From assembly GCF_000447755.1 (NCBI RefSeq), contig NZ_AUNE01000052.1, positions 62,001-126,000 of the forward strand: DNA of 64,000 bases. The letters run 5' to 3'. The notes beneath the pieces were generated by a model that was not told the DNA's origin, made no database searches, and worked only from the letters and a program-made list of their open reading frames with translations. Below, in pieces: positions 1 through 64,000 of the stretch (positions are counted from its first letter, which is position 1; the number at the start of each line of letters is the position of its first letter). The position numbers and the translations under genes were made by a program. The stretch is from Bacteriovorax sp. BSW11_IV. Lineage in GTDB: Bacteria; Bdellovibrionota; Bacteriovoracia; Bacteriovoracales; Bacteriovoracaceae.

Positions 1-225
1 GAGATCCATACTGATGCCATCACAAAAGGACAGAAAGTTCTTGTAATGGACGATCTTCTTGCGACAGGTGGTACGGCCCTAGGGGCGATTGAGCTTGTAG
101 AAAAACTTGGTGGAGAAGTTATTGAGTTTTCTGTAATCGTCGATCTTCCTGAACTAAAAGGAATCGATAAGCTTCAGTCAAAAGGATACAAAGTTCATAA
201 ATTAATGGATTTTGAAGGACTATAG
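1..225 (+). CDS. apt: Adenine phosphoribosyltransferase, C-terminal part (5' end outside window)
   Basis: The first 74 codons of the window, read in frame 1 to the TAG, match the C-terminal half of adenine phosphoribosyltransferase, the cytoplasmic purine-salvage enzyme that makes AMP from adenine and PRPP. The PRPP-binding loop [14 protein letters not shown] (about residues 13-26 of the visible part) is intact: two adjacent acidic residues followed by TGGT. The tail ([11 protein letters not shown], then a short strand) is also typical of Apt. The start codon lies before the window, so full length cannot be judged. The gene converges on the TerB-like gene with only 8 bp between the stops and no obvious terminator hairpin. 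Hypoxanthine-type paralogues are less likely given the C-terminal pattern. Confidence 0.88.
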
Positions 226-233
226 TTTAAAAG

Positions 234-689
234 CTACAGCCTTTTTTCATAGTAATTGATTAGGGACTTGAATAGTCCCTTTCTTTTTTTCTTCTCTTCA
301 AGTTGATGAAGCTCAATCTTCGCATTATGGGCCTCAAGGGATTTAAGAGTTCCCATCATGTCGATACTGTCTAATATTTTTTGTTCTAGTTTTTTTAGTG
401 TTGATTCCTCGATAGTTACTAGGCCATCTTTTCTAAACAGGATGTGTGCAAAATGTAACAAAGACGCGCGATCTTTGGCATCGTGAATATGGGGGAGAAG
501 ATCGTCCAAGCGAATTGGTTTTTCCATATCGCAAATGAGAATGTCCCACTGGCATTCGCTAAAAGGGATTTTTGCAAGATGAGAACGTATCCAAGCTGTT
601 TCCTCGGAACTTACTTCGCCATCCACATGAATAAGGGCCACCGCCGCACGCCACATATAGAACTTGCTTTCAGTCATCGGGTAATTCAC
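234..689 (-). CDS. TerB-like helical protein
   Basis: A 151-residue cytoplasmic protein without signal peptide or membrane segment. The N-terminal part, AAVALIHVDGEVSSEE at about residues 15-30, has the TerB (tellurite-resistance B) look: a helix of small residues, then an acidic D-G-E-V-S loop that binds metal in the TerB fold. A second acidic loop (FRKDGLVTIEE) follows near residue 88. The C-terminus is a Lys/Glu-rich helix. The start is taken as GTG at 689 because AAGGAG lies 6 bases upstream; the in-frame ATG at 677 would be 18 bases away. No other ter genes are nearby, so a role in tellurite resistance is not implied. The function is unknown. Confidence 0.6.
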   Translation of the reverse strand: MNYPMTESKFYMWRAAVALIHVDGEVSSEETAWIRSHLAKIPFSECQWDILICDMEKPIRLDDLLPHIHDAKDRASLLHFAHILFRKDGLVTIEESTLKKLEQKILDSIDMMGTLKSLEAHNAKIELHQLEEKKKRKGLFKSLINYYEKRL

Positions 690-852
690 TCGCTTCTCCT
701 TTTGTATTTGATAAAACTTGTCGGATAATGCTTGTCCTGACCTTAGTAAAAAGGTGAGTATTTTTATTGGAATATTCGTTAAGTATCCATAATTTCTAAG
801 TCGGTTATTTTTTCCTCTTCAGCCAGGCAAAGGCGATTGACGCTATTTAGGG

Positions 853-858
853 TATAAT
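853..858 (+). promoter_or_regulatory. Candidate -10 element for the coiled-coil gene
   Basis: A perfect TATAAT lies 40 bases before the ATG at 898. No convincing -35 sits at 16-18 bases: TTGACG at 837-842 is only 10 bases upstream. The box is therefore suggestive rather than a complete sigma-70 promoter. Confidence 0.35.
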
Positions 859-897
859 TTTTAGAAGGGCAGTCTGCGCCCATGGGAATTCGCGAAT

Positions 898-2832
898 ATG
901 GATGTTGCTAGTACTTTATCTCAAAAACTTTCTGATCTTCGAAAGAAAAATAGAGAAACTGTCTCTAAGATGAAAGAAGAGTATGAAAAGAGTCTGCAAA
1001 ATGTTGAGCAGACTGCGCAAAAGCGTCTTGTGCAAAAAGATAAAGTCCAAAAAAATGAGCGTGAAAGACTCGTAAATGATGCTAATGATCGTGTTGACCT
1101 TCTAAGTCGTAAAGCTGAAGAGCAATTTTCCAAAAGAAGAGAAGACTATCTGTCAAAACTCCAAGAAATTCGTGATGATTCAAAAGTTGCAACTGATGAA
1201 AATCGTCAAAGCTTCAATGATCGGCTTGAAGATTTAAAAAGTACGTATGATCGCTCTGTAAAGCAATTGAATATTGAGCATGATAAAGAATTAAAGAATA
1301 AAGAAGATAATTTCAATAATCGCATCGTTACAGAAAATAAACATGCAGATGAGAAAATTAAAAATATTAGTAATTTTAGTGAAAGGTCCATTGCCTCACT
1401 AAAAAGTGATGCTGATAAAGAAAGAAAAACACTGACCAATACATTTAAAGAGCGCGAGTCACAATTGAATACTGATTTCTCAAAAGAGCGCCTAATGGAC
1501 AAAGAGAAGTTTGATGGGCATTTGAATAGAGTTATTGATTCTAAAGATGCTCAGATTGCTGGTCTCGAAAATCGTATTCAAGAGACTGCCACAAGACACT
1601 CTAACGAAAATAAGTCAGGACAAGAAGGACTTCGAGATCAATTCCAGCGTTCAATTTCAACTCTTGAAAATTCAGCGGAGCGCAGTATTCGTCATAATCA
1701 AGAAATTAGTGAAAGAGAGATGGCGGCCAAAGATGTCGATTATAAAAAATCGATGGCCGAAAAGGATCGTAAAATTCAAAAGATCATTGAGAACTCTCTA
1801 TCCGAGCAAGATCTTATTGCTTATGGAGACCGTATCAAAGGTGATTATGAATTTAAATTGCAAGGTCTGAAAAATATGATGGAAGACCAAGGTATAGATT
1901 ATAAAAATAAGTTAGATGAAATCAAAATTGCGAGTGAAAAAAATCTTAATTCTCAGACTGGAGAGTTAAGAGATAATTTCATTAAGCAAGATCAAATGCG
2001 AACAGAACAAATTAATGATCACAAAAGAAAATCTGCAGATAGTCAGCACGATTTAGAAAATCGTTTCAAAAAAACTTTCTACTCACAGCAAAAAGATTAT
2101 GAGGCGAGTCTATTACATCAACAAAGAAATAGTAATAAACTTCTTCATAGACAACGTGAAATCTATGGAGAGAATGTAAAAACACTTGAAGAAAAAAATC
2201 TTGATAACGTTCAAAAGTTACAAGCTGAGTACGCAAGTGAGAAAAAAGAAATCGGCACAATTTTTAGTCGCAATCTGAAAGATGCTATTACAAATCAGCA
2301 AAGCTCATTTCAAGATAAAATGGACAAGGTCGTTCAAAGTTTTGAGCAGCAGATCAATACTCAGCATGAAGAGTATAATAAGCACATGGATCAAAATGAA
2401 TTACTTCTTTCTAATACAAAAAGAAGTAATGACTTGAAGCTAAGAGCTGAGCAGCGCTACTATCAAGAACGATTAAAGCAAAATCGTGAAGAGATGAAGA
2501 AGGTTATTGGTGATTTGAGGAAAGATTACGAAAAAGATATCCAGAATTTAAGAAATAGATATGATTCTGAAATTGGTAAAATAAAGCGTAATAACGACTT
2601 AGAGCACACTAAACTTCTCCAACAAAAAGATTTTGAACGTCAACAAATGCTTCAAGAGCATCAAATGGAAATCAGAACCAAAGTTGGAACTCTTCAAGAT
2701 CAACTTCAAAATCTTATGAAAGATAGTGAAATGAGAAGAGAAGAACTCATCGCGAATTATGAGCGTCGCTTGAAAGAAATGAAAGAGAGTTTTGAGCTTG
2801 AAAAAGCTAAGTCCCGTGCAACATTGAGCTAA
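898..2832 (+). CDS. Large cytoplasmic coiled-coil protein
   Basis: A 644-residue protein, almost entirely charged alpha-helix (Lys, Arg, Glu, Gln, Asp, Asn) with recurring heptad-like patterns. It has no signal peptide, no membrane segment and no Cys that I can see; Pro and Gly are rare. This composition predicts one long rod. It has no recognisable enzymatic domain. It stands alone, with a TATAAT box about 40 bases upstream and the next gene more than 200 bases downstream. Bdellovibrio has an intermediate-filament-like coiled-coil protein (Ccrp) that supports cell shape, and a similar scaffolding role is conceivable here. Coiled coils align by composition, though, so similarity scores would mislead. 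I do not assign a function. Confidence 0.75.
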   Translation: MDVASTLSQKLSDLRKKNRETVSKMKEEYEKSLQNVEQTAQKRLVQKDKVQKNERERLVNDANDRVDLLSRKAEEQFSKRREDYLSKLQEIRDDSKVATDENRQSFNDRLEDLKSTYDRSVKQLNIEHDKELKNKEDNFNNRIVTENKHADEKIKNISNFSERSIASLKSDADKERKTLTNTFKERESQLNTDFSKERLMDKEKFDGHLNRVIDSKDAQIAGLENRIQETATRHSNENKSGQEGLRDQFQRSISTLENSAERSIRHNQEISEREMAAKDVDYKKSMAEKDRKIQKIIENSLSEQDLIAYGDRIKGDYEFKLQGLKNMMEDQGIDYKNKLDEIKIASEKNLNSQTGELRDNFIKQDQMRTEQINDHKRKSADSQHDLENRFKKTFYSQQKDYEASLLHQQRNSNKLLHRQREIYGENVKTLEEKNLDNVQKLQAEYASEKKEIGTIFSRNLKDAITNQQSSFQDKMDKVVQSFEQQINTQHEEYNKHMDQNELLLSNTKRSNDLKLRAEQRYYQERLKQNREEMKKVIGDLRKDYEKDIQNLRNRYDSEIGKIKRNNDLEHTKLLQQKDFERQQMLQEHQMEIRTKVGTLQDQLQNLMKDSEMRREELIANYERRLKEMKESFELEKAKSRATLS

Positions 2833-3047
2833 TCTAATTATCTAGTATTCCTATTTTTTCAAGCTATTTGGCACCCGATTTGCTTATTTTGTTAAGTAAT
2901 TGATATCTAATTTTGTTTTACTTGAGATTCTTTAGTGAAATCAGAGGCTTATGTCTACTGCTAAAAACTTCTTTAAAAACGAAGAGAAAATATCTGTATA
3001 GAAAATTAACAATGTCACTAAATTGTTATTTAAAAGAGAAGGTGCAA

Positions 3048-4247
3048 GTGAACGTTATTAAATCTCTATTTTTTATATTGATTCTTAATGGTCTACAGTC
3101 GTGGGCCAATGTTTATGAAGAATGCACTGATAAAAAACTGGCAGATTCAATTATCAAAATTCAAAATGTTTTATCTCATTCACAAGCTCAGTCACTTGAT
3201 TTTAAAACGTATGATTATATTGATTTTGTGATGGACTGTGATTACAAGGGACATTTAAAGCAAGATGATAAAGAAAAAGTACTATCAATTTTGAAAATAA
3301 TTAAAAAAGAAAAAACGACTCCCTTCGTTTGGGCCGATTCAAACGGTGTTGAGTTTTGGGAAAATGGAGTTGCTAAGCTAGGCTTTCTACCAGAAGAAAT
3401 CAGAGTTGATCTACCTATTATCCTATCGCAGCTTAATTCTTCTGTTGTTTCTTTTGTCCCTAGCGAGAGCAACGAGAGAGGAACAAATTATAATTTCGAA
3501 GCAGATCTTATTATTAATCTTTTTTCTCCTTGGGATAGGCGAGACTGTCATTGTTTGGCAGAAAAAGATTTAGAATATTTTAACGAGGATATTTCCAATC
3601 CACGTATTTCTAGTGAAGAACAATCGAATTTCACAAGAAACTATTCTGTTGTAGAGGTCTCTAAAATAGCTATTCACAAAAAACCAATTTGTTATTGGTA
3701 TGAAGATACTGATAAAATTAGATGTGATTACGAATTCAATGAAAGTATTGCTCATGAAATTTTACATCTTCTAGAAACTCGATATAAACGTTTTATTTAT
3801 GCCCTTCATAATGCAAAAGGTGGATATAAAGATCGTTTGAAGCAGGCTCAAACTGTTGTTCCTGCATTTGGAGTTACAAAATGTACTAGAGATTCATGGG
3901 AAGAATACTGTGACGAACACGGTACAATTAGTGAGGATGAAACACTACAGATTGTTCAAAAAACTAAGGCCCCTCAGGATACGGGAATGAACGCTGGAAG
4001 GTACTATGCTTATGAACTAGATGAATCATCTGGTCAGCTCTATTGTGAAGGTGAAATTAAAGAAAACAATGGTCGCAAATACTGCATAAACTTTAATCTA
4101 GAATCACTCTACACATTTGTTCGTGGTGGAGAGGAATATATTTCTGTTCTTCTCGAAAAGGGCATTAACGACCCAATTCAATTTGAGAAAATTGCGTCTG
4201 CTGAAGAAAAGAAACTATTTAGTCTTCTTAAAGAGTATATTTTTTAA
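3048..4247 (+). CDS. Secreted HEXXH-motif protein, putative zinc metallopeptidase
   Basis: A 399-residue protein starting at GTG 3048. AGAAGG lies about 6 bases upstream, and the start gives a clean Sec signal (NVIKSLFFILILNGLQSWA, then NVYEEC). Upstream in-frame starts (TTG 2913, ATG 3012) would put a charged stretch before the hydrophobic core and are rejected. The HEILH pentapeptide (SIAHEILHLLETRYK, about residues 240-254) is a gluzincin-type zinc site with two His and a catalytic Glu; I could not place the third ligand. The protein is Cys-rich (CHC, CYW, CEGE and other Cys), which fits disulfides outside the cytoplasm. No family was recognised. It could be an exported hydrolase of a predator or a catalytically dead relative. 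Confidence 0.6.
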   Translation: MNVIKSLFFILILNGLQSWANVYEECTDKKLADSIIKIQNVLSHSQAQSLDFKTYDYIDFVMDCDYKGHLKQDDKEKVLSILKIIKKEKTTPFVWADSNGVEFWENGVAKLGFLPEEIRVDLPIILSQLNSSVVSFVPSESNERGTNYNFEADLIINLFSPWDRRDCHCLAEKDLEYFNEDISNPRISSEEQSNFTRNYSVVEVSKIAIHKKPICYWYEDTDKIRCDYEFNESIAHEILHLLETRYKRFIYALHNAKGGYKDRLKQAQTVVPAFGVTKCTRDSWEEYCDEHGTISEDETLQIVQKTKAPQDTGMNAGRYYAYELDESSGQLYCEGEIKENNGRKYCINFNLESLYTFVRGGEEYISVLLEKGINDPIQFEKIASAEEKKLFSLLKEYIF

Positions 4248-4253
4248 AAATTA

Positions 4254-4490
4254 TTAATGCATACATTTATTCTTGTTTGCAAGAAATTTTGTAACTTCTA
4301 AAGCATCATCTTTAAGATACCAATGATTATTTATCTTTTTACCTTCAATTTTCACTTGGTAAATATCATCTCGATAATGCTTTTCAACTGAACAAATATC
4401 AGTGGTGGGAATGAATTCATTTGAACCACAAGAACTCAAAAATCCCAGCATAAAAAGAGAGATTAATATTTTAATATTCATAGTCTTCAC
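4254..4490 (-). CDS. Small lipoprotein
   Basis: A 78-residue lipoprotein with signal MNIKILISLFMLGFLSSC; the lipobox L-S-S-C is followed by GSNEF. The start is taken as GTG 4490, which has GGGAG 7 bases upstream. An ATG at 4481 is an alternative and makes no difference to the mature protein. It overlaps the end of the FecR-domain gene by 20 bp on the same strand, so the two are probably translated together. The mature part is only about 55 residues with two further Cys. No family was recognised. It converges on the HEXXH gene with a 6-bp gap. Confidence 0.6.
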   Translation of the reverse strand: MKTMNIKILISLFMLGFLSSCGSNEFIPTTDICSVEKHYRDDIYQVKIEGKKINNHWYLKDDALEVTKFLANKNKCMH

Positions 4491-5643
4491 AGCTTCTCTC
4501 CCTTCTAAAGCGTTCTAAATCTCCACTTCCTGGAATTGATTTGTAAAACCAGAAAAAGCAAGTGTTATCAACTCGCTTGTCAGATGCATTGATCATAGCA
4601 TCACGAATATCCCACGGTTGGTCTTTGAGCTCTTTATGTTTGCCACCTTTTATGACAACTCTTGATTTTGTATTTTCCTCTTTTTTGACTGGGGCCAAGA
4701 CTGGTTTCTCTTCTTCCTTTTTGTCATCATCAGACCCACCTGTAAGTAAAGGTGCTGTCGCCACAGCTCCTAGGAGCCCAGCTGCCGCGGCCAGAGGAGG
4801 GAGCCCTAGACTAGATCTTAAACTCTTATCAAGATCAATGAGATCGCCATTTAAATCTTGTAGTTTTGGCAGAAAATCTTCTGCGTTTTGTTGAAGTGAT
4901 TCTAATACATCCTTAGAAAGAGTCTTAATCCCATCAAGCCCCTTGCTTGCAATTTCACTAGAGTTGAAAAATTGACCTGGTTTAAGAGTAATATCTTTAA
5001 CACTCGCTCCCGTCTTCGAAACATCCGCCAAGACTTCACCTTTTAAAAGAGCGACATCGGTTGTATCTTTTGCGCCCACTAAGTAAGCATTAGATAAGAA
5101 CTCCGTACCACGTACTCCAACTGATACGGCCTTGGTATTTAACTTCCAGCTGTCTCCCTCGACACTTTTTCGATTAATGAGGGATCTTATTTGGCCATTT
5201 ATATGAAGAAGGCTGATCTTTCTTGATGTTGTTGTTACGTCCAATTGCTCAATCATCATTTGCGAATTCGGTCCAATATTCAGAATGGTTTCATCAGGCA
5301 AAGAGATTTGCGCAAAAGACTTATCTTTAGTTGTGATTGTATGGCCAGGTTCAATTTCACTTCCTTGTTCGAGCTTTTGTTCTTTAGTTTCTTCGCCATC
5401 CATGGCCTTAGCTATAAAATAAACATCACCCCGTATTATCTTAGCAATTGCCCGCGGCTTATTTTCATCTTTTGATGGGTTCTCTTTTTTATCTTCTTTT
5501 TCAATTTCTTTGTGACCTTCATCTACCTTATTTTCCAATTGTACTGGAGGTGAACTCGTTTCTGGAGTGGTTGTAGTCTCAGCATTTTCTTGGGCCACTA
5601 TTTGAAAAGAGAGTATAAAAAGGCATAGGATTTTAACCAGCAT
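4471..5643 (-). CDS. Exported FecR-domain protein
   Basis: A 390-residue protein with an N-terminal signal peptide (MLVKILCLFILSFQIVAQ), a low-complexity Glu/Lys/Thr/Pro linker to about residue 65, and a FecR domain at about 70-215. FecR hallmarks are visible: GDVYFIAKA at the start, the G-HTITTKDKSFAQISLPDET region, and KAVSVGVRGTEF. After about 280 there is a small hydrophobic Ala/Leu/Gly stretch (LAAAAGLLGAVATAPLL) and a basic C-terminus. No TonB receptor or FecI-type sigma factor lies nearby, so this is not the classical iron-citrate signalling FecR. It belongs to the stand-alone exported FecR-domain proteins common in delta-proteobacterial-type genomes. The ligand is unknown. Confidence 0.75.
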   Translation of the reverse strand: MLVKILCLFILSFQIVAQENAETTTTPETSSPPVQLENKVDEGHKEIEKEDKKENPSKDENKPRAIAKIIRGDVYFIAKAMDGEETKEQKLEQGSEIEPGHTITTKDKSFAQISLPDETILNIGPNSQMMIEQLDVTTTSRKISLLHINGQIRSLINRKSVEGDSWKLNTKAVSVGVRGTEFLSNAYLVGAKDTTDVALLKGEVLADVSKTGASVKDITLKPGQFFNSSEIASKGLDGIKTLSKDVLESLQQNAEDFLPKLQDLNGDLIDLDKSLRSSLGLPPLAAAAGLLGAVATAPLLTGGSDDDKKEEEKPVLAPVKKEENTKSRVVIKGGKHKELKDQPWDIRDAMINASDKRVDNTCFFWFYKSIPGSGDLERFRRERSCEDYEY

Positions 5644-5750
5644 AGGATGACCTTTGATAAATAAATTTCTCTTATTTTATCAGATGGTTTAACTTTCAAT
5701 GCGGCCAGTTCATAATATTAGGGAAGAATTAAGATTAAGGAGAGCGTATC

Positions 5751-6188
5751 TTGAAAGTAGTGGTTCAAAGAAGTGGAGTTTCATCAGTTCGTGTAAATGG
5801 TAGCATTGTGGGTGAAATTGATCACGGTATGGTATTGCTGGTATGTTGTGAAAAAGGTGATACAGAAAGAACTATTTCAAAGGCCTGTGAAAAAATCCTC
5901 AAATTACGAATCTTTGAAGATGAAAATGGGAGGATGAATAAAGACATTCTCGCTGCCGACGGAAAAATACTGGCCATCAGTCAGTTTACTCTTTCCTGGG
6001 ACGGACAAAAGGGAAATAGGCCATCTTTTGACAATTCTATGCCACCGACAGAAGCTCAAATTCTCTTTGATAAATTTTGCGTTATTTTAAGTAAAGAAGT
6101 TCCCGTACAAAAAGGGGAATTTGGGGCCAGGATGGAAGTTCAAATTACCAATCAAGGCCCTGTTACATTCAGCTTAAGCTTCTTGTAA
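5751..6188 (+). CDS. dtd: D-aminoacyl-tRNA deacylase
   Basis: A 145-residue enzyme that hydrolyses D-amino acids (and glycine mischarged on tRNA-Ala) from tRNA, acting as a cytoplasmic dimer. The family signatures are complete: MKVVVQRSGVSSVRVNG at the N-terminus, the Ser-Gln-Phe-Thr-Leu motif (SQFTLSWDGQKGNRPSF) near residue 80, and the cis Gly-Pro motif (TNQGPVTF) at about 135-140. The start is TTG at 5751, with AAGGAG about 9 bases upstream and full family length. The 3' end overlaps the convergent small membrane-protein gene by 15 bp. Confidence 0.95.
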   Translation: MKVVVQRSGVSSVRVNGSIVGEIDHGMVLLVCCEKGDTERTISKACEKILKLRIFEDENGRMNKDILAADGKILAISQFTLSWDGQKGNRPSFDNSMPPTEAQILFDKFCVILSKEVPVQKGEFGARMEVQITNQGPVTFSLSFL

Positions 6189-6410
6189 TCCCTTCTTTGA
6201 TGCTTTTGCTTCTGCTTTTTCTGCACGTAGGGCAGTTTTCCAGATACCAGCAAAAATGAAAGCAAAGATAACAACGAAACAAGCAATGTGGAATACTTCA
6301 ACTTGTAGTGAAGATGCTACCATATCGTGCTTTCTAACAGGCTCAAGTTTTTCGCCTTGAGGGACAATAGATGTTGGATAAACTTTTACAGTTTTAGTCG
6401 ATTCACTCAT
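6174..6410 (-). CDS. Small single-helix membrane protein
   Basis: A 78-residue protein with one hydrophobic helix (HIACFVVIFAFIFAGIW, about residues 40-57) and a charged C-terminal tail rich in Ala/Lys/Glu. The ATG at 6410 has GGAG 9 bases upstream. There is no signal peptidase site, so it is probably anchored in the inner membrane. The size and layout resemble small accessory subunits of respiratory complexes, but no family-specific motif was found and no such complex is adjacent. The function is unknown. It overlaps dtd tail-to-tail by 15 bp. Confidence 0.6.
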   Translation of the reverse strand: MSESTKTVKVYPTSIVPQGEKLEPVRKHDMVASSLQVEVFHIACFVVIFAFIFAGIWKTALRAEKAEAKASKKGLQEA

Positions 6411-6542
6411 TTTACTTTCTCCAATTAAACTGGGTCTAGTTATACCAGAACTATAGATTAATGTTCAAGATTACCCCATGATTTATATCACGTTTTTGGG
6501 CAATGTGTGTAAAAAATAAATATTTTTTCGGCCGCAACAATT

Positions 6543-6590
6543 TGCTGCATTGAGGATTTAAGTTGTTTTTGACATATATGCAGCATGCTG
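6543..6590 (+). promoter_or_regulatory. Inverted repeats around the start of the redoxin operon
   Basis: TGCTGCAT (6543-6550) is repeated inverted as ATGCAGCA (6578-6585). A perfect 10-bp palindrome, CAGCATGCTG (6581-6590), covers the start codon at 6585. TTGACA (6569-6574) lies between. This could be an operator or an RNA hairpin that hides the start codon. No Shine-Dalgarno is evident. Confidence 0.3.
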
Positions 6591-7121
6591 AAATTTACAT
6601 TTTTTATACTATTTTTATTTATTAATTTTTCGTGGGCCAGTACTGCAACAAAATTTGAAGTAGTTAATCTTGAAAACTTAAAAATTGAGACGCTCCAAAT
6701 TGGAGTGAAGAACACAGTTATCTTTTTTAGTTCTATTGATTGCCCGTGTTCTGATTCTCATCTTTCACACTTTGTGGACCTTAAGAAGCAGTTTCCTGAG
6801 ATTACTTTTGTGGGCATTAATGAGAATGGAAAAGAGAGAATTGATGAAATTCGCTCTTACTATCAAAATAAAAATTTAAATTTCCCAATTTTCTTAGATA
6901 AAGACTTTAAAGTCGCTGATGCACTAGGTGCCGTTAAAACTCCCCATGTTTATCTCTTAGATAAAGAAGGGAAGATCATTTATCACGGAGGAGTTACGAA
7001 CTCGAGTAACTTCAACAGCGCAACAACTTTTTATTTGCAAGAAGTTTTGAATGATATTTCCAAAGGGCAAAAACCACGTCGCGATTTTGCGAGGGCGCTA
7101 GGTTGTTATATAGCGAGATAA
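6585..7121 (+). CDS. Exported redoxin (AhpC/TSA thioredoxin-fold) with CPC motif
   Basis: A 178-residue thioredoxin-fold protein with a signal peptide (MLKFTFFILFLFINFSWA). The active-site segment SSIDCPCSDSH places Cys53 and Cys55 in a Cys-Pro-Cys arrangement instead of the usual CxxC. The cis-Pro loop is present as VKTPHVYLLD near residue 120. The closing strand KIIYHGGVTNS is typical of redoxins that sit next to metal or cytochrome genes. It starts an operon of four envelope proteins; the next gene follows after 2 bases. A peroxiredoxin-like or thiol-redox role outside the cytoplasm is likely, and the substrate is unknown. Confidence 0.75.
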   Translation: MLKFTFFILFLFINFSWASTATKFEVVNLENLKIETLQIGVKNTVIFFSSIDCPCSDSHLSHFVDLKKQFPEITFVGINENGKERIDEIRSYYQNKNLNFPIFLDKDFKVADALGAVKTPHVYLLDKEGKIIYHGGVTNSSNFNSATTFYLQEVLNDISKGQKPRRDFARALGCYIAR

Positions 7122-7123
7122 TT

Positions 7124-7579
7124 ATGAAAAAAAATTTAATAATAATATTTGTTCTAACTTTTTTTGCTAGCTGTGGAAACTCACCACAAAATGAGCACAG
7201 CTACGAGAAAAAAATAACTGACTCTCTTGAGAATTCAAAAGAGCAAAAGACATTCAAATCAATTGCAACCTCTGTACAGTTGCAATGGCTACAAGGACCC
7301 TTTGGTGATCCTGCACAGGAATCACAATTTCTAATGGTCCTAACAAATTCTAAGGGACAAACAGTCGAGCTGCTTGAAGAGTACTCATTGAAGGTTACTG
7401 GCATAATGCCAAGCATGGGACATGGAACTGATTGGGATGGTGAGAATATCCGTCTTGAAAAAGGTTTATATTTTCATAAAGAATTATTTTTTAACATGCC
7501 TGGAGATTGGGTTCTTTATATTGATCTTATGAAAAATAACGAAATTGTTGAAACGATCAATTTTGATTATATGCTATGA
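7124..7579 (+). CDS. FixH/YtkA-like lipoprotein
   Basis: A 151-residue lipoprotein starting at ATG 7124, two bases after the redoxin stop; the upstream in-frame TTG at 7103 is rejected because it would bury the signal. The signal ends in the lipobox F-A-S-C. The mature domain carries the FixH/YtkA pattern: MPSMGHG, then GLYFHKELFFNMPGDWVLY, a small Ig-like fold found in copper- and cytochrome-oxidase-associated proteins. It overlaps the next gene by ATGA, so translation is coupled. Its place between a redoxin and a His-rich YtkA-like protein supports metal or redox work in the envelope. Confidence 0.65.
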   Translation: MKKNLIIIFVLTFFASCGNSPQNEHSYEKKITDSLENSKEQKTFKSIATSVQLQWLQGPFGDPAQESQFLMVLTNSKGQTVELLEEYSLKVTGIMPSMGHGTDWDGENIRLEKGLYFHKELFFNMPGDWVLYIDLMKNNEIVETINFDYML

Positions 7580-8478
7580 AATTTATCTTATTTTATCTTT
7601 TCACATCTCTTTCTTTTTCTTATGGGGCCAGCTGTTGTGGTGGAGGAAGTTCAATTCCTGGTTTAATAACTGGAGACTTTCGAGCGCAAATGGGGCTTCA
7701 GGCCACGTATCAAAATGAGATTGGTAAAGCCTATTCACAGGGTGAATATCTCTACTATAACCATAATAAAAAAAGAACTCGCCAAAATTATTCTTTATTT
7801 GCCAGTTCTATGATTTCGGAAAGGGCGCAAATTGGCGGGAAGATTAATTTTTCCCAAACAGATTATTCAAATGATGCCAAAAAAGAAACGGCATCTCAAT
7901 TTGGAGATAGTGAAATTTCTTTTGGTTATGAACTCATTCAAGAAAGAAGTTTTTCATGGTGGCAACCAAGAGGTTTTGTATTCATTGCTTTAACATTGCC
8001 AACCGGAAGTTCGAATTATAATTCGAGTTCGTCTCTCTATAGTGATGTAAATGGAAAAGAGCAGTGGGGTGTTTCCACTGGAATGTCATTTGTAAAAATA
8101 ATTAGGTCTTATGACTTTCTTTCATCGTTTCAAATAGGACATCGTTTTTCTGACAAACAAAAAGGTGTTTCTATAAATGAATCGTTCTATGGAAGTTTCT
8201 TAATCGGTGCAGGAGTTAGTCCTTATAATTCTAACTTTCGCCTTGGAGTAAACATTAGTTACTTTCAAGAAAGTGCTAAAAATGTTTACTTTGGAGATAA
8301 GAAAATTGAGACGCAAAAAGAATTTTATTCTGAGCTTTCAATTGTTGGAAGTTATGCAATAGATCCAAATCTTTCATTATCAATTAATTATTCAGATCAA
8401 TCAATTCTCGGACCAGCACAAAATACAACTTTATCAAGAAGTGTCGGAGTGCTTGTTCATAAACGTTGGAGTTTATAA
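7576..8478 (+). CDS. Putative outer-membrane beta-barrel with CCGGG N-terminus
   Basis: A 300-residue exported protein with a signal peptide (MKFILFYLFTSLSFSYGA) followed at once by the mature start SCCGGGSS, a vicinal Cys pair that could bind metal or be lipid-modified. The rest alternates polar and hydrophobic/aromatic residues (many Tyr, Phe, Ser, Asn), as expected for outer-membrane strands, and ends in an aromatic-rich strand (SVGVLVHKRWSL). It resembles the uncharacterised transporter-like barrels encoded beside redoxins and YtkA-like proteins. The start overlaps the previous stop (ATGA). The function is inferred only from the fold pattern and neighbours. Confidence 0.6.
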   Translation: MKFILFYLFTSLSFSYGASCCGGGSSIPGLITGDFRAQMGLQATYQNEIGKAYSQGEYLYYNHNKKRTRQNYSLFASSMISERAQIGGKINFSQTDYSNDAKKETASQFGDSEISFGYELIQERSFSWWQPRGFVFIALTLPTGSSNYNSSSSLYSDVNGKEQWGVSTGMSFVKIIRSYDFLSSFQIGHRFSDKQKGVSINESFYGSFLIGAGVSPYNSNFRLGVNISYFQESAKNVYFGDKKIETQKEFYSELSIVGSYAIDPNLSLSINYSDQSILGPAQNTTLSRSVGVLVHKRWSL

Positions 8479-8480
8479 AA

Positions 8481-8954
8481 ATGAAAAAACTAATCGCACT
8501 TACAATTGCTTTATTCTCATTAAATGCATTTTCTCACTGCCCAAATGAAATTGTGCTTGAACAAGGAGAACTTTGTTTCAATTATACTTGGACAAACGGT
8601 CCACATTTGAATGGTGCTCATGGGGGTGGCCATCATCATATGATGAAAAATACTGGCAGACCGATGGCCTCAACACTTGAAGTTGCATTTTGGAAACATG
8701 GTGATAGCACTCATGCTCCTGTTCAAATTGAAGGGCTTAGAATTTATCCATGGATGATAATGAATAACGGTATGGAGCACGGATCAAGACCAGAAACTCT
8801 AACTTATGACAGTGCTCGTGGCATTTATATTGTGAGTGATCTCTATTTTTCAAAGATGATGGGATATTGGGAAGTTCGTTTTGCCGTGTTAGCTGGTTCT
8901 GATTTTGACCCAAAGTCTGACTACGTGCAAAAGTTTGAAGTCGAATTCAAGTAA
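8481..8954 (+). CDS. His-rich exported protein, FixH/YtkA-like
   Basis: A 157-residue protein with signal MKKLIALTIALFSLNAFS. The start is ATG 8481, with GGAG 9 bases upstream; the in-frame ATG at 8466 lies inside the preceding gene. Near residues 40-53 it has a His/Gly/Met cluster (PHLNGAHGGGHHHMM) that looks like a metal-binding site for Cu, Zn or Ni. The remainder (EVAFWKHGD..., LYFSKMMGYWEVRFAVL) follows the same pattern as the FixH-like lipoprotein two genes upstream, so the two may be paralogous. It is the last gene of the four-gene envelope operon. A copper-binding role is plausible but not shown. Confidence 0.65.
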   Translation: MKKLIALTIALFSLNAFSHCPNEIVLEQGELCFNYTWTNGPHLNGAHGGGHHHMMKNTGRPMASTLEVAFWKHGDSTHAPVQIEGLRIYPWMIMNNGMEHGSRPETLTYDSARGIYIVSDLYFSKMMGYWEVRFAVLAGSDFDPKSDYVQKFEVEFK

Positions 8955-9034
8955 TCTTAGTGATTTACGCGATGCTTTTCAATGTGTTTTTTTTAGGGAT
9001 AGAATTTCTTAAACAAACAACAATAGGGGAGATT

Positions 9035-9622
9035 ATGAAGAAGTTACTTTTGGGATTAAGCGCTCTGTTTTTACTCGTAGGTTGTGAAACTCTAGATGGT
9101 AATCTCGACGTGCGCGAGTCGATTAAGTTGAAAAATGATGATGGAAAGACGGTTACTCTTTCTCCTGAATTTATTGAAAATGTATCAATCAAAGTAAAAT
9201 CTAAGAAAAAACTGGAATTAGAACTTAAAGGACATAAATTTAAATTTGCCGTTCCTAAAAATTCTATTCCATCAAAAGATGGTGAGTTTACACTAAAGTC
9301 AGCTCAAATTGGTCAGCCATACGATATTCATGGCGCTGTTGATACAATTGTTACTCGTTCTGGTTCTCGCTATGAAAGAGAAACTTGTACGTACCAAAGA
9401 CCTGTGACTGTTTGTCGTCCTGTACCAAACGGTGGGCAAGTATGTCATACTGAATTTCAAACATTCTATGGTTGGAGAGATGCTCGCTTTCATGTTGTGA
9501 CATTCGATAAGTCAGTTGCGATTGATTTCTTTGCACCAAACTCAGAGGATTTAAAGGCCGTTTTTAACGGTGGAAATATCTCTCACCAAAGAGTTTACGA
9601 ATATCAAGGACATTGCTTCTAG
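9035..9622 (+). CDS. Lipoprotein of unknown function
   Basis: A 195-residue lipoprotein. The ATG at 9035 follows AGGGGAG, and the longer in-frame start at 8960 is rejected because it precedes the ribosome-binding site. The signal MKKLLLGLSALFLLVGC has lipobox L-V-G-C. The middle is basic and beta-rich; the C-terminal half carries Cys in the segments ETCTYQRPVTVCRPVP, QVCHTEF and GHCF, probably disulfide-bonded in the periplasm. No family was recognised. It follows the His-rich gene by 80 bp and may be a separate unit. Confidence 0.6.
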   Translation: MKKLLLGLSALFLLVGCETLDGNLDVRESIKLKNDDGKTVTLSPEFIENVSIKVKSKKKLELELKGHKFKFAVPKNSIPSKDGEFTLKSAQIGQPYDIHGAVDTIVTRSGSRYERETCTYQRPVTVCRPVPNGGQVCHTEFQTFYGWRDARFHVVTFDKSVAIDFFAPNSEDLKAVFNGGNISHQRVYEYQGHCF

Positions 9623-9638
9623 GTATTTTTTCATTTTT

Positions 9639-9647
9639 TGATATAAT
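9639..9647 (+). promoter_or_regulatory. Extended -10 promoter
   Basis: TGATATAAT is a perfect extended -10 (TGnTATAAT), 31 bases before the ATG at 9678. It lies in the 55-bp gap between two lipoprotein genes. The -35 region is weak, as is usual for extended -10 promoters. Confidence 0.5.
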
Positions 9648-9677
9648 AGGTCTCATGATTTCTTTTTTGGAGTTAGC

Positions 9678-10298
9678 ATGAGACCTTTTTTTATGGCCAT
9701 TTTTATTACGTTACTTTCTTCTTGCGCATCTGTTGTGCCCAATTCCTTCACAAAAGAGAATCTTTCAAAACCAAATCATTCTGTAGATGAATTGGTAGAA
9801 AAACTTTCACAAATCAAAATGACAAATTATATCGGTGAAAAACTCATCGTACAGGCTGTTCCTTATACATGGCCGGTGCTTGTAGATAGAGTTTATTATC
9901 ATTACGTTTTAGAAAAGGAGCCGGGAGTAAAGAGACTAAAACAACTTTTCACAAAATATCGTAATAAATATAAAGAGGAAAAGTGCTTCTTTATTCAAGT
10001 GACTCATTCAATGGCAAGTGCTGTTGCACATGAAAATTGGTCTCCTTATCTCTATGTCAATGACACTCAACTTGGTGCCAATTACCAACTTTTTCTTGCC
10101 AATAAACCAAGTTCACTAGCTAGTGAATTTGATAAAAGGGGAGATCATCCACTTTTAGGTGATAAGAATCCAACGATGAATATAGACGTATGTTCAAAAG
10201 ACTTAAAAGAGTTTGCAGGGAACGTGAAACTAGTCTTGTCCCCAGCAAAAGGACAGGCAATTTTACCAATTGAGTTTAATTGGAATTTTGCTCGTTAA
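9678..10298 (+). CDS. Lipoprotein of unknown function
   Basis: A 206-residue lipoprotein with signal MRPFFMAIFITLLSSC; lipobox L-S-S-C, mature start CASVVPNS. The start is ATG 9678 with GGAG five bases upstream, preceded by an extended -10 promoter. The mature protein is mixed alpha/beta with no repeated motif and contains two further Cys (KCFF and VCSK), possibly a disulfide. No family was recognised. The last 23 bp overlap the convergent TM2 gene. Confidence 0.6.
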   Translation: MRPFFMAIFITLLSSCASVVPNSFTKENLSKPNHSVDELVEKLSQIKMTNYIGEKLIVQAVPYTWPVLVDRVYYHYVLEKEPGVKRLKQLFTKYRNKYKEEKCFFIQVTHSMASAVAHENWSPYLYVNDTQLGANYQLFLANKPSSLASEFDKRGDHPLLGDKNPTMNIDVCSKDLKEFAGNVKLVLSPAKGQAILPIEFNWNFAR

Positions 10299-10701
10299 GT
10301 TCAGAGATTTGATCGTTGAGTGTCCAGTAGTCATAGATGACACCTAATAAAGCAAATCCACCCGTGATAAAGTAGATTATCCCTGAAATAAATTTTCCTT
10401 GGTAAAAGCGGTGCACTCCGAAAACTCCAAGGAAAGTTAATAATAGCCAAGCGATATTATAGTTGAACTCACCTTGTCTATATTCATAATCAGCTTCTTT
10501 TTCCATCTGTGGAATGAGGAAAATGTCGATAAGCCAACCAATTCCCAATAGACCAAAAGTAAAAAAGTAGATAGTTCCTGATATCGGTCTACCAAAATAA
10601 AAACGGTGAGATCCAGTGAATCCAAAAATCCATAATAGATAGCCAACAACTTTGTCGTGGCCTTGAAGTTCTGTTTTTGATCTTATGTTTTGATTTTCCA
10701 T
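10276..10701 (-). CDS. Tandem TM2-domain membrane protein
   Basis: A 141-residue inner-membrane protein starting at ATG 10701 (MENQNIRS). It has two TM2 domains in tandem. Each is a pair of hydrophobic helices joined by a short loop containing the G-x-HRFY-G-x-x-x-x-G motif (GSHRFYFGRPISG and GVHRFYQGKFISG), at about residues 20-75 and 85-130. Bacterial TM2 proteins are common and poorly characterised. It overlaps the upstream gene on the same strand by 19 bp, so the two form an operon, and it converges with overlap on the lipoprotein gene. Confidence 0.85.
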   Translation of the reverse strand: MENQNIRSKTELQGHDKVVGYLLWIFGFTGSHRFYFGRPISGTIYFFTFGLLGIGWLIDIFLIPQMEKEADYEYRQGEFNYNIAWLLLTFLGVFGVHRFYQGKFISGIIYFITGGFALLGVIYDYWTLNDQISELNEQNSN

Positions 10702-11015
10702 CTTGGTCCTTCTTCTTCGTTTAGGTTCCAATGATCAACAACCTTGTCTAAAAGTCCTGAATCATCGAGAACATGTTCAACTTCTTCCATTAAATCTTCT
10801 TCATGGGCCGTTAGTGCATGACCTGGAGAATAGTGAGTCATTTTTTCGCCATCGACTTCAGAAGTGATGATAATCTCGTAAAAGCAAATTTCTCCGTTAT
10901 TCATTTCATTCTGATCTTTTTTAGTCAGAAGATAATGTTGATTTGTTGAGCTGAACTTAATTTTATTAACTTCTATAACTAAATTAATGTCTTCGATACT
11001 GCATGAGAATTTCAT
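10683..11015 (-). CDS. Small acidic protein of unknown function
   Basis: A 110-residue cytoplasmic protein starting at ATG 11015, with AAGG 6 bases upstream; a longer in-frame start at 11030 is rejected because the ribosome-binding site lies inside it. The N-terminal half looks like beta strands (SCSIEDINLVIEVNKIKFS). The C-terminal half is acidic (AHEEDLMEEVEHVLDDSG) and probably helical. No family was recognised. It is the first gene of a two-gene operon with the TM2 protein. Confidence 0.55.
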   Translation of the reverse strand: MKFSCSIEDINLVIEVNKIKFSSTNQHYLLTKKDQNEMNNGEICFYEIIITSEVDGEKMTHYSPGHALTAHEEDLMEEVEHVLDDSGLLDKVVDHWNLNEEEGPRWKIKT

Positions 11016-11112
11016 AATGACCTTCGGCAAAATTTTTCGCTTTCCACTAACAAATTATCACAGGACAATAAAAAGCACTAGATAACATATAAATAAAAAA
11101 GAGGAGACTGTT

Positions 11113-11418
11113 GTGCCAAGAATTAGTTATTTGGACGACAACACTGAAACACAGGAGAGCGAGATGACTGAGGATAATGGACCTAGAAGGATTTTAGTTA
11201 AGGCAGAAGGGAAAACGAAAATTAGTGATGATCAATTTAATCATGATGTTTTAATTGTTGCATCTAAGCTTAAGAAGTATATTAAAGACAAACATAACCT
11301 AAGCACTTCCGCTAATGTTATCGACCGACTAAGTGATATCGTAAGAGTCACAGTTGATCGCGCAGTCGACAATGCCAAGAAAGAGGGAAGAAAAACTCTT
11401 ATGGATCGCGACTTCTAG
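11113..11418 (+). CDS. Small DNA-binding-like or regulatory protein of unknown function
   Basis: A 101-residue protein starting at GTG 11113 with GAGGAG six bases upstream. The first 35 residues are acidic and polar, probably disordered. The C-terminal 55 residues are helical and mixed-charge (VLIVASKLKKYIKDKHNL, then DRLSDIVRVTVDRAVDNAKKEGRK), somewhat like histone-fold or NF-YB-like helices seen in short bacterial proteins. That resemblance is weak and I assign no function. rarD starts 6 bases after the stop, so the two are probably cotranscribed. Confidence 0.5.
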   Translation: MPRISYLDDNTETQESEMTEDNGPRRILVKAEGKTKISDDQFNHDVLIVASKLKKYIKDKHNLSTSANVIDRLSDIVRVTVDRAVDNAKKEGRKTLMDRDF

Positions 11419-11424
11419 GAGCAT

Positions 11425-12321
11425 ATGGGCCTTGATATCGTCGGTATTTTTTATGCCATTGGTACTTTTTTTATATGGGGCCTTGTGCCCCTTTATTGGA
11501 AACAATTCGTAGGTTTTGATTCATTCGAACTTCTCATTCATAGAGTTGTTTGGTCTTTTGTTCTTCTCTTTGCTTATCTTTTTTTAAAAGGCGATGTCGC
11601 AAGACTTTTGCGCATGTTAAAAGATAAAAATTTTCTCAAATACTCTCTTGCTGGAACATTTCTAATTTTTACTAATTGGTGGTGTTTTATTTGGGCCGTT
11701 TCCAATGGGCATATCATTGAAGCAAGTATTGGTTACTTCATTAATCCGATTGTGAATGTACTCTTAGGAGTCTTTGTTTTAAAAGAATCTTTAAAAAAGA
11801 TACAGTGGTTGTGTGTTGCTCTCGCGGCGATTGGTGTTTCAATCCTTGCACTACGTGGTATCGGTTCGCCGTGGATTAGTGTTTATTTGGCCATGTCTTT
11901 TGGTCTATATGGGGTGGTTAAAAAGAAGGCGCCCATGCCTGGCCTTTGGTCACTACTCTTTGATACTGCTTTATGCACACCACTTTTACTCTTTTTCTTT
12001 TTTAGAATGTACAGTAACGGTCAAATTGCCTTTTTTGATGCACCCACTTCGCAACAAATGCTTGCGCTAGGAACTTCATTTGTCACCATCATTCCATTAT
12101 TTGGATTTTTGCTTTCTGTGAGTAGGCTCAACCTATCTACGGTCGGTCTTATCCAATATATCACGCCAATTATGCAACTCTTTATTGGGGTAAAGCTCTA
12201 CGGTGAAGAATTCACTGATTACCATCTCTATGCATGTCTTTTCATCTGGGCGGGCCTGGTCATTTACTCCCTCCATGGCCTAAAGAGTGCTCACTCGGCC
12301 TTTTCTAAGCGCAGGACTTGA
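11425..12321 (+). CDS. rarD: RarD-type EamA-family transporter
   Basis: A 298-residue inner-membrane protein with about ten hydrophobic helices forming two EamA repeats. The start is ATG 11425 with AGGAG just upstream. RarD features are present: the N-terminal Y-A-I-G-T-F-F-I-W-G-L-V-P-L-Y-W-K pattern, L-I-H-R-V-V-W-S at about residues 35-42, and ASIGYFINPIVNVLLG near 108. RarD proteins belong to the drug/metabolite transporter superfamily and were first named for chloramphenicol sensitivity; the true substrate is unclear. The assignment to the family is firm. Confidence 0.88.
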   Translation: MGLDIVGIFYAIGTFFIWGLVPLYWKQFVGFDSFELLIHRVVWSFVLLFAYLFLKGDVARLLRMLKDKNFLKYSLAGTFLIFTNWWCFIWAVSNGHIIEASIGYFINPIVNVLLGVFVLKESLKKIQWLCVALAAIGVSILALRGIGSPWISVYLAMSFGLYGVVKKKAPMPGLWSLLFDTALCTPLLLFFFFRMYSNGQIAFFDAPTSQQMLALGTSFVTIIPLFGFLLSVSRLNLSTVGLIQYITPIMQLFIGVKLYGEEFTDYHLYACLFIWAGLVIYSLHGLKSAHSAFSKRRT

Positions 12322-12443
12322 CCATTAATAAGTAAATTGTTGAAATGTCGTAAAGGCCATTTATTGATTTCTTGCAATTTTAAGGACAAAGGGGTCAATA
12401 AGAGTTATGCTAGAGTAAAGAACTTGGGAATTAGGGAATTGCT

Positions 12444-13271
12444 ATGACTAAGCACGTCTACGTCGCCCGTGAGGCCGATGAAAATGGTGAAATCCATTAC
12501 AGCGATCATGAACATGAAACATGGTCCATTTTAATTAAGCGTCAAAAAGAAGCGATCAAAGGTCGCGCTTGTGAAGAATATTTAAAAGGAATCGAAATTT
12601 TGGATTTCCCAGAAGATCGCATACCTCGCTGGCAAGATATTAATGAGAAGCTTGAGAAAGCAACGGGCTGGGGTGTTGAACCTGTGGCCGCAGTTATTCC
12701 TGCGCTAGATTTTTTTAACCTCTTGGCCAATAAAAAATTTCCAGCAGCAAGCTTTATTAGAATTAGAGAAGAACTCGACTATTTAGAAGAGCCAGATTTA
12801 TTTCACGAACTTTTTGGACACTGTCCTCTTCTTACGAATCAGGCCTATGCTGATTTCATGGAAAGATATGCAAAAGTTGCTCTAAAAGTTTCGGCAAAGC
12901 AGAGAAATCAACTTTTCCGTCTGTTTTGGTTTACGATTGAATTCGGTTTAATCAAAACATCAGAAGGTCTGAAAATTTTTGGTGGGGGAATCCTTTCTTC
13001 ATTCGAAGAAACACTCTATGCTCTAGAATCAAAAGTTCCTGAAAGACAACCTCTTGAACCACTCACGGCACTAAGAACACCTTTTAGAATTGATATTAAA
13101 CAACCAGTATATTTTATCTTAGAAAATATCAATCAGCTTTACTCTGTTCTTGATGATGAGATTTTCAATTTAATGGATAAAGCAAAAGAGCTTGGTGATT
13201 TTCCTCCGAAGTTCGAACCTAAACCTAAAAAGAAAAATTTAGAAAATAAAGAGAGTGGTTATGCCTACTAA
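12444..13271 (+). CDS. phhA: Phenylalanine 4-monooxygenase
   Basis: A 275-residue pterin-dependent aromatic amino acid hydroxylase that converts phenylalanine to tyrosine with tetrahydrobiopterin and oxygen. The iron site is visible as PDLFHELFGHCPLL: His121 and His126, with the distal Glu in the helix FWFTIEFGL around residue 165. The length matches the short bacterial enzymes, which lack the eukaryotic regulatory domain. The stop overlaps the start of phhB by 11 bp, so the two steps are translated together. The 122-bp gap before it may hold the promoter; no clear boxes were found. Confidence 0.95.
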   Translation: MTKHVYVAREADENGEIHYSDHEHETWSILIKRQKEAIKGRACEEYLKGIEILDFPEDRIPRWQDINEKLEKATGWGVEPVAAVIPALDFFNLLANKKFPAASFIRIREELDYLEEPDLFHELFGHCPLLTNQAYADFMERYAKVALKVSAKQRNQLFRLFWFTIEFGLIKTSEGLKIFGGGILSSFEETLYALESKVPERQPLEPLTALRTPFRIDIKQPVYFILENINQLYSVLDDEIFNLMDKAKELGDFPPKFEPKPKKKNLENKESGYAY

Positions 13272-13563
13272 TATTCCTCCTAGACTTTCACAAGATGAAA
13301 TTCATAGTGCTCTATCGTCGTTGAATGGTTGGAGCTACGAACAAGAGAGAAATTGTCTTATTAAAGAATTCACATTTAAAGGTTTCTACAAAACAATGGG
13401 TTTTGTAAATGCAGTGGCGTTTATTGCTAACAAAGAGCTTCATCATCCAGATCTAGAAGTGAGCTACAACAAATGTGTTGTCCGCTACCAAACTCATGAT
13501 GCTGGCGGCATTACTGTAAACGATATTAAATGTGCAAAGGCCATTGAAGCTCTTGAGGCCTAG
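13261..13563 (+). CDS. phhB: Pterin-4a-carbinolamine dehydratase
   Basis: A 100-residue enzyme that dehydrates the 4a-hydroxypterin released by PhhA so the cofactor can be recycled. The signature is complete: the LNGWSYEQERN opening, FKTM-like FYKTMGFVNAVAFIA, then the catalytic ELHHPDLEVSYNKCVVRYQTHDAGGIT with the double His. The start is ATG 13261, preceded by AAAGAGAG; the in-frame GTG at 13255 is an alternative. The overlap with phhA confirms the functional link. Confidence 0.95.
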   Translation: MPTNIPPRLSQDEIHSALSSLNGWSYEQERNCLIKEFTFKGFYKTMGFVNAVAFIANKELHHPDLEVSYNKCVVRYQTHDAGGITVNDIKCAKAIEALEA

Positions 13564-13580
13564 GTCTAAAAGACGAGAAC

Positions 13581-14438
13581 GTGCAAAAATTAAAAGTTCA
13601 TTTCAAAATCGATAATCATCGCCTTTTTATTAATGCCCTTAATGAACAAGGTGATTTTAAACTTCCAGAATATACTAATGAACAATACGCTCATCAATTT
13701 CAAATTGGTGAGACTTCATTATTTCTTCTAACTGAAAATTGCGACGGAGATTGGGTGGAGTTGCAAAGTATTAAGCGATTTCATCTAGGACATGGGCGTT
13801 TTGTCCTCCATGCTATTTCTAAGTTTTACAGCTTTATGCCCGAAGGGCTTGAAGGATATCTGAATTATATTCCTAGGGAATTTCTTAAAACAAGAATGAG
13901 AGAAAAAATTCTTGCGCAATCATTAGAAGAAATTACTTTTTATGGTGGATCGTTTAATCCTTGGCATGAAGGTCATTCAGAGTGTTTAAGACAATGTCCA
14001 GCCGAAGATATTGTGATTATTCCAGATAGTAATCCTTGGAAAGAACCTAAAAATCTTGAAGATAATCAAATTTGTCTTTGGCAAAGTTTTAGAGAAATCG
14101 TTAATAAGTTTCAAGATTCACGCTTTTCATTGTTTCCAGGTTTTTGGATTCTTGAGAGAACAAATCCTACAGTTCAATGGTTGCCTGAAGTTCAAATTGC
14201 GAAAAAGAACTTTCTCATGGGTGATGACAACTTTTTTAGTCTTCATAAGTGGACAGGTGTCGAAAAGTTAATGTCGAGTTTAAGTACAATTTATGTTGTT
14301 CCTAGGCTCTATAAAAAACAAGAAATTGAACAATTTAAAGAAAATTTTCAAATGCAATTTCAAGTCGATGTAAATGTCTTAAGTGAACATGATTTTCAAA
14401 ATTTATCTTCAACCCAAATTCGTGGTCAAAATATATGA
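13581..14438 (+). CDS. NadD-like nucleotidylyltransferase with N-terminal extension
   Basis: A 285-residue protein whose C-terminal part (from about residue 117) is a nucleotidylyltransferase. FYGGSFNPWHEGH (residues 120-132) carries the HxGH active-site motif, and the end has the SSTQIRG loop that is I-S-S-T-x-I-R in NadD. NadD makes deamido-NAD from nicotinate mononucleotide and ATP. The first about 115 residues are not part of the usual 190-220-residue enzyme and match nothing I recognise. The start is GTG 13581. It overlaps the next gene by ATGA. It may be the main NadD or a divergent paralogue with another nucleotide substrate. Confidence 0.65.
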   Translation: MQKLKVHFKIDNHRLFINALNEQGDFKLPEYTNEQYAHQFQIGETSLFLLTENCDGDWVELQSIKRFHLGHGRFVLHAISKFYSFMPEGLEGYLNYIPREFLKTRMREKILAQSLEEITFYGGSFNPWHEGHSECLRQCPAEDIVIIPDSNPWKEPKNLEDNQICLWQSFREIVNKFQDSRFSLFPGFWILERTNPTVQWLPEVQIAKKNFLMGDDNFFSLHKWTGVEKLMSSLSTIYVVPRLYKKQEIEQFKENFQMQFQVDVNVLSEHDFQNLSSTQIRGQNI

Positions 14439-15469
14439 AAAAAATTTCAATTCCAGGTCCTGGCGGTTACGAGAAATTAACAATCGTTGAATGTGATTTA
14501 AGGCAATTGAAAGATAATGAAGTTCATATAGAAGTTCACGCTTTTGGTGTGAACTTTGCTGATGTCTGTATTCGCTGGGGGCTCTATGAGTCTGCTAAGC
14601 AATATGTTGGTTGGCCAATCACTCCTGGGTTTGAGTGGGCCGGAGTCGTTAAAAATATAGGTAGTAAAGTTTCTAATGTAGCTATTGGCCAAGAAGTTTT
14701 TGGAGTCTCACTTTTTAACGCTTATGCCACTGATGTAATAGTGCCTTCTCATCAAGTTTTCAGTAAACCAAAAAATATTTCTATGAGTGAAGCCGCAGGA
14801 ATTCCTGCAGTTTATCTCACAGCTTACTACGGGCTTTTTCAAAATATCATTCTAAGACCTCAATCAACAATCCTCATTCACTCGGCCGCTGGTGGGGTTG
14901 GAGGAGCTTTGGTTCAGATGGCCAAGATCGCTGGTCATAAAAGTGTCGGCATCATTGGGTCTTCCCACAAAAGAAGTTATGTGGAGGAGCTTGGTGCAGA
15001 TCTTGTCATTGATAAGAAAACACAGAACTGGTTTGTTGAGGCCAAGAATTTCTCACAGCGTGGTTACGATATCGTCTTCGATGCCAATGGACAGTCGACA
15101 TTGAAAAAAAGTTTTGATTTGCTGGCCCCTATGGGGAAACTTGTTTCCTATGGCTTTCACTCAATGTTGCCTAAGAAGGGTGGGCGTTTGAATTGGTTTA
15201 AGCTTATTTATACTTTTCTTACGACTCCAAGATTCAATCCAATTAATATGACCAATCAAAATAAGAGCCTTATTTCATTTAATCTTTCATTTCTTTTTGA
15301 TGAAGTTGATGTTTTAAGTCAGGCAATGGGCGATATTGTTACATGGATAGAATCAGGTCAATTAAAAGCACCAAAGGTTACGCAATATAGTTTCTCAAAC
15401 GTTGCTGATGCGCATCGTGATATTGAGTCAGGACAAAGTGTAGGAAAACTCATCATTCTTACGAAATAA
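14435..15469 (+). CDS. Zinc-free MDR oxidoreductase, VAT1/quinone-reductase-like
   Basis: A 344-residue medium-chain dehydrogenase/reductase. The N-terminal GroES-like domain contains VNFADVCIRWGLY and PGFEWAGVV; the Rossmann domain has the NADP-binding AAGGVGGALVQMAKIAG at about residues 151-167. It lacks the Cys/His zinc ligands of alcohol dehydrogenases, as in the quinone oxidoreductase branch. The late ISFNLSFLFDE segment is reminiscent of the VAT1 group. The substrate is unknown, probably an alpha,beta-unsaturated carbonyl or quinone. It is translationally coupled to the NadD-like gene by a 4-bp overlap. Confidence 0.8.
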   Translation: MKKISIPGPGGYEKLTIVECDLRQLKDNEVHIEVHAFGVNFADVCIRWGLYESAKQYVGWPITPGFEWAGVVKNIGSKVSNVAIGQEVFGVSLFNAYATDVIVPSHQVFSKPKNISMSEAAGIPAVYLTAYYGLFQNIILRPQSTILIHSAAGGVGGALVQMAKIAGHKSVGIIGSSHKRSYVEELGADLVIDKKTQNWFVEAKNFSQRGYDIVFDANGQSTLKKSFDLLAPMGKLVSYGFHSMLPKKGGRLNWFKLIYTFLTTPRFNPINMTNQNKSLISFNLSFLFDEVDVLSQAMGDIVTWIESGQLKAPKVTQYSFSNVADAHRDIESGQSVGKLIILTK

Positions 15470-15526
15470 AACATACAAAGTTTTCCCATTTCCCTTTAAA
15501 ATTAAAGAATAGAAAGGGAGTTCTAA

Positions 15527-17842
15527 GTGTTGCGAATACTATCGTTATTTTTATGTCTATTTATTTCCGTCCAGTCATATTCACAAAATAATTTGGAAGA
15601 TGATCTCAAGGCCATCCATGGAAACTACACAAAAGTAAATGTTGAATTTGGTGCCTTAAAAATCGAACGAAAAAATCTCTCAGGTGATTTTGCAGGAGTT
15701 GTTTCTGGTACGGTAGATAAGGGACTCACTAAAAAAATTCTCGATTCGGTAATTCTTTTTGAAGAAAGAAATAATATTTTGAAAGAAGAAGTTGTCGATA
15801 TTCATGAGAGAGTGACTTATTTAAAAGACAACTTCTCTGAAGTAGAATCAGTAGATCTTCAAAATCCTGAAATTCAAGAGACGTTAAAAGCAAAAAATGA
15901 AGTCTTTAAAATGGACAATGACCTTTCTCGTATGACAAAAGAAATGGATCGCTATACTTTAGAGGTCAGTAAGTGGAAAAACTTTCTTTCTAATAGAATT
16001 CAAGAAGATTCAAAAAAGGCCTTTTCTCATTTTAAGTTAAGAGAAACTATCATTCATCCCATCTCTCAATTGAAAATGGTATTCCTTGTTGATTCAGATG
16101 CAATCCTAAAGCAGGTTAAGCAAGAGTATGATCATCTCTTTGATAACGAAGGGAGAGTTCAGTTTTTAGGATTATTGATTGTATTTTTCTTGTCATTAAT
16201 TTCTTTGATGCTAATTTTCTCAAAAACTGAACAGGCCGTTCGTGCTCATTCTTTCATTTTGGGGGGAGATGTTTCAAAAGGCGTTTTTGAAAATGTTTTT
16301 AAAAATAAATTCATAGTAAGTTTATTTCTTTCTTTAAATATATTGAGCTATTTTGAAGGACCTTATATTGAATTTTCTGTTGTGATTTTTATTGCGAACC
16401 TCATTTTAATTCCTTTCCTATGGTTTCGATGTGCTACAGTTCTCATTGAACTCGTGTTTACAGAAATTAATAAAAGTGAAAAGGAATTTGCCGCTAAAAT
16501 ACCAAAAATATCTTTCTTATTATTTTATGCCCTTTTTCTCATTGAAAACAAATTTACCCTAGAATCAGATATCATTTCATTTACAAAAGATGTTGTTCTT
16601 ATTTATTTGGCAATTACATTTTTTAAACTTACGGGTCATATTCGAGCTGAGAATATTACAGGATATTTCAAAAAAGGAAGTATCTTTCTTTCATTTTTAA
16701 ATATCTTTACCGTATTTCTTTCTTTCGCCATGGCCGTTTCGGCCTTTGTTTCAGTTGTCGGGTTTAAAAATCTAGGTAACGAACTTACTGATAACCTTTT
16801 CAAAAGTGTTCAGCATCTTTTTTGGGGATGGTTTATTTACCATCTTGTTCTTGATCTTGTTATCAATCTCAAGAATAAAATTCAACTCAAAGAATTTAAA
16901 GAATTTTTTGATAACTTAATAAGAACAATGAACTTTATGTTCTTTATTCTTTTTATCTACTTTGTGGCCAATCACTGGGCAAAAGAGTTCTTACTGGTAA
17001 AAAGTTTAGGTGATGTTGAACTCTTTTTTATGGGAGGAACTGCTGTTAAATTTTCTCAGCCTTTCAATCTCGTTCTTTTATTTTTTGTTTACAATATTAT
17101 CTTTCATCTTGTGGACGCTTCATTGAAGCTTGTCTTAGATGATGAACCTGTGACAGGTGGGCCCCGTCAAACGGCCCATTTCTCTTCGGTTTTAAAATAT
17201 GTTTTTATTGCCATTTACATTGTGCATATGTTTTCAATTTTAGGGGTGACTTATAAAAACCTGGTCATTATTGCTTCAGCATTAGGGGTCGGGATTGGAT
17301 TTGGTTTACAAAATATTGTTAACAATTTTATTTCCGGAATTATTCTTTTATTTGAAAGACCTGTTCGCGTTGGAGACTTTATTGAGATAGATGATAATAT
17401 CCTTCAGGTTAAGCGTATTGGGATTAGAAGTACGATGGTTGTGTCTTTTGATAATAGTTGTACTGTAATCCCAAATTCTGACATCTTATCAAATAGACTT
17501 ACCAATTGGACTTTAAACGATAATAAAATTGGAATGAAATGTTATGTGGGTGTGGCCTACGGAACAGATCCAGAGGTTGTTACAACTCTTTTAGAAAGAC
17601 GTGTTTTGGAAACTGCTGGAGTTCTTCAAAGTCCGCCGCCAAGAGTTTTATTTACAGAATTCGGTGATAGCAGCCTTAATTTTGTCATTAAATTTTGGGT
17701 AAATCGTCCAGATATACAGCATGAAGTGAAAAGTAGAGTTATGCATACAATTAATAAAGCTCTTGCAGAGGAAAATATTTCAATCCCATTTCCACAACGA
17801 GATTTGCATATCGTAAGTACGGTGGGAGGTCACATTGAATAA
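15527..17842 (+). CDS. Large MscS-family mechanosensitive channel with exported N-terminal domain
   Basis: A 771-residue protein with a signal peptide (MLRILSLFLCLFISVQSYS), an extracytoplasmic helical domain rich in coiled-coil (about 20-200), roughly nine to eleven membrane helices, and a C-terminal MscS core (about 580-765). The pore helix region GVGIGFGLQNIVNNFISGI and the following FERPVRVGDFIEID are classical MscS. The size and layout resemble the MscK/MscM (YbiO/YjeP) group, which open under hypo-osmotic stress. The start is GTG 15527 with GGGAG upstream. The stop overlaps the CorA-like start by 8 bp. Confidence 0.88.
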   Translation: MLRILSLFLCLFISVQSYSQNNLEDDLKAIHGNYTKVNVEFGALKIERKNLSGDFAGVVSGTVDKGLTKKILDSVILFEERNNILKEEVVDIHERVTYLKDNFSEVESVDLQNPEIQETLKAKNEVFKMDNDLSRMTKEMDRYTLEVSKWKNFLSNRIQEDSKKAFSHFKLRETIIHPISQLKMVFLVDSDAILKQVKQEYDHLFDNEGRVQFLGLLIVFFLSLISLMLIFSKTEQAVRAHSFILGGDVSKGVFENVFKNKFIVSLFLSLNILSYFEGPYIEFSVVIFIANLILIPFLWFRCATVLIELVFTEINKSEKEFAAKIPKISFLLFYALFLIENKFTLESDIISFTKDVVLIYLAITFFKLTGHIRAENITGYFKKGSIFLSFLNIFTVFLSFAMAVSAFVSVVGFKNLGNELTDNLFKSVQHLFWGWFIYHLVLDLVINLKNKIQLKEFKEFFDNLIRTMNFMFFILFIYFVANHWAKEFLLVKSLGDVELFFMGGTAVKFSQPFNLVLLFFVYNIIFHLVDASLKLVLDDEPVTGGPRQTAHFSSVLKYVFIAIYIVHMFSILGVTYKNLVIIASALGVGIGFGLQNIVNNFISGIILLFERPVRVGDFIEIDDNILQVKRIGIRSTMVVSFDNSCTVIPNSDILSNRLTNWTLNDNKIGMKCYVGVAYGTDPEVVTTLLERRVLETAGVLQSPPPRVLFTEFGDSSLNFVIKFWVNRPDIQHEVKSRVMHTINKALAEENISIPFPQRDLHIVSTVGGHIE

Positions 17843-18887
17843 AATTACAAGCTTTGGTGACATGTCACAAATTAAATATGAATCAGACTCAAGCATTGAG
17901 CAAATTTTCTTCCGTGGGGGAGAAGTTGAAGTTCATAGCGAAGTTTCGATTGATACGGCCATGGAAAATCTCGCCAATAAGGCACATCTTTTTTCATGGA
18001 CTCATCTGAGCGGTTTTAGTGAAGAGAATTGTCGCTTCTTGGCCGAACTTGGGATTAATGAAATTTTTATTGAAGATATTGTTTCTCCTGTTTCATTTCC
18101 ATTTATTGAAATCGATGATTATGTCCTTCTTCTTTTAAAAGAAGATATTTTTTCAGGTAATTTAGAATCGGCAAATATCGCTCTTCTATTATTAAAAAAT
18201 AGAGTCGTAACAATTACTAGTAACTCTCTTCATTTCTTTAATCGCTTTGTCGATAAGAGGCTTATGGCCAAAGGCTCACATATTTCTGAGGATAGAGTCG
18301 AGAATTTATTTCTTTCGCTGTTTGATTTCTTTGTTGACCGATACTCAGATCGTTTTAAGAAAATTAAATTAAATTATTATGAACATTCAGAGAAGTTGGC
18401 AACGGGGGAGATTTCCCACGGTCTCATTCGTTCAATTCTTCCTATTAGAGATCAGATACAAAAAGGAGCTTTTCTACTTGAAAAGGTTGAAGATGAGCTA
18501 AATGTGTTAACAAATTTTTTCAAAAAAGAAGAGCTACAACGTTTTGAAGATTTTTGGGATGAGGTTCATGAAAATATAAAGGTATTGAATCTCAAGGCAC
18601 AATCATTATTAGATAATTTTAATAGTACAATTAATCTGTCGATTGCCATATCCTCATCTAAACAAAATGAGGCCATGATGCTTCTTGCGGTCCTGTCAAC
18701 TTTTTTTGTACCTTTAACATTTATAACGGGTCTATATGGAATGAATTTCACAACTCATTCTCCTTTTAATATGCCTGAACTGAGTTGGAAATACGGGTAT
18801 TTTTTTGCTCTTGCTTTAATGCTAATATCAGTTTTAACTGTCTTTATATATCTAAAAAAGAAAAAATGGATTGGGAGATCTGTGTGA
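17835..18887 (+). CDS. CorA-like divalent-cation transporter
   Basis: A 350-residue inner-membrane protein of the CorA/ZntB superfamily. A long cytoplasmic alpha/beta funnel domain precedes two C-terminal helices. The selectivity motif Gly-Met-Asn is present in LYGMNF after the first helix, and the tail YLKKKKWIG is the usual basic end. CorA proteins are pentameric Mg2+ (also Co2+/Ni2+) channels. The start is TTG 17835 with GGGAGG five bases upstream, inside the mscS-like stop region. The stop overlaps the rimK GTG start (GTGTGA), so mscS-like, corA-like and rimK are coupled. Confidence 0.85.
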
Positions 18888-19810
18888 GTGCTGAAAACGG
18901 TGGATTAAAAATTGGAATTCTATCTCGTTTACCTGATAGTTATTCATGTCAAAGATTAGTGGAAGAAGGGATTAAGCGAGGACATCAAGTTGAAATTTTT
19001 GATCCTCTTCGTTGCTATATGACAATCTCATCTTCTAAGCCAACTGTTCATTATATGGAACATGAGCTTTCTTATCTCGATGCAGTTATTCCAAGAATTG
19101 CTACGGCCGTAACTTTTTATGGAACTGCTGTTTTAAGACAGTTTGAGATGGGGGGGACATTTTCAGTTAACCCTTCTGGAGCAGTTTTGAAGTCTCGCGA
19201 CAAACTGCGTGCCCATCAAATTCTCGCAAGAAAAGGAATTGGGATGCCTGTTACAGGTTTTGCTCATTCTACTGAAAAAATAGATGATATGATCCAACTT
19301 TGTGGTGGAGCTCCTCTTGTTGTTAAACTTCTTGAAGGTTCACAAGGTAAGGGAGTTGTTTTGGCCGAAACTAAAAAGGCCGCTGAAAGCGTTATGGAAG
19401 CCTTTCGTTGTTTGAATGCTTATTTCTTAGTTCAAGAGTTTGTCAAAGAAGCAAATGGGGCCGATATTCGTTGTTTTGTTGTGGGTGACAAAGTTGTTGC
19501 TAGTATGATGAGACAAGCAAAAGAAGGGGAGTTTAGATCAAACCTTCACAGTGGTGGAAGTGCAAAGGCCATCAAAATCACAAAAGAAGAACGTCGTATT
19601 GCGATTCTTGCTGCTAAAACTCTAGGTCTAAATGTAGCTGGTGTTGATATTTTACGTTCTAATGATGGTCCTAAGTTGATGGAAGTGAATTCTTCTCCAG
19701 GTCTTGAAGGAATTGAGAAGTCTACAGGTATCAACGTTGCCGAAAAAATTTACGAATTTATTGAAAATGCTAAACGCGTTGTTGCTCATGGAGACAAGCA
19801 GCGCTGTTAG
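18884..19810 (+). CDS. rimK: RimK-type ATP-grasp ligase
   Basis: A 308-residue ATP-grasp enzyme of the RimK family, which in E. coli adds glutamates to the C-terminus of ribosomal protein S6. The start is GTG 18884, overlapping the CorA stop by 4 bp and preceded by GGGAGA; a longer in-frame reading from 18785 lies inside corA and is rejected. Motifs: [11 protein letters not shown], the phosphate-binding loop [13 protein letters not shown] at about residue 148, [19 protein letters not shown], and the metal-binding [14 protein letters not shown] near the end. The adjacent RimB-like hydrolase supports the assignment. Whether the target is S6 or another protein is not shown. Confidence 0.88.
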
Positions 19811-19826
19811 ATAAAAGGATTGTTCC

Positions 19827-20819
19827 ATGGTTCATGAATTTGAATTAGGTGGTGAGGTTATTCTTCCTGGACAAAGGAAGCTCATAAGACTTTCAATGCC
19901 TTCTCTTTTTGATTGTACCGAACTTGGAATTCCTGTTCATGTTATTAGAGGAAAAAAAACAGGGCCTACTTTATTTGTTTGCGCGGCCATTCATGGCGAT
20001 GAAATAAATGGAGTGGCCGCTTGTCGAAAGCTTCTTAGAAAAAAGATACTTGCAAAACTTAAGGGAACACTCTTAGTCATTCCGATTGTAAATGTTTTTG
20101 GTTTTAATAGTGCTGTTCGCTATCTCCCAGATAGAAAAGATTTAAATCGTGTTTTCCCTGGGAGCTTAAAAGGTTCCTTGGCCTCACGAATGGCCCATAT
20201 TTTTATGAACGAAGTTGTAAAAAAGTGTGACTATGGAATTGACCTCCACACTGGTGCCATTCACCGTTCTAACTATCCTCACATTCGCGTATCATTTCAA
20301 CGACCACTAATGAAAAAGCTTGCTGCCAGTTTTGGCGCTAAGGTTATTTTGGATAGTAAACTACGAGATGGCTCTTTGAGGCAAGCGGCCTATGAAGCGG
20401 GCACACCCGTTCTCCTTTTTGAAGGTGGGCAGGCGCTGCGCTTTGAGAAGAAAGTTATTGATGTTGCGGTGACTGGCATATTGAATGTTATGTCGCATTT
20501 AAAGATGCTACCAACTGTGGAGAAAGTTGGTTCAACTCCTGTTGTGGCAAAATCATCTGGTTGGATTAGGGCCACACGTAGTGGTGTGTTTATGCCTTCA
20601 AAAAAACTGGGTGACATTGTTCATAAGGGTGAGATCATTGGAAAAATTAGTGATCTTCTTAATGATAAATCTTATCTGGTAAAATCGAAGTACGAAGGAC
20701 TTGTGCTTGGTATTAGCAATCTCCCTTTAGTTAATGAAGGGGATGCCATTTTGAATATTGCTTCAGCGAAAAATATAAAAGAGTTTGCTGACGATTTTGT
20801 CTATAACGACTATCTTTAA
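19827..20819 (+). CDS. Succinylglutamate desuccinylase/aspartoacylase family hydrolase, RimB-like
   Basis: A 330-residue zinc hydrolase of the M14-like AstE/ASPA family. Metal ligands are visible in FVCAAIHGDEINGVAA (His56 and Glu59), with a later His in the segment GIDLHTG; the catalytic Glu is probably in LLFEGGQALRFE. The C-terminal domain (STPVVAKSSGWIRATRSGVF to the end) is the beta-barrel seen in this group. In other bacteria a member of this family next to rimK (RimB) trims the glutamate tail, so this gene is probably the RimK partner. The start is ATG 19827. A bidirectional terminator follows the stop. Confidence 0.82.
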   Translation: MVHEFELGGEVILPGQRKLIRLSMPSLFDCTELGIPVHVIRGKKTGPTLFVCAAIHGDEINGVAACRKLLRKKILAKLKGTLLVIPIVNVFGFNSAVRYLPDRKDLNRVFPGSLKGSLASRMAHIFMNEVVKKCDYGIDLHTGAIHRSNYPHIRVSFQRPLMKKLAASFGAKVILDSKLRDGSLRQAAYEAGTPVLLFEGGQALRFEKKVIDVAVTGILNVMSHLKMLPTVEKVGSTPVVAKSSGWIRATRSGVFMPSKKLGDIVHKGEIIGKISDLLNDKSYLVKSKYEGLVLGISNLPLVNEGDAILNIASAKNIKEFADDFVYNDYL

Positions 20820-20830
20820 TTTTCATTTAA

Positions 20831-20864
20831 AAAAAAGGCCCAGTTTAAAACTGGGCCTTCTTCT
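20831..20864. terminator. Bidirectional intrinsic terminator
   Basis: GGCCCAGTTT (20837-20846) pairs with AAACTGGGCC (20848-20857). An A-run lies on the left and a T-rich stretch on the right, so the hairpin can end transcription from both the rimB-like gene (+) and rpsD (-). It is one of only two convergent junctions in the window with such a hairpin. Confidence 0.85.
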
Positions 20865-20885
20865 ATTAAGAATCGAAAAAACGAA

Positions 20886-21518
20886 TTACTTAACTTTGAA
20901 GTAGAACTCTGTTACTAGCTGACCATTGTATTCGAATGGGATATCAGCTGGCATTGGTTCAGCAATCATTTTAGCTTTTAGGTTTTCACCGCTAGCTTCA
21001 ACATTGTAACAAGCTGGAACAGATGGAAGTCTTGGAGTTTCAACTGATTGCTTGTAAAGTTGGTTTTTGTAACCTTTCTCAGAAAGTGTAAGAACGTCAC
21101 CTGGCTTAACTACGAAAGAAGCTTTGTTAACTTTTTTACCGTTAACAAGAACTTGACCGTGAGCTACCATTTGAGAAGCAGCTGGCATTGATGGTGCCCA
21201 GTTAAGACGGAAGATTACGTTGTTAAGACGAGACTCAAGAGTGATTAGAAGTGTATCCATCCACGCTCTTGTTTTGTTTCTCTTAGCTTGCTTAACGTAA
21301 GTAACTAGTTGTTTCTCTCTTAGACCGTAGTGAAATACTAGTTTTTGTTTTTCTTTAAGACGAACAGCGTAATCAGAGATTTTCTTTCTCTTGTTACCGT
21401 GAACACCTGGTCCGTAAGGACGTCTTTCAAGTGCTCCTGCTTTTCCTAGACCAGGAAGTTCAAGACCTAGCGCTCTTTGAATTTTAAAGCGGGCCTGACC
21501 TGTCGTTGACTTTGCCAT
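20886..21518 (-). CDS. rpsD: 30S ribosomal protein S4
   Basis: A 210-residue S4, the primary 16S-rRNA-binding protein that nucleates assembly of the 30S body. S4 features: the N-terminal RFKIQRALGLELPG and YGPGVHGNKRKK segment, and the S4 RNA-binding domain RLNNVIFRLNWAPSMPAASQMVAHGQVLVNGKKVN. The start is ATG 21518 with AGGAG upstream. It is alone, outside any ribosomal-protein operon, as in Bacillus rather than in E. coli. A consensus promoter and a 100-base leader with paired segments precede it. Codons are strongly biased and GGCC is rare, as expected for high expression. Confidence 0.97.
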   Translation of the reverse strand: MAKSTTGQARFKIQRALGLELPGLGKAGALERRPYGPGVHGNKRKKISDYAVRLKEKQKLVFHYGLREKQLVTYVKQAKRNKTRAWMDTLLITLESRLNNVIFRLNWAPSMPAASQMVAHGQVLVNGKKVNKASFVVKPGDVLTLSEKGYKNQLYKQSVETPRLPSVPACYNVEASGENLKAKMIAEPMPADIPFEYNGQLVTEFYFKVK

Positions 21519-21560
21519 ATAAGCTCCTAATTTTATTGTGTTTTTGGGACATGGCCAATG

Positions 21561-21621
21561 GTCGCATCACATCTCTGGGATATACCCAGGCCCTCAAACA
21601 CCGTTAATACTTGAATGCGAC
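21561..21621 (-). promoter_or_regulatory. Structured 5' leader of rpsD
   Basis: On the minus-strand RNA, GTCGCAT (21621-21615), right at the predicted 5' end, can pair with ATGCGAC (21567-21561). Inside that loop, CTGGG-TATAT-CCCAG (21589-21575) forms a second hairpin. Such a two-stem leader before a lone rpsD is a candidate binding site for S4 autoregulation. This is read from base pairing only. Confidence 0.4.
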
Positions 21622-21627
21622 TGGTGG

Positions 21628-21656
21628 ATCATACTGAAAAGGCTTGTTTGTGTCAA
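21628..21656 (-). promoter_or_regulatory. Sigma-70 promoter of rpsD
   Basis: On the minus strand, TTGACA (21656-21651), a 17-base spacer and TATGAT (21633-21628) give a near-consensus promoter. Transcription should begin about 21621, leaving a leader of roughly 100 bases before rpsD. It lies immediately after the stop of the upstream aminotransferase gene. Confidence 0.8.
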
Positions 21657-21661
21657 TGAAA

Positions 21662-22522
21662 TCAACGAAGTCCAAGTTCTTTTTTATAGAGCTGGAGCAG
21701 CTTTAGGGTGAATTCGCCAGGTAGCCCTGTGCCAACAGCGTTGCCATCAATCGTCGTTACAGGGACTATTTGTTTAGTGGTGGCCGTGACAAAGCATTCA
21801 TCGGCCATGCGAAGCTCTTTTGCGGTAAAATTTTCTTCAAAAACTGGAATATTATGCTTTTTGGCCACTTCTAGTAGCTTGGCCCTCGTAATACCGCCTA
21901 GGAGTCCGGCCTTAAGGGGTGGCGTGATGACCTTACCATCTTGGACGATCCAAACATTACTTGTTGTGGCCTCTGTGACATAACCTGCGTGATTGAGCAT
22001 GATGGCATCATGGGCACCAATTTTCATGGCCTCTTCGTAGGCCATGACATTATTGAGATAGTTTCCAGATTTTGCTCCGGGGTCCACTGATTTCACTGAT
22101 GTTCTGATAGTGTCGGCCACAATAACGGATAGACCTTTTGTGAGCCACCATTCAGGATTTTCAGGGAGCTCTTTTGCTATAAGAATAATGTTATTTTTCT
22201 TGGCCAGAGATGGATCGAGACCAATATCACCTTCGCCACGTGTAATGATAATTCTAAGGTAAATTCTTGGGAGAGCGATGGCCTTGATAAGTGAATCGAT
22301 TTGAGCAGAGAGATCTTCCTTAGTGAAAGAGAAGCTCATATGTAATTTTTCTGCTGAGGCCCAAAGTCTTTCTAAATGCTCAGGCAAAAGAAAAGGAATA
22401 CCATTAAAAGTTTGTGTCACTTCGTAGACAGAATCACCAAACAAAAAGCCGCGATCAAAAATAGAAATTTTTGCATCTTCTCGAGAGAGAATATCACCAT
22501 TTATGCTAACTAGATGTTTTAT
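21662..22522 (-). CDS. Class IV aminotransferase (D-amino-acid/branched-chain type) with apparent ATA start
   Basis: A 286-residue PLP enzyme of fold-type IV. The catalytic Lys is in DPGAKSGNYLNN (Lys151), with YVTEATTSNVWIV and GGITRAKLLE supplying the phosphate cup. The conserved N-terminus HLVSINGDILSRE...IFDRGFLFGDSVYE is fully in frame. However, the only ordinary start codon is a TTG at 22444 in the middle of it, which would delete the DRG-F motif. Upstream, AAGGAG and a 7-base spacer lead to ATA AAA CAT, with the ATA (22522-22520) overlapping the previous stop as ATAA; a TGA lies four codons before it. I therefore place the start at ATA. The substrate could be D-Ala/D-Glu or branched-chain amino acids. 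Confidence 0.85.
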   Translation of the reverse strand: MKHLVSINGDILSREDAKISIFDRGFLFGDSVYEVTQTFNGIPFLLPEHLERLWASAEKLHMSFSFTKEDLSAQIDSLIKAIALPRIYLRIIITRGEGDIGLDPSLAKKNNIILIAKELPENPEWWLTKGLSVIVADTIRTSVKSVDPGAKSGNYLNNVMAYEEAMKIGAHDAIMLNHAGYVTEATTSNVWIVQDGKVITPPLKAGLLGGITRAKLLEVAKKHNIPVFEENFTAKELRMADECFVTATTKQIVPVTTIDGNAVGTGLPGEFTLKLLQLYKKELGLR

Positions 22523-23025
22523 GGGTAAACTCCTTCATAGCCTTTTGGAAGTAAGTCAAAGGCCTTGCTTGAGACGTGAACTTTATTAGTCTTCTCACCA
22601 TTTTTTTCAAATGACTTTTGCGCCTGGGCCCAAGCTAAAACTCCGCCATAAAGATTGGAAGCATCGAAGTTTTTTTCTTTCAACTCTTTGGCGTATTGCG
22701 TGGCCCTCGTGCCCACTGTGCAATAAACGATGAGGTGCTTGTCTTTGTATGAATCAATATTGCTCTCAAATTGCGCTTTGGTAATTGCACCAGTGATCAT
22801 ACTAATATTTATTTCTTCTTCAGTTCTAACATCAATAAGAACATCCTCTTCTTTGATATTCTTAGGATGAACCGAAGCAACAGTTGGGTTTTGTTTTTCA
22901 ATGGAATTGGCCATGGAATTGATGATCTTATCTGCATTGCCATAATCAGCAGCATTGAAACAAGACGCCAAAGTTAAAAGGGCCAGTAGTGATGGGATTT
23001 TAATAATATTTTTAAATGCTTTCAT
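22519..23025 (-). CDS. Rhodanese-domain lipoprotein
   Basis: A 168-residue lipoprotein starting at ATG 23025 (MKAFKNIIKIP). The signal ends in lipobox L-A-S-C with Cys22 as the lipid anchor. The rest is a single rhodanese domain: EEDVLIDVRTEEE near residues 59-71 and the active-site loop YCTVGTRATQYA, where Cys102 is the persulfide-forming residue and the CxxGxR loop is intact. It acts in the periplasm, probably moving sulfane sulfur. In-frame starts upstream to 23088 would precede the signal with a His/Lys-rich stretch and are rejected. The stop overlaps the aminotransferase start. Confidence 0.8.
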   Translation of the reverse strand: MKAFKNIIKIPSLLALLTLASCFNAADYGNADKIINSMANSIEKQNPTVASVHPKNIKEEDVLIDVRTEEEINISMITGAITKAQFESNIDSYKDKHLIVYCTVGTRATQYAKELKEKNFDASNLYGGVLAWAQAQKSFEKNGEKTNKVHVSSKAFDLLPKGYEGVYP

Positions 23026-23107
23026 ATGCCCATTATGGCCAATCTGCTGTTTATTGGCCATGACCATTTTATTGACTTTACGCCTCATCGTCAGTCATAC
23101 TTAAGAT

Positions 23108-24370
23108 ATGATAAATAAATTAATTCTCATACTTACATTTTTAACTCTCTCATTTAAAGCATTCTCATTTGGTGTTTTTATGAGTGACTCGGACGAGCCG
23201 GTTGTAAGAATGACAGTGGCCTCTACATTTGATCTAACTGTAGATGTTGCAGGGGATGGGAAGACTGAGGCCGCGGCCTATAAAGTTTATGTTCCCATGA
23301 AGGGTGCTTCGCAACCTGAATTATACTTCACTGGGTTAAAAACAAATTTGGCCACACCAACAAGTGGTACAATGACTTTGTATTTGAACGTGGATGTTGA
23401 TGCCACTGAGAAGTATCTTGTGATTGCGGCCAAAGATGGATCTGAAACAAATTATGAAATTGTTGAAATTTTCAATTCGACTACTTTCTCTTCAGATGCT
23501 GAGGCCTTTGGACTCAATGTGAGTGTGACTGATTTGTGTCTTACTACAGGTCTAAATTGTACTTCAGCTGGGCTAACATCAGATAACACATCTGGGAAGC
23601 AAACTTATTACATTTTTCTTGCTGACACAGACATTACAAATGACGACATAAATCCAGAAGATTTTTCAAATGGTATGTACGTAGAAATAAACTATTCAAC
23701 AAAAGTTGATAGCTCATTTTCGATCAACTTAAGTGCCGTCGCTCCAGGCGATGAGTCTTTATATCTGACTTATTCAACTTCAAACTCGCAGATCTCATCA
23801 TTTAAAGATGTGGTGATTATTGATGGAGGATCGGCCAATGCTCCCTTTCATGGAACAGGTGGTCTTGAGAACCCTACGATCATCGGATTATTAGAAAGTA
23901 GCTCAACTTCAGGACTGGGACAGGTTAAGAACTTAACTAATGGCCAAGATTATGATGTTACAGTTGCCTTTAGAAATAAGTATCTCTTTGCAACGCCTCA
24001 ATCAAATCAGCGCACAGGGCAACCTTTAGAAATTGAAGATTTTCTCGAGAAAAATTCTTGTTATCTCATTTCGGCGGGTTTTAAAACCGACCATTATGTT
24101 TTGACATTTTTGAGACATTTTAGAGACAACGTTCTTTTAAAGAGTTCGCTTGGTCGAGCATTTGTGCAAATCTACTACAGCTCGGCCCCATCATACGCTA
24201 GGGTGATTTATCGTAGCGAATTTTTGTCATCAATTTTTCGTGGCCTAGGTTGGATTAGTTACTTTGTAATTAAATATTTTTACTATATAATGGTATCAAT
24301 ATTAGCATTAGTAATTATTCTTCTTACGCGAAAAAGTGAGTTCACTCTTGGCAGAAGCAAAGTCAATTAA
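23108..24370 (+). CDS. Exported protein with C-terminal CFI-box and membrane anchor
   Basis: A 420-residue protein: signal peptide (MINKLILILTFLTLSFKAFS), an Ig-like beta-rich Thr/Ser/Asp-rich ectodomain (about 25-310), then a C-terminal CFI-box-type segment. The box begins at Cys318 (CYLISAGF) and continues with LRHFRDNVLL, LGRAFVQIYYSSAPSYARVI, the pattern usually written CFIATAAYGS...LRxFRD...GRxFVxxYYxxSP. A final hydrophobic helix (about 390-408) and a basic tail follow. Such C-terminal boxes are thought to be sorting or processing signals, but no dedicated protease is known to me. The 3' end overlaps the response-regulator start by 35 bp. Confidence 0.65.
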   Translation: MINKLILILTFLTLSFKAFSFGVFMSDSDEPVVRMTVASTFDLTVDVAGDGKTEAAAYKVYVPMKGASQPELYFTGLKTNLATPTSGTMTLYLNVDVDATEKYLVIAAKDGSETNYEIVEIFNSTTFSSDAEAFGLNVSVTDLCLTTGLNCTSAGLTSDNTSGKQTYYIFLADTDITNDDINPEDFSNGMYVEINYSTKVDSSFSINLSAVAPGDESLYLTYSTSNSQISSFKDVVIIDGGSANAPFHGTGGLENPTIIGLLESSSTSGLGQVKNLTNGQDYDVTVAFRNKYLFATPQSNQRTGQPLEIEDFLEKNSCYLISAGFKTDHYVLTFLRHFRDNVLLKSSLGRAFVQIYYSSAPSYARVIYRSEFLSSIFRGLGWISYFVIKYFYYIMVSILALVIILLTRKSEFTLGRSKVN

Positions 24371-24749
24371 TCCAAAAGATATTCTCGTTCTTATCGTTGA
24401 TGATGAGCCGGATATTCTTGAACTTATGGAAGAAGAGTTCAATTACCATGGTTATAAAACCATGACGGCCATTTGTGGAAATGATGCAATAGATCTTATT
24501 CGAAAAAATAATTTCAACGTTGTTGTTTCCGATTATAAAATGCCTAACGGTAATGGTATGGCCGTGCTCAAAGAAGTGAGTACAATGGCGGCCATTGAAA
24601 AACCAGTTTTCTTCTTTGTTTCAGGTCAGGCCGATATTTCAATTGAAGAGGCCATTGATGCTGGAGCGAAAAAATTCTTTGCAAAACCTTTTGATCTAGA
24701 AGAGCTCATAAGCGAAATCGAAGTAGAGCTGATTTCTGCGTTGAAGTAG
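24336..24749 (+). CDS. Stand-alone response-regulator receiver protein
   Basis: A 137-residue CheY-like receiver domain with no output domain. Acidic pocket VDDEPD (Asp22, Asp23), phospho-acceptor Asp66 in VVVSDYKMPNG, the conserved Ser in FFVSGQAD, and Lys in KFFAKPFD are all present. The start is taken as GTG 24336, inside the end of the CFI-box gene; no clear Shine-Dalgarno is seen, so translation may depend on the upstream gene, and TTG 24348 is also possible. No histidine kinase is adjacent on this strand. It may be a single-domain relay for one of the kinases encoded 2-4 kb downstream. Confidence 0.85.
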   Translation: MSSLLAEAKSINPKDILVLIVDDEPDILELMEEEFNYHGYKTMTAICGNDAIDLIRKNNFNVVVSDYKMPNGNGMAVLKEVSTMAAIEKPVFFFVSGQADISIEEAIDAGAKKFFAKPFDLEELISEIEVELISALK

Positions 24750-24817
24750 GGCTCCTTTTCAATCCCACTCATAATTGTTAAAATTCTCTTTGTTTTATTG
24801 TACGAAAAGGAGAATCT

Positions 24818-25549
24818 ATGGCAGGTCATAGTAAGTGGGCCAATACCAAACACAGAAAAGCAGCTCAAGATTCTAAGCGAGCAAAAATTTGGACAAAATT
24901 ATTAAAGGAAGTTGGCGTTGCTGTAAAGCAAGGTGGACCAGATGCCGATTCAAATCCTCGTTTAAGACTAGCTATGCAAAATTGTCGTGGTGGCAATGTT
25001 CCAAAAGACAATATTGAACGGGCCATTGCAAAGGCCTCCGGTGCTGGTGCTGAAGATTATATTGAAACAACTTTCGAGGGCTATGGGCCAGATGGCGTGG
25101 CCGTATTTGTAGAGTGTGCAACTGATAATAATACACGCACTGTTTCAGCCGTGAGGTCCTATTTTACAAAATGTGGGGGCTCACTTGGCAAAGACGGTTG
25201 TCTTCAATTTATTTTTGATCGTAAGAGTATTTTTACTCTAGCTCGTGAAAGTGTTTCCATGGATGATGATGATTTTATGATGGAAATGATTGATGCTGGA
25301 GCAGAGGATGTCGATTACTCTGATGATGAGTTTATTATGGTTATTGCGGCCATGGAAGACTTCGGTTCAGTTTCTACAAAGCTTCATGAGATGGATATAG
25401 AGCCTAAGGAAGCGGGTTTAAAACGTATCCCTAATAACTTCAAGGCCCTTGAAGGAAAGTCTTTGGAAATGTTTGAAAAATTGATCGATCTCTTAGAAGA
25501 TAATGATGATGTTCAACAGGTTTACCATAACCTTGAATTTAATGAATAA
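24818..25549 (+). CDS. yebC: YebC/PmpR/TACO1-family protein
   Basis: A 243-residue member of the YebC family. The N-terminus MAGHSKWANTKHRK and the following SKRAKIWTKLLKE are the invariant signature; GGPDADSNPRLRLA and KASGAGAEDY follow. The family was long annotated as transcriptional regulators (PmpR), and newer work describes a ribosome role at difficult stretches such as polyproline. The start is ATG 24818 with AAAAGGAG six bases upstream. The periplasmic glutathione peroxidase gene follows after 9 bp, so they may be cotranscribed. Confidence 0.95.
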   Translation: MAGHSKWANTKHRKAAQDSKRAKIWTKLLKEVGVAVKQGGPDADSNPRLRLAMQNCRGGNVPKDNIERAIAKASGAGAEDYIETTFEGYGPDGVAVFVECATDNNTRTVSAVRSYFTKCGGSLGKDGCLQFIFDRKSIFTLARESVSMDDDDFMMEMIDAGAEDVDYSDDEFIMVIAAMEDFGSVSTKLHEMDIEPKEAGLKRIPNNFKALEGKSLEMFEKLIDLLEDNDDVQQVYHNLEFNE

Positions 25550-25558
25550 GGAAGAACA

Positions 25559-26104
25559 ATGAGACAATTAATTTGTATACTTGGCTTTATGGTTTCAATC
25601 AATGCATTTGCTCAGTCTATTTATGATTTTTCATTGAAAGATGAAAATGGAAAAGAAGTAAAATTTGATGCGTTCAAAGGCAAAACTCTATTAATTGCAA
25701 ATATCGCAACTAAATGTGGTTTTACTGGTCAGTTAGAGGATTTAGAGGCCCTCTATAAAAAATATTCTTCTCAGGGATTAATGGTTGTAGGAGTACCTTC
25801 TAACGACTTCAATGGACAAACTCCCGAAGGGAATAAAGAGGTCGTAAAATTTTGTCGCTTAAACTATGGTGTCACTTTTCCAATTCTAGAAAAGATTGTC
25901 GTAACAGGCAAAGATATTCACCCATTATTTGCTTATCTGACAAAACTTAAAGATGGCAGCGTGAAATGGAATTTTGAAAAATTTCTGTTCAACAAAGATG
26001 GTGAATTTGTAGACTATTATTTGTCTATGACAAATCCGATGAGTGAGAAAGTCGTTAAGAAAATTGATTCTCTTACGAAGTCGGAAGATCAAAGTAAAAA
26101 GTAG
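25559..26104 (+). CDS. Glutathione peroxidase family protein, exported
   Basis: A 181-residue glutathione peroxidase with an N-terminal signal (MRQLICILGFMVSINAFA), so it should act in the periplasm. It has the family layout: IYDFSLKDENGKEV, the active-site segment NIATKCGFTGQ with Cys53 in place of selenocysteine, VPSNDFNGQTPE, and KWNFEKFLFNKDG with the catalytic Trp-Asn. It probably reduces peroxides with thioredoxin-like donors, as most bacterial Cys-type enzymes do. Its 3' end overlaps the convergent kinase gene by 32 bp, the longest tail-to-tail overlap in the window. Confidence 0.92.
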   Translation: MRQLICILGFMVSINAFAQSIYDFSLKDENGKEVKFDAFKGKTLLIANIATKCGFTGQLEDLEALYKKYSSQGLMVVGVPSNDFNGQTPEGNKEVVKFCRLNYGVTFPILEKIVVTGKDIHPLFAYLTKLKDGSVKWNFEKFLFNKDGEFVDYYLSMTNPMSEKVVKKIDSLTKSEDQSKK

Positions 26105-27167
26105 ATCCCAAATCTTTTTTACTTTCAACATTCATTTGGGATTTGTGTTTTTTCAAAACTTTTTGACAGTAATGAAGACCGATCCCAAATCCTCTTTCTC
26201 CGTCCACACCATCTTTTGAGACATTGGCATTTTCATCAAAAAGTGCTTGAATCGTTTCCTCATCAATTCCTAGACCTGTATCTTTCACATAAAAGCGAAG
26301 AATATTGTTGTCGCCTGTGATGTAGGCACCCAATTCGATTTTTCCACCTGCATTTGTGAACTTACAAGAATTATTGATCAGGTTTAGAATGACGTTTTTT
26401 ATTTTTATTTCGTCTATGACAACTGACTTCGCTTCAAGTTCTTTGAGATTCAAATTAAAATCGAGGTCTTTATTTTCTATGAGACGCTTAACTTCACTGG
26501 CAATATTTTCCAGATAGTCCTTAACTTCAACAGGGTGGAGATCGAGAACGATCTCTTTACTTTTAAGCTGCAAATCACTCAGCAAAGAATCCAACATAAT
26601 AAGTGAGCTATCAACAGAGTTTTTCAAAATTCCTATAATCTCTTCTTGTGTGGCCGGATCTTCTTCTAGAAGGATGTCCAGATAGGATTTAATTGTTGAA
26701 AGTGGATTTCTTAAATCGTGACTGACAATACTTGTGAAGGTCTGCGTATTATGCAACAGTAACTTCAAATGTTGATCTCTTTTAAAGCGCTCTAAGATAT
26801 TAGAAATAAAAATATCGAAGTTTGTACTCATTATTGATTCTTTATTAATGAAATCTTGAACACCAAAGCGCAATAGGTTGCAACCAATTACAGGTGATTG
26901 GCAATCACTTATAATAACAATTGGAAATTCATTAATAAGATGTTTGTTTACAATAAGAAAATCTGTCGCAGTAATACCTTGAAAGGCATAGTCTAAAAAA
27001 ACAATATCAAAATGTTCTTTTGACATCTTTTCTTTGGTTGGTAAATCACATATTTCAATTGAAGTATTGAAAAGATTCATCTTCTTAAGACTTTCCACGA
27101 GGAAAGCACAATCCAACTTACAGTCATCAATGATGAGAACCCTTAGGGTTTTTTCCTTATTATTCAT
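26073..27167 (-). CDS. Histidine kinase with N-terminal receiver domain
   Basis: A 364-residue cytoplasmic protein. An N-terminal receiver domain (about 8-125; IIDD, phospho-acceptor Asp59 in VFLDYAFQG) is joined directly to a kinase core: HisKA with His150 in IVSHDLRNPL, and HATPase_c (LINNSCKFTN, VKDTGLGI, RGFGIGLHY; about 245-362). There are no membrane segments. The receiver-first order suggests it is activated by a phosphorelay rather than a membrane sensor. A TACAAT box lies only 6 bases before the ATG with no Shine-Dalgarno, so the mRNA could be leaderless. It is divergent from the PAS kinase gene. Confidence 0.9.
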   Translation of the reverse strand: MNNKEKTLRVLIIDDCKLDCAFLVESLKKMNLFNTSIEICDLPTKEKMSKEHFDIVFLDYAFQGITATDFLIVNKHLINEFPIVIISDCQSPVIGCNLLRFGVQDFINKESIMSTNFDIFISNILERFKRDQHLKLLLHNTQTFTSIVSHDLRNPLSTIKSYLDILLEEDPATQEEIIGILKNSVDSSLIMLDSLLSDLQLKSKEIVLDLHPVEVKDYLENIASEVKRLIENKDLDFNLNLKELEAKSVVIDEIKIKNVILNLINNSCKFTNAGGKIELGAYITGDNNILRFYVKDTGLGIDEETIQALFDENANVSKDGVDGERGFGIGLHYCQKVLKKHKSQMNVESKKDLGSTFYFDLPTS

Positions 27168-27266
27168 GGCTTAATTGTACTTAGAAAAATTACTCCTAGA
27201 ATATTAATATATTCTCAATTTTATAGAACCTTGAATTATTTAAGTTTTTATAAAGTATAGTGAATT

Positions 27267-28757
27267 ATGGGGAAAATATTAAGATGGATAATTGACCAAT
27301 TAACATTTCATGGCAGATTTCATCGCACTAAACTGGATGCTGGTCAGCTAGATATTTTGACTGTTTTAGGTGATGGGTATTGGGAATGGAATGTTGCAAC
27401 TAACGAAGTTCGTTGGAGTCCAAAGCTCTTTGAACTTCTTGGACTTGATGCTACTCAAAAAGAAAGTTTCGAGCTTTTCATGGATCTTGTACATCCCGAA
27501 GATAGACATATTGTTGAAGAAGAGCTTGAGCGCTACTTGAAAGAAGTTGATAACTATTATCTCGAATTTAGAATGGATGTGGGCGGTGAATATCAGTGGT
27601 TTAATGATCGTGGTTTTTTGATTCAGAAAAAAAATATCATGATTGGAACTATGACTAATATCGACGAGAGAAAAAGAGCTGAGCTAAGATTAAAAAAAAT
27701 AATGGAAGCTTCTAATGACATATTCTGGGAATGGAATTTTTCTGAGAAGTCGGGATGGATTGCAGGTGATTGTCCTCACGTTCACTTAACTCGTTTTCAT
27801 CTTAAAAACTTATTTAAAAAGCCAAATCGACTGATGCAGATTTATCGCAAGGATAGATTAAAAGTTTTATCGTTTTGGCTGAAGGCCATTGCCAGTAAAA
27901 CAACAGAGTCGCAAAAAATTACTTTTAGAATTTTGACTGAAGATCATTTTCGTTGGGTAAAGTGTAGTGTGATATTTGAATTTGATGATACCAAAAATCT
28001 CTCTTCAGTGAGCGGCTCTTTGACAGATATTCACGAGCATAAAGAGATCGAGAGAACACTAGAGAAAAAAACGTCAGACTTAAAAGAAAGTAATGATATG
28101 CTTGAAAATTTTGCTTTTGTGGCCAGCCATGACTTACAAGCACCAATTAGACATATTCGTCACTTTAGTGAGTTTTTGAAAATATCGATACAAGAAAATG
28201 ATACGCCTAAAATTAATGAATACTTATCTTTAATTAATGCCTCTACGCTAAAAATGAAGTCCTTGGTTCAGGGGCTACTTGAGTATTCTAGATTAGGGCG
28301 AGTAAAGCTAAATCTTGAGCGTATTAATATTAAAGAATATTTTGAAGAAATTTTCTCACTCTACGAATTATCTCTTGATCCAAAAGATAAGTTCTTTATC
28401 GAAATAAATACGAATTTGAATTTTATCGTTGTCGATCGATTACTTTTTCGTCAGGTTGTTCAAAACCTTATAGATAATTCTCTTAAATTCCGAAAAAGTG
28501 ATGTGCCTTTTATTTTTAAAATAGCGATCAGTCTTTCCCATAACGAAGTTCAACTCGATTTTATCGATAATGGCCTTGGTATTGATAAGCTTGCGATGAA
28601 AAATGTTTTTAATCTTTTCTATAAGGGTGGCTCCAAAGAGGGCAATGGAATAGGTTTGTCTTTATGTCATTTAATTGTGAAGCAACACGCTGGTGACATA
28701 TCTGTTTATAGTAATGTTGGTGAGGGAACAATTGTAACAGTGAGCTTACCACTATGA
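27267..28757 (+). CDS. PAS-domain sensor histidine kinase
   Basis: A 496-residue soluble kinase with two PAS_3-type domains (about 30-135, GYWEWNVATNEVRWS and LVHPEDR; and about 145-260, DIFWEWNF and ends in GSLTDIHEHK), a short coiled coil, HisKA with His288 in FVASHDLQAPIRH, and HATPase_c (NLIDNSLKFR, DNGLGID, GNGIGLSLC). The subgroup resembles the phytochrome-like kinases with the SHDLQ-P box. The gene is coupled by ATGA to the receiver gene that follows, which is its probable partner. A TATAGT box lies 5 bases before the ATG and no ribosome-binding site is visible. Confidence 0.92.
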   Translation: MGKILRWIIDQLTFHGRFHRTKLDAGQLDILTVLGDGYWEWNVATNEVRWSPKLFELLGLDATQKESFELFMDLVHPEDRHIVEEELERYLKEVDNYYLEFRMDVGGEYQWFNDRGFLIQKKNIMIGTMTNIDERKRAELRLKKIMEASNDIFWEWNFSEKSGWIAGDCPHVHLTRFHLKNLFKKPNRLMQIYRKDRLKVLSFWLKAIASKTTESQKITFRILTEDHFRWVKCSVIFEFDDTKNLSSVSGSLTDIHEHKEIERTLEKKTSDLKESNDMLENFAFVASHDLQAPIRHIRHFSEFLKISIQENDTPKINEYLSLINASTLKMKSLVQGLLEYSRLGRVKLNLERINIKEYFEEIFSLYELSLDPKDKFFIEINTNLNFIVVDRLLFRQVVQNLIDNSLKFRKSDVPFIFKIAISLSHNEVQLDFIDNGLGIDKLAMKNVFNLFYKGGSKEGNGIGLSLCHLIVKQHAGDISVYSNVGEGTIVTVSLPL

Positions 28758-29119
28758 AACTTGTTATTTGTGATGACTCCGCTGAGGATTGTCTCATTAT
28801 AAAAACATATTTAACTTCTCATTTAAATTGTGAGCTTCTTTTTTATACTGATTCAGGTGAATTGGTGGACGACTTAAACAAAATAGGACAGGCCCATTTT
28901 ATTTTGGATTTAAAAATGCCTAAATATAATGGAATGGAATTGTTAAATATAATTAAATCTCATTCGTCACAAACTTTTGTTGCAATCATGAGTTCTAGTG
29001 ATAACCAAGAAGAAATGGAAAAGTGTTTAAAGCTAGGAGCGAATAAGTATATTTTAAAGGATATGGACTTGGAAAAATTTGGCCAAGCAATTATAGAAAT
29101 TGCCTGGCCTAATGATTAA
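28754..29119 (+). CDS. Receiver-domain response regulator
   Basis: A 121-residue single-domain receiver. Acidic pair DD (residues 7-8), phospho-acceptor Asp52 in FILDLKMPKYNG, conserved Ser in AIMSSSD and Lys in KYILKDMD. It overlaps the upstream PAS kinase by 4 bp (ATGA), so they are translated together and probably form a pair, with the receiver passing the phosphate on or binding a target. The stop TAA sits in a TTAA that also encodes the stop of the convergent glutaredoxin gene. Confidence 0.9.
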   Translation: MKLVICDDSAEDCLIIKTYLTSHLNCELLFYTDSGELVDDLNKIGQAHFILDLKMPKYNGMELLNIIKSHSSQTFVAIMSSSDNQEEMEKCLKLGANKYILKDMDLEKFGQAIIEIAWPND

Positions 29120-29505
29120 GAATTGAATAGTTGTTCAAGCTCTCCGTTGTGATACATTTCTGTCACAACATCATTTCCACCAATCAATTGACCCTTGAAG
29201 TAAACTTGCGGGTAAGTTGGCCAGTTAGAGAATTCTTTAACACCTTGACGGATATCATCGTCAGATAAGATGTTAAATGTTTTATAAGGGATGTTCATTG
29301 CATTTAGAATTGCAGTCGTATTCGCTGAGAATCCGCACATTGGCATGTCTGGAGTTCCTTTCATAAATACAAATACATCACTAGATGAAATTAGACCTGT
29401 AATTTGTTCATTAAGTGCAAGAGACTTGTCTGCGCTATCAACGCTCTGTCCGCCTGCTACAGGTACTTTATCGCTTCCTAAAATATTGAATGGATTGTCG
29501 CTCAT
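29116..29505 (-). CDS. grxD: Monothiol CGFS glutaredoxin
   Basis: A 129-residue Grx4-type protein that binds a glutathione-ligated [2Fe-2S] cluster and works with BolA in iron-sulfur trafficking. The motif M-P-M-C-G-F-S puts the active Cys at 57; family landmarks are FMKGTPDMP, WPTYPQVYFKGQLIGG (cis-Pro) and the final helix. The first about 30 residues are extra relative to E. coli GrxD and look disordered. The start is ATG 29505 with AAGGAG upstream. It lies 13 bp after the BolA gene, and the pairing of the two genes is common in bacteria. Confidence 0.95.
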   Translation of the reverse strand: MSDNPFNILGSDKVPVAGGQSVDSADKSLALNEQITGLISSSDVFVFMKGTPDMPMCGFSANTTAILNAMNIPYKTFNILSDDDIRQGVKEFSNWPTYPQVYFKGQLIGGNDVVTEMYHNGELEQLFNS

Positions 29506-29518
29506 AGAGATGATCTCC

Positions 29519-29776
29519 TTAATTGAAAATATTTTGTTCGCTGGCCTGGGCCAGTGTCATTGTTTTAATTTGTACTGCGTGAATATCTTGCTTTAATCTA
29601 GGAGCAAGTATGTCCATGATCATTTTGTGTTGTTGAAAAAGCATCTTGCCTAAAAAAGCATCGCTAGCAACAGTAATGCCTAGATGGTCTTGAGTTCCTG
29701 TAAGGTCGGTAACCATGACTTTTGCATCTGTGATATTCGACTTAATTAATGCTGCAACATCTTCGAAAATAGTCAT
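29519..29776 (-). CDS. BolA-family protein
   Basis: An 85-residue BolA/IbaG-like protein starting at ATG 29776 (MTIFEDVAAL); its start overlaps the stop of the upstream gene as TAATG. The KH-like fold is visible: DLTGTQDHLGITVASDAFLG, the conserved HKMIMDIL helix with the family His, and AVQIKTMTLAQ. BolA proteins pair with CGFS glutaredoxins to bind a [2Fe-2S] cluster; the next gene is that glutaredoxin. In-frame codons further upstream lie in the membrane-protein gene and are rejected as starts. Confidence 0.92.
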   Translation of the reverse strand: MTIFEDVAALIKSNITDAKVMVTDLTGTQDHLGITVASDAFLGKMLFQQHKMIMDILAPRLKQDIHAVQIKTMTLAQASEQNIFN

Positions 29777-30174
29777 TATAAAGTTCCCTCTGGCCATGAG
29801 GCCCAAAAGCTAGTGATTAATGTCATCGTTCTAAATACAACAGTCGTCCAACCAAGCTTCTTGTGAAGAGGGCGGATGGCATTGTTGCCTTTTAAGAACT
29901 TGCGGCCAGTAATTAGCATGGCCACGAATAAAAGAACACTCCCTATCGCAAAAAAGAGGTGTATTTTCAAAAGCATAGGGTTAGTCATTACTTTTGAAGC
30001 TTTCATAATAGCACTGCGACTCAGTTCAATTTGTAGGATGAGTAAAACATCCCAAATAATTGCGCTTGTCATCATTTTAACATGAAGAGCTCTGTTTTTT
30101 CTCTTATAAACGCCTAAATAAATTAGAGCGAGAATAAGAAAAGATTGAACTTGAAATATTAAGCTTGTGTTCAT
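29776..30174 (-). CDS. Four-helix membrane protein (DUF420-like)
   Basis: A 132-residue inner-membrane protein starting at ATG 30174 (MNTSLIF). Four hydrophobic helices are evident (about 5-22, 35-55, 70-90, 112-128), with His residues after helix 1 (ALHVKMM), in helix 3 (LLKIHLFF) and before helix 4 (LHKKLGW). This resembles the DUF420/YozB group, whose His residues hint at haem or metal binding, though the match is by eye. It is the first gene of an operon with the BolA and Grx genes, with a 1-bp overlap (TAATG). Its role in that context is unknown. Confidence 0.55.
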   Translation of the reverse strand: MNTSLIFQVQSFLILALIYLGVYKRKNRALHVKMMTSAIIWDVLLILQIELSRSAIMKASKVMTNPMLLKIHLFFAIGSVLLFVAMLITGRKFLKGNNAIRPLHKKLGWTTVVFRTMTLITSFWASWPEGTL

Positions 30175-30289
30175 TGCATCTGTCCTTGTCAATCGAGAAG
30201 CTAAGATTAGAATAAAATGGGCGCATTTACAATCTTTTGAGATGCGTTATAAACAAGTTTCAAACTTATTTTTATTAAAGGTAAACTTT

Positions 30290-33190
30290 ATGTCTTCTAC
30301 ACAACATCCCCTAGGCCAATGGGCCGTGGTTGATATTGAAACAACTGGCGCTGATTCTAACTATGATGAAATCATCGATGTGGGTTATTTAGAGTTTGAA
30401 GGCACAAAACTTGTAAAAAAATACAACTCTCTCGTGCGCTCAGAAATTCCATTAAGTCATTTTATTCAAAAACTAACTGGGATTACACCAAAAATGGTGG
30501 CCAAAGCACCAAGACCTGAAGAAGTGATTCCTGAAATTCAAGAGCTCTATGGAAAGCACCTGTTGGCCCACAATGCTGAATTTGAAGAAGCCTTTTTAGG
30601 AAAATTCTTTGATGAAGTTGACGATGGTTTGCAAAGAGAAAGTTATGAAGACTCTCTCTACTTTTTGGCCCTTCTTTTTCCTCACTTTTCTTCTTTCAAG
30701 TTAGAAAATTTTATTGTGGATTGGGGACTTGCCCAGAAAGAGATGCACAGAGGATATGAAGACTCTGTGGACTTATTGAAAGTCATATTAATCGCTACAC
30801 GTGTTATTCACGATGATAAGGCGCGCTTTAATACTCTTCATTCTCTTTTTCAAAAGTATGAATTGAAAGATTACTGGTATTACAAATTTTTTAGCTTAGA
30901 CAGAGTTTCACTGCAAGAGATTGCTGATCAAATCGATTTTGATCTTGAGAACCATGTGAAAATTGCAAAGGAAAAGCTTGAGGCCACTCAGGCCCCGCTT
31001 GATTTACGGCCTAAGGCCTTTTCTTTCGATTTTACGGGTCAAAATATTAAGGCAATCTACGATAATGAAGAAGTTGTAAAAAATAGACTCCCGCATTTTC
31101 GCTATAGAAAGTCACAAGAGGATCTCTCTCTAAGAGTTGGGCAGGCCTTTAAAAATAAGGTGCACGCCTTAGTTCAGGCCCCCACAGGTACGGGGAAAAC
31201 ATTGGGATACATGATCCCTGCGGCCCTTCATTCAATTGAAAATCAAAAACAAGTTCTGATTGCTACAGGGACCAAGGCCCTACAACATCAGGCCATGGCC
31301 AAAGATGTACCACAACTAAGAATGCTCCTTGGCCTTGATGAAACAGAGCTTCGCGTGAAACAACTTGTAGGATCAGGCAACCATTTGTGCGAGCTTCTTT
31401 TTAGACAATCACTTGAAGAAGATGATCTTTTTAAAGATCAAAAATCTTTTCAAGATAAATTTACAAATATGTATTTTGATATGGTCTTCTATCATAATGC
31501 CCATGCAATAAGTGGTAATCAAATTCTTAGAGCTGATTTACCTTTTGTATTTAAGAAGAAATCAAAATACTTTGACGATAAAGAAAGTGAATTAGCAGTT
31601 GATTTTAGGGCCTGTACAGGTAAGAGCTGTCCGTTTAAGAATGAATGTTCGTACATCAAAGGGCTTAGAGAGGCCAAGGATGCTGATATTATTATTGGAA
31701 ACCACTCATTAATGTTCTCATGGCCAAAGTCTTTTCCAAGACCAGAGTATATTGTTGTAGATGAGGCCCATAAGATTGAAGGTGAGACGACAGATGCTTT
31801 CTCATATGAAGTAAGTGCAAAAGATTTAGAAGGTTTAAACAAGTCTCTATTGCACTTACAAGGTATAGGTTCACTTTTCTATCTTCTTTCTCAACATGAA
31901 GAAAATGAAGGGGAGAGTACGGAGATTATCAACTTTATTCGAAGTGAGGCCATGTCTCTTCAGCGCATGCTTGCCGATCATCTTGTTGGTCTTCCCGATA
32001 AAGTAGAGAGCTACTTTAAAAAAATGCCTCGTTATACATCAGATTATTGGAATGAGCTTCCTATGATTAAAAAGGGAGCAAACGATCAACTTGGTAAAAA
32101 TATTTACAACCATCTTGATAGTATCCGCCATATTGTATCAGAACTTTTAAAACTTATGATGCCTTACTCAGTAAAATGGGAAGCGAGTAATCTTAAAAAT
32201 GATAATGAGATTATTGCCTTTACTCGTTTTGAGGCATTCTTTGGCCACGTAAGTGATATTGCGACAGCACTAGAATTTGGTCTTGGTTTTCCAGATTATA
32301 GAAGTGACTACACTCATTCGTTAAAATACTTAGAGGCGCAAGGTTTTATTATGAATTCATGTCCTATCAATGTTGGACGTGTTTTGCATGATGGGCTTTT
32401 ACAAACATCTGCCTCAGTGGTTTTCACTTCTGCGACTCTTGGCAACGCTCATGGTGACCAAGGGGCAAAGGGGATTGAATGGGCCACTGGTTATGTCTAT
32501 ACAGAGCCTGAAAGACGCTTTAAGAGTGGTTTTTTCCTGCCTGCCACGTATGATTACGAGAATAAGACTCGTGTTTTCTTATGTGATGATGTTCCTTCAC
32601 TCCATTCTCATGATTTTATTGATAAGGTCCTGGGCCCAGTAAGTAATGTTATTCGCAATCTTGAGGGTCGATCTTTGCTCTTGTTTTCTGCTAAAACACG
32701 TTTTGAAAAGGCCAGAGAATATTTACTCTCAAAATTTGAAGGAGAGCTTCCTGTCTTTGTTCAAGGTATGGGAAATAATGTTGTAGAGGAATTTAAAAAC
32801 TCTGGAAACGGAATACTTCTTGGAATGGAATCATTTGGAGAAGGGATTGATGTACCAGGAGAGGCCTTACAATTTGTCTTTATTGATAAAGTTCCAGATC
32901 TTCGCATGGATCTTGTCATTAATGATCGTAGAGAGTTCTATGAATCAAATATTGGAAATGAATTCACTGATTATTATCTTTCTCATAGAACACGCTCACT
33001 TCATCAAAAGCTTGGACGTCTGTTAAGAACAGAAAAAGATTATGGTGGTGTAATCATAGTTGATTCCAGAACGAGAAATTGGAAAGGCAAGACAATGGAA
33101 AAGGTGCTTAAGTTAATGGAGCCTTACAAGCTAGTTCGTACATCACTGGACTCAGCTTGTAAGGGCGTAGAAGAATTTATTCGTCACTAA
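30290..33190 (+). CDS. dinG: DinG-type helicase fused to a DnaQ-like exonuclease
   Basis: A 966-residue protein. The start is ATG 30290 (MSSTQHPLGQW) with AAAGG 8 bases upstream; in-frame codons from 30167 precede that site. The N-terminus (about 10-180) is a DEDDh exonuclease (VVDIETTGADSNYD, LLAHNAEFEE, HRGYEDSVD). The rest is an XPD/DinG superfamily-2 helicase: Walker A APTGTGKT near 299, DEAH box VVDEAHK near 490, and Fe-S-type cysteines Cys367, Cys442, Cys447 and Cys453. Exonuclease-DinG fusions are well known in Firmicutes; here the iron-sulfur ligands are kept. It unwinds DNA 5' to 3' in repair. Its stop overlaps the convergent gene by 4 bp. Confidence 0.9.
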   Translation: MSSTQHPLGQWAVVDIETTGADSNYDEIIDVGYLEFEGTKLVKKYNSLVRSEIPLSHFIQKLTGITPKMVAKAPRPEEVIPEIQELYGKHLLAHNAEFEEAFLGKFFDEVDDGLQRESYEDSLYFLALLFPHFSSFKLENFIVDWGLAQKEMHRGYEDSVDLLKVILIATRVIHDDKARFNTLHSLFQKYELKDYWYYKFFSLDRVSLQEIADQIDFDLENHVKIAKEKLEATQAPLDLRPKAFSFDFTGQNIKAIYDNEEVVKNRLPHFRYRKSQEDLSLRVGQAFKNKVHALVQAPTGTGKTLGYMIPAALHSIENQKQVLIATGTKALQHQAMAKDVPQLRMLLGLDETELRVKQLVGSGNHLCELLFRQSLEEDDLFKDQKSFQDKFTNMYFDMVFYHNAHAISGNQILRADLPFVFKKKSKYFDDKESELAVDFRACTGKSCPFKNECSYIKGLREAKDADIIIGNHSLMFSWPKSFPRPEYIVVDEAHKIEGETTDAFSYEVSAKDLEGLNKSLLHLQGIGSLFYLLSQHEENEGESTEIINFIRSEAMSLQRMLADHLVGLPDKVESYFKKMPRYTSDYWNELPMIKKGANDQLGKNIYNHLDSIRHIVSELLKLMMPYSVKWEASNLKNDNEIIAFTRFEAFFGHVSDIATALEFGLGFPDYRSDYTHSLKYLEAQGFIMNSCPINVGRVLHDGLLQTSASVVFTSATLGNAHGDQGAKGIEWATGYVYTEPERRFKSGFFLPATYDYENKTRVFLCDDVPSLHSHDFIDKVLGPVSNVIRNLEGRSLLLFSAKTRFEKAREYLLSKFEGELPVFVQGMGNNVVEEFKNSGNGILLGMESFGEGIDVPGEALQFVFIDKVPDLRMDLVINDRREFYESNIGNEFTDYYLSHRTRSLHQKLGRLLRTEKDYGGVIIVDSRTRNWKGKTMEKVLKLMEPYKLVRTSLDSACKGVEEFIRH

Positions 33191-33978
33191 AATAATTTAA
33201 GTAGGTCATGTCCTAAAAAGATTACTAATTCAATGGCGATAAGCCAGATAATAATCCACTCAAGTTTAGATGAGTGGCGGTGGTTTAGCTCTTCTGACAG
33301 GATACTTAGAAGTTGGTCAATGACTTCAAGTTTCTTGTTAACAACACTGAGACGATTTTCTACTTCGAGATAATTCTTTGTCTTCAAGTAGTAATCGTCT
33401 AGCTCAGGATATTCCCAGAAAAATTCAGGCTTATCTAGTAGGTCGTAGTGTAGGTTCACTCTCGACTTTTTCTGATAAAGGAGACCTCGCATTTGGCCCA
33501 TTTGTTTTTTTGTTAATTTAATTGTACCGCTAATTGAAAGCTCTCTTGGAATATGAGCAGTGTCTTCAATTGATTTTTGAATTGAAGTTTCCATTTGAGA
33601 GAGTTTCATTGATTGGGCCACTGCATGGGAAATGGCCAATTTCATGACTTTATTATTCTCTTTCAGATAGATATGATCATCTGAAACTTGAAATGAATCA
33701 TTGTTCGGACTGTATAGAAATTCATCAATACTTAATGAATCTTCTTTTACTGGAACATTCATAAAGCTTTTAATTTCTTCCTTAAATCCTACTATATCGA
33801 AGTCACCTTGTGACCAAGTTACTAGAACCCCATAGGGAAATAAGAAAATATCAGCGCCATCTCTATTTATAAAAATAGAGTCTTTAAATATTTTTATTGA
33901 ATATTTTTTTGCTAGTGATTCAGTTAATTCTTTAAAAGAAAAACTATCAGCTAAACAGTGTCCGACACATGAGTTCAT
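33187..33978 (-). CDS. RMD1/YagE-family (DUF155) protein
   Basis: A 263-residue protein with the DUF155 layout: an N-terminal mixed domain with DGADIFLFPYGVLVTWS, a long helical region (AISHAVAQSMKLSQMETSIQ; YLEVENRLSVVNKKLEVI) and one C-terminal membrane helix (IIIWLIAIELVIFLGHDLL). The yeast homologue Rmd1 and mitochondrial relatives have a structural or translation-related role; the bacterial function is not known. It starts in the ATGA overlap with the upstream 241-residue gene. Its stop shares CTAA with the convergent dinG. Confidence 0.82.
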   Translation of the reverse strand: MNSCVGHCLADSFSFKELTESLAKKYSIKIFKDSIFINRDGADIFLFPYGVLVTWSQGDFDIVGFKEEIKSFMNVPVKEDSLSIDEFLYSPNNDSFQVSDDHIYLKENNKVMKLAISHAVAQSMKLSQMETSIQKSIEDTAHIPRELSISGTIKLTKKQMGQMRGLLYQKKSRVNLHYDLLDKPEFFWEYPELDDYYLKTKNYLEVENRLSVVNKKLEVIDQLLSILSEELNHRHSSKLEWIIIWLIAIELVIFLGHDLLKLF

Positions 33979-34700
33979 TGTTCTTTATCCAAGTTGTTGA
34001 GGTACTTTATTTGTATCTTAGTTCCTTCAGGAGTTCTAACGAGATAGGGAATTGTTAAGTGTTGACTGAGCCAGATTCTCAAAGAGTCTTCGGTTTCGAC
34101 ACCTTCGAGCTGTTCTTGAACTTTATACTGTACACTTTGGACAGTATTTCCTTCAATGGTGAGGTTTTCTGTCGAGGTACTTTGTCTTTGAACAACAATA
34201 TTTTTAAAGACTGGCTCTTCTTCATATGTCCACAGGTTACGACTTACTAGAGTCGAGTAGTAGTTGCGTCCAGTATTTTCAAATTTTTTCGAGCGAATAA
34301 AAAGCATACAAGTACACATGGCCGGAGTGGCTATGTGAAATTTTGGGCTAGAAGGTAAAACAACTTTTTCTTCACCAGCTCTTGAGATGAATGAGTATTG
34401 AATACGTGTTGCCTTAGAATCAAAGAGAAAAAGTTCAGTGACTTTCTCTTCTCCAAGCGCACGATCAATGATGACCTTTTGCGGAATAAAATCTTTATTC
34501 ACAGTATAATCAACGTTGATATTGAGGAGTTCCCCTGTTGCAACGCGTGAAATTAGTTGAGATTGAAATGTCGTGGTGTAGTCTTTGCGATCTCGAAAGA
34601 CTTCAAATGTTTCTTCGCAATAGACATTATCATTACGTGTATAAGCGTAAGAGCCTCTAAAAACTTTATCTTCACTTTGTCTTTTTTTGAAATATCCCAT
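33975..34700 (-). CDS. Conserved-looking protein of unknown function
   Basis: A 241-residue cytoplasmic protein without signal or membrane segments, rich in beta-strand-like alternation (GSYAYTRNDNVYCEETFEVF, TTFQSQLISRVATGELLNINVDYTV). It looks like a single lipocalin- or START-like beta domain, but I recognise no family. Two close Cys (MCTCMLF, about residues 128-131) could bind metal. It is translated with the DUF155 gene through a 4-bp overlap, suggesting a joint role. The ATG at 34700 is preceded only by a weak Shine-Dalgarno. Confidence 0.6.
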   Translation of the reverse strand: MGYFKKRQSEDKVFRGSYAYTRNDNVYCEETFEVFRDRKDYTTTFQSQLISRVATGELLNINVDYTVNKDFIPQKVIIDRALGEEKVTELFLFDSKATRIQYSFISRAGEEKVVLPSSPKFHIATPAMCTCMLFIRSKKFENTGRNYYSTLVSRNLWTYEEEPVFKNIVVQRQSTSTENLTIEGNTVQSVQYKVQEQLEGVETEDSLRIWLSQHLTIPYLVRTPEGTKIQIKYLNNLDKEQ

Positions 34701-34807
34701 ACTTAAATTGTAATTGAGATTTAAAAAACTTGGAAGATAGCTTTTTGTGCAATGTGATTAAAGTGGAGTTCTTTTGTCGGGTGAGATTTGTCAAAAAATT
34801 TACAAAC

Positions 34808-34822
34808 AATTTCGAAGAAATT
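34808..34822. promoter_or_regulatory. Small inverted repeat in divergent promoter region
   Basis: AATTTC-GAA-GAAATT is a perfect 6-bp inverted repeat in the 172-bp region between two divergent genes, just upstream of a TACTAT box (34827-34832). It could be an operator. With 15 bases of AT-rich sequence, chance is a real alternative. Confidence 0.25.
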
Positions 34823-34872
34823 GAGTACTATAGTCAAAATACAAAAATTAATTTTATTTTCAAGAGGTAACA

Positions 34873-35232
34873 ATGGATAAGTATGTACTTTATCGAGTGA
34901 TGCACTTTGTAGCAATTTTCTTTTTCTTATCAGGTATTGGCGTAAGCTTTTTCGGCGGAGAAAAAACTCCAAAAATCACAAAGATCATTACAGGAATCGC
35001 CTCTCTACTCATTCTAGTTGGTGGTATGGGTCTAATTGTTTATGCTCTAGGAATCAAACACGCTGATAAATGGCCAGGTTTCTTACATGCTAAAGTTACA
35101 ATTTGGGCCATAGTGACTGTATTAGGACCTGTTTTAGCAAAACGTTTAACAAAATTTCGTCTTGCAGCGTTTTATGGTATTGTCATTCTGGCTTCATGTG
35201 CAGGATATTTAGCTGCAGCAAAACCATTTTAA
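34873..35232 (+). CDS. Four-helix membrane protein (SirB-like)
   Basis: A 119-residue inner-membrane protein with four predicted helices (about 8-26, 38-58, 68-85, 95-113). The first carries a conserved-looking His (RVMHFVAIFFF) and the loop before the third has the segment GFLHAKVTIW. The pattern of His in helices 1 and 3 resembles the SirB/CopD-like small membrane proteins and hints at haem or metal binding. The start is ATG 34873 with AGAGG upstream. The terminator-like hairpin at 35267 is its likely transcription end. Confidence 0.6.
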   Translation: MDKYVLYRVMHFVAIFFFLSGIGVSFFGGEKTPKITKIITGIASLLILVGGMGLIVYALGIKHADKWPGFLHAKVTIWAIVTVLGPVLAKRLTKFRLAAFYGIVILASCAGYLAAAKPF

Positions 35233-35252
35233 AACATAGCGAGTCTACATAA

Positions 35253-36566
35253 ATGAAGAACTTGGTGGCCCTAAATTTTAGGGCCCTTTTTTTATTCTCT
35301 ATTCCGAGTATTTTTGCCTCACTGCTTGAACCCTTGTCTGGAGTCGTGGACACGGCCTTAGTTGGTCGTATGAACACGCAGTGGCTCTCTGCCATGGGGA
35401 TCGCGGCCATTATTTTAAGTTCATTCACATGGATGTTTAATTTTTTAATTCACGCATCTACTCAAGGTGTTTCTGAGGCCTATGGGAAAAATGATTACTC
35501 GGAACTTTGTTCACGTATTAAAATCTCTACGCTGGTTGCCCTTATTCTCGGTATTTTGACTTCGATCATTCTTTATTTGATTAGAGTACCCCTGTATAAA
35601 TTCACTGGGGCCAGTGAATCACTTATTCCACTAGTAGATGAATATTTTTCAGTAAGAATACTTGGTCATACAGTGACTCTACTTTTTACCACTTCGCTGT
35701 CTCAACTTCGAGGCCTTGGTAAAGTTCGTGCAAGCTTTTTTATTGTGGGTCTTTCAACATTTTCAAATATAGTTCTCTCTTGGTATTTTCTTTATGTTCT
35801 TAAAATTGGTCTTAAAGGAGCAGCAATAGGAACTGTGCTAGGAAATGTTCTAGGATTAATCGCAACAATTGTTGTCCTTTCAAAAAGTGAGATCATTAAA
35901 GAATTTTTTAAGAACTCAAAATTTGAAAGAGAGGGGCTCTTTACATTTGGCAAGAATTCTTTGGATTTATTTGGGCGTTCATTTTCTTTAACGTCTTGTT
36001 TCTTTCTGTGTACTAAATTTGCTGCAGGACTTGGTGTAACTCAACTTGCGGCCCACCAAATCCTCTTGCAAGTTTGGCTCTTCAGCTCTTTTTTCATTGA
36101 TGGAGTAGCCATAACGGCCAATGTCGTTGGGGCAAATTTGAAGGCGAAAGGGGATAAGGAATCTTTGAGAAAAATGTCATCGATTCTTTTAGGACAAGGA
36201 TTTTTAATTGGTGTTTTTTTTAGTGCAACTTATTTTCTTTTCGATACTTATGTCCAGAGTCTGTTTACTACAGATAGTAAAGTCATAGAAGAGCTCGCAA
36301 AAGTATGGCCACTTATTGCCCTTACTCAGTGGTTTGCAAGTGTTGCCTATGTTTATGATGGACTGCTATTTGGATTTGGTGCCTTTGCCTTTATTCGTAA
36401 GCATATGATGATTGGAGTATTCGCAGTATTTCTGCCTCTTGCTCTACTTGTCTTTGTCTATGATAATTTACTCATACTGTGGATTGCATTGAGCGTTCTT
36501 CTTATCTATAGGGCCGCCAGTGGATTTTATAAAACGAGAAGCGAAGTAGGAGTGGCCCATGTCTAA
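35253..36566 (+). CDS. MATE-family efflux transporter
   Basis: A 437-residue inner-membrane protein with about twelve helices and the MATE signature near the N-terminus (FSIPSIFASLLEPLSGVVDTALVGRM) and again in the second half (GLGVTQLAAHQILLQVW). It belongs to the DinF-like branch, exporting organic cations or toxins in exchange for Na+ or H+. The start is ATG 35253; later starts would remove the conserved first helix. Oddly, a terminator-like hairpin with seven T residues occupies codons 5-14, and the Shine-Dalgarno is weak. Its stop overlaps the methyltransferase start by 8 bp. Confidence 0.9.
   Translation: MKNLVALNFRALFLFSIPSIFASLLEPLSGVVDTALVGRMNTQWLSAMGIAAIILSSFTWMFNFLIHASTQGVSEAYGKNDYSELCSRIKISTLVALILGILTSIILYLIRVPLYKFTGASESLIPLVDEYFSVRILGHTVTLLFTTSLSQLRGLGKVRASFFIVGLSTFSNIVLSWYFLYVLKIGLKGAAIGTVLGNVLGLIATIVVLSKSEIIKEFFKNSKFEREGLFTFGKNSLDLFGRSFSLTSCFFLCTKFAAGLGVTQLAAHQILLQVWLFSSFFIDGVAITANVVGANLKAKGDKESLRKMSSILLGQGFLIGVFFSATYFLFDTYVQSLFTTDSKVIEELAKVWPLIALTQWFASVAYVYDGLLFGFGAFAFIRKHMMIGVFAVFLPLALLVFVYDNLLILWIALSVLLIYRAASGFYKTRSEVGVAHV
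35267..35293 (+). terminator. Terminator-like hairpin inside the start of the MATE gene
   Basis: GGCCCTAAA (35267-35275) pairs with TTTAGGGCC (35277-35285), followed by C and seven T residues (35287-35293). It lies 35 bases after the stop of the upstream membrane-protein gene but within codons 5-14 of the MATE gene, so it may end upstream transcripts or attenuate the transporter. Confidence 0.65.
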
Positions 36567-37233
36567 AACAACAAAAAGAACCACTGGTGCAGTTGGCTTT
36601 GCTGATGAGTACTGGCAAGTCAATTATGCCTCACCTGAAGAAATGGACGGCATTGGTAATGTGCAATCTCATGTGGGTTATATTAAAAACTTATTTGGTC
36701 TCGAATTTATAGACGTGAGTAGTGTTATTGATTTCGGATTTGGTTTAGGTCATTTATTTGAAGGTGTCTTAAAAGAATTTATTCCCTTCAAAGCAGTTGG
36801 AGTTGAACCATCAGAGTTTGCTTTTAATGAAGTGAAAAAAAGAGATATTAATCCTGTTGAGAGTACTAAGCTTCAACTTTACAATACTGATATTATATCT
36901 TTTTGTAGAAAATATCCGTCTCTCAAAAGATTCGATCTAGGTATTTGTACTTCGGTTTTTCAATATTTGAATGATGATGAAATTGAAGAGGCCTTGGCCT
37001 TTATGGCATTGAAGTGTAAATATGTTTATTTCTCAGTGCCAACTGATATTGAGCTAAAGAGGCAAGTGGAAGAGTTAGAATTCTTCGATGAATATGCCAT
37101 TAGGCGCTCGAGGTCCAAGTATCAGAAGATGATTAAAAAACATTTTACCTTTGTGTCTTCCAGAGTACTGGAAAGTAAGATACACTTTGATGAAGAAACG
37201 ACTTCATTTACAGATTTATTATTTAGATTTTAG
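36559..37233 (+). CDS. Class I SAM-dependent methyltransferase
   Basis: A 224-residue methyltransferase. The glycine-rich SAM loop is VIDFGFGLGHLFEG (about residues 55-68); the acidic strand end follows as GVEPSEFA, and RFDLGICTSVFQYL is motif IV-like. The C-terminus lacks a known substrate-recognition domain. The start is ATG 36559 with GGAG upstream, overlapping the MATE stop by 8 bp, so the pair is coupled. The substrate is unknown; by context it might modify a small molecule handled by the transporter, but this is a guess. Confidence 0.75.
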   Translation: MSKTTKRTTGAVGFADEYWQVNYASPEEMDGIGNVQSHVGYIKNLFGLEFIDVSSVIDFGFGLGHLFEGVLKEFIPFKAVGVEPSEFAFNEVKKRDINPVESTKLQLYNTDIISFCRKYPSLKRFDLGICTSVFQYLNDDEIEEALAFMALKCKYVYFSVPTDIELKRQVEELEFFDEYAIRRSRSKYQKMIKKHFTFVSSRVLESKIHFDEETTSFTDLLFRF

Positions 37234-37242
37234 GGAGAGTCT

Positions 37243-37728
37243 ATGCAACATTGTCCATGTGGATCAGAACAAACTTTTGCAAATTGCTGTGAAAAATATA
37301 TTTCAGGAAAAGAAAGTGCTCCTACTGCTGAGATCTTAATGCGTTCTCGTTATAGTGCTTATGTTACTGGAAATATCGATTATATCGTGGCCACTCACCA
37401 TGAAAGAGATAGAGATGCACTAGAAGTTAATGAAATTAAAACTTGGTCTGAAAATTCAAAATGGCTAGGTCTTAAAATTGTCTCTACTGAAAAAGGTGGA
37501 GAAAAAGACACGGAAGGAAAAGTAGAGTTTATTGCAAACTTTGATATTGCTGGTTCAAAGCAGGCCCATCACGAAATGAGTGAATTTAAGAAAGTTGATG
37601 GAAAGTGGTACTTTGTTGATGGCCACCAAGTACACCAAAGCTATACAAGAAATTCTCCTAAGTTAGGAAGAAATGATCCTTGTTCATGCGGTTCAGGTAA
37701 GAAATTTAAAAAGTGCTGTGGGGCCTAA
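37243..37728 (+). CDS. YchJ-like protein with two SEC-C zinc motifs
   Basis: A 161-residue protein of the YchJ/UPF0225 family. It carries a SEC-C zinc motif at each end: [13 protein letters not shown] (residues 4-16) and [15 protein letters not shown] (near 146-160). The central NTF2-like domain contains [22 protein letters not shown], the family hallmark. SEC-C motifs are also found at the end of SecA; YchJ itself has no established function. The start is ATG 37243. Its stop shares CTAA with the convergent astacin-like gene. Confidence 0.92.
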
Positions 37729-38705
37729 TCTACCCCACAGAAATTATGTTCGAATTGGTAGGCGGTATTGATATCTTCAAAACAGCCTACCGCAAATCCA
37801 TTGATGACAATTGTATAAGGCGCACTTGAACCACAAAGCTCTGAGCTTTCTGTGATCTCACAAATTTCATTTTTTAGACTTTCGCGAAATTCTATTTTTT
37901 CTTGTTCTACATCGATTTCATGCATTCTTTCTATTTGTTCTAAAGTTAATGGTTCTTTTTTTGGATAAATCTTAGCAATAAAGATTTTGTCGCTTAATGA
38001 AAGATTTAGCGAACCACTTGTTAGGGCATACCCATTGTTGAGTTTTGCTCCATCAATTGAGTTGTAGTGCATAATGGAGAAACGATCATATTGTGAAACT
38101 TCATTTTGATCATTTCTTTCTTCTCGCTTGAAATTAACGGAACATTCTTCTTTCTCTTTTATATTATAGAGTGCGCAAATTAATTTGAGTTGTTCTTCGT
38201 CTTCGTAGTAGTTTGTATCAGGGTGCTGATGTTCATGCTTTAAACCTAGTGCATGACCAATTTCATGAAGGATAACACCTTTCAATGACTGAATATGGTT
38301 GTCTGTTCCAATAGTCATAAAGGATTTAATAAATAAAGAATCATCGTAGCCATTTCCCAATTTTGAAGAACCGCCACTTGAAGAAGGATCAAATTTAACA
38401 AGAATAGTTTTTCTCCAGAATTTTGGAGTTAATAATCCTGTTCTCGTTTTATCAATTTTATGAAATTCAAAATTTAAGTTTATGTATTTTTCCCATTTTC
38501 TCGCTTGGGAAATAAAAATATCGATATGCTCTATTTTACTCTCTTCTAGAAATAAAAATTTTATTGTGGATTCATTTTTCCATTTGTTCTCTTTAGTAAG
38601 TACCTGTGAACTAACCTTTGTTTGATTTGATACCTGTTGATTTTCTTGTTGCTGCTGACAAGAAAGAAAAAAGAAAAGAGGTAAGAAAAGAAACATTTTG
38701 TTCAT
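37725..38705 (-). CDS. Astacin-like (M12A) zinc metallopeptidase lipoprotein
   Basis: A 326-residue lipoprotein: signal [16 protein letters not shown] with lipobox F-L-S-C, followed by a Gln-rich linker. The catalytic motif is [17 protein letters not shown] (about residues 147-163), the astacin pattern HExxHxxGxxHExxxPD with three zinc His and the extra Glu. The metzincin Met-turn is present as SIMHYNS about 45 residues later. The C-terminal about 80 residues hold three Cys. Being surface- or periplasm-anchored, it could cut prey or host proteins, or process envelope proteins. It starts divergently 340 bp from the fibre genes. Confidence 0.85.
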
Positions 38706-38836
38706 GACTGCTCCAAAGTTATTCAGAGGTTAAAAAGCAAGATATGGGCCAAAAAGTGTTCATATTCTTAGGGCAATAGTCCCTTAATATGTCCAGTTGA
38801 CCAGTAGTGTGTCAAAAAGCTAAACACAAAAGGAAT

Positions 38837-38917
38837 ATGAAATTTATGCGAGATTTTATAAGAACTAAGAAAATAAAGAGGGCCACGAGGAAAGTTGGCA
38901 GAATCAAAAGTCAGTAA
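38837..38917 (+). CDS. Possible small basic peptide, 26 residues
   Basis: ATG 38837 is preceded by AAAAGGA at 3-9 bases, a good ribosome-binding site, and opens 26 codons to TAA. The peptide (starting MKFMRDFIRTKKIKR) has 11 Lys/Arg residues and only one acidic residue. A peptide this short can arise by chance; only the strong Shine-Dalgarno and the composition support it. It lies just before the fibre promoter region. Confidence 0.3.
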   Translation: MKFMRDFIRTKKIKRATRKVGRIKSQ

Positions 38918-38987
38918 ATTTTAATGATTTCCAGATTTCAATGGTTTGTTAAAACAATAAAATAATTTTCACATATTCTCCTAAGTC

Positions 38988-39044
38988 ACCGATAAAATTA
39001 AAGCAGTTAACTTTTTTTTACTGCTGTACGTTGGTGGACATTAA
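38988..39044 (+). promoter_or_regulatory. Shared leader element of fibre gene 1
   Basis: ACCGATAA (38988-38995) matches the sigma-28 -10 element, but no good -35 lies 11 bases upstream. It is followed by a hairpin (GCAGTTAA pairing with TTACTGC) and TACGTTGGTGG directly before the TTG start. The order and sequence repeat upstream of fibre gene 3. GGTG can pair with the GGUGAU-complementary part of the 16S tail and may serve as the ribosome-binding site. Confidence 0.5.
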
Positions 39045-42000
39045 TTGAAATTATTTACCGTAATTCTATTTTTCTGCCTCTATCTTGCTCAAGTATTTGG
39101 GAGTGAAGGCATTTCATATTCTGGTCGTTTAGTGACGGCCAGTGGTGCTCCTATCTCTGGACCAGTTGATTTACGTTTTTCAATTATTGTTAACGATGGT
39201 TCTAGCGATAGCACGGCCTGTGGCCTTGTAATTAATAATGCCAACCTTTCAAATGGAGTTTTTAATGTAGAATTTGATTTTGGTTCGGCCTGTGTTGGCG
39301 CAACAAAATCTTTATCAGAAGTCCTCTCAGATGTTCAAAAAAATGGTCATACTGTTTATTTGCAAGTTGAAGATCTTACTCATTCAAAAATTTATTCAAA
39401 ACAAAAAATTCAATCAACTCCAAGGGCCCTTATTGCCAATAAAGTTGCTGAAGGTTCAATCGATCATCTTAGCTTTAAAGGAATTGCTGCAGTTTGCGGG
39501 GCAAACAAAGTTTTAAAAACAACTGCGAGTGGTGGGTTTATTTGTGATGATTATGTTGCAAGTGCTGGCGGGAGTGTTACTTCAGTAAGCGCTGATGCCA
39601 ATGGTGCCTTAACTGTCTCTGGTCCGGCCACTGATCCTGTCTTTGCCGTAAATGTCGATAATACAACTCTTGAAATTTCATCAAACGCTTTACAATTAAA
39701 GTCAGGGACTAATGGTAGTGTTCTTATGACAAATGGTTCAGGTATACCGACCTGGACAATGTTTGGAACTTGTCCAGCAGGTAGCTCTATTCGTGCCATC
39801 AATAATGATGGCACAGTGGTTTGTGAAGGTGATGACAATACAGTATTAAGCGCAGGTAATGGTATCGATGTTCTGTCTCTTGCTGGTGGAACAATTATGA
39901 TCGCCAACGATAGCGTTGATTCCTCAATGATAGCTGATGCTTCAATTGTTGATGGCGATATCAGTGCCAGTGCCAATATCGCCCAATCAAAGATTTCAAA
40001 CTTATCAACTGATCTTGCTAATAAAATTCCCACTAGTGCTCTTTCAACTGATTCAAACCTTGGGACAAGTGACTCTTTAATTCCTTCCCAGAATGCTATT
40101 AAAACTTATGTAGATGCTAGGGCGAGTCAGTGGGGAACAAATCTAACAGATATTTATTATGGTGTCGGAAAAGTGGGAATTGGGACAACTTCTCCTGTTC
40201 GCTTACTTCATGTTAATGAAGATACTAATACACAGGCGATGATTCGTATCGAGTCTGATCGTGATGGCCTAGGGGCCTCAACCGCCGTCTTAGAGTTGAT
40301 GGCACCTTCATCGCCAGCTCCTGCAAACAAAAAGAATTTTCAAATTATGAATGTAAACGGCACGACAGAAAATTACGTGGCCATTACATCTAATGATGAT
40401 GCCATGGGGAGTGCTTCTAAAATATTAAATATCACTCACTCTGGTAAAGTTGGGATTAATAATACAACTCCTAGTGAGGCACTTGATGTTTCGGGAAAAG
40501 TTAAGGCCAATGAGCTTTGTATTGGCGCTGATTGTCGCGCTGTTTGGCCAAGTGCAGGAGGAAGTGGAACAGTTACTTCTGTTACTGGAGGTAGCGGACT
40601 TACAGGGGGAACAATTACAAGCTCGGGGACACTTGCCGTTGATGTAGGAACAACTGCTGGAAAAATAGTCCAACTTGATGGGACTGGAAAACTTGCTACA
40701 AGTGTAGAAACGGATCCGACTGTTCAGGGCTTTGCAAAGTCGGCCCTTCCTACATGTGGTGTTGGACAGGTTTTAAAATCTAATGGAACAAGCTTTAGCT
40801 GTGTTACTGATGTTGATACAGATACCAATACAACTTATAGTGCAGGCACTGGACTTGATCTTACAAGTACAACTTTCTCTGTTGCAACAGGTGGGATTTC
40901 TAATTCTCATATTAATGCCGCTGCCGCTATTGATCAGTCAAAGATTAATGGATTAACAACTGATCTTGCTGCAAAGATGCCATTGAGCTACCTCAATACT
41001 AATACTGCCCTAGGAACAAGTGATGTTCTTGTTCCGTCTCAAAATGCCGTTAAAAACTATGTTGATGCTAGAGCAAGTCAATGGACTAATAGTGGTGCAA
41101 ATATTTATTTCAATACAGGAAAGGTTAGTGTCGGGACTCCAACAATTGGAGCTAGTGAACACTTTAGAGTCAATGCACCTGCGAATAGCTATAGTGCAAC
41201 GTTCTCAAGTCCAAATGATACTTGGATGGCCGTTGAATTTGAAAATACCTCAAGTGGTGCCACATGGGAATCTGCTGTAACGGGATCGACTTCTCATGCA
41301 GGAATGCCGGCAGGTTCATATTATATTTGGGAACAAAATAATATTGGTTCTGGCACTGGAGCACGAGTTGTCGTTGCCCCTGGTGGAAACGTTGGGATCG
41401 GAGTTGCTGCTCCAACAGAGAAGTTGCAAGTAAATGGTAAAGTGAAGGGGACTGAGCTTTGTATTGGAACTGATTGTCGAGCAGCATGGCCAAGTGCCGG
41501 AGGTTCTGGAACAGTCACTTCTGTTGCAACGGGCACAGGACTTACTGGCGGTCCAATCACAAGTTCTGGAACACTTGCTGTTGATGTGGGGACAACTGCT
41601 GGGAAAATTGTACAACTTGATGGATCTGGAAAACTCGCAACAAGTGTAGAAACAGACCCAACGGTACAGGCCTTTGCAAAATCGGCACTACCAACTTGTA
41701 ATGCCGGTGAGGTTTTAAAATCTAATGGCACAAGTTTTAGCTGTGTTACAGATATTGATACAGATACGAATACTACTTACAGTGCATCTACTGGCTTAAG
41801 TTTAACAGGAACTGCTTTTTCAGTTGCTGCTCAAGGGATATTAGATACAAACTTAAGTGGTCTTTCTTCAAGTTGTGGCAATGGACAAATACTTCTTACA
41901 AATGGACTTGGCTCTTTTTATTGTGGTGATAGACACTGGAGTGAAAACTCTGGAGATCTATTCTTTAATACAGGAAGCGTGGCCATTGGAGGAACGACTC

Positions 42001-44843
42001 CCGATACGAGTTCACTTCTTGATTTACAATCGACAACAAAGGGGTTTCTTCCTCCAAGAATGACTACCGCACAAAGAGATGCTATCGCTAGTCCTAGTGA
42101 AGGTTTAATAATTTTTAATACGACAACGTCTAAATTAGATTTTTATGATGGAAGCTCATGGAAATCAATGTTTGGTAAAGCGAATTATATAAAATTAGGG
42201 ATGAACGCTTATCAAACAGTGGATAACGGGAGTGTTATAAATTTTAATACAATCATTTCATCGAATGGAATGACTACTTCAGGTAATGGTATCAACTTAA
42301 AAGCTGGAGTTACTTATAGACTTGAAGCTGCCGTTAGTACAGTTGCTGCTTCAGGTAGTGGATATCTTGGATATTACCTTCGATCAGCTGCAGGTACAAT
42401 TGGACTTCAGGCCTATACAACAACACCTGTTGGTACAGGTAATTATGGATTTAAAGGACAAGTTTTTGAAATATACACGCCAGCAATAGATGAGAATGTC
42501 TGGATTCAAGTTGGAGATGATAATATTGGAACTGGGCAAGTCTCTCATCATTACAACACATACTTTGCTGCTACAGAATTAAATGTGAGTTACAGCACAA
42601 GTGGTGGAGGCTCATTAACAACTGATTCAGTTACCAGTAATGAAATTGCTGATAATGCTGTTACGACTACTGAAATTTCAGATGGAACTATTACTTCTTC
42701 TGATATTGCAACAAATACTATAACCGTAGATAACGTTGATTTTGCTTCTTCTAATGGAATTAATATCCCTCAACTTGCAAGTAATCCAGCCTCAGGTGTC
42801 GCTGGGCAAATATACTATAACACTGCCACTAATAAAATGATGGTTTATGACGGGACTACTTGGGTAGATCTCTCATCTTCTACTGGATCAAGTGGTGATG
42901 CTTTAGGGGCCCCTGTTGATATCGCTCTTAATACTTCTGTTCAGGCCACACAAGATGGACTTCTCGTAGTTGTTCCTGGTGGTGGAGGAACACATAGTTA
43001 TCATGAGGTTCGCGTTGACACGGTTGATCCACCTGTTGCGCTAAGAGGCTGGGGGAAGGCCTACCACTCAGGTGGTTCAATGGCGACTTCTACAGTTCCA
43101 ATTAGAAAAAATGAATATTTCAAAGTTGTAAATACCTATGGAAATGATCCAGGGCTTATTCGCTTTTTCCCACTCTCTGGTGGAGGATCATCACTAGGTG
43201 ATAGCAATGGTGTGAAAATCCCTCAACTAGCAAGTGACCCTTCGTCTCCAGTGACTGGACAAGTTTATTTTAATACGACGACTAAAAAGCTAATGGTTTA
43301 TAACGGAACATCTTGGGAAGAGGTTGGATCATCAAGTGGTGGTCTCGTTCATACGCAAACTGTAGATCAAGCAAGCTCAGTATCATTGCCAAATACTGTT
43401 TGGACTGATGTTCTTAGTTTAGTTGTTAGTAAAACTTCTAAATTTAATATTTTCGCAGGGGGAACTGGGCAAACAAGTGCATCTTGGACGTACTTTGCCT
43501 TTCATTGCAAGCTTTATAAAAATGCAGATATTTTACAAGATAGTCCTTTCTATTACGGTGGTGGGCAGTCAGGGTCTACGGCCTATGTGCCTCAAAGACT
43601 TTATTCGCTCTCTGATCTAACTTCTGGCGATGTGATTAAAGTTTCATGTATGCGCTCAAGTGATGTTTCATCAAGTACGAATGGATGGAATATTACTCTT
43701 GTTGAGGCAGCATCTGGAGGATCATCACTAGGTGATAGCAATGGTGTGAAAATCCCTCAACTTGCAAGTGCTCCTTCATCACCAGTTGTTGGGCAGATGT
43801 ATTACAACACAAGCTCTGGTCTAACAATGGTTTACGACGGAACAACGTGGCAGTCTCTTGGTAATAGCATCCCAGCGGGTGCCATTATGGCCTTCGATGC
43901 AACTAGTTGTCCTGCTGGTTGGTCTGAGTATACCGCGGCCCAAGGTCGTTTCTTAAGAGGTATTGATAAGACGGGAACTAATATTGATCCGGCCGGACAA
44001 AGAGCTGCCGGTCATATCCAAAATTTTGATTGGGTTGGTTTTAGTATGACTAATACTCTTCAAAATGTGAGTTCGGGCTACAGCCATGGACCTGTGGATA
44101 TGGGGAAATCAACATCGACATACGTCGGTAATCTCTTTGCTGGGGGATGGAATAATCCATCTGCGGCATCAGGGGTAAGATGGAATGCCGCCGATGAGAT
44201 CCGTCCTAAAAACGTTGCCGTTCTTTATTGTTCATTCAATGGTGTCTCTGCTCCTCAAACGGCCGGTTCAAATCAATTAAAGGTTGGAGATACATCTGTA
44301 GAAATGACTGATAACGGAAGTGATGGCTCAATATCAATGAAAGTTGATGGCAGCGAAGCTCTTCATATTTCAAATGATGGTAAAGTGGGAATCGGAACAT
44401 CTACACCAAGTGCAAAACTTGAAGTGGTTGGAGGCAATATTCAGGCCCCTGATCATGTTTCATTTGAGGCAAAAAATTGTAGTGGTTCTGTTTCTTCTGG
44501 ATCAAGAATAGTTTGGGAATCTGTCGGCCACAATACAGGTGGACATTACAATAGTTCTAATGGTGTTTTCACTGCACCTGTAAATGGTATTTACCAATTT
44601 GGATTTAACACTCTCGCGAATAATGCTGGCTCGGGAGAGTATCGCTATGGTTTTTATAAGAATGGTGCTCCCGAAAATATTATGATCACAGTTAAAGCAG
44701 CAAACTCTTGGGAAACAGTTCAGGGTACGCTTATGACTAAACTTAATGCTGGAGACACCATTGATATTCGCTACACCATGGGAACTGGTGTGACTTATAC
44801 AGATTGTAACTTTAATCGCTTTTGGGGGCGTTTAGAGAATTAA
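39045..44843 (+). CDS. Giant secreted fibre protein 1 (MAT-like; tail collar and C1q-like tips)
   Basis: A 1932-residue protein with a Sec signal (MKLFTVILFFCLYLAQVFG) starting at TTG 39045. The mature N-terminus ISYSGRLVTASGAPISGPVDL (about 22-155) is shared with the two following genes. A shaft of short Asn/Thr/Ser/Gly-rich tail-fibre repeats follows (KVGIGTTSP; KNYVDARASQW twice; a 314-residue repeat). Then come beta-sandwich modules at about 1050-1185, 1285-1380 and 1435-1558, a phage tail-collar-like domain at about 1608-1735 (IPAGAIMAFDATSCPAGW, GRFLRGID), and a C1q-like C-terminal domain (about 1806-1932). It has no S74 chaperone domain. It is probably a trimeric surface fibre, likely an adhesin. 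The next gene follows after 26 bp. Confidence 0.8.
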   Translation: MKLFTVILFFCLYLAQVFGSEGISYSGRLVTASGAPISGPVDLRFSIIVNDGSSDSTACGLVINNANLSNGVFNVEFDFGSACVGATKSLSEVLSDVQKNGHTVYLQVEDLTHSKIYSKQKIQSTPRALIANKVAEGSIDHLSFKGIAAVCGANKVLKTTASGGFICDDYVASAGGSVTSVSADANGALTVSGPATDPVFAVNVDNTTLEISSNALQLKSGTNGSVLMTNGSGIPTWTMFGTCPAGSSIRAINNDGTVVCEGDDNTVLSAGNGIDVLSLAGGTIMIANDSVDSSMIADASIVDGDISASANIAQSKISNLSTDLANKIPTSALSTDSNLGTSDSLIPSQNAIKTYVDARASQWGTNLTDIYYGVGKVGIGTTSPVRLLHVNEDTNTQAMIRIESDRDGLGASTAVLELMAPSSPAPANKKNFQIMNVNGTTENYVAITSNDDAMGSASKILNITHSGKVGINNTTPSEALDVSGKVKANELCIGADCRAVWPSAGGSGTVTSVTGGSGLTGGTITSSGTLAVDVGTTAGKIVQLDGTGKLATSVETDPTVQGFAKSALPTCGVGQVLKSNGTSFSCVTDVDTDTNTTYSAGTGLDLTSTTFSVATGGISNSHINAAAAIDQSKINGLTTDLAAKMPLSYLNTNTALGTSDVLVPSQNAVKNYVDARASQWTNSGANIYFNTGKVSVGTPTIGASEHFRVNAPANSYSATFSSPNDTWMAVEFENTSSGATWESAVTGSTSHAGMPAGSYYIWEQNNIGSGTGARVVVAPGGNVGIGVAAPTEKLQVNGKVKGTELCIGTDCRAAWPSAGGSGTVTSVATGTGLTGGPITSSGTLAVDVGTTAGKIVQLDGSGKLATSVETDPTVQAFAKSALPTCNAGEVLKSNGTSFSCVTDIDTDTNTTYSASTGLSLTGTAFSVAAQGILDTNLSGLSSSCGNGQILLTNGLGSFYCGDRHWSENSGDLFFNTGSVAIGGTTPDTSSLLDLQSTTKGFLPPRMTTAQRDAIASPSEGLIIFNTTTSKLDFYDGSSWKSMFGKANYIKLGMNAYQTVDNGSVINFNTIISSNGMTTSGNGINLKAGVTYRLEAAVSTVAASGSGYLGYYLRSAAGTIGLQAYTTTPVGTGNYGFKGQVFEIYTPAIDENVWIQVGDDNIGTGQVSHHYNTYFAATELNVSYSTSGGGSLTTDSVTSNEIADNAVTTTEISDGTITSSDIATNTITVDNVDFASSNGINIPQLASNPASGVAGQIYYNTATNKMMVYDGTTWVDLSSSTGSSGDALGAPVDIALNTSVQATQDGLLVVVPGGGGTHSYHEVRVDTVDPPVALRGWGKAYHSGGSMATSTVPIRKNEYFKVVNTYGNDPGLIRFFPLSGGGSSLGDSNGVKIPQLASDPSSPVTGQVYFNTTTKKLMVYNGTSWEEVGSSSGGLVHTQTVDQASSVSLPNTVWTDVLSLVVSKTSKFNIFAGGTGQTSASWTYFAFHCKLYKNADILQDSPFYYGGGQSGSTAYVPQRLYSLSDLTSGDVIKVSCMRSSDVSSSTNGWNITLVEAASGGSSLGDSNGVKIPQLASAPSSPVVGQMYYNTSSGLTMVYDGTTWQSLGNSIPAGAIMAFDATSCPAGWSEYTAAQGRFLRGIDKTGTNIDPAGQRAAGHIQNFDWVGFSMTNTLQNVSSGYSHGPVDMGKSTSTYVGNLFAGGWNNPSAASGVRWNAADEIRPKNVAVLYCSFNGVSAPQTAGSNQLKVGDTSVEMTDNGSDGSISMKVDGSEALHISNDGKVGIGTSTPSAKLEVVGGNIQAPDHVSFEAKNCSGSVSSGSRIVWESVGHNTGGHYNSSNGVFTAPVNGIYQFGFNTLANNAGSGEYRYGFYKNGAPENIMITVKAANSWETVQGTLMTKLNAGDTIDIRYTMGTGVTYTDCNFNRFWGRLEN
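40494..40886 (+). repeat. Fibre shaft repeat, copy A
   Basis: This encodes ELCIGADCRAVWPSAGGSG and continues to TFSVA, 131 codons. It recurs 942 bp (exactly 314 codons) downstream and once in fibre gene 2. The proteins are nearly identical, but many third codon positions differ. Confidence 0.85.
41436..41828 (+). repeat. Fibre shaft repeat, copy B
   Basis: This is the second in-gene copy, in frame with copy A and of the same length. It encodes ELCIGTDCRAAWPSAGGSG through AFSVA. The repeat lies downstream of a unique module (nt 41080-41400) that copy A lacks. Confidence 0.85.
43181..43228 (+). repeat. 48-bp exact direct repeat, left copy
   Basis: This 48-bp sequence encodes the linker GGSSLGDSNGVKIPQL. 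An identical copy lies at 43715-43762, 534 bp (178 codons) away, in the same frame. The two flank a complete beta-sandwich module of fibre gene 1. Confidence 0.95.
43715..43762 (+). repeat. 48-bp exact direct repeat, right copy
   Basis: This is the right-hand copy of the linker repeat at 43181-43228, with no mismatch over 48 bases although the flanks differ. Recombination between the copies would remove or duplicate the module in frame. Confidence 0.95.
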
Positions 44844-44849
44844 TATTTT

Positions 44850-44869
44850 TTGTTGTACGTTGGTGCTTT
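44850..44869 (+). promoter_or_regulatory. Shared translation leader of fibre gene 2
   Basis: TTGTTGTACGTTGGTG directly precedes the ATG at 44870 and repeats the TACGTTGGTG core seen before fibre genes 1 and 3. No promoter box fits in the 26-bp gap, so only the translation signal is shared. Confidence 0.5.
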
Positions 44870-47800
44870 ATGTACAGATTTTTAATTCTATTTGTTTTGA
44901 TGTCATTCAATGGGTTTGCCAGTGAGAGTATCTCTTACTCTGGGCGACTCGTGAATAATTTAGGTGCACCCGTTAGCGGTAGTGTTGATCTAAGATTCAC
45001 CATTATTACCAATGATGGGAGCGTTGATACTGATTCTTGTGTGATCAATGTATTAAATGCTCCATTGGCCAATGGTGTTTTTAACGTTAGCTTTGATTTT
45101 GGTACAACATGTACAGGATCAACAACACTTAGTTCGGTTCTTAGCGCCGCTTTAAAAAATTCTCATAGTGTTTATATTCAAGTCGAAGATGTTACTCACG
45201 CAAAAACATATACAAAACAACTTATTAACATGAGTCCTGTTTCTCTTGTCGCTAAAACTGTGGCAGAGAGTGCTCTAAATATTAAAAACTTCAATGCAGA
45301 TCAGTCGGCCTGTGGCGCTAATAAAGTTTTAAAAACGAAGGCCGATGGATCTTTTGAATGTGCAGATTATGTTGTTGGGGCCGGTGGGACTGTCACTTCT
45401 GTTTCGGCCGATCCTGCAAGTGCTATTGTTGTGGCCGGAACATCCACCGATCCAACTATTGGTGTTGCTGTTGATAATACAACCATCGAAGTTAATTCAA
45501 ACCAACTAAAAATAAAATCTGGGGCCAATGGTTCTGTTCTAATGACAGATGGTAGTGGTGTTGTTAATTGGACAATGTTTGGTACTTGTGCGGCGGGAAG
45601 TTCAATTCGTGCAATTAATGCTGATGGAACAGTTGTTTGTGAATCAGATGATGGAGCTAATCTTAGTGCTGGAAATGGAATCAATTCTGTTTCACTTGCA
45701 GGCGGAGTTGTGACAATTGATGCTGTCGCAGGCTCTGGTCTTACTTTTACTGCCGGCTCTTTAGATATAAACTCTTCAATCATTCAAAAAAGAGTAAGTG
45801 CAAATTGTAGTGCTGGCAATGCCATCAAAACGATAAACGCTGATGGAACAGTTGTTTGTGAAGCGATCCCTGCAGGAGTCACTCCTGGCTCTATCGTAAA
45901 TGCTGATATTAGTGCGAGCGCGGCCATCGATCAGTCAAAGATAAATAATTTAACAACAGATCTTGCCGCAAAAATGCCTTTAAGTGCACTTTCAACAGAT
46001 GCAAATCTTGGTTCTAGCGATACCGTTGTTCCTTCTCAGAATGCTGTTAAAAATTATGTTGATGCAAGGGCCTCCCAATGGGGAACAAATATAACAGACA
46101 TTTATTATGCTGTTGGTAAAGTAGGGATTGGTACAACGACACCTGCAAAACTTCTTCATGTTAATGAAGATACAAATACTCAGGCCATGATTCGTATCGA
46201 ATCGGATCGCGACGCTGCTGGTGCTTCAACTGCTGTGGTTGAATTTATGGCCCCTTCTTCTCCTGCTTCTGCAGATAAGAAAAATTTTCAAATCATGAAT
46301 GTTAATGGAGCGACTGAAAACTATCTTGCTATCACATCAAATGATGATGCTATGGTAAGTGCCTCTAAAATTTTGAATATTACTCACTCTGGAAAAGTGG
46401 GGATTAATAAAACCAACCCTAGTGAAGCACTCGATGTCCTCGGTAAGGTGAAGGGGACAGAACTTTGTATCGGGGCCGATTGCCGTGCTGTTTGGCCAAG
46501 TGCTGGTGGTGGTGGAACTGTGACCTCTGTTTCTGCTGGTGCGGGGCTTACTGGTGGAACAATTACAAGTACGGGAACTCTCGCTGTCGATGTGGGAACA
46601 ACTGCAGGTAAAATTGTTCAACTTGATGGCACTGGTAAGCTTGCGACAAGTGTTGAAACTGATCCTACTGTATCTGCTTTTGCAAAAACATCACTTCCTA
46701 CTTGTAGTGTAGGCCAAGTTCTAAAATCTGATGGAACTAGTTTTACTTGTGTAAATGATATTGATACAGATACAGACACTGATACAACTTATACGGCAAG
46801 TACAGGACTTTCTCTTGTAGGGACAGCTTTTTCAGTTGCGGCCCAAGGGATTCTTGATACTCATTTAAGTGGTCTTTCTTCTAGTTGTGCCAATGGACAG
46901 ATCCTTTTAACAAATGGTCTAGGATCATTTTTTTGTGGTGATAGGTTATGGAGTGAGAACTCTGGGAATCTCTTTTTTAGTACAGGTAATGTGACAATAG
47001 GTGGAACAACACCTGATGGGAGTTCATTACTAGACTTGCAATCTACGTCTAAAGGTTTTTTACCTCCTCGTATGACAACTGCTCAGCGTGACGCTATTTC
47101 ATCTCCGGCAGTTGGTCTTATCGTTTTTAATATTACAACAAATAAATTGAATTCTTATAATGGATCTGAATGGGCGGAAATTAGTACAAGTAACAATATT
47201 TCGTTTCGCGTTCATCGTAATAATGTCGATCAATCAATCAGTGCCGCAACTAATACTCTCGTAGATTGGACAACTGAAGAGTTTGATACCGCTAATTCTT
47301 TTGATCCAGCAACAAATAGATTTCAACCAAATGTTGCAGGGACGTATATTGTAAATTTCAATGTTGGAACGAGTGGATTAGATACTTCAGGCAATCCACA
47401 TACTTATGCAATTATTTCTAAAAATGGTACTGCTATCGCGAGACAATTCAAATACTCACCAGGTGCAATAGATAATAACGTAATTAGTATCAGTGCTATT
47501 GTTCAAATGAATGGGACAACAGATTACTTGGAAACACTTGTTAGTATAAGTTCCGGTCCTTCCCCGCATATTTATGGTTTAACAAACTTTACTTATTTTA
47601 GTGGGGCCCTCATTACTGGAAGTGGAGGAACTGGGGGAACGTTAGTTTCCAATTCCGTAACAAGTAATGAAATTGCTGACAATGCTGTGACGACAACTGA
47701 AATTGCAGATGGAACTATTACTTCTTCTGATATCGCCGCCAATACTATTTCCGTAGATAATGTAGATTTTGCTTCTTCAAATGGAATTAATATTCCGAGT

Positions 47801-50800
47801 CTTGCCGCAAATCCAGGTTCGGCGGTTGCTGGTCAAATTTACTTTAACACATCAACTAATAAGCTCATGATTTACAACGGTTCAACATGGAGTGAAATTG
47901 GAAGTGGAGCATCTTCAAGTGTTGAGAGCCGTATTGACGTAAAGTATACGGGATCAAGTTTAACGGGATCAGGAACTGTAAACTATACAACTGAAACTTA
48001 CGACGCCAATAATGAATTTGATCTCACAACAGATCGCTTTACACCTAAGCAGGCCGGTAATTACCTTGTTGTTGTTCAAAACGCTGCTGATGGAATGAGT
48101 ACTGGTGCCCACCATTATGCTATCATTGCAAAAAATGGGGCCACTCACCATGCTGTGTTTACAAGAACAATTGGTTCAGGCAATGCGGATCAAATTGTTG
48201 TAAGTATTGTTCCTATGAATGGTACAACCGATTATATTACAGGGGGCTACAACCTCTCGAGTGGTTATGTTAGTTCATCAACTATGAAAGCGGTTTATCT
48301 CAATAGCGGAGGTTCAGGTGCCTTAGCGGCCAATTCTGTTACAACGACAGAAATCACAGATGGAACAATTACGGCCTCTGATATTGCTGACAATGCAATT
48401 ACTGTTGATAAAATTGATTTTGCTTCTTCGAATGGTATCAATATCCCAAGTCTGGCCAGTGATCCTGCTTCAGGAACTTCTGGGCAAATTTACTATAATA
48501 CAACCTCTAATAAGATGATGTACTACAATGGTTCTTCGTGGGCAGAAATGGGCACGGGTGCGGCAGGTTCAACTAATTTTGCAAACGTTACTGGTTATAC
48601 AACCCCAGGTTCCTATACCTATACAGTTCCATCAAATGTAGCCTTTATCAAAGTAACCGTGGCCGGTGGTGGTGGGGGCTCTGGTGTTCCTTACGGTGCT
48701 GGTAGCGGTAATGGGGGACCTGGTGGTACTTCTGTCTTTGGTTCTGTGTCTGCATCTGGTGGTACGGGTGGTAGCGAGGCCAATGAAGGTGCAACAGGTG
48801 GTTCCGTCGCTCCTGGTAATCCCGGTACCGGTACAGGTGGTGATATTAATATTACTGGTGGTGGTGCCCTTGCTGGTCCACTAAGTGATTATGCAAGTTA
48901 CTCGGTTTCAATGGGGGGAGCTGGTGGTCTCGCTATTAAGACTTTTGCTGTATCATCATCGCAAACTTATTCAGTAACTGTTGGAGCAGGAGGTTCAGGC
49001 TACAGTGGAAGCCGTGCAGGTCTTCCAGGTTATGTCCTTATTGAAGAGTACACTTCAACGGGTGTGGGCGCTGCAGATAATCTTGGGAACCATGTGGTCT
49101 CACAAAATTTAGATCTCGATACTTTTAAACTTGTTGGAAATGGTGGAAATGAAGGGATAAGTATTTCCTCAACTGGTAAAGTTGGGATTGGTGTAAGTAC
49201 TCCCACAGATTCACTTGAAGTCGCGAGTACTGATACTCAAAGTGTTGTAAGAGTTGAGTCTACAGGTGACCAGCTTACAAATTATGCCGCTATTAATTTA
49301 ACAAATTTTTCAACTGATACAAGTATAGACAGTAGGCTTTTCATGGCCGCCCATGGGAATGATAGGACGATGACTCGTTATGGAATGAGTGTTGCGGGAT
49401 GGGCCGAGCTCTCGACTATTAATGCGGGTAATGTGAATGGATTAATGATTGGTAACGATAGTGCTAAACCAATTGTTTTCGGTACAAATGATCTTGAAAG
49501 AATGCGTGTCACAGAAACAGGAAATGTTGGTATTGGGACAATTGCTCCTTCTGAAAAATTAGAAGTTGCTGGAAATATCAAGGCCAATGGACGTTTAAAA
49601 GATTTAGATCACTATTTAAGAACAATTGATATTGCTGATGGCTGGTCCGTAGGGGATTATTTTGAAGTCGTGCAGGCAACTCCAAATTCTGCTGGTGTTT
49701 CAAGTATGTGGGAGATTTATGTCTCAGGTACAAGAGGAAATTGGACGGAAGGGCATCTTTATCGTGTGTCCGGTGGTCACTCCGATGCATCTTCTTGGTT
49801 AGAAGTTCCCCAGACTGCTGAGAATTCTTATGAAGGGGCATCGAAGTGTTTTACTGTTGATATGAAAGGAAATGGAAATTCACCTCAATTTCGTTTACGT
49901 GCAGTTAAAGCAAGTGGGTCATGCGGTATCTCTGGAGTAGCGCTTCCTTTGAATGTTAAAATTAGATCAATTGGAAATAACTCTGCATGGACTGATCTAA
50001 GTGGTACCGGCAATGATGTCACTGTTACAGCGAAGAAATCTCAAGGTCTCAATTGGTCACTTTATACAGGTAAACCTGTAGACGTTTCAGGCGTGCTTGC
50101 CTTACATGCAAATAGTACAGGGCAAGTGGGAGTCGGAACAGATAACCCTGCTTCTAAACTTACTGTTAATGGTGATATCACATCAATAGGGGGAAGTTTA
50201 ATTCTACAAAGACCTGTTACAGGTGGTGGATGGGCAAGAGGGATGATGTATACACCTGATGGAAGTGTGAACCCAACAGCTGATGGACTTGTTGGAATCG
50301 GTGTCTATGGAACAGGTACCACTCAGTCATCAATTTTCTTAACACACGGATCGTCACCATGGTCCTCTCCTACAGGAATGCACATATTCTCTAACGGTAA
50401 TGTGGCCATTGGTATGGGATCTGCATCGTATAAATTACACGTCAACGGAGCTGTCGCGGGAAATTCTGCCTTTGTGAATACATCAGACGAGCGCTATAAA
50501 AAAGATATTCATACAATCGAAAGTGCGAGTGAGAAAATTAAAAAACTAAAAGGAGTGGAGTTCGTGTGGAGAAACGATGAATTCCCGAATAAAGAATTCA
50601 AAGTAGGACAAGATATTGGTGTGATTGCTCAAAATGTTCTTTCTGTTTTTCCCGAAGCGGTAGAAGTTGACGATGATGGTTATTACTCAGTTGCTTATTC
50701 AAAATTAGTGGCACCACTTATTGAAGCTTTTAAGGAATTAGATCAAAACCAAACGATGCAAAAAACAATGATTAATGGCATGAGTGAGACAGTTCAAAAA

Positions 50801-50938
50801 CATGATGTTGAAATCAATGCTTTGAAAACTGAGTTGTCAAAGCAGGCCAATACAATCGACGATCTTAAAGAAGAAAACCGTCAATTAAAAGAGGCCATCT
50901 GCTCTATAAATGATTCTCTGGCGTTATGTCGAAAATAG
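44870..50938 (+). CDS. Giant secreted fibre protein 2 (MAT-like; Gly-rich module and S74 chaperone)
   Basis: A 2022-residue protein starting at ATG 44870 (an in-frame codon at 44822 lies inside fibre gene 1). The signal MYRFLILFVLMSFNGFA is followed by ESISYSGRLVNNLGAPVSG. The shaft is similar to protein 1 (KNYVDARASQW, ELCIGADCRAVW). Two C1q-like beta-sandwiches lie at about 774-917 and 1014-1148, a Gly-rich domain at about 1264-1330, and another beta module at about 1600-1700. The C-terminus (about 1870-2022) is a peptidase S74 intramolecular chaperone (TSDERYKKDI, with the Ser/Lys box) ending in a coiled coil and CSINDSLALC. S74 domains trimerise fibres and then cut themselves off. Confidence 0.8.
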   Translation: MYRFLILFVLMSFNGFASESISYSGRLVNNLGAPVSGSVDLRFTIITNDGSVDTDSCVINVLNAPLANGVFNVSFDFGTTCTGSTTLSSVLSAALKNSHSVYIQVEDVTHAKTYTKQLINMSPVSLVAKTVAESALNIKNFNADQSACGANKVLKTKADGSFECADYVVGAGGTVTSVSADPASAIVVAGTSTDPTIGVAVDNTTIEVNSNQLKIKSGANGSVLMTDGSGVVNWTMFGTCAAGSSIRAINADGTVVCESDDGANLSAGNGINSVSLAGGVVTIDAVAGSGLTFTAGSLDINSSIIQKRVSANCSAGNAIKTINADGTVVCEAIPAGVTPGSIVNADISASAAIDQSKINNLTTDLAAKMPLSALSTDANLGSSDTVVPSQNAVKNYVDARASQWGTNITDIYYAVGKVGIGTTTPAKLLHVNEDTNTQAMIRIESDRDAAGASTAVVEFMAPSSPASADKKNFQIMNVNGATENYLAITSNDDAMVSASKILNITHSGKVGINKTNPSEALDVLGKVKGTELCIGADCRAVWPSAGGGGTVTSVSAGAGLTGGTITSTGTLAVDVGTTAGKIVQLDGTGKLATSVETDPTVSAFAKTSLPTCSVGQVLKSDGTSFTCVNDIDTDTDTDTTYTASTGLSLVGTAFSVAAQGILDTHLSGLSSSCANGQILLTNGLGSFFCGDRLWSENSGNLFFSTGNVTIGGTTPDGSSLLDLQSTSKGFLPPRMTTAQRDAISSPAVGLIVFNITTNKLNSYNGSEWAEISTSNNISFRVHRNNVDQSISAATNTLVDWTTEEFDTANSFDPATNRFQPNVAGTYIVNFNVGTSGLDTSGNPHTYAIISKNGTAIARQFKYSPGAIDNNVISISAIVQMNGTTDYLETLVSISSGPSPHIYGLTNFTYFSGALITGSGGTGGTLVSNSVTSNEIADNAVTTTEIADGTITSSDIAANTISVDNVDFASSNGINIPSLAANPGSAVAGQIYFNTSTNKLMIYNGSTWSEIGSGASSSVESRIDVKYTGSSLTGSGTVNYTTETYDANNEFDLTTDRFTPKQAGNYLVVVQNAADGMSTGAHHYAIIAKNGATHHAVFTRTIGSGNADQIVVSIVPMNGTTDYITGGYNLSSGYVSSSTMKAVYLNSGGSGALAANSVTTTEITDGTITASDIADNAITVDKIDFASSNGINIPSLASDPASGTSGQIYYNTTSNKMMYYNGSSWAEMGTGAAGSTNFANVTGYTTPGSYTYTVPSNVAFIKVTVAGGGGGSGVPYGAGSGNGGPGGTSVFGSVSASGGTGGSEANEGATGGSVAPGNPGTGTGGDINITGGGALAGPLSDYASYSVSMGGAGGLAIKTFAVSSSQTYSVTVGAGGSGYSGSRAGLPGYVLIEEYTSTGVGAADNLGNHVVSQNLDLDTFKLVGNGGNEGISISSTGKVGIGVSTPTDSLEVASTDTQSVVRVESTGDQLTNYAAINLTNFSTDTSIDSRLFMAAHGNDRTMTRYGMSVAGWAELSTINAGNVNGLMIGNDSAKPIVFGTNDLERMRVTETGNVGIGTIAPSEKLEVAGNIKANGRLKDLDHYLRTIDIADGWSVGDYFEVVQATPNSAGVSSMWEIYVSGTRGNWTEGHLYRVSGGHSDASSWLEVPQTAENSYEGASKCFTVDMKGNGNSPQFRLRAVKASGSCGISGVALPLNVKIRSIGNNSAWTDLSGTGNDVTVTAKKSQGLNWSLYTGKPVDVSGVLALHANSTGQVGVGTDNPASKLTVNGDITSIGGSLILQRPVTGGGWARGMMYTPDGSVNPTADGLVGIGVYGTGTTQSSIFLTHGSSPWSSPTGMHIFSNGNVAIGMGSASYKLHVNGAVAGNSAFVNTSDERYKKDIHTIESASEKIKKLKGVEFVWRNDEFPNKEFKVGQDIGVIAQNVLSVFPEAVEVDDDGYYSVAYSKLVAPLIEAFKELDQNQTMQKTMINGMSETVQKHDVEINALKTELSKQANTIDDLKEENRQLKEAICSINDSLALCRK
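46442..46840 (+). repeat. Fibre shaft repeat, copy C
   Basis: This counterpart of copies A and B lies inside fibre gene 2 and encodes ELCIGADCRAVWPSAGGGG to AFSVA. It is 399 bp, two codons longer, through an extra Asp-Thr pair. The protein is well conserved, with extensive synonymous change. Confidence 0.8.
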
Positions 50939-51040
50939 GATATAACGCCTTAAATGACTGGCATTTTCATTTAATCTTCACAATTTGATCTTGAAATTTG
51001 AATCAAATTTTCAGTTACTTATGGGCCTTATCTGAATAAA

Positions 51041-51067
51041 TAAACATTTAAGCTAACATACCGATAA
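51041..51067 (+). promoter_or_regulatory. FliA (sigma-28)-type promoter of fibre gene 3
   Basis: TAAACATT (51041-51048), 11 bases, then ACCGATAA (51060-51067) matches the enterobacterial FliA consensus TAAAGTTT-N11-GCCGATAA in order and exact spacing. It lies 51 bases before the ATG at 51118 and just upstream of the shared hairpin leader. Confidence 0.65.
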
Positions 51068-51071
51068 AATA

Positions 51072-51117
51072 GGTGCAGTTAAGAGTTTTTAGCTTTAATT
51101 GCAGTACGTTGGTGGTT
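51072..51117 (+). promoter_or_regulatory. Shared hairpin leader of fibre gene 3
   Basis: TGCAGTTAAGAG can pair with CTTTAATTGCA (one GU pair) across a short T-rich loop. TACGTTGGTGG follows, directly before the ATG. The same arrangement precedes fibre gene 1. The GGTGG probably serves as a non-canonical ribosome-binding site. Confidence 0.5.
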
Positions 51118-54100
51118 ATGTTTAAAGTCATTTTTCTATTATTTTCGTTTTCAACTTTTGGGTCCCAGAATATTTCTTATTCTGGTCGTCTTGTGCAAAG
51201 TAATGGCGCTCCCATTTCTGGCCCCGTTGATTTAACTCTTGATATTATTGTAAATGATGGTGCTAGTGATAATGTTCAATGTACTATCAATGTTACGAAT
51301 GTTTCATTGAGTAATGGTGTTTTCAATGTTGAACTAGATTATGCAACAACATGTGCTTCTAATTCTAAAACTCTCGCTACAGTTTTAAGCGATAGCGCGA
51401 AAGCATCTCACACGAATTATATTCAAATCACTGATCAAACAAACTCAAAAGTTTATACAAAACAAAAAATTAGCAACACTCCCACAGCACTAGTTTCACT
51501 CTATGCAAATAGTGTTGTTAATGGAGCGATTTCTCAACAATCACTTTTAGGAGTAAGTGCAAACTGCACCGCCGGGCAAGTATTAAAAACAAATGCCGAT
51601 GGTAGTTTCTATTGTGCTAATGATTTGAGTGGTGCGGGAACAATTACAGGGGTAAATGCGAACGCTCCCTTGTCTGCGAGTGCAGGACCCAACGTTACAT
51701 TATCTCTTGCCGCTGCAGATGCTTCAACAGATGGTTATCTGAGCTCAACAGATTGGAATACTTTTAATAGCAAAGTTGGTCTTCCTTCTGGTGGTAATAC
51801 TACTCACTATTTGAAAGGTGATAACTCTTGGGCAACTCTTGCAACCGAAGTTGAGGCGATTGCCCTTTCTTCATTTTCACCAGTTAATAGTGCCGTTACA
51901 ACAGGAGATACTATTAAAGGGGCCCTTGAAAAACTTCAAGGACAAATTTCTCAAGTGACTTCGAGTATGCCAAGTTCAACGGATGACCTTCCTCAAGGTT
52001 CAACTAATTTATACTATAGTGCGACTGCCGCCAGAGCAGATCTTATTGCAAATGCGATTAACGATAATGAACTCACAAAAGCTCCTAACGGCGAAGCCGT
52101 ATATGAGGCGATGGCCTTAAAACAAAATCAAATTACTCAAAGTGATGCTATAGTTCCAGGGCGTGTCCAAGTAAGCATGCAAAATGGGATCACAGTACTT
52201 CCTTATGGAACAAATGTTGGTGAGACGGGGGAAGTTCAGTTTAAAGAACTTATTTCTAATGGTGCAGATTATGTGGGATTGAAAGCTCCAGATGCTCTGG
52301 CATCAAGCTTTGTTCTAACTCTTCCAAATACCCAAGGTAACTCTGGTGAGGTTTTAACAAATAATGGTTCTGGAGTTCTTGGTTGGAGTACTTTAAGTGG
52401 TGGCTCCCTTGCTCCTGATTCAGTAAATTCATCGAAGATTGTTGATGGCTCTATTGTAAATGCAGATATCAATGCTAGTGCTGCAATTGATGCAACAAAA
52501 CTTGCTAGTGGGAGTGTTGATAATACAGAACTCTCTTACTTAAATGGAGTGACTTCTGCAATTCAAACGCAAATTGATAGTAAGGTTGCAAAAACCACAA
52601 CAATAAATGGAAAGGCCCTTTCTGCAAACGTAACATTGGTAACTACTGATGTGGCAGAAGGAACAAATTTATATTTCACAGACGCAAGAGCAAAGGCCTC
52701 TGCTGTAGCAGATAGCATTAGTGATGCCGTAACGAATGTGGCGCCTTCACAAAATGCTGTTTTCGATGCCCTTGCACTTAAAGCAAATGCTTCGGCCCTT
52801 CCAAATTATGTAGCGAAGGCCGATCTTACAAATTGTACGGCCGCCGATAAAAAATTGTCTTGGAACGGAACAAGTTGGAGTTGTGATTCTCTAGTTTCAT
52901 TGAGTGGAGATGTCACAGGGGCGATAAATTCAAATACTGTCGTGGCACTTCAAGGAAGAGCTGTTAATAGTGGGGCACCAAGTTCAAATGATGTGCTTAC
53001 TTGGAACGGGAGTGCGTGGGCCCCATTGGCCGTCCCATCAAGTGCTGATAATTTAGGTAATCATACAGCTACTCAGAATATTAATCTTGCAAGCTCTAAA
53101 CTCGTTGGTAATGGTGGGACAGAGGGGCTGTCTATTGCGGCAAACGGAAATATCGGTGTGTCTACATCTGGTGCCCTCGATAAATTGACGGTTTCAAACT
53201 CTTTTAGAATAAGAAGTGCTGCCCAAAACAATTTTATGGCCCCGAGTACAAGTACTACAGAGGACTTTAGGATTTTCATACAAGATGATGCGAACAATGG
53301 TAATCCCTACGGTACTGGTAATAATTCTGCCATCATTTTTGAAAACCAAGATTTAAATAACCCTGCACCTGACGACAGTATGTACTTTGTGAACACGGGT
53401 AACGATAATCTTCCAAAAATTGCCATGGCCATAAAAGGTGATGGTAAAATTGGTATCGGGAAAGCTGCTCCTACAGAAATTTTGGATGTTAATGGCAATG
53501 TTAAGGCCACGGGATTTATAGGTGATGGTTCTGGGCTAACAAACGTTAGTGCTTCTAATACCAGCAATATTGTTTCAACAACGATTGGGGCCGATTCAGA
53601 TACAAATGGAACTGGTGAGATCATTTTTCAAACGGGATCAACCGCTAAGATGACAATTAAAAATGATGGCAAAATCGGCATTGGAACTTCTGCACCTGTC
53701 GATGACTTCACCATCAAAAAAGATGGCAGTACTATCCGCCTTGAATCTTCTACTGAGAATATCGCAAATTCGAGTAGTATCGTTTTTGCTGAAAATGCAT
53801 CACAAGATCACTTCACACTTCGCTACGATGGCGATGCTGCTCAACAGGGCAGTGGTGCACTAAAATTCAACGCCAATGGTGTTGGTGATGTTATGTCTAT
53901 TACTCGCTCTGGTCGAGTGGGGATTGGTACATCTGATCCTGCCTACCCGTTAGAAGTTCAATCTTCTTCAGGTTTAGCTTTTTCTCTTTATCGCCCTGTG
54001 AATACTTTAAACAACGCTTCAGGAACGATCTTCTCCCTAAATAATTCTGCCGGAACTAAGAAAGATTACGCCAGGATATTCGGTGGCATCCAAGACAATA

Positions 54101-56097
54101 CGGCAAGCGCTGAAAAAGGTTTTCTGTCTTTCAATGTTGCCGATGGTTCAGGGACTTGGGGAATTGGATACGAACAAGAAAAAATGCGACTCACTTCAGA
54201 AGGCTACCTTGGTCTAGGAACATCAACTCCTGAGCGCGCTCTTCATATTGCTGGAACTGGCGGTGTGAACGATGATGTATTAATTGACTCTAATAATGAC
54301 AATACTGCTTCTTCTTTACTTGCTTTAAGAAAATCTCGTGGTACTGCGAGTGCTCCAACTCAAGCACTCACAAATGATATCATTGGTCTTGTGTCTTTTA
54401 GAGGACACGATGGCACTGCTTATACTAATGTCGCTGACATTCGCTCAATTGCTGAGTCCGATTTGGGGACAGCACCATCGGGACGACTTGATTTTCTTAC
54501 TCGAAATGCTGCTGGTACTCTTGCCGAGCGTATGACAATAAAAGGTGAAGGAGATATTGGTATTGGTGTGACTTCACCAACTGAAAAATTTCACGTTGCT
54601 GGAAATGGACTTTTTAGAGGGACTACTCCTAAGTTAAAAGTTCAAGAGTCAAACCACGCTGCAGGTATTTCAGAAATTCAAGTCGGTCAAAGTGATTGGT
54701 ACGGTTCACTTCAATATAATTCGGCCACAGATGTTTTTTCAATCGATACTTACAATAACGGAACAGTTACAGGAACTGGTGGAATTCATATCAAACACAC
54801 TAGTGGCAATGTGGGTATTGGGACACAGGCTGCATCAGAACTTTTGGATGTTAATGGAAATGTGAAAATTACTGGGGATTTAAAAATGTCTGGTAGTGAT
54901 AGTTATATTTGGACTAACGGAACAGGAACTGGTTATACAGGTATTTATGATCAGGCCAATTCGAAAGTTCTTTTATATACTTCTGAAACAAATGGCCACG
55001 TTGGTGTGGGTACCGCGACACCAAACTCTAAGTTAACAGTGAACTCAAACGTTTTTACAAATGCACCTCTCAATCATGCAGAAGGGGGACTTCTTGTTAT
55101 TAATGGCAATGATTTTGGTGGTATTGGTCTTCTTGATAGAGACGGTAACAGTGCAACGACAAACGATTATAGTACGGTCCTATTTTACGGCGATGATTTA
55201 GGTGAAGACCTTCACTTATCTCATTGGCGCTCAGGGGCGAGTGCCTTTAGACATGATGTGACGATTAAGGGTGAAACAGGAAAAGTTGGATTTGGGACCA
55301 CAAACCCTGAATCAATTATTCACGTGGTCGGTGGAGCTCCTTATTTAACTTGGGAAGAAACAGATACGACTCAAAAATTTTACACCGGTGTGGATGGAGC
55401 TGGTTGGTGGATTCGACAGGGCACTACTGCAAACCCAGATATTTTCACTGTTAAAAATACTGGCTTCATTGGTATCAACGATTCCACTCCTTCAGCGGCC
55501 TTAACTGTTGGGGGAAATATCGCCGCAAGTGGTTGGGTTGGAGCTGGTTGTGAAGGTGCCTGTAGTACAGATGCCTATGTCATTAATTATGCCGATGGTA
55601 GAATTCATACCTACGATGGTAGCTCTGCAGTTTGTTCAAAGGCCGGTGGTGCTTCGACATTTACTTGTTCATCAGATGAGCGCTTAAAAAATACTGTTGA
55701 AGATTTCACTGACGGTTTAAATTATGTCCTTCAATTACGACCAAGAACATATTATTGGAATAATGATGATAAAAATATTTTACAATATGGATTTATCGCT
55801 CAAGAAGTTCAAAAAGTAATTCCTCACGCAGTGAGTGAACAAGAGCGACCAGAAGGTGTTTTTCTTGGCCTTGATCAAGGGGCATTCACTCCGTATATTA
55901 TTAACGCCATTCATGATCTCGATGCTAAAATTGAGAATAATAGGGCGATGATGAAGGCCATGAGTGAAGGTGTTGTTCTTGAGAACTCTCGAAAAATTGC
56001 TAGTCTTGAAAAAGAAGTTGATGACTTGAAAAAAGAAAATCAGGCCATGAAAGAAGCGCTATGCTCAATCAAGCCTGATTTGAAGATCTGCGAATAA
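51118..56097 (+). CDS. Giant secreted fibre protein 3 (MAT-like; S74 chaperone)
   Basis: A 1659-residue protein starting at ATG 51118; an in-frame codon at 51073 lies within the leader and is rejected. The signal MFKVIFLLFSFSTFG is followed by SQNISYSGRLVQSNGAPISG. The shaft includes the phage-fibre motif ASTDGYLSSTDWNTFNSK near residues 205-222 and many IGIGT/VGIGT-S-P turns that start each shaft segment (about 775-1480). The C-terminus (about 1517-1659) is an S74 domain, SSDERLKNTVEDF with the Ser/Lys box, then a coiled coil and CSIKPDLKIC. The central modules differ from those of proteins 1 and 2. The gene has its own FliA-like promoter and abuts the convergent gene with no gap. Confidence 0.8.
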   Translation: MFKVIFLLFSFSTFGSQNISYSGRLVQSNGAPISGPVDLTLDIIVNDGASDNVQCTINVTNVSLSNGVFNVELDYATTCASNSKTLATVLSDSAKASHTNYIQITDQTNSKVYTKQKISNTPTALVSLYANSVVNGAISQQSLLGVSANCTAGQVLKTNADGSFYCANDLSGAGTITGVNANAPLSASAGPNVTLSLAAADASTDGYLSSTDWNTFNSKVGLPSGGNTTHYLKGDNSWATLATEVEAIALSSFSPVNSAVTTGDTIKGALEKLQGQISQVTSSMPSSTDDLPQGSTNLYYSATAARADLIANAINDNELTKAPNGEAVYEAMALKQNQITQSDAIVPGRVQVSMQNGITVLPYGTNVGETGEVQFKELISNGADYVGLKAPDALASSFVLTLPNTQGNSGEVLTNNGSGVLGWSTLSGGSLAPDSVNSSKIVDGSIVNADINASAAIDATKLASGSVDNTELSYLNGVTSAIQTQIDSKVAKTTTINGKALSANVTLVTTDVAEGTNLYFTDARAKASAVADSISDAVTNVAPSQNAVFDALALKANASALPNYVAKADLTNCTAADKKLSWNGTSWSCDSLVSLSGDVTGAINSNTVVALQGRAVNSGAPSSNDVLTWNGSAWAPLAVPSSADNLGNHTATQNINLASSKLVGNGGTEGLSIAANGNIGVSTSGALDKLTVSNSFRIRSAAQNNFMAPSTSTTEDFRIFIQDDANNGNPYGTGNNSAIIFENQDLNNPAPDDSMYFVNTGNDNLPKIAMAIKGDGKIGIGKAAPTEILDVNGNVKATGFIGDGSGLTNVSASNTSNIVSTTIGADSDTNGTGEIIFQTGSTAKMTIKNDGKIGIGTSAPVDDFTIKKDGSTIRLESSTENIANSSSIVFAENASQDHFTLRYDGDAAQQGSGALKFNANGVGDVMSITRSGRVGIGTSDPAYPLEVQSSSGLAFSLYRPVNTLNNASGTIFSLNNSAGTKKDYARIFGGIQDNTASAEKGFLSFNVADGSGTWGIGYEQEKMRLTSEGYLGLGTSTPERALHIAGTGGVNDDVLIDSNNDNTASSLLALRKSRGTASAPTQALTNDIIGLVSFRGHDGTAYTNVADIRSIAESDLGTAPSGRLDFLTRNAAGTLAERMTIKGEGDIGIGVTSPTEKFHVAGNGLFRGTTPKLKVQESNHAAGISEIQVGQSDWYGSLQYNSATDVFSIDTYNNGTVTGTGGIHIKHTSGNVGIGTQAASELLDVNGNVKITGDLKMSGSDSYIWTNGTGTGYTGIYDQANSKVLLYTSETNGHVGVGTATPNSKLTVNSNVFTNAPLNHAEGGLLVINGNDFGGIGLLDRDGNSATTNDYSTVLFYGDDLGEDLHLSHWRSGASAFRHDVTIKGETGKVGFGTTNPESIIHVVGGAPYLTWEETDTTQKFYTGVDGAGWWIRQGTTANPDIFTVKNTGFIGINDSTPSAALTVGGNIAASGWVGAGCEGACSTDAYVINYADGRIHTYDGSSAVCSKAGGASTFTCSSDERLKNTVEDFTDGLNYVLQLRPRTYYWNNDDKNILQYGFIAQEVQKVIPHAVSEQERPEGVFLGLDQGAFTPYIINAIHDLDAKIENNRAMMKAMSEGVVLENSRKIASLEKEVDDLKKENQAMKEALCSIKPDLKICE

Positions 56098-56568
56098 TTA
56101 TTTCTTTAAAAATTCATAAACTGTCACTTCTGGTTGTGGATCGTGACAGATATCGTACTTATAAACTTGTACAGCATAGAATTTTGTAATTGTTGTCTCG
56201 ATAGGATCGTGAGCAACATATGGTTTTTCATAGTTGAATTCAATGTGGAATTCTACTTTTTCATATTCGTCACAATAAGAAATATTCTTCATTGTTTGAG
56301 TTTCAACAATCCCTTTGTAGTCAACATTTAGACTTTGTCTTGTAATATCTTTTGCTACAATTGTAAGTGGGATAGTCACAACTTTATCACCATATAGAAT
56401 TGTCGCTTCATCTTTGCTGAAATTTACTGATTTGATTTTAACTTCGATTTCTTTTGGAAATTTAAAAGAGTCATCATTTGATTGTGATGTGAACTCTTTT
56501 GTTGAATAAAATGTGTCTGCCATTGTTAATTGTGAAAATGTCACTAGTACGGCCAATAAAAATTTCAT
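56098..56568 (-). CDS. Exported protein of unknown function
   Basis: A 156-residue protein with signal MKFLLAVLVTFSQLTMA and a mature beta-rich domain of alternating charged and hydrophobic residues (KFPKEIEVKIKSVNFS, EKVEFHIEFNYEK). Two Cys (ISYCDEYE and YDICHDP) could form a disulfide. No family was recognised. Its stop (TAA) lies directly against the stop of fibre gene 3, reading TAATTA on the plus strand, with no terminator between them. A ribosome-binding site (GGGAG) precedes the ATG. Confidence 0.6.
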   Translation of the reverse strand: MKFLLAVLVTFSQLTMADTFYSTKEFTSQSNDDSFKFPKEIEVKIKSVNFSKDEATILYGDKVVTIPLTIVAKDITRQSLNVDYKGIVETQTMKNISYCDEYEKVEFHIEFNYEKPYVAHDPIETTITKFYAVQVYKYDICHDPQPEVTVYEFLKK

Positions 56569-56670
56569 GTGTAACTCCCTCGATTAATTCTAGGGCCGTT
56601 ATGCATTAACAATTAAAAAACTGTAAAGTTAGGATCGTGTTTGGATTTAATTTGGTGTGGCAATTTTGAA

Positions 56671-56700
56671 AATAGGGCCGGTGAAGGCCCTATTTATTTT
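56671..56700 (-). terminator. Intrinsic terminator of the minus-strand gene
   Basis: AATAGGGCC (56671-56679) pairs with GGCCCTATT (56686-56694) around a GGTGAA loop. On the minus strand the hairpin is followed by a TTTTC run. It lies just downstream of the stop at 56704. Confidence 0.75.
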
Positions 56701-56703
56701 CAA

Positions 56704-57105
56704 TTAGAGGCAAGCTTCTTTATCTAAAACCTCTGTTTTAATTTGAAGGTGTGATTTTGTTGTAACTTCCTTGCTCCAGTAAGCTCCAAGGAATTCATCA
56801 CCACCAACTTCAATATGAATTGGAGCTGGCATTTCAAAAAGTTGAGACAAAACATTTTCAGCTTTTGGATAGCTTATCTTGACACACAGTGGCTCTAACG
56901 TTGTGTTTTGCACAAATAGGTGGCGGCCAACAACAGTTTTTCCCCACTTGATAGATTTAACGTAAAAATGAAGGCCTTTTGTTTCTTTTAAAGTTAGCTT
57001 CATATCGCTAAATTCAATTGGTGGATTAAATAAAACTTGGTCACCAATTGCTAGTGTTGGTGCCGAGCATAATAGCAATGCAGTCAATGCAAATAGGCGT
57101 TTCAT
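56704..57105 (-). CDS. Exported protein of unknown function
   Basis: A 133-residue protein with signal MKRLFALTALLLCSAPTLA. The start is ATG 57105, preceded by AAGGAG at 6 bases; the in-frame codon at 57132 would precede the ribosome-binding site. The mature domain looks like one beta sandwich (GLHFYVKSIKWGKTVVGRHLFV) with Cys in PLCVKIS and at the end (KEACL). No family was recognised. A terminator follows the stop, so it is its own transcription unit, separate from the adjacent exported gene. Confidence 0.6.
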   Translation of the reverse strand: MKRLFALTALLLCSAPTLAIGDQVLFNPPIEFSDMKLTLKETKGLHFYVKSIKWGKTVVGRHLFVQNTTLEPLCVKISYPKAENVLSQLFEMPAPIHIEVGGDEFLGAYWSKEVTTKSHLQIKTEVLDKEACL

Positions 57106-57323
57106 GTCTCTCTCCTTAAGAAGTGTGTTCATCTATTAATCCAGAAGTTTTACGGCCCGTCAATGGATGTTATTTGATTTAAGAAATGATGTTGCAACGC
57201 AAATTTTTGGCCGAGTATTTTATTCAAATTGATTAGTTACATATCTGCAATCTTCTGCTATCGTTTCCCTCAAAAGTATTTAATTTTTTATTAATAATAA
57301 CGTTAACGGGATTGAGTAGCGCT

Positions 57324-58661
57324 ATGACTCACATCAAAAAAGGATTGGACCTCCCGATTAGTGGAGCTCCGTCACAAAAAGTTGAAGCTGCTGCCTCTGT
57401 AAAGAAGGTAGCTCTTGTTGGTGCTGACTACGTAGGTATGAAACCATCTATGAAAGTCAGTGTTGGTGATGCGGTTAAAGTAGGAACGCCTTTGTTCGAA
57501 TGTAAAAAGAACCCAGGTCTAGTTTTTACATCTCCTGCAGCTGGTAAAGTTGTTGAGATTAACCGTGGTGAAAGAAGGGTTTTCCAATCAATTGTGATCG
57601 AAGTTTCTGGCAACGATCAGGTTGAATTTGAAAACTACAAAGGAAAGGCCGTTTCTGGTTTAAACGGTGAAGAAGTTAAAGCGCTTTTAAATGAAGCTGG
57701 ACTTTTCACTGCCATCAGAAGAAGACCGTTCTCTACAGTTGCAAGACTAGACGAGGCACCTTCTGCGGTTTTTGTTACAGCTATGGATACAAATCCACTT
57801 GCTGCTGATCCTGAAGTTGTTCTTGCTGGACACGAGGAAGATTTCCAAGCAGGTTTAGAAGTTGTTTCTAAACTTACTACTGGTAAGACTTACCTTTGTA
57901 AGAAAGCTGGAGCAAAAATTCCTACAACTTCAAATGTTGTTGTTAAAGAATTTTCTGGAAAGCACCCTGCAGGTAACGTAGGAACTCACATTCACTTTGT
58001 TGAACCAGTTTCTGCTAAAAAGTTTGTATGGCACGTAGGTTACCAAGATGTAGTTGCTATCGGTAAGCTTTTCAAAACTGGAAAAGTTTCTAACGAAAGA
58101 GTAATTGCTATTGCTGGTCCACACGCTAAGAACCCGAGACTTGTGAAAACAACTATTGGTGCTTGTCTATGCGAACTAACTAAAGAGGAAGCTCTTGGTG
58201 GTGAAGTTCGTATTGTTTCAGGTTCAGTTCTTAACGGTAGAAAATCAGAAAATCCATTTTGCTACCTTGGAAGATTTCACAATCAAGTAACTATTCTTGA
58301 AGAAGATAGAGAAAGAGAATTCCTAGGATGGCATGCTCCTGGTTTTGATAAATTTTCAATTAAAAGAACATACCTTTCTTGGTTTACTCCAAGTAAGAAA
58401 TTCGATCTAACAACTAAGCTTCATGGTTCTGAAAGAGCGATGGTTCCAGTTGGAATGTTCGAAACTGTTATGCCTCTTGATATTCTTCCAACTCAACTTC
58501 TAAGAGCTGTTGTTACAAATGATACTGATTATGCAGTAGAACTTGGAGCTCTAGAGCTTGATGAAGAGGATTTAGCACTTTGTACTTTTGCCTCTCCAGG
58601 TAAAGTAGACTTTGGTGCAGCTCTAAGAGAAAACTTAACAATTATTGAGAAGGAAGGGTAA
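57324..58661 (+). CDS. nqrA: Na+-translocating NADH:quinone reductase subunit A
   Basis: A 445-residue NqrA, the cytoplasmic quinone-side subunit of the sodium-pumping NADH dehydrogenase. The opening THIKKGLDLPISGAP is diagnostic; FTSPAAGKVVEINRGERR and the final IIEKEG fit the family, and the length matches Vibrio NqrA. The start is taken as ATG 57324; TTG 57312 in frame is possible. It is the first gene of nqrABCDEF; the stop abuts the nqrB ATG. The complex oxidises NADH, reduces ubiquinone and pumps Na+, suiting a marine cell. Confidence 0.95.
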   Translation: MTHIKKGLDLPISGAPSQKVEAAASVKKVALVGADYVGMKPSMKVSVGDAVKVGTPLFECKKNPGLVFTSPAAGKVVEINRGERRVFQSIVIEVSGNDQVEFENYKGKAVSGLNGEEVKALLNEAGLFTAIRRRPFSTVARLDEAPSAVFVTAMDTNPLAADPEVVLAGHEEDFQAGLEVVSKLTTGKTYLCKKAGAKIPTTSNVVVKEFSGKHPAGNVGTHIHFVEPVSAKKFVWHVGYQDVVAIGKLFKTGKVSNERVIAIAGPHAKNPRLVKTTIGACLCELTKEEALGGEVRIVSGSVLNGRKSENPFCYLGRFHNQVTILEEDREREFLGWHAPGFDKFSIKRTYLSWFTPSKKFDLTTKLHGSERAMVPVGMFETVMPLDILPTQLLRAVVTNDTDYAVELGALELDEEDLALCTFASPGKVDFGAALRENLTIIEKEG

Positions 58662-59867
58662 ATGAAATTTCTAAGAAATATCCTAGATGCTCAACACCAC
58701 CACTTTGCTAAGGGTGGGAAGCTTGAGAAGCTATACCCGATCTATGAAATGGTTGATACGTTCATCTACACACCTTCAGATGTTACTAAAGGCAGTGTAC
58801 ACGTAAGAGACGGTCTAGATCTTAAACGTTTAATGGTTACAGTTGCTATGGCACTTGTACCATGTATTTTAATGGCCTGTTTCAATACAGGTTACCAAGC
58901 AAACAAAGCTCTTGCAGCGATGGGTGCTACATCTGTAGAAGGTTGGAGAGGAGCTGTAATGGCCATGCTTGGTCTTGCGCTTGATCCAACAAACTTAGTT
59001 TCTAACTTTGTTCACGGTTTCCTATACTTCTTTCCAGTATTCCTTGTAACAAATCTTGCAGGTGGATTTTGGGAAGTGATTTTCTCGACTGTTAGAGGTC
59101 ACGAAATCAACGAAGGTTTCCTTGTAACAGGTCTTCTTTTCCCACTAACTCTTCCTCCGTCAATTCCTCTATGGCAAGTTGCTATCGGGATTTCTTTCGG
59201 TGTTGTTATTGGTAAAGAGATTTTCGGTGGAACTGGTAAAAACTTTCTTAACCCAGCACTTACAGCTCGTGCCTTCCTTTTCTTTGCATACCCTGCACAG
59301 ATTTCTGGGGACGCTGTATGGACGGCCGTAGACGGTTTCACTGGAGCAACTGCTCTTGGTCAAGCTGCTCTTGGTGGAGTTCAGGCGATTTCTGTTTCTT
59401 GGTGGGACAGCTTCATCGGTCTAATTCCAGGTTCAATGGGTGAGACTTCAGCTCTTGCATGTCTTCTTGGTGCCGCTCTTCTGATTTATACAGGAATCGG
59501 TTCATGGAGAATTATGCTTTCAATGACAGTTTCACTAATTGTTTTCTCAAAACTTCTAAACATCATTGGTTCAACTACTAACCCAATGTTCGCAATGGGA
59601 CCTGAGTGGCACCTTGTTATCGGTGGTTTTGCCTTCGGTACAGTGTTCATGGCAACAGATCCAGTATCTGCTTCTATGACTCAACTTGGTCACTGGTTCT
59701 ATGGGGCCCTAATCGGTTTCATGGTTGTTCTAGTTCGTGTTATTAACCCTGCATTCCCAGAAGGGACAATGCTAGCAATTCTATTTGGTAACGTTTTTGC
59801 GCCACTAATCGACTACTTCGTTGTGAACGCAAATATCAAAAGAAGAGCTAAGAGAGCACAGGCGTAG
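58662..59867 (+). CDS. nqrB: Na+-translocating NADH:quinone reductase subunit B
   Basis: A 401-residue membrane subunit with about ten helices. The covalent-FMN motif is FTGAT, with the flavinylated Thr at 230, matching the position in Vibrio (236). [46 protein letters not shown] and the late [15 protein letters not shown] are conserved. NqrB binds FMN and riboflavin and forms part of the sodium path. The FMN needs the ApbE transferase, which is not in this window. It directly abuts nqrA and lies 9 bp before nqrC. Confidence 0.96.
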
Positions 59868-59876
59868 GAGGAAACA

Positions 59877-60689
59877 ATGGGTAATGATAGTACAACAAAA
59901 ACTCTTATCGTTGCGACTCTTCTTTGTGTAGTGTGCTCGGTACTAGTTTCTGGAGCTGCTGTTTCATTGAAACCAGCTCAAGATTTAAATAAAGTTTTGG
60001 ATATCAAGAAAAACCTTCTTCTTGCTTCAGGTCTTGCTACTGATGTTAGCAAAATGACAGCGAAAGAAGTTGAAGAGAAGTTCCAAGTTGTTGAGACAAA
60101 AGTTGTAGATCTTTCTACTGGTGAATATGTAGATATGGACCCTGAGTCTTATGATGCCGTTAAAGCTGCTAAAACTCCTGGTCAAAACTACAAGATTGAT
60201 TCTAAAAAAGATATCGCACACATCAAAACTCGTGCGAAACTTTCTAAGGTTTACCTAGTAAAAGAAAATAATGAAGTTTCAATGATCGTTCTTCCTGTTA
60301 ACGGAAAAGGTCTTTGGTCAACTCTTTATGGTTTCTTAGCACTTGCACCTGATACTACAACAGTTAAAGGTCTTGGATTCTACCAACACGGAGAAACTCC
60401 GGGTCTAGGTGGAGAGATTGATAATCCTAACTGGAAAAAACTATGGATTGGTAAGACAGCTCTTGATGCTGCTTTCGAACCAGTAATCAAAGTTATTAAA
60501 GGTTCTGTTAATCCAGCTTCAGCAAATGCTAATAGCGAAATTGACGGACTTTCTGGTGCGACTTTGACAAGTAATGGTGTTACAGGACTAGTTCACTACT
60601 GGTTAGGTAACGACGCTTTTGGACCATTCCTTGCTAAGTTTAGAGCTACAACTTCAAATGGAGAAGGAGTTCAAGATGAGCAAAATTAA
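59877..60689 (+). CDS. nqrC: Na+-translocating NADH:quinone reductase subunit C
   Basis: A 270-residue subunit with an N-terminal membrane helix (about 9-29) and an extracytoplasmic FMN-binding domain. The flavinylation motif is [10 protein letters not shown] with Thr229, as in Vibrio Thr225. [15 protein letters not shown] is the usual FMN-domain segment. It accepts electrons from NqrD/E or NqrF and passes them to NqrB. The start is ATG 59877 with AGGAGG upstream. The stop overlaps nqrD by 14 bp. Confidence 0.96.
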
Positions 60690-61299
60690 GGAAGTATTAT
60701 TTAAACCACTTTTTGATAACAACCCAATTGCTCTACAAATTCTTGGTATTTGTTCTGCGCTTGCGGTTACAACGAAGCTTGAGTCTGTAGTTGTTATGGC
60801 CATGGCCGTAACACTTGTTACAGCTTTCTCTAACTTCTTCGTATCACTACTTAGAAACCATATCCCTTCAAGCATTCGTATCATCGTTCAGATGATCGTT
60901 ATTGCTTCACTTGTTATCGTTACGGATCAGTTGCTTAAAGCTTTCGTATATGATGTTGCTAAGTCAATGTCAGTTTACGTAGGTCTAATCATCACGAACT
61001 GTATCGTTATGGGTCGTGCAGAAGGTTACGCTATGAAAAATGGTCCTGTACTATCTTTCCTAGACGGTATTGGTAATGGTCTTGGTTACTCTTTAGTTCT
61101 TATTTTTGTAGGTATTTTTAGAGAATTAATCGGATCAGGTAAATTATTTGGTATTTCAATTCTACCTCTTACTTCAGAAGGTGGATGGTACCAAGCTAAC
61201 GGTATGGCACTACTTTCTCCAAGTGCGTTCTTCCTAATTGGTTTCTTCATTTGGGGTATTAGAACTTGGAAAAAAGATCAAGTAGAGAAGGGGAACTAA
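60676..61299 (+). CDS. nqrD: Na+-translocating NADH:quinone reductase subunit D
   Basis: A 207-residue membrane subunit of the NqrD/RnfE family with six helices. [20 protein letters not shown] and [16 protein letters not shown] are family signatures; the Cys in TNCIVMGR and an upstream Cys bind the iron shared with NqrE. The start is ATG 60676, overlapping nqrC by 14 bp and preceded by GAAGGAG; an in-frame codon at 60619 is inside nqrC. nqrE begins one base after the stop. Confidence 0.96.
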
Positions 61300-61300
61300 G

Positions 61301-61912
61301 ATGGTTGAGCACTATTTAAGTTTATTTATTAAGTCTGTATTTATTGAAAACCTTGCTCTTTCATTCTTCTTAGGGATGTGTACATTTATCGCCGTTTCTA
61401 AGAAAGTTAAAACAGCAATTGGTCTTGGTGTAGCAGTTGTAGTTGTTCAGTCTATTACAGTTCCTGTTAACAACCTTCTATACACTTATTTATTAAAAGA
61501 TAACGCTCTTCAATGGGCCGGTATCCAAGGTGTAGACCTATCTTTCTTAGGTCTAATTTCTTATATCGGTGTTATTGCGGCGATCGTTCAAATTCTAGAG
61601 ATGGTATTAGATAAGTTTTTCCCTGCACTTTACTCTGCTCTAGGGATCTTCCTGCCACTGATCACAGTTAACTGTGCCATCATGGGGGGATCTCTATTCA
61701 TGGTTGAGCGTGACTATAACTTTGCTGAGTCTGTTGTTTACGGAGTTGGTTCAGGTTTTGGTTGGGCCCTTGCTATTGCAGCCCTTGCAGGTATTAGAGA
61801 AAAAATGAAATACAGTGATGTTCCAGAAGGTCTTAGAGGTCTTGGGATTACTTTCATTACTGTAGGTCTAATGGCCCTTGGATTCCTGTCTTTTTCAGGT
61901 ATCCAACTTTAA
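61301..61912 (+). CDS. nqrE: Na+-translocating NADH:quinone reductase subunit E
   Basis: A 203-residue membrane subunit of the NqrE/RnfA family with six helices, inverted in topology relative to Nqr[21 protein letters not shown] and the second-half [13 protein letters not shown] carry the Cys residues that complete the intramembrane iron site with NqrD. The start is ATG 61301, one base after the nqrD stop. A 38-bp gap separates it from nqrF. Confidence 0.96.
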
Positions 61913-61950
61913 GAGTTTAACGGTTTAACAAGTTAAAAAGAGAGTTATAA

Positions 61951-63177
61951 ATGGACAATTTAATTCTTCTTGGGGTTTTGATGTTTACGGCCGTGGTACT
62001 TGCCCTGGTTGTTATCATTCTTTTCGCCAAGTCTAGACTTGTAAGCTCAGGTGATGTGAAGCTTACAATTAACGGTGAGAAAGTTGTTTCTGTACCAGCT
62101 GGTGGGAAACTTCTAAACGTTCTTGCTGACCAAAAGCTATTCGTATCTTCTGCCTGTGGTGGTGGTGGTACTTGTGGTCAGTGTAAAGTAAATGTTCTAA
62201 GTGGTGGTGGTGAAATTCTTGAAACAGAACTTTCACACATCTCTAAAAAAGAAGCTCGTGAAGGGTGTCGTCTTTCTTGCCAGGTTTCTGTTAAGAACGA
62301 CATGGACATTCACGTTCACGAAGAAGTTTTTGGTGTTAAAAAGTGGAAGTGTAAAGTTATTTCAAATAATAACGTTGCTACTTTCATTAAAGAATTCAAA
62401 CTTGCTCTACCTGAAGGCGAAGTTGTTCCTTTCAGAGCGGGTGGTTTTATTCAAATTGAAAGACCTGCTGGTCTAACAATTAACTACAAAGACTTTGATG
62501 TAGAAGAAGAATATAGAGAAGATTGGGATAAATTCAATCTTTGGAAATATACTTCTCATGTTGAAGACGAAACAATTCGTGCATACTCGATGGCAAACTA
62601 CCCAGAAGAGTACGGTATTATTATGCTAAACGTACGTATTGCTTCACCTCCTCCAAGACAAGACCATTTACCTCCAGGTAAAATGTCTTCTTATATTTTT
62701 AGCCTTAAAGCTGGAGATGAAGTTACTATTTCTGGTCCATTTGGTGAGTTCTTTGCTCGCGATACTGACAAAGAAATGGTTTTCGTTGGTGGTGGTGCTG
62801 GTATGGCGCCTATGCGTTCACACATCTTCGACCAATTTAAGAGACTACACACTAAGAGAAAAGTTTCTTTCTGGTATGGTGCTCGTTCTGTTAGAGAAAT
62901 GTTCTATGTTGAAGATTTTGATGGCATCCAAGCTGCAAATGATAACTTCAAGTGGCACGTTGCTCTTTCTGATGCTCTACCAAGTGACAACTGGACTGGT
63001 TACACAGGTTTCATCCACAATGTTCTTCATGATGAATACCTTAAAGATCACCCAGCTCCAGAAGATTGTGAGTACTACCTATGTGGACCTCCAATCATGA
63101 ACAAATGTGTTATCGAAATGCTTCTATCTCTAGGTGTAGAGAGAGAAGATATCATGCTTGATGATTTCGGGGGCTAA
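61951..63177 (+). CDS. nqrF: Na+-translocating NADH:quinone reductase subunit F
   Basis: A 408-residue NADH-oxidising subunit. It has one N-terminal helix (about 5-25), then a [2Fe-2S] ferredoxin domain with Cys69, Cys75, Cys78 and Cys110 in [13 protein letters not shown] and RLSCQ. The FAD domain has [11 protein letters not shown] and the NADH domain [13 protein letters not shown]. The layout and Cys positions are one residue off Vibrio NqrF. NADH enters the complex here. It is the last gene, followed by a strong terminator. Confidence 0.96.
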
Positions 63178-63215
63178 TCGCCAATATATTTGTCAAAAAT
63201 ATGTTTATAATAGAG

Positions 63216-63247
63216 AAGGGACCAATTTTTTTGGTCCCTTTTTTATT
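63216..63247 (+). terminator. Terminator of the nqr operon
   Basis: AAGGGACCAA (63216-63225) pairs with TTGGTCCCTT (63231-63240) around a TTTTT loop, followed by a T-run. It ends the nqr operon. The T-run reaches into the stop region of the convergent LysR gene at 63243. On the other strand the A-rich flank could serve that gene too. Confidence 0.9.
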
Positions 63248-64000
63248 TCACACAAAAAGAATTTCTCGTATTTTCAAAAACAAAATCCATAAACTCGCGA
63301 ACTCGCTTAGGGAGATTTTTACTCGGCGGGAAAACTAAGTTGATAGGAGAAGGAGTCTTATCGATAGGAGTTAGAACCTGTTCTAGTTCTTTATTAATTC
63401 TTTCTTTTATGCAGAAAAAATCAGGTAGAATTCCAATTCCCATATCTGATTTGGTGTAGCTTAGAATTTGTAAAAAGCTATTTGTATATAGACTTGCAGT
63501 CAAGGCGCTTCCTTTGGCCTTGCTCTCCATCATATCAGCAAAGACATCAACACCTTGTTCATTTTTAAATGTGATCAGTCTATGATCTTTTAGTTCATGG
63601 AACGATTTTGGGCGGCCATATGTCTTAAGATAATTTGGTGAGGCCATAAGAACTAGCGAGACTTGGCCTAGCCTTTTTTGTTTGTAGCTAGAGTCACTTG
63701 CTTGCCCAATTCTAAAGGCGACATCTATTTTATCGGCAACAAGATCTACAAAGCGATTAGTAAAAAGACATTCGAAGATAATATTAGGATAGAGCTCATT
63801 GAATTTTAAAATAAGAGGGGCGACTATATTATGGCCAAAGTCCTCGGCCGCCGTGATGCGAATAACCCCACTCATATTATCTTCTTCACTTTGAATATCA
63901 TCGAGTTCACTTTGTAGCTGAAAAATGAGTACCTTTGTCTTTTCAAAGAGTGCTTCACCGGCCTTCGTGAGCTGAATTTGGCGTGTTGTGCGCAGTAAAA
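63243..64000 (-). CDS. LysR-family transcriptional regulator, partial
   Basis: The reading frame continues past the internal ATG at 63875 to the end of the window, giving at least 252 residues of a LysR-type regulator. The part upstream of that ATG reads RTTRQIQLTKAGEALFEKTK, the wing and start of the linker helix of the LysR DNA-binding domain. The visible remainder is the effector-binding domain (GVIRITAAEDFGHNIVAPLILKF and LPDFFCI). The inducer is unknown. The helix-turn-helix and start codon lie beyond 64000. It converges on the nqr terminator. Confidence 0.9.
   Translation of the reverse strand, partial: LLRTTRQIQLTKAGEALFEKTKVLIFQLQSELDDIQSEEDNMSGVIRITAAEDFGHNIVAPLILKFNELYPNIIFECLFTNRFVDLVADKIDVAFRIGQASDSSYKQKRLGQVSLVLMASPNYLKTYGRPKSFHELKDHRLITFKNEQGVDVFADMMESKAKGSALTASLYTNSFLQILSYTKSDMGIGILPDFFCIKERINKELEQVLTPIDKTPSPINLVFPPSKNLPKRVREFMDFVFENTRNSFCVK

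Follow-up and report, generated by a model that had tools for sequence, protein, structure and literature searches.

A tandem array of divergent MAT-type fibre genes in a Halobacteriovorax-related bacterium

INTRODUCTION

The stretch of Bacteriovorax sp. BSW11_IV DNA analysed here (64,000 nucleotides; hereafter the window) contains three giant adjacent genes, and the question is what their products are and whether they serve predation. A sequence-only reading had proposed that they encode mosaic fibres built like the mosaic adhesive trimer (MAT) proteins of Bdellovibrio bacteriovorus, and that they make up a prey-recognition island. The MAT plan consists of a signal peptide, a β domain of ~130 amino acids, cap-looped β-helix shafts and tips of the S74 or of other adhesive types (PMC10769870). 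The window genome (3.65 Mb) belongs to the family of H. marinus, but to another genus; it encodes HMG-CoA reductase, a mevalonate gene that is a weak predator marker (PMC4646340).

RESULTS

Organization of the array and domain content

The three genes, M1 (39045-44843), M2 (44870-50938) and M3 (51118-56097), are intact open reading frames without internal stops on the forward strand and code for proteins of 1932, 2022 and 1659 amino acids, the sizes given by the sequence-only reading; M1 has a TTG start. M1 and M2 are separated by 26 bp, M2 and M3 by about 180 bp, and a terminator-like hairpin lies 3' of the array (56670-56695, + strand). Rfam, tRNA and tandem-repeat scans gave no matches. As had been claimed, each protein begins with a Sec-type signal, which is without lipobox (read from the translations), directly followed by a common, conserved β-rich domain of ~130 amino acids (ISYSGRLV, GAP-SG-VDL; 39102-39530 in M1, 44921-45352 in M2 and 51163-51609 in M3, all + strand), with 55-58% identity between the three.

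The C-terminal regions differ. M2 and M3 do end in S74 chaperone/protease domains (Pfam; 50483-50662, E = 4e-14, and 55672-55833, E = 3e-15, respectively), each with the SDxxxK motif (SDERYK at residue 1872 of M2, SDERLK at residue 1519 of M3). M1 is of the NS74 type and carries instead an adhesive C1q end domain (residues 1818-1921, 44496-44807; Pfam, E = 4e-11); a single-sequence, single-chain model of its tip had a pLDDT of 41 and was not relied on. The other tip modules that had been read by eye fared unequally: M2 has a glycine-rich module (Gly_rich_2, PF21722; 48854-49030, E = 6e-6) and an internal module with weak C1q-like similarity, below the cut-off (47246-47512), whereas the 'tail-collar' stretch of M1 had no Pfam match at E ≤ 1 and consists of a visible motif alone (PAGAIMAFD..CPAGW..GRFLRG..RPKNVAVLYC).

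The shafts of M1-M3 match tail-fibre PHROGs and phage tail fibres, in agreement with the sequence-only reading. Such matches would also be expected if the genes were tail-fibre genes of a prophage or of a phage-derived injection device, and phage S74 tail spikes and fibres (PF13884; PHROG tail-fibre families) do share with M1-M3 the S74 domain with SDxxxK and the repeated shaft motifs. However, the matches to phage records are weak (23-43% identity and at most 41% query coverage among the matches listed), and viral scans with three tip pieces found no relatives. Phage tail fibres are recognized by linked phage structural genes and the lack of a secretion signal; M1-M3, in contrast, are bacterial genes with Sec signals and a MAT N-terminal domain (see below), beside which no linked phage genes were seen. 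Because of the Sec signals and the conserved chromosomal genes on both flanks we rejected a prophage origin, which we regard as very improbable.

Mosaic structure and duplication

When M1 and M2 were compared in 80-residue windows, identity reached 80-90% over M1 residues 320-560 and 800-1000; the ends are unrelated. In the shaft of M3, residues 321-480 are 72-81% identical to a fibre encoded on contig C2 of the genome, the N-terminal domain of which is much more distant, and the nearest relatives of other M3 pieces are lipoprotein-type S74 fibres. Genome G049 encodes a fibre whose end shares about 50% identity with the module preceding S74 in M2. A tree built from N-terminal domains places M1-M3 in one group (87/86) within which M1 and M2 pair (100/98), and the three domains of G010, a genome of the same genus, also group together (99/98). 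Grouping of this kind would be expected if genes were duplicated or converted locally within arrays. As part of the overall explanation that we consider probable, the array would be a lineage-specific expansion that arose by duplication and module exchange.

Relationship to the MAT fibres of Bdellovibrio

Searches of the PDB with phmmer matched both M1 and M2 to bd2133 (8OND), M1 also to other Bdellovibrio 'cell wall surface anchor' fibres, and M3 to 8OL4 (E = 4e-13) and 8OJN; the two M3 stretches that match these MAT structures lie in the shaft region at 53602-54966 (+ strand). NCBIfam Bdello_MAT_N (NF053851) was the top NCBIfam family for all seven N-terminal domains of the genome. Their scores (20-30 bits) stay below its cut-off of 60, which is an NCBI naming threshold and not a feature taken from the paper that defined the family; the low scores indicate a divergent branch. 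The profile search that the sequence-only reading had suggested bore out the homology of the N-terminal domain: alignment of a profile of 14 N-terminal domains from the family of the window genome with one of six Bdellovibrio-type MAT-N sequences (hhalign) gave a probability of 95.7% and E = 9.6e-9 over 113 columns. The cap-loop pattern VGxxxxxPxxL/VGxxxxxPxxxL, for which the reference in the β-helical shaft of MATs is of the V-G-G/N-x-x-x-P-x-x-x-L type, occurs in 4, 5 and 2 copies in M1, M2 and M3, versus 0.05-0.09 in shuffled sequences. An AlphaFold model of the N-terminal domain is β-rich (pLDDT 80-93 over residues 1-100). Foldseek comparison of this model with the PDB returned no match with E under 1e-3 (TM-scores around 0.4), and the domain thus has no known fold relative; the same is reported for the MAT N-terminal domain (PMC10769870).

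The PDB matches, the profile-profile alignment, the cap-loop motifs and the SDxxxK motifs identify M1-M3, as judged from sequence, as divergent fibres of the MAT kind in a Halobacteriovorax-related bacterium. The Bdellovibrio comparison made by the sequence-only reading therefore stands, as the PDB matches, MAT-N homology, cap-loop motifs and S74 or C1q ends all agree with it. With the MATs of B. bacteriovorus HD100 (Caulton et al. 2024, PMC10769870) the proteins share the signal peptide, a homologous N-terminal domain, the shaft motifs and S74 or TNF/C1q-like ends, and Bdellovibrio-type genomes, too, have a FliA-type -10 element upstream of MAT genes. They differ in being longer (1659-2022 versus typically about 1000 amino acids), in an N-terminal domain that scores under the NCBIfam MAT-N cut-off, in their tandem accessory arrangement, in shaft modules shared at 80-90% identity between neighbours and in a leader element, GTACGTTGGT.

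Distant MAT-N-like domains (LSYSGRLTQADGAPVSGPVDVTVKFW...) were also seen in two proteobacterial MAGs, Loclat_bin-10810 and LacPavin_0920_SED3_MAG_51_70 (L019-L022), in one instance (L020) within an open frame about 1570 amino acids long. Both MAGs encode HMG-CoA reductase.

Genomic context and distribution

Synteny comparison delimits an accessory island at 37725-56568, from the gene of an astacin-like metalloprotease (M12A), which has a signal of the lipoprotein type and is encoded beside M1 (37725-38705, - strand), to a gene for a small secreted protein (56098-56568, - strand). It is flanked by a conserved SEC-C gene on one side and by the genes before nqrA on the other. Seven relatives, one of the same genus (G010) and six outside it (G002, G049, G068, G079, G086 and G012), share the gene order MATE, methyltransferase, SEC-C, nqrABC, and all seven are without a fibre gene at the syntenic nqrA site. 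SEC-C directly adjoins nqrA in the six that lie outside the genus; in G010 the two are separated by unrelated genes and by an orthologue of the small gene found at 56704 in the window. The three MAT genes of G010 are located elsewhere in its genome and are syntenic with a second cluster of MAT genes that the window genome has on contig C2. The array is thus an accessory island. Its GC content (about 0.41) was set aside as a sign of foreign origin, since fibre composition may account for it.

Among 95 genomes sampled from the family, 13 have this branch of MAT genes, which is hence dispensable for life in it. The branch profile gave strong matches in only one family of the phylum, and MAT-N was found in none of 14 control genomes. 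The sequence-only reading had named conservation in non-predatory relatives without variable tips as a finding that would refute it; what we found instead is an accessory array with variable tips.

Promoters and leader element

A FliA-type -10 element, CCGATA, with a weak -35 is located upstream of M1 (38989-38994, + strand), and a FliA-type promoter with the exact pattern TAAA-N16-CCGATA upstream of M3 (51041-51066, + strand); CCGATAAAAT is found upstream of both genes. M2, which follows M1 so closely, has no FliA site of its own and is probably co-transcribed with M1. Among the 48 window genes checked, only M1 and M3 have CCGATA within 110 bases upstream (chance expectation 0.016 per 110 nt). 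The hexamer precedes all six MAT genes of the genome other than M2 and two of the three in G010, the third having TCGATA. The leaders of MAT genes from G002 and G068 have CCGAAT and those from G049 and G086 CCGATT, while CCGATAA was present in 12/12 Bdellovibrio-type MAT genes checked, 43-65 bases before the domain match. Of 140 attack-phase promoters in Bdellovibrio, 92 carry TTAAG-N16-CCGATA, a motif attributed to FliA; cell-surface anchors are among the genes concerned (PMC3627812). The window genome encodes one FliA that scores over the family cut-off and contains 40 exact TAAA-N14-16-CCGATA sites (versus 15 for the reversed control), and the open reading frames 3' of such sites include, by our reading, MotA-like and chemoreceptor-like proteins. 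When the window by itself was scanned loosely for FliA sites, there was no excess over random sequence; our promoter assignment therefore derives from conservation across paralogues and lineages and not from the strength of any single site. This conservation suggests that FliA-type promoters tie the array to the attack phase.

These observations bear on two other interpretations. The first is that M1-M3 are general adhesins, for particles, biofilm or self-recognition, with no relation to prey. C1q-like, Gly-rich and S74 modules are indeed common in many adhesive and phage proteins, and none of the genes described here has a known phenotype. However, the N-terminal domain and the shafts are homologous to those of Bdellovibrio prey-handling fibres, the promoters are of the attack-phase type, and the branch profile is confined to one family of the phylum as far as strong matches go, with MAT-N missing from the control genomes; we consider general adhesins improbable, though less so than a prophage. 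The second is that the proteins are MAT-type fibres that act after attachment (at the entry port, in the bdelloplast or on a deposited vesicle) and not in first prey recognition. Some Bdellovibrio MATs do reach the predator vesicle or the bdelloplast, and slight entry defects were the sole phenotype of two deletion mutants (PMC10769870). On the other hand, FliA-type promoters suggest synthesis before entry, and an accessory array with variable tips suits the recognition of variable prey. A purely post-attachment role is in our view a serious but minority possibility.

The leader element GTACGTTGGT (10 bases) precedes all three genes (39026-39035, 44855-44864 and 51104-51113, all + strand). Its distance to the start codon is 4-9 bases in M1, M2, M3 and one MAT gene on C2, and there are only two other copies in the genome, both apparently in coding sequence. 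As the copies before M1-M3 are in three different reading frames, the element is conserved as nucleotide sequence; perhaps it is part of the ribosome site or the target of a small RNA. Variants of it occur before MAT genes in L068, L071 and L072. A hairpin was predicted in all five leaders folded; we do not claim it, given the small number of sequences and the lack of variation in its 5' arm.

Candidate partners and other fibre genes

A protein of ~500 amino acids with one N-terminal membrane helix is encoded next to MAT genes in the family of the window genome (L065, L067-L070, L072-L074, L144 and L145). In a sample of 358 genomes it was present in 26/26 family members that bear MAT-N, in three more family members and, weakly, once outside the family. 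Pfam had no match for the two full-length copies scanned, and the protein represents an undescribed family, which includes L060:1632-3149 and L143:7569-8999 (both - strand); copies in the window genome are located at C2:51634-52461 and C27:108571-109428. According to the MAT study, the surface element that holds the MAT N-terminal domain is not known (PMC10769870). We tentatively put forward that this protein, with its conserved outer domain, could be a dedicated MAT partner, an envelope anchor or export guide for the MAT N-terminal domain that would serve the array in trans, although we think it somewhat doubtful.

Directly 3' of several MAT genes, including that of H. marinus SJ (G002), lies a gene for a secreted protein of ~1200 amino acids (L058:10085-13690, L059:13744-17385 on the - strand, L065:12325-15957, L067:14400-17993, L069:13456-17046 and L071:4573-8151 on the - strand; 35-75% mutual identity). 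Each of the two copies scanned has several Fibrinogen_C domains and COLFI, and one has Laminin_G. Neither this protein nor the membrane-helix protein is encoded in the window, and the array would thus depend on copies encoded at other sites. The MAT locus of H. marinus SJ (L067) resembles the array in that it encodes a fibre of 1932 amino acids with an S74 end and an N-terminal domain homologous to those of the array, and in having CCGAATAGAAT upstream, but its MAT gene is single, located elsewhere and flanked by both neighbour genes, and its nqrA site is without fibre array.

The window genome also has a second fibre family, with lipobox-type signals, tail-fibre shafts, mostly an S74 end and no MAT N-terminal domain (L062:4553-8383 and 8648-12868; L063:9136-13197; L064:5323-7077 and 7228-12366; L147:2524-6294). 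FliA-like sites are present upstream of some members.

DISCUSSION

The explanation that we favour, and consider probable overall, is that M1-M3 are Sec-exported, attack-phase MAT fibres with exchangeable tips that bind prey ligands, and that the array widens or retunes the prey range. Attack-phase cells would transcribe M1-M2 and M3 from the FliA promoters; the Sec pathway would export the proteins, which would then fold as trimers, and self-cleavage of S74 would mature the tips of M2 and M3. The N-terminal domain would hold all three proteins at the cell surface. Each fibre would probably be a long trimeric shaft with an exchangeable tip, a C1q/TNF-like head in the case of M1, and the different tips would meet prey surfaces during attachment or entry, the ligands being most likely glycans. 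Duplication and module exchange in the array may then widen or retune the range of prey. The fact that deletion of single MATs in B. bacteriovorus has little effect (PMC10769870) counts against this explanation, and so do the N-terminal scores under the MAT-N cut-off, the occurrence of the branch in just 13 of 95 genomes of the family, the weak -35 of M1 and the outcome of the loose FliA scan. Gene structure, homology, mosaicism, accessory status and conservation of the promoter motif are shown directly by the analysis. We infer a role in predation, for which the term 'prey-recognition island' of the sequence-only reading is well motivated.

The kind of protein was already known; what is new is the lineage in which it occurs, together with the array, its leader and the candidate partners. 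MAT prey-handling fibres are extended here, with profile evidence, from Bdellovibrio to the Halobacteriovorax lineage, and the promoter motif common to both lineages links MAT genes to the attack-phase regulator. The conserved ~500-amino acid neighbour gene provides a specific, testable candidate for the holder of MAT-N. One species has a whole array that its closest relative lacks, and this species-specific set, with its exchangeable tips and attack-phase-type promoters, implies that the fibres probably help to decide which prey the cell can hold.
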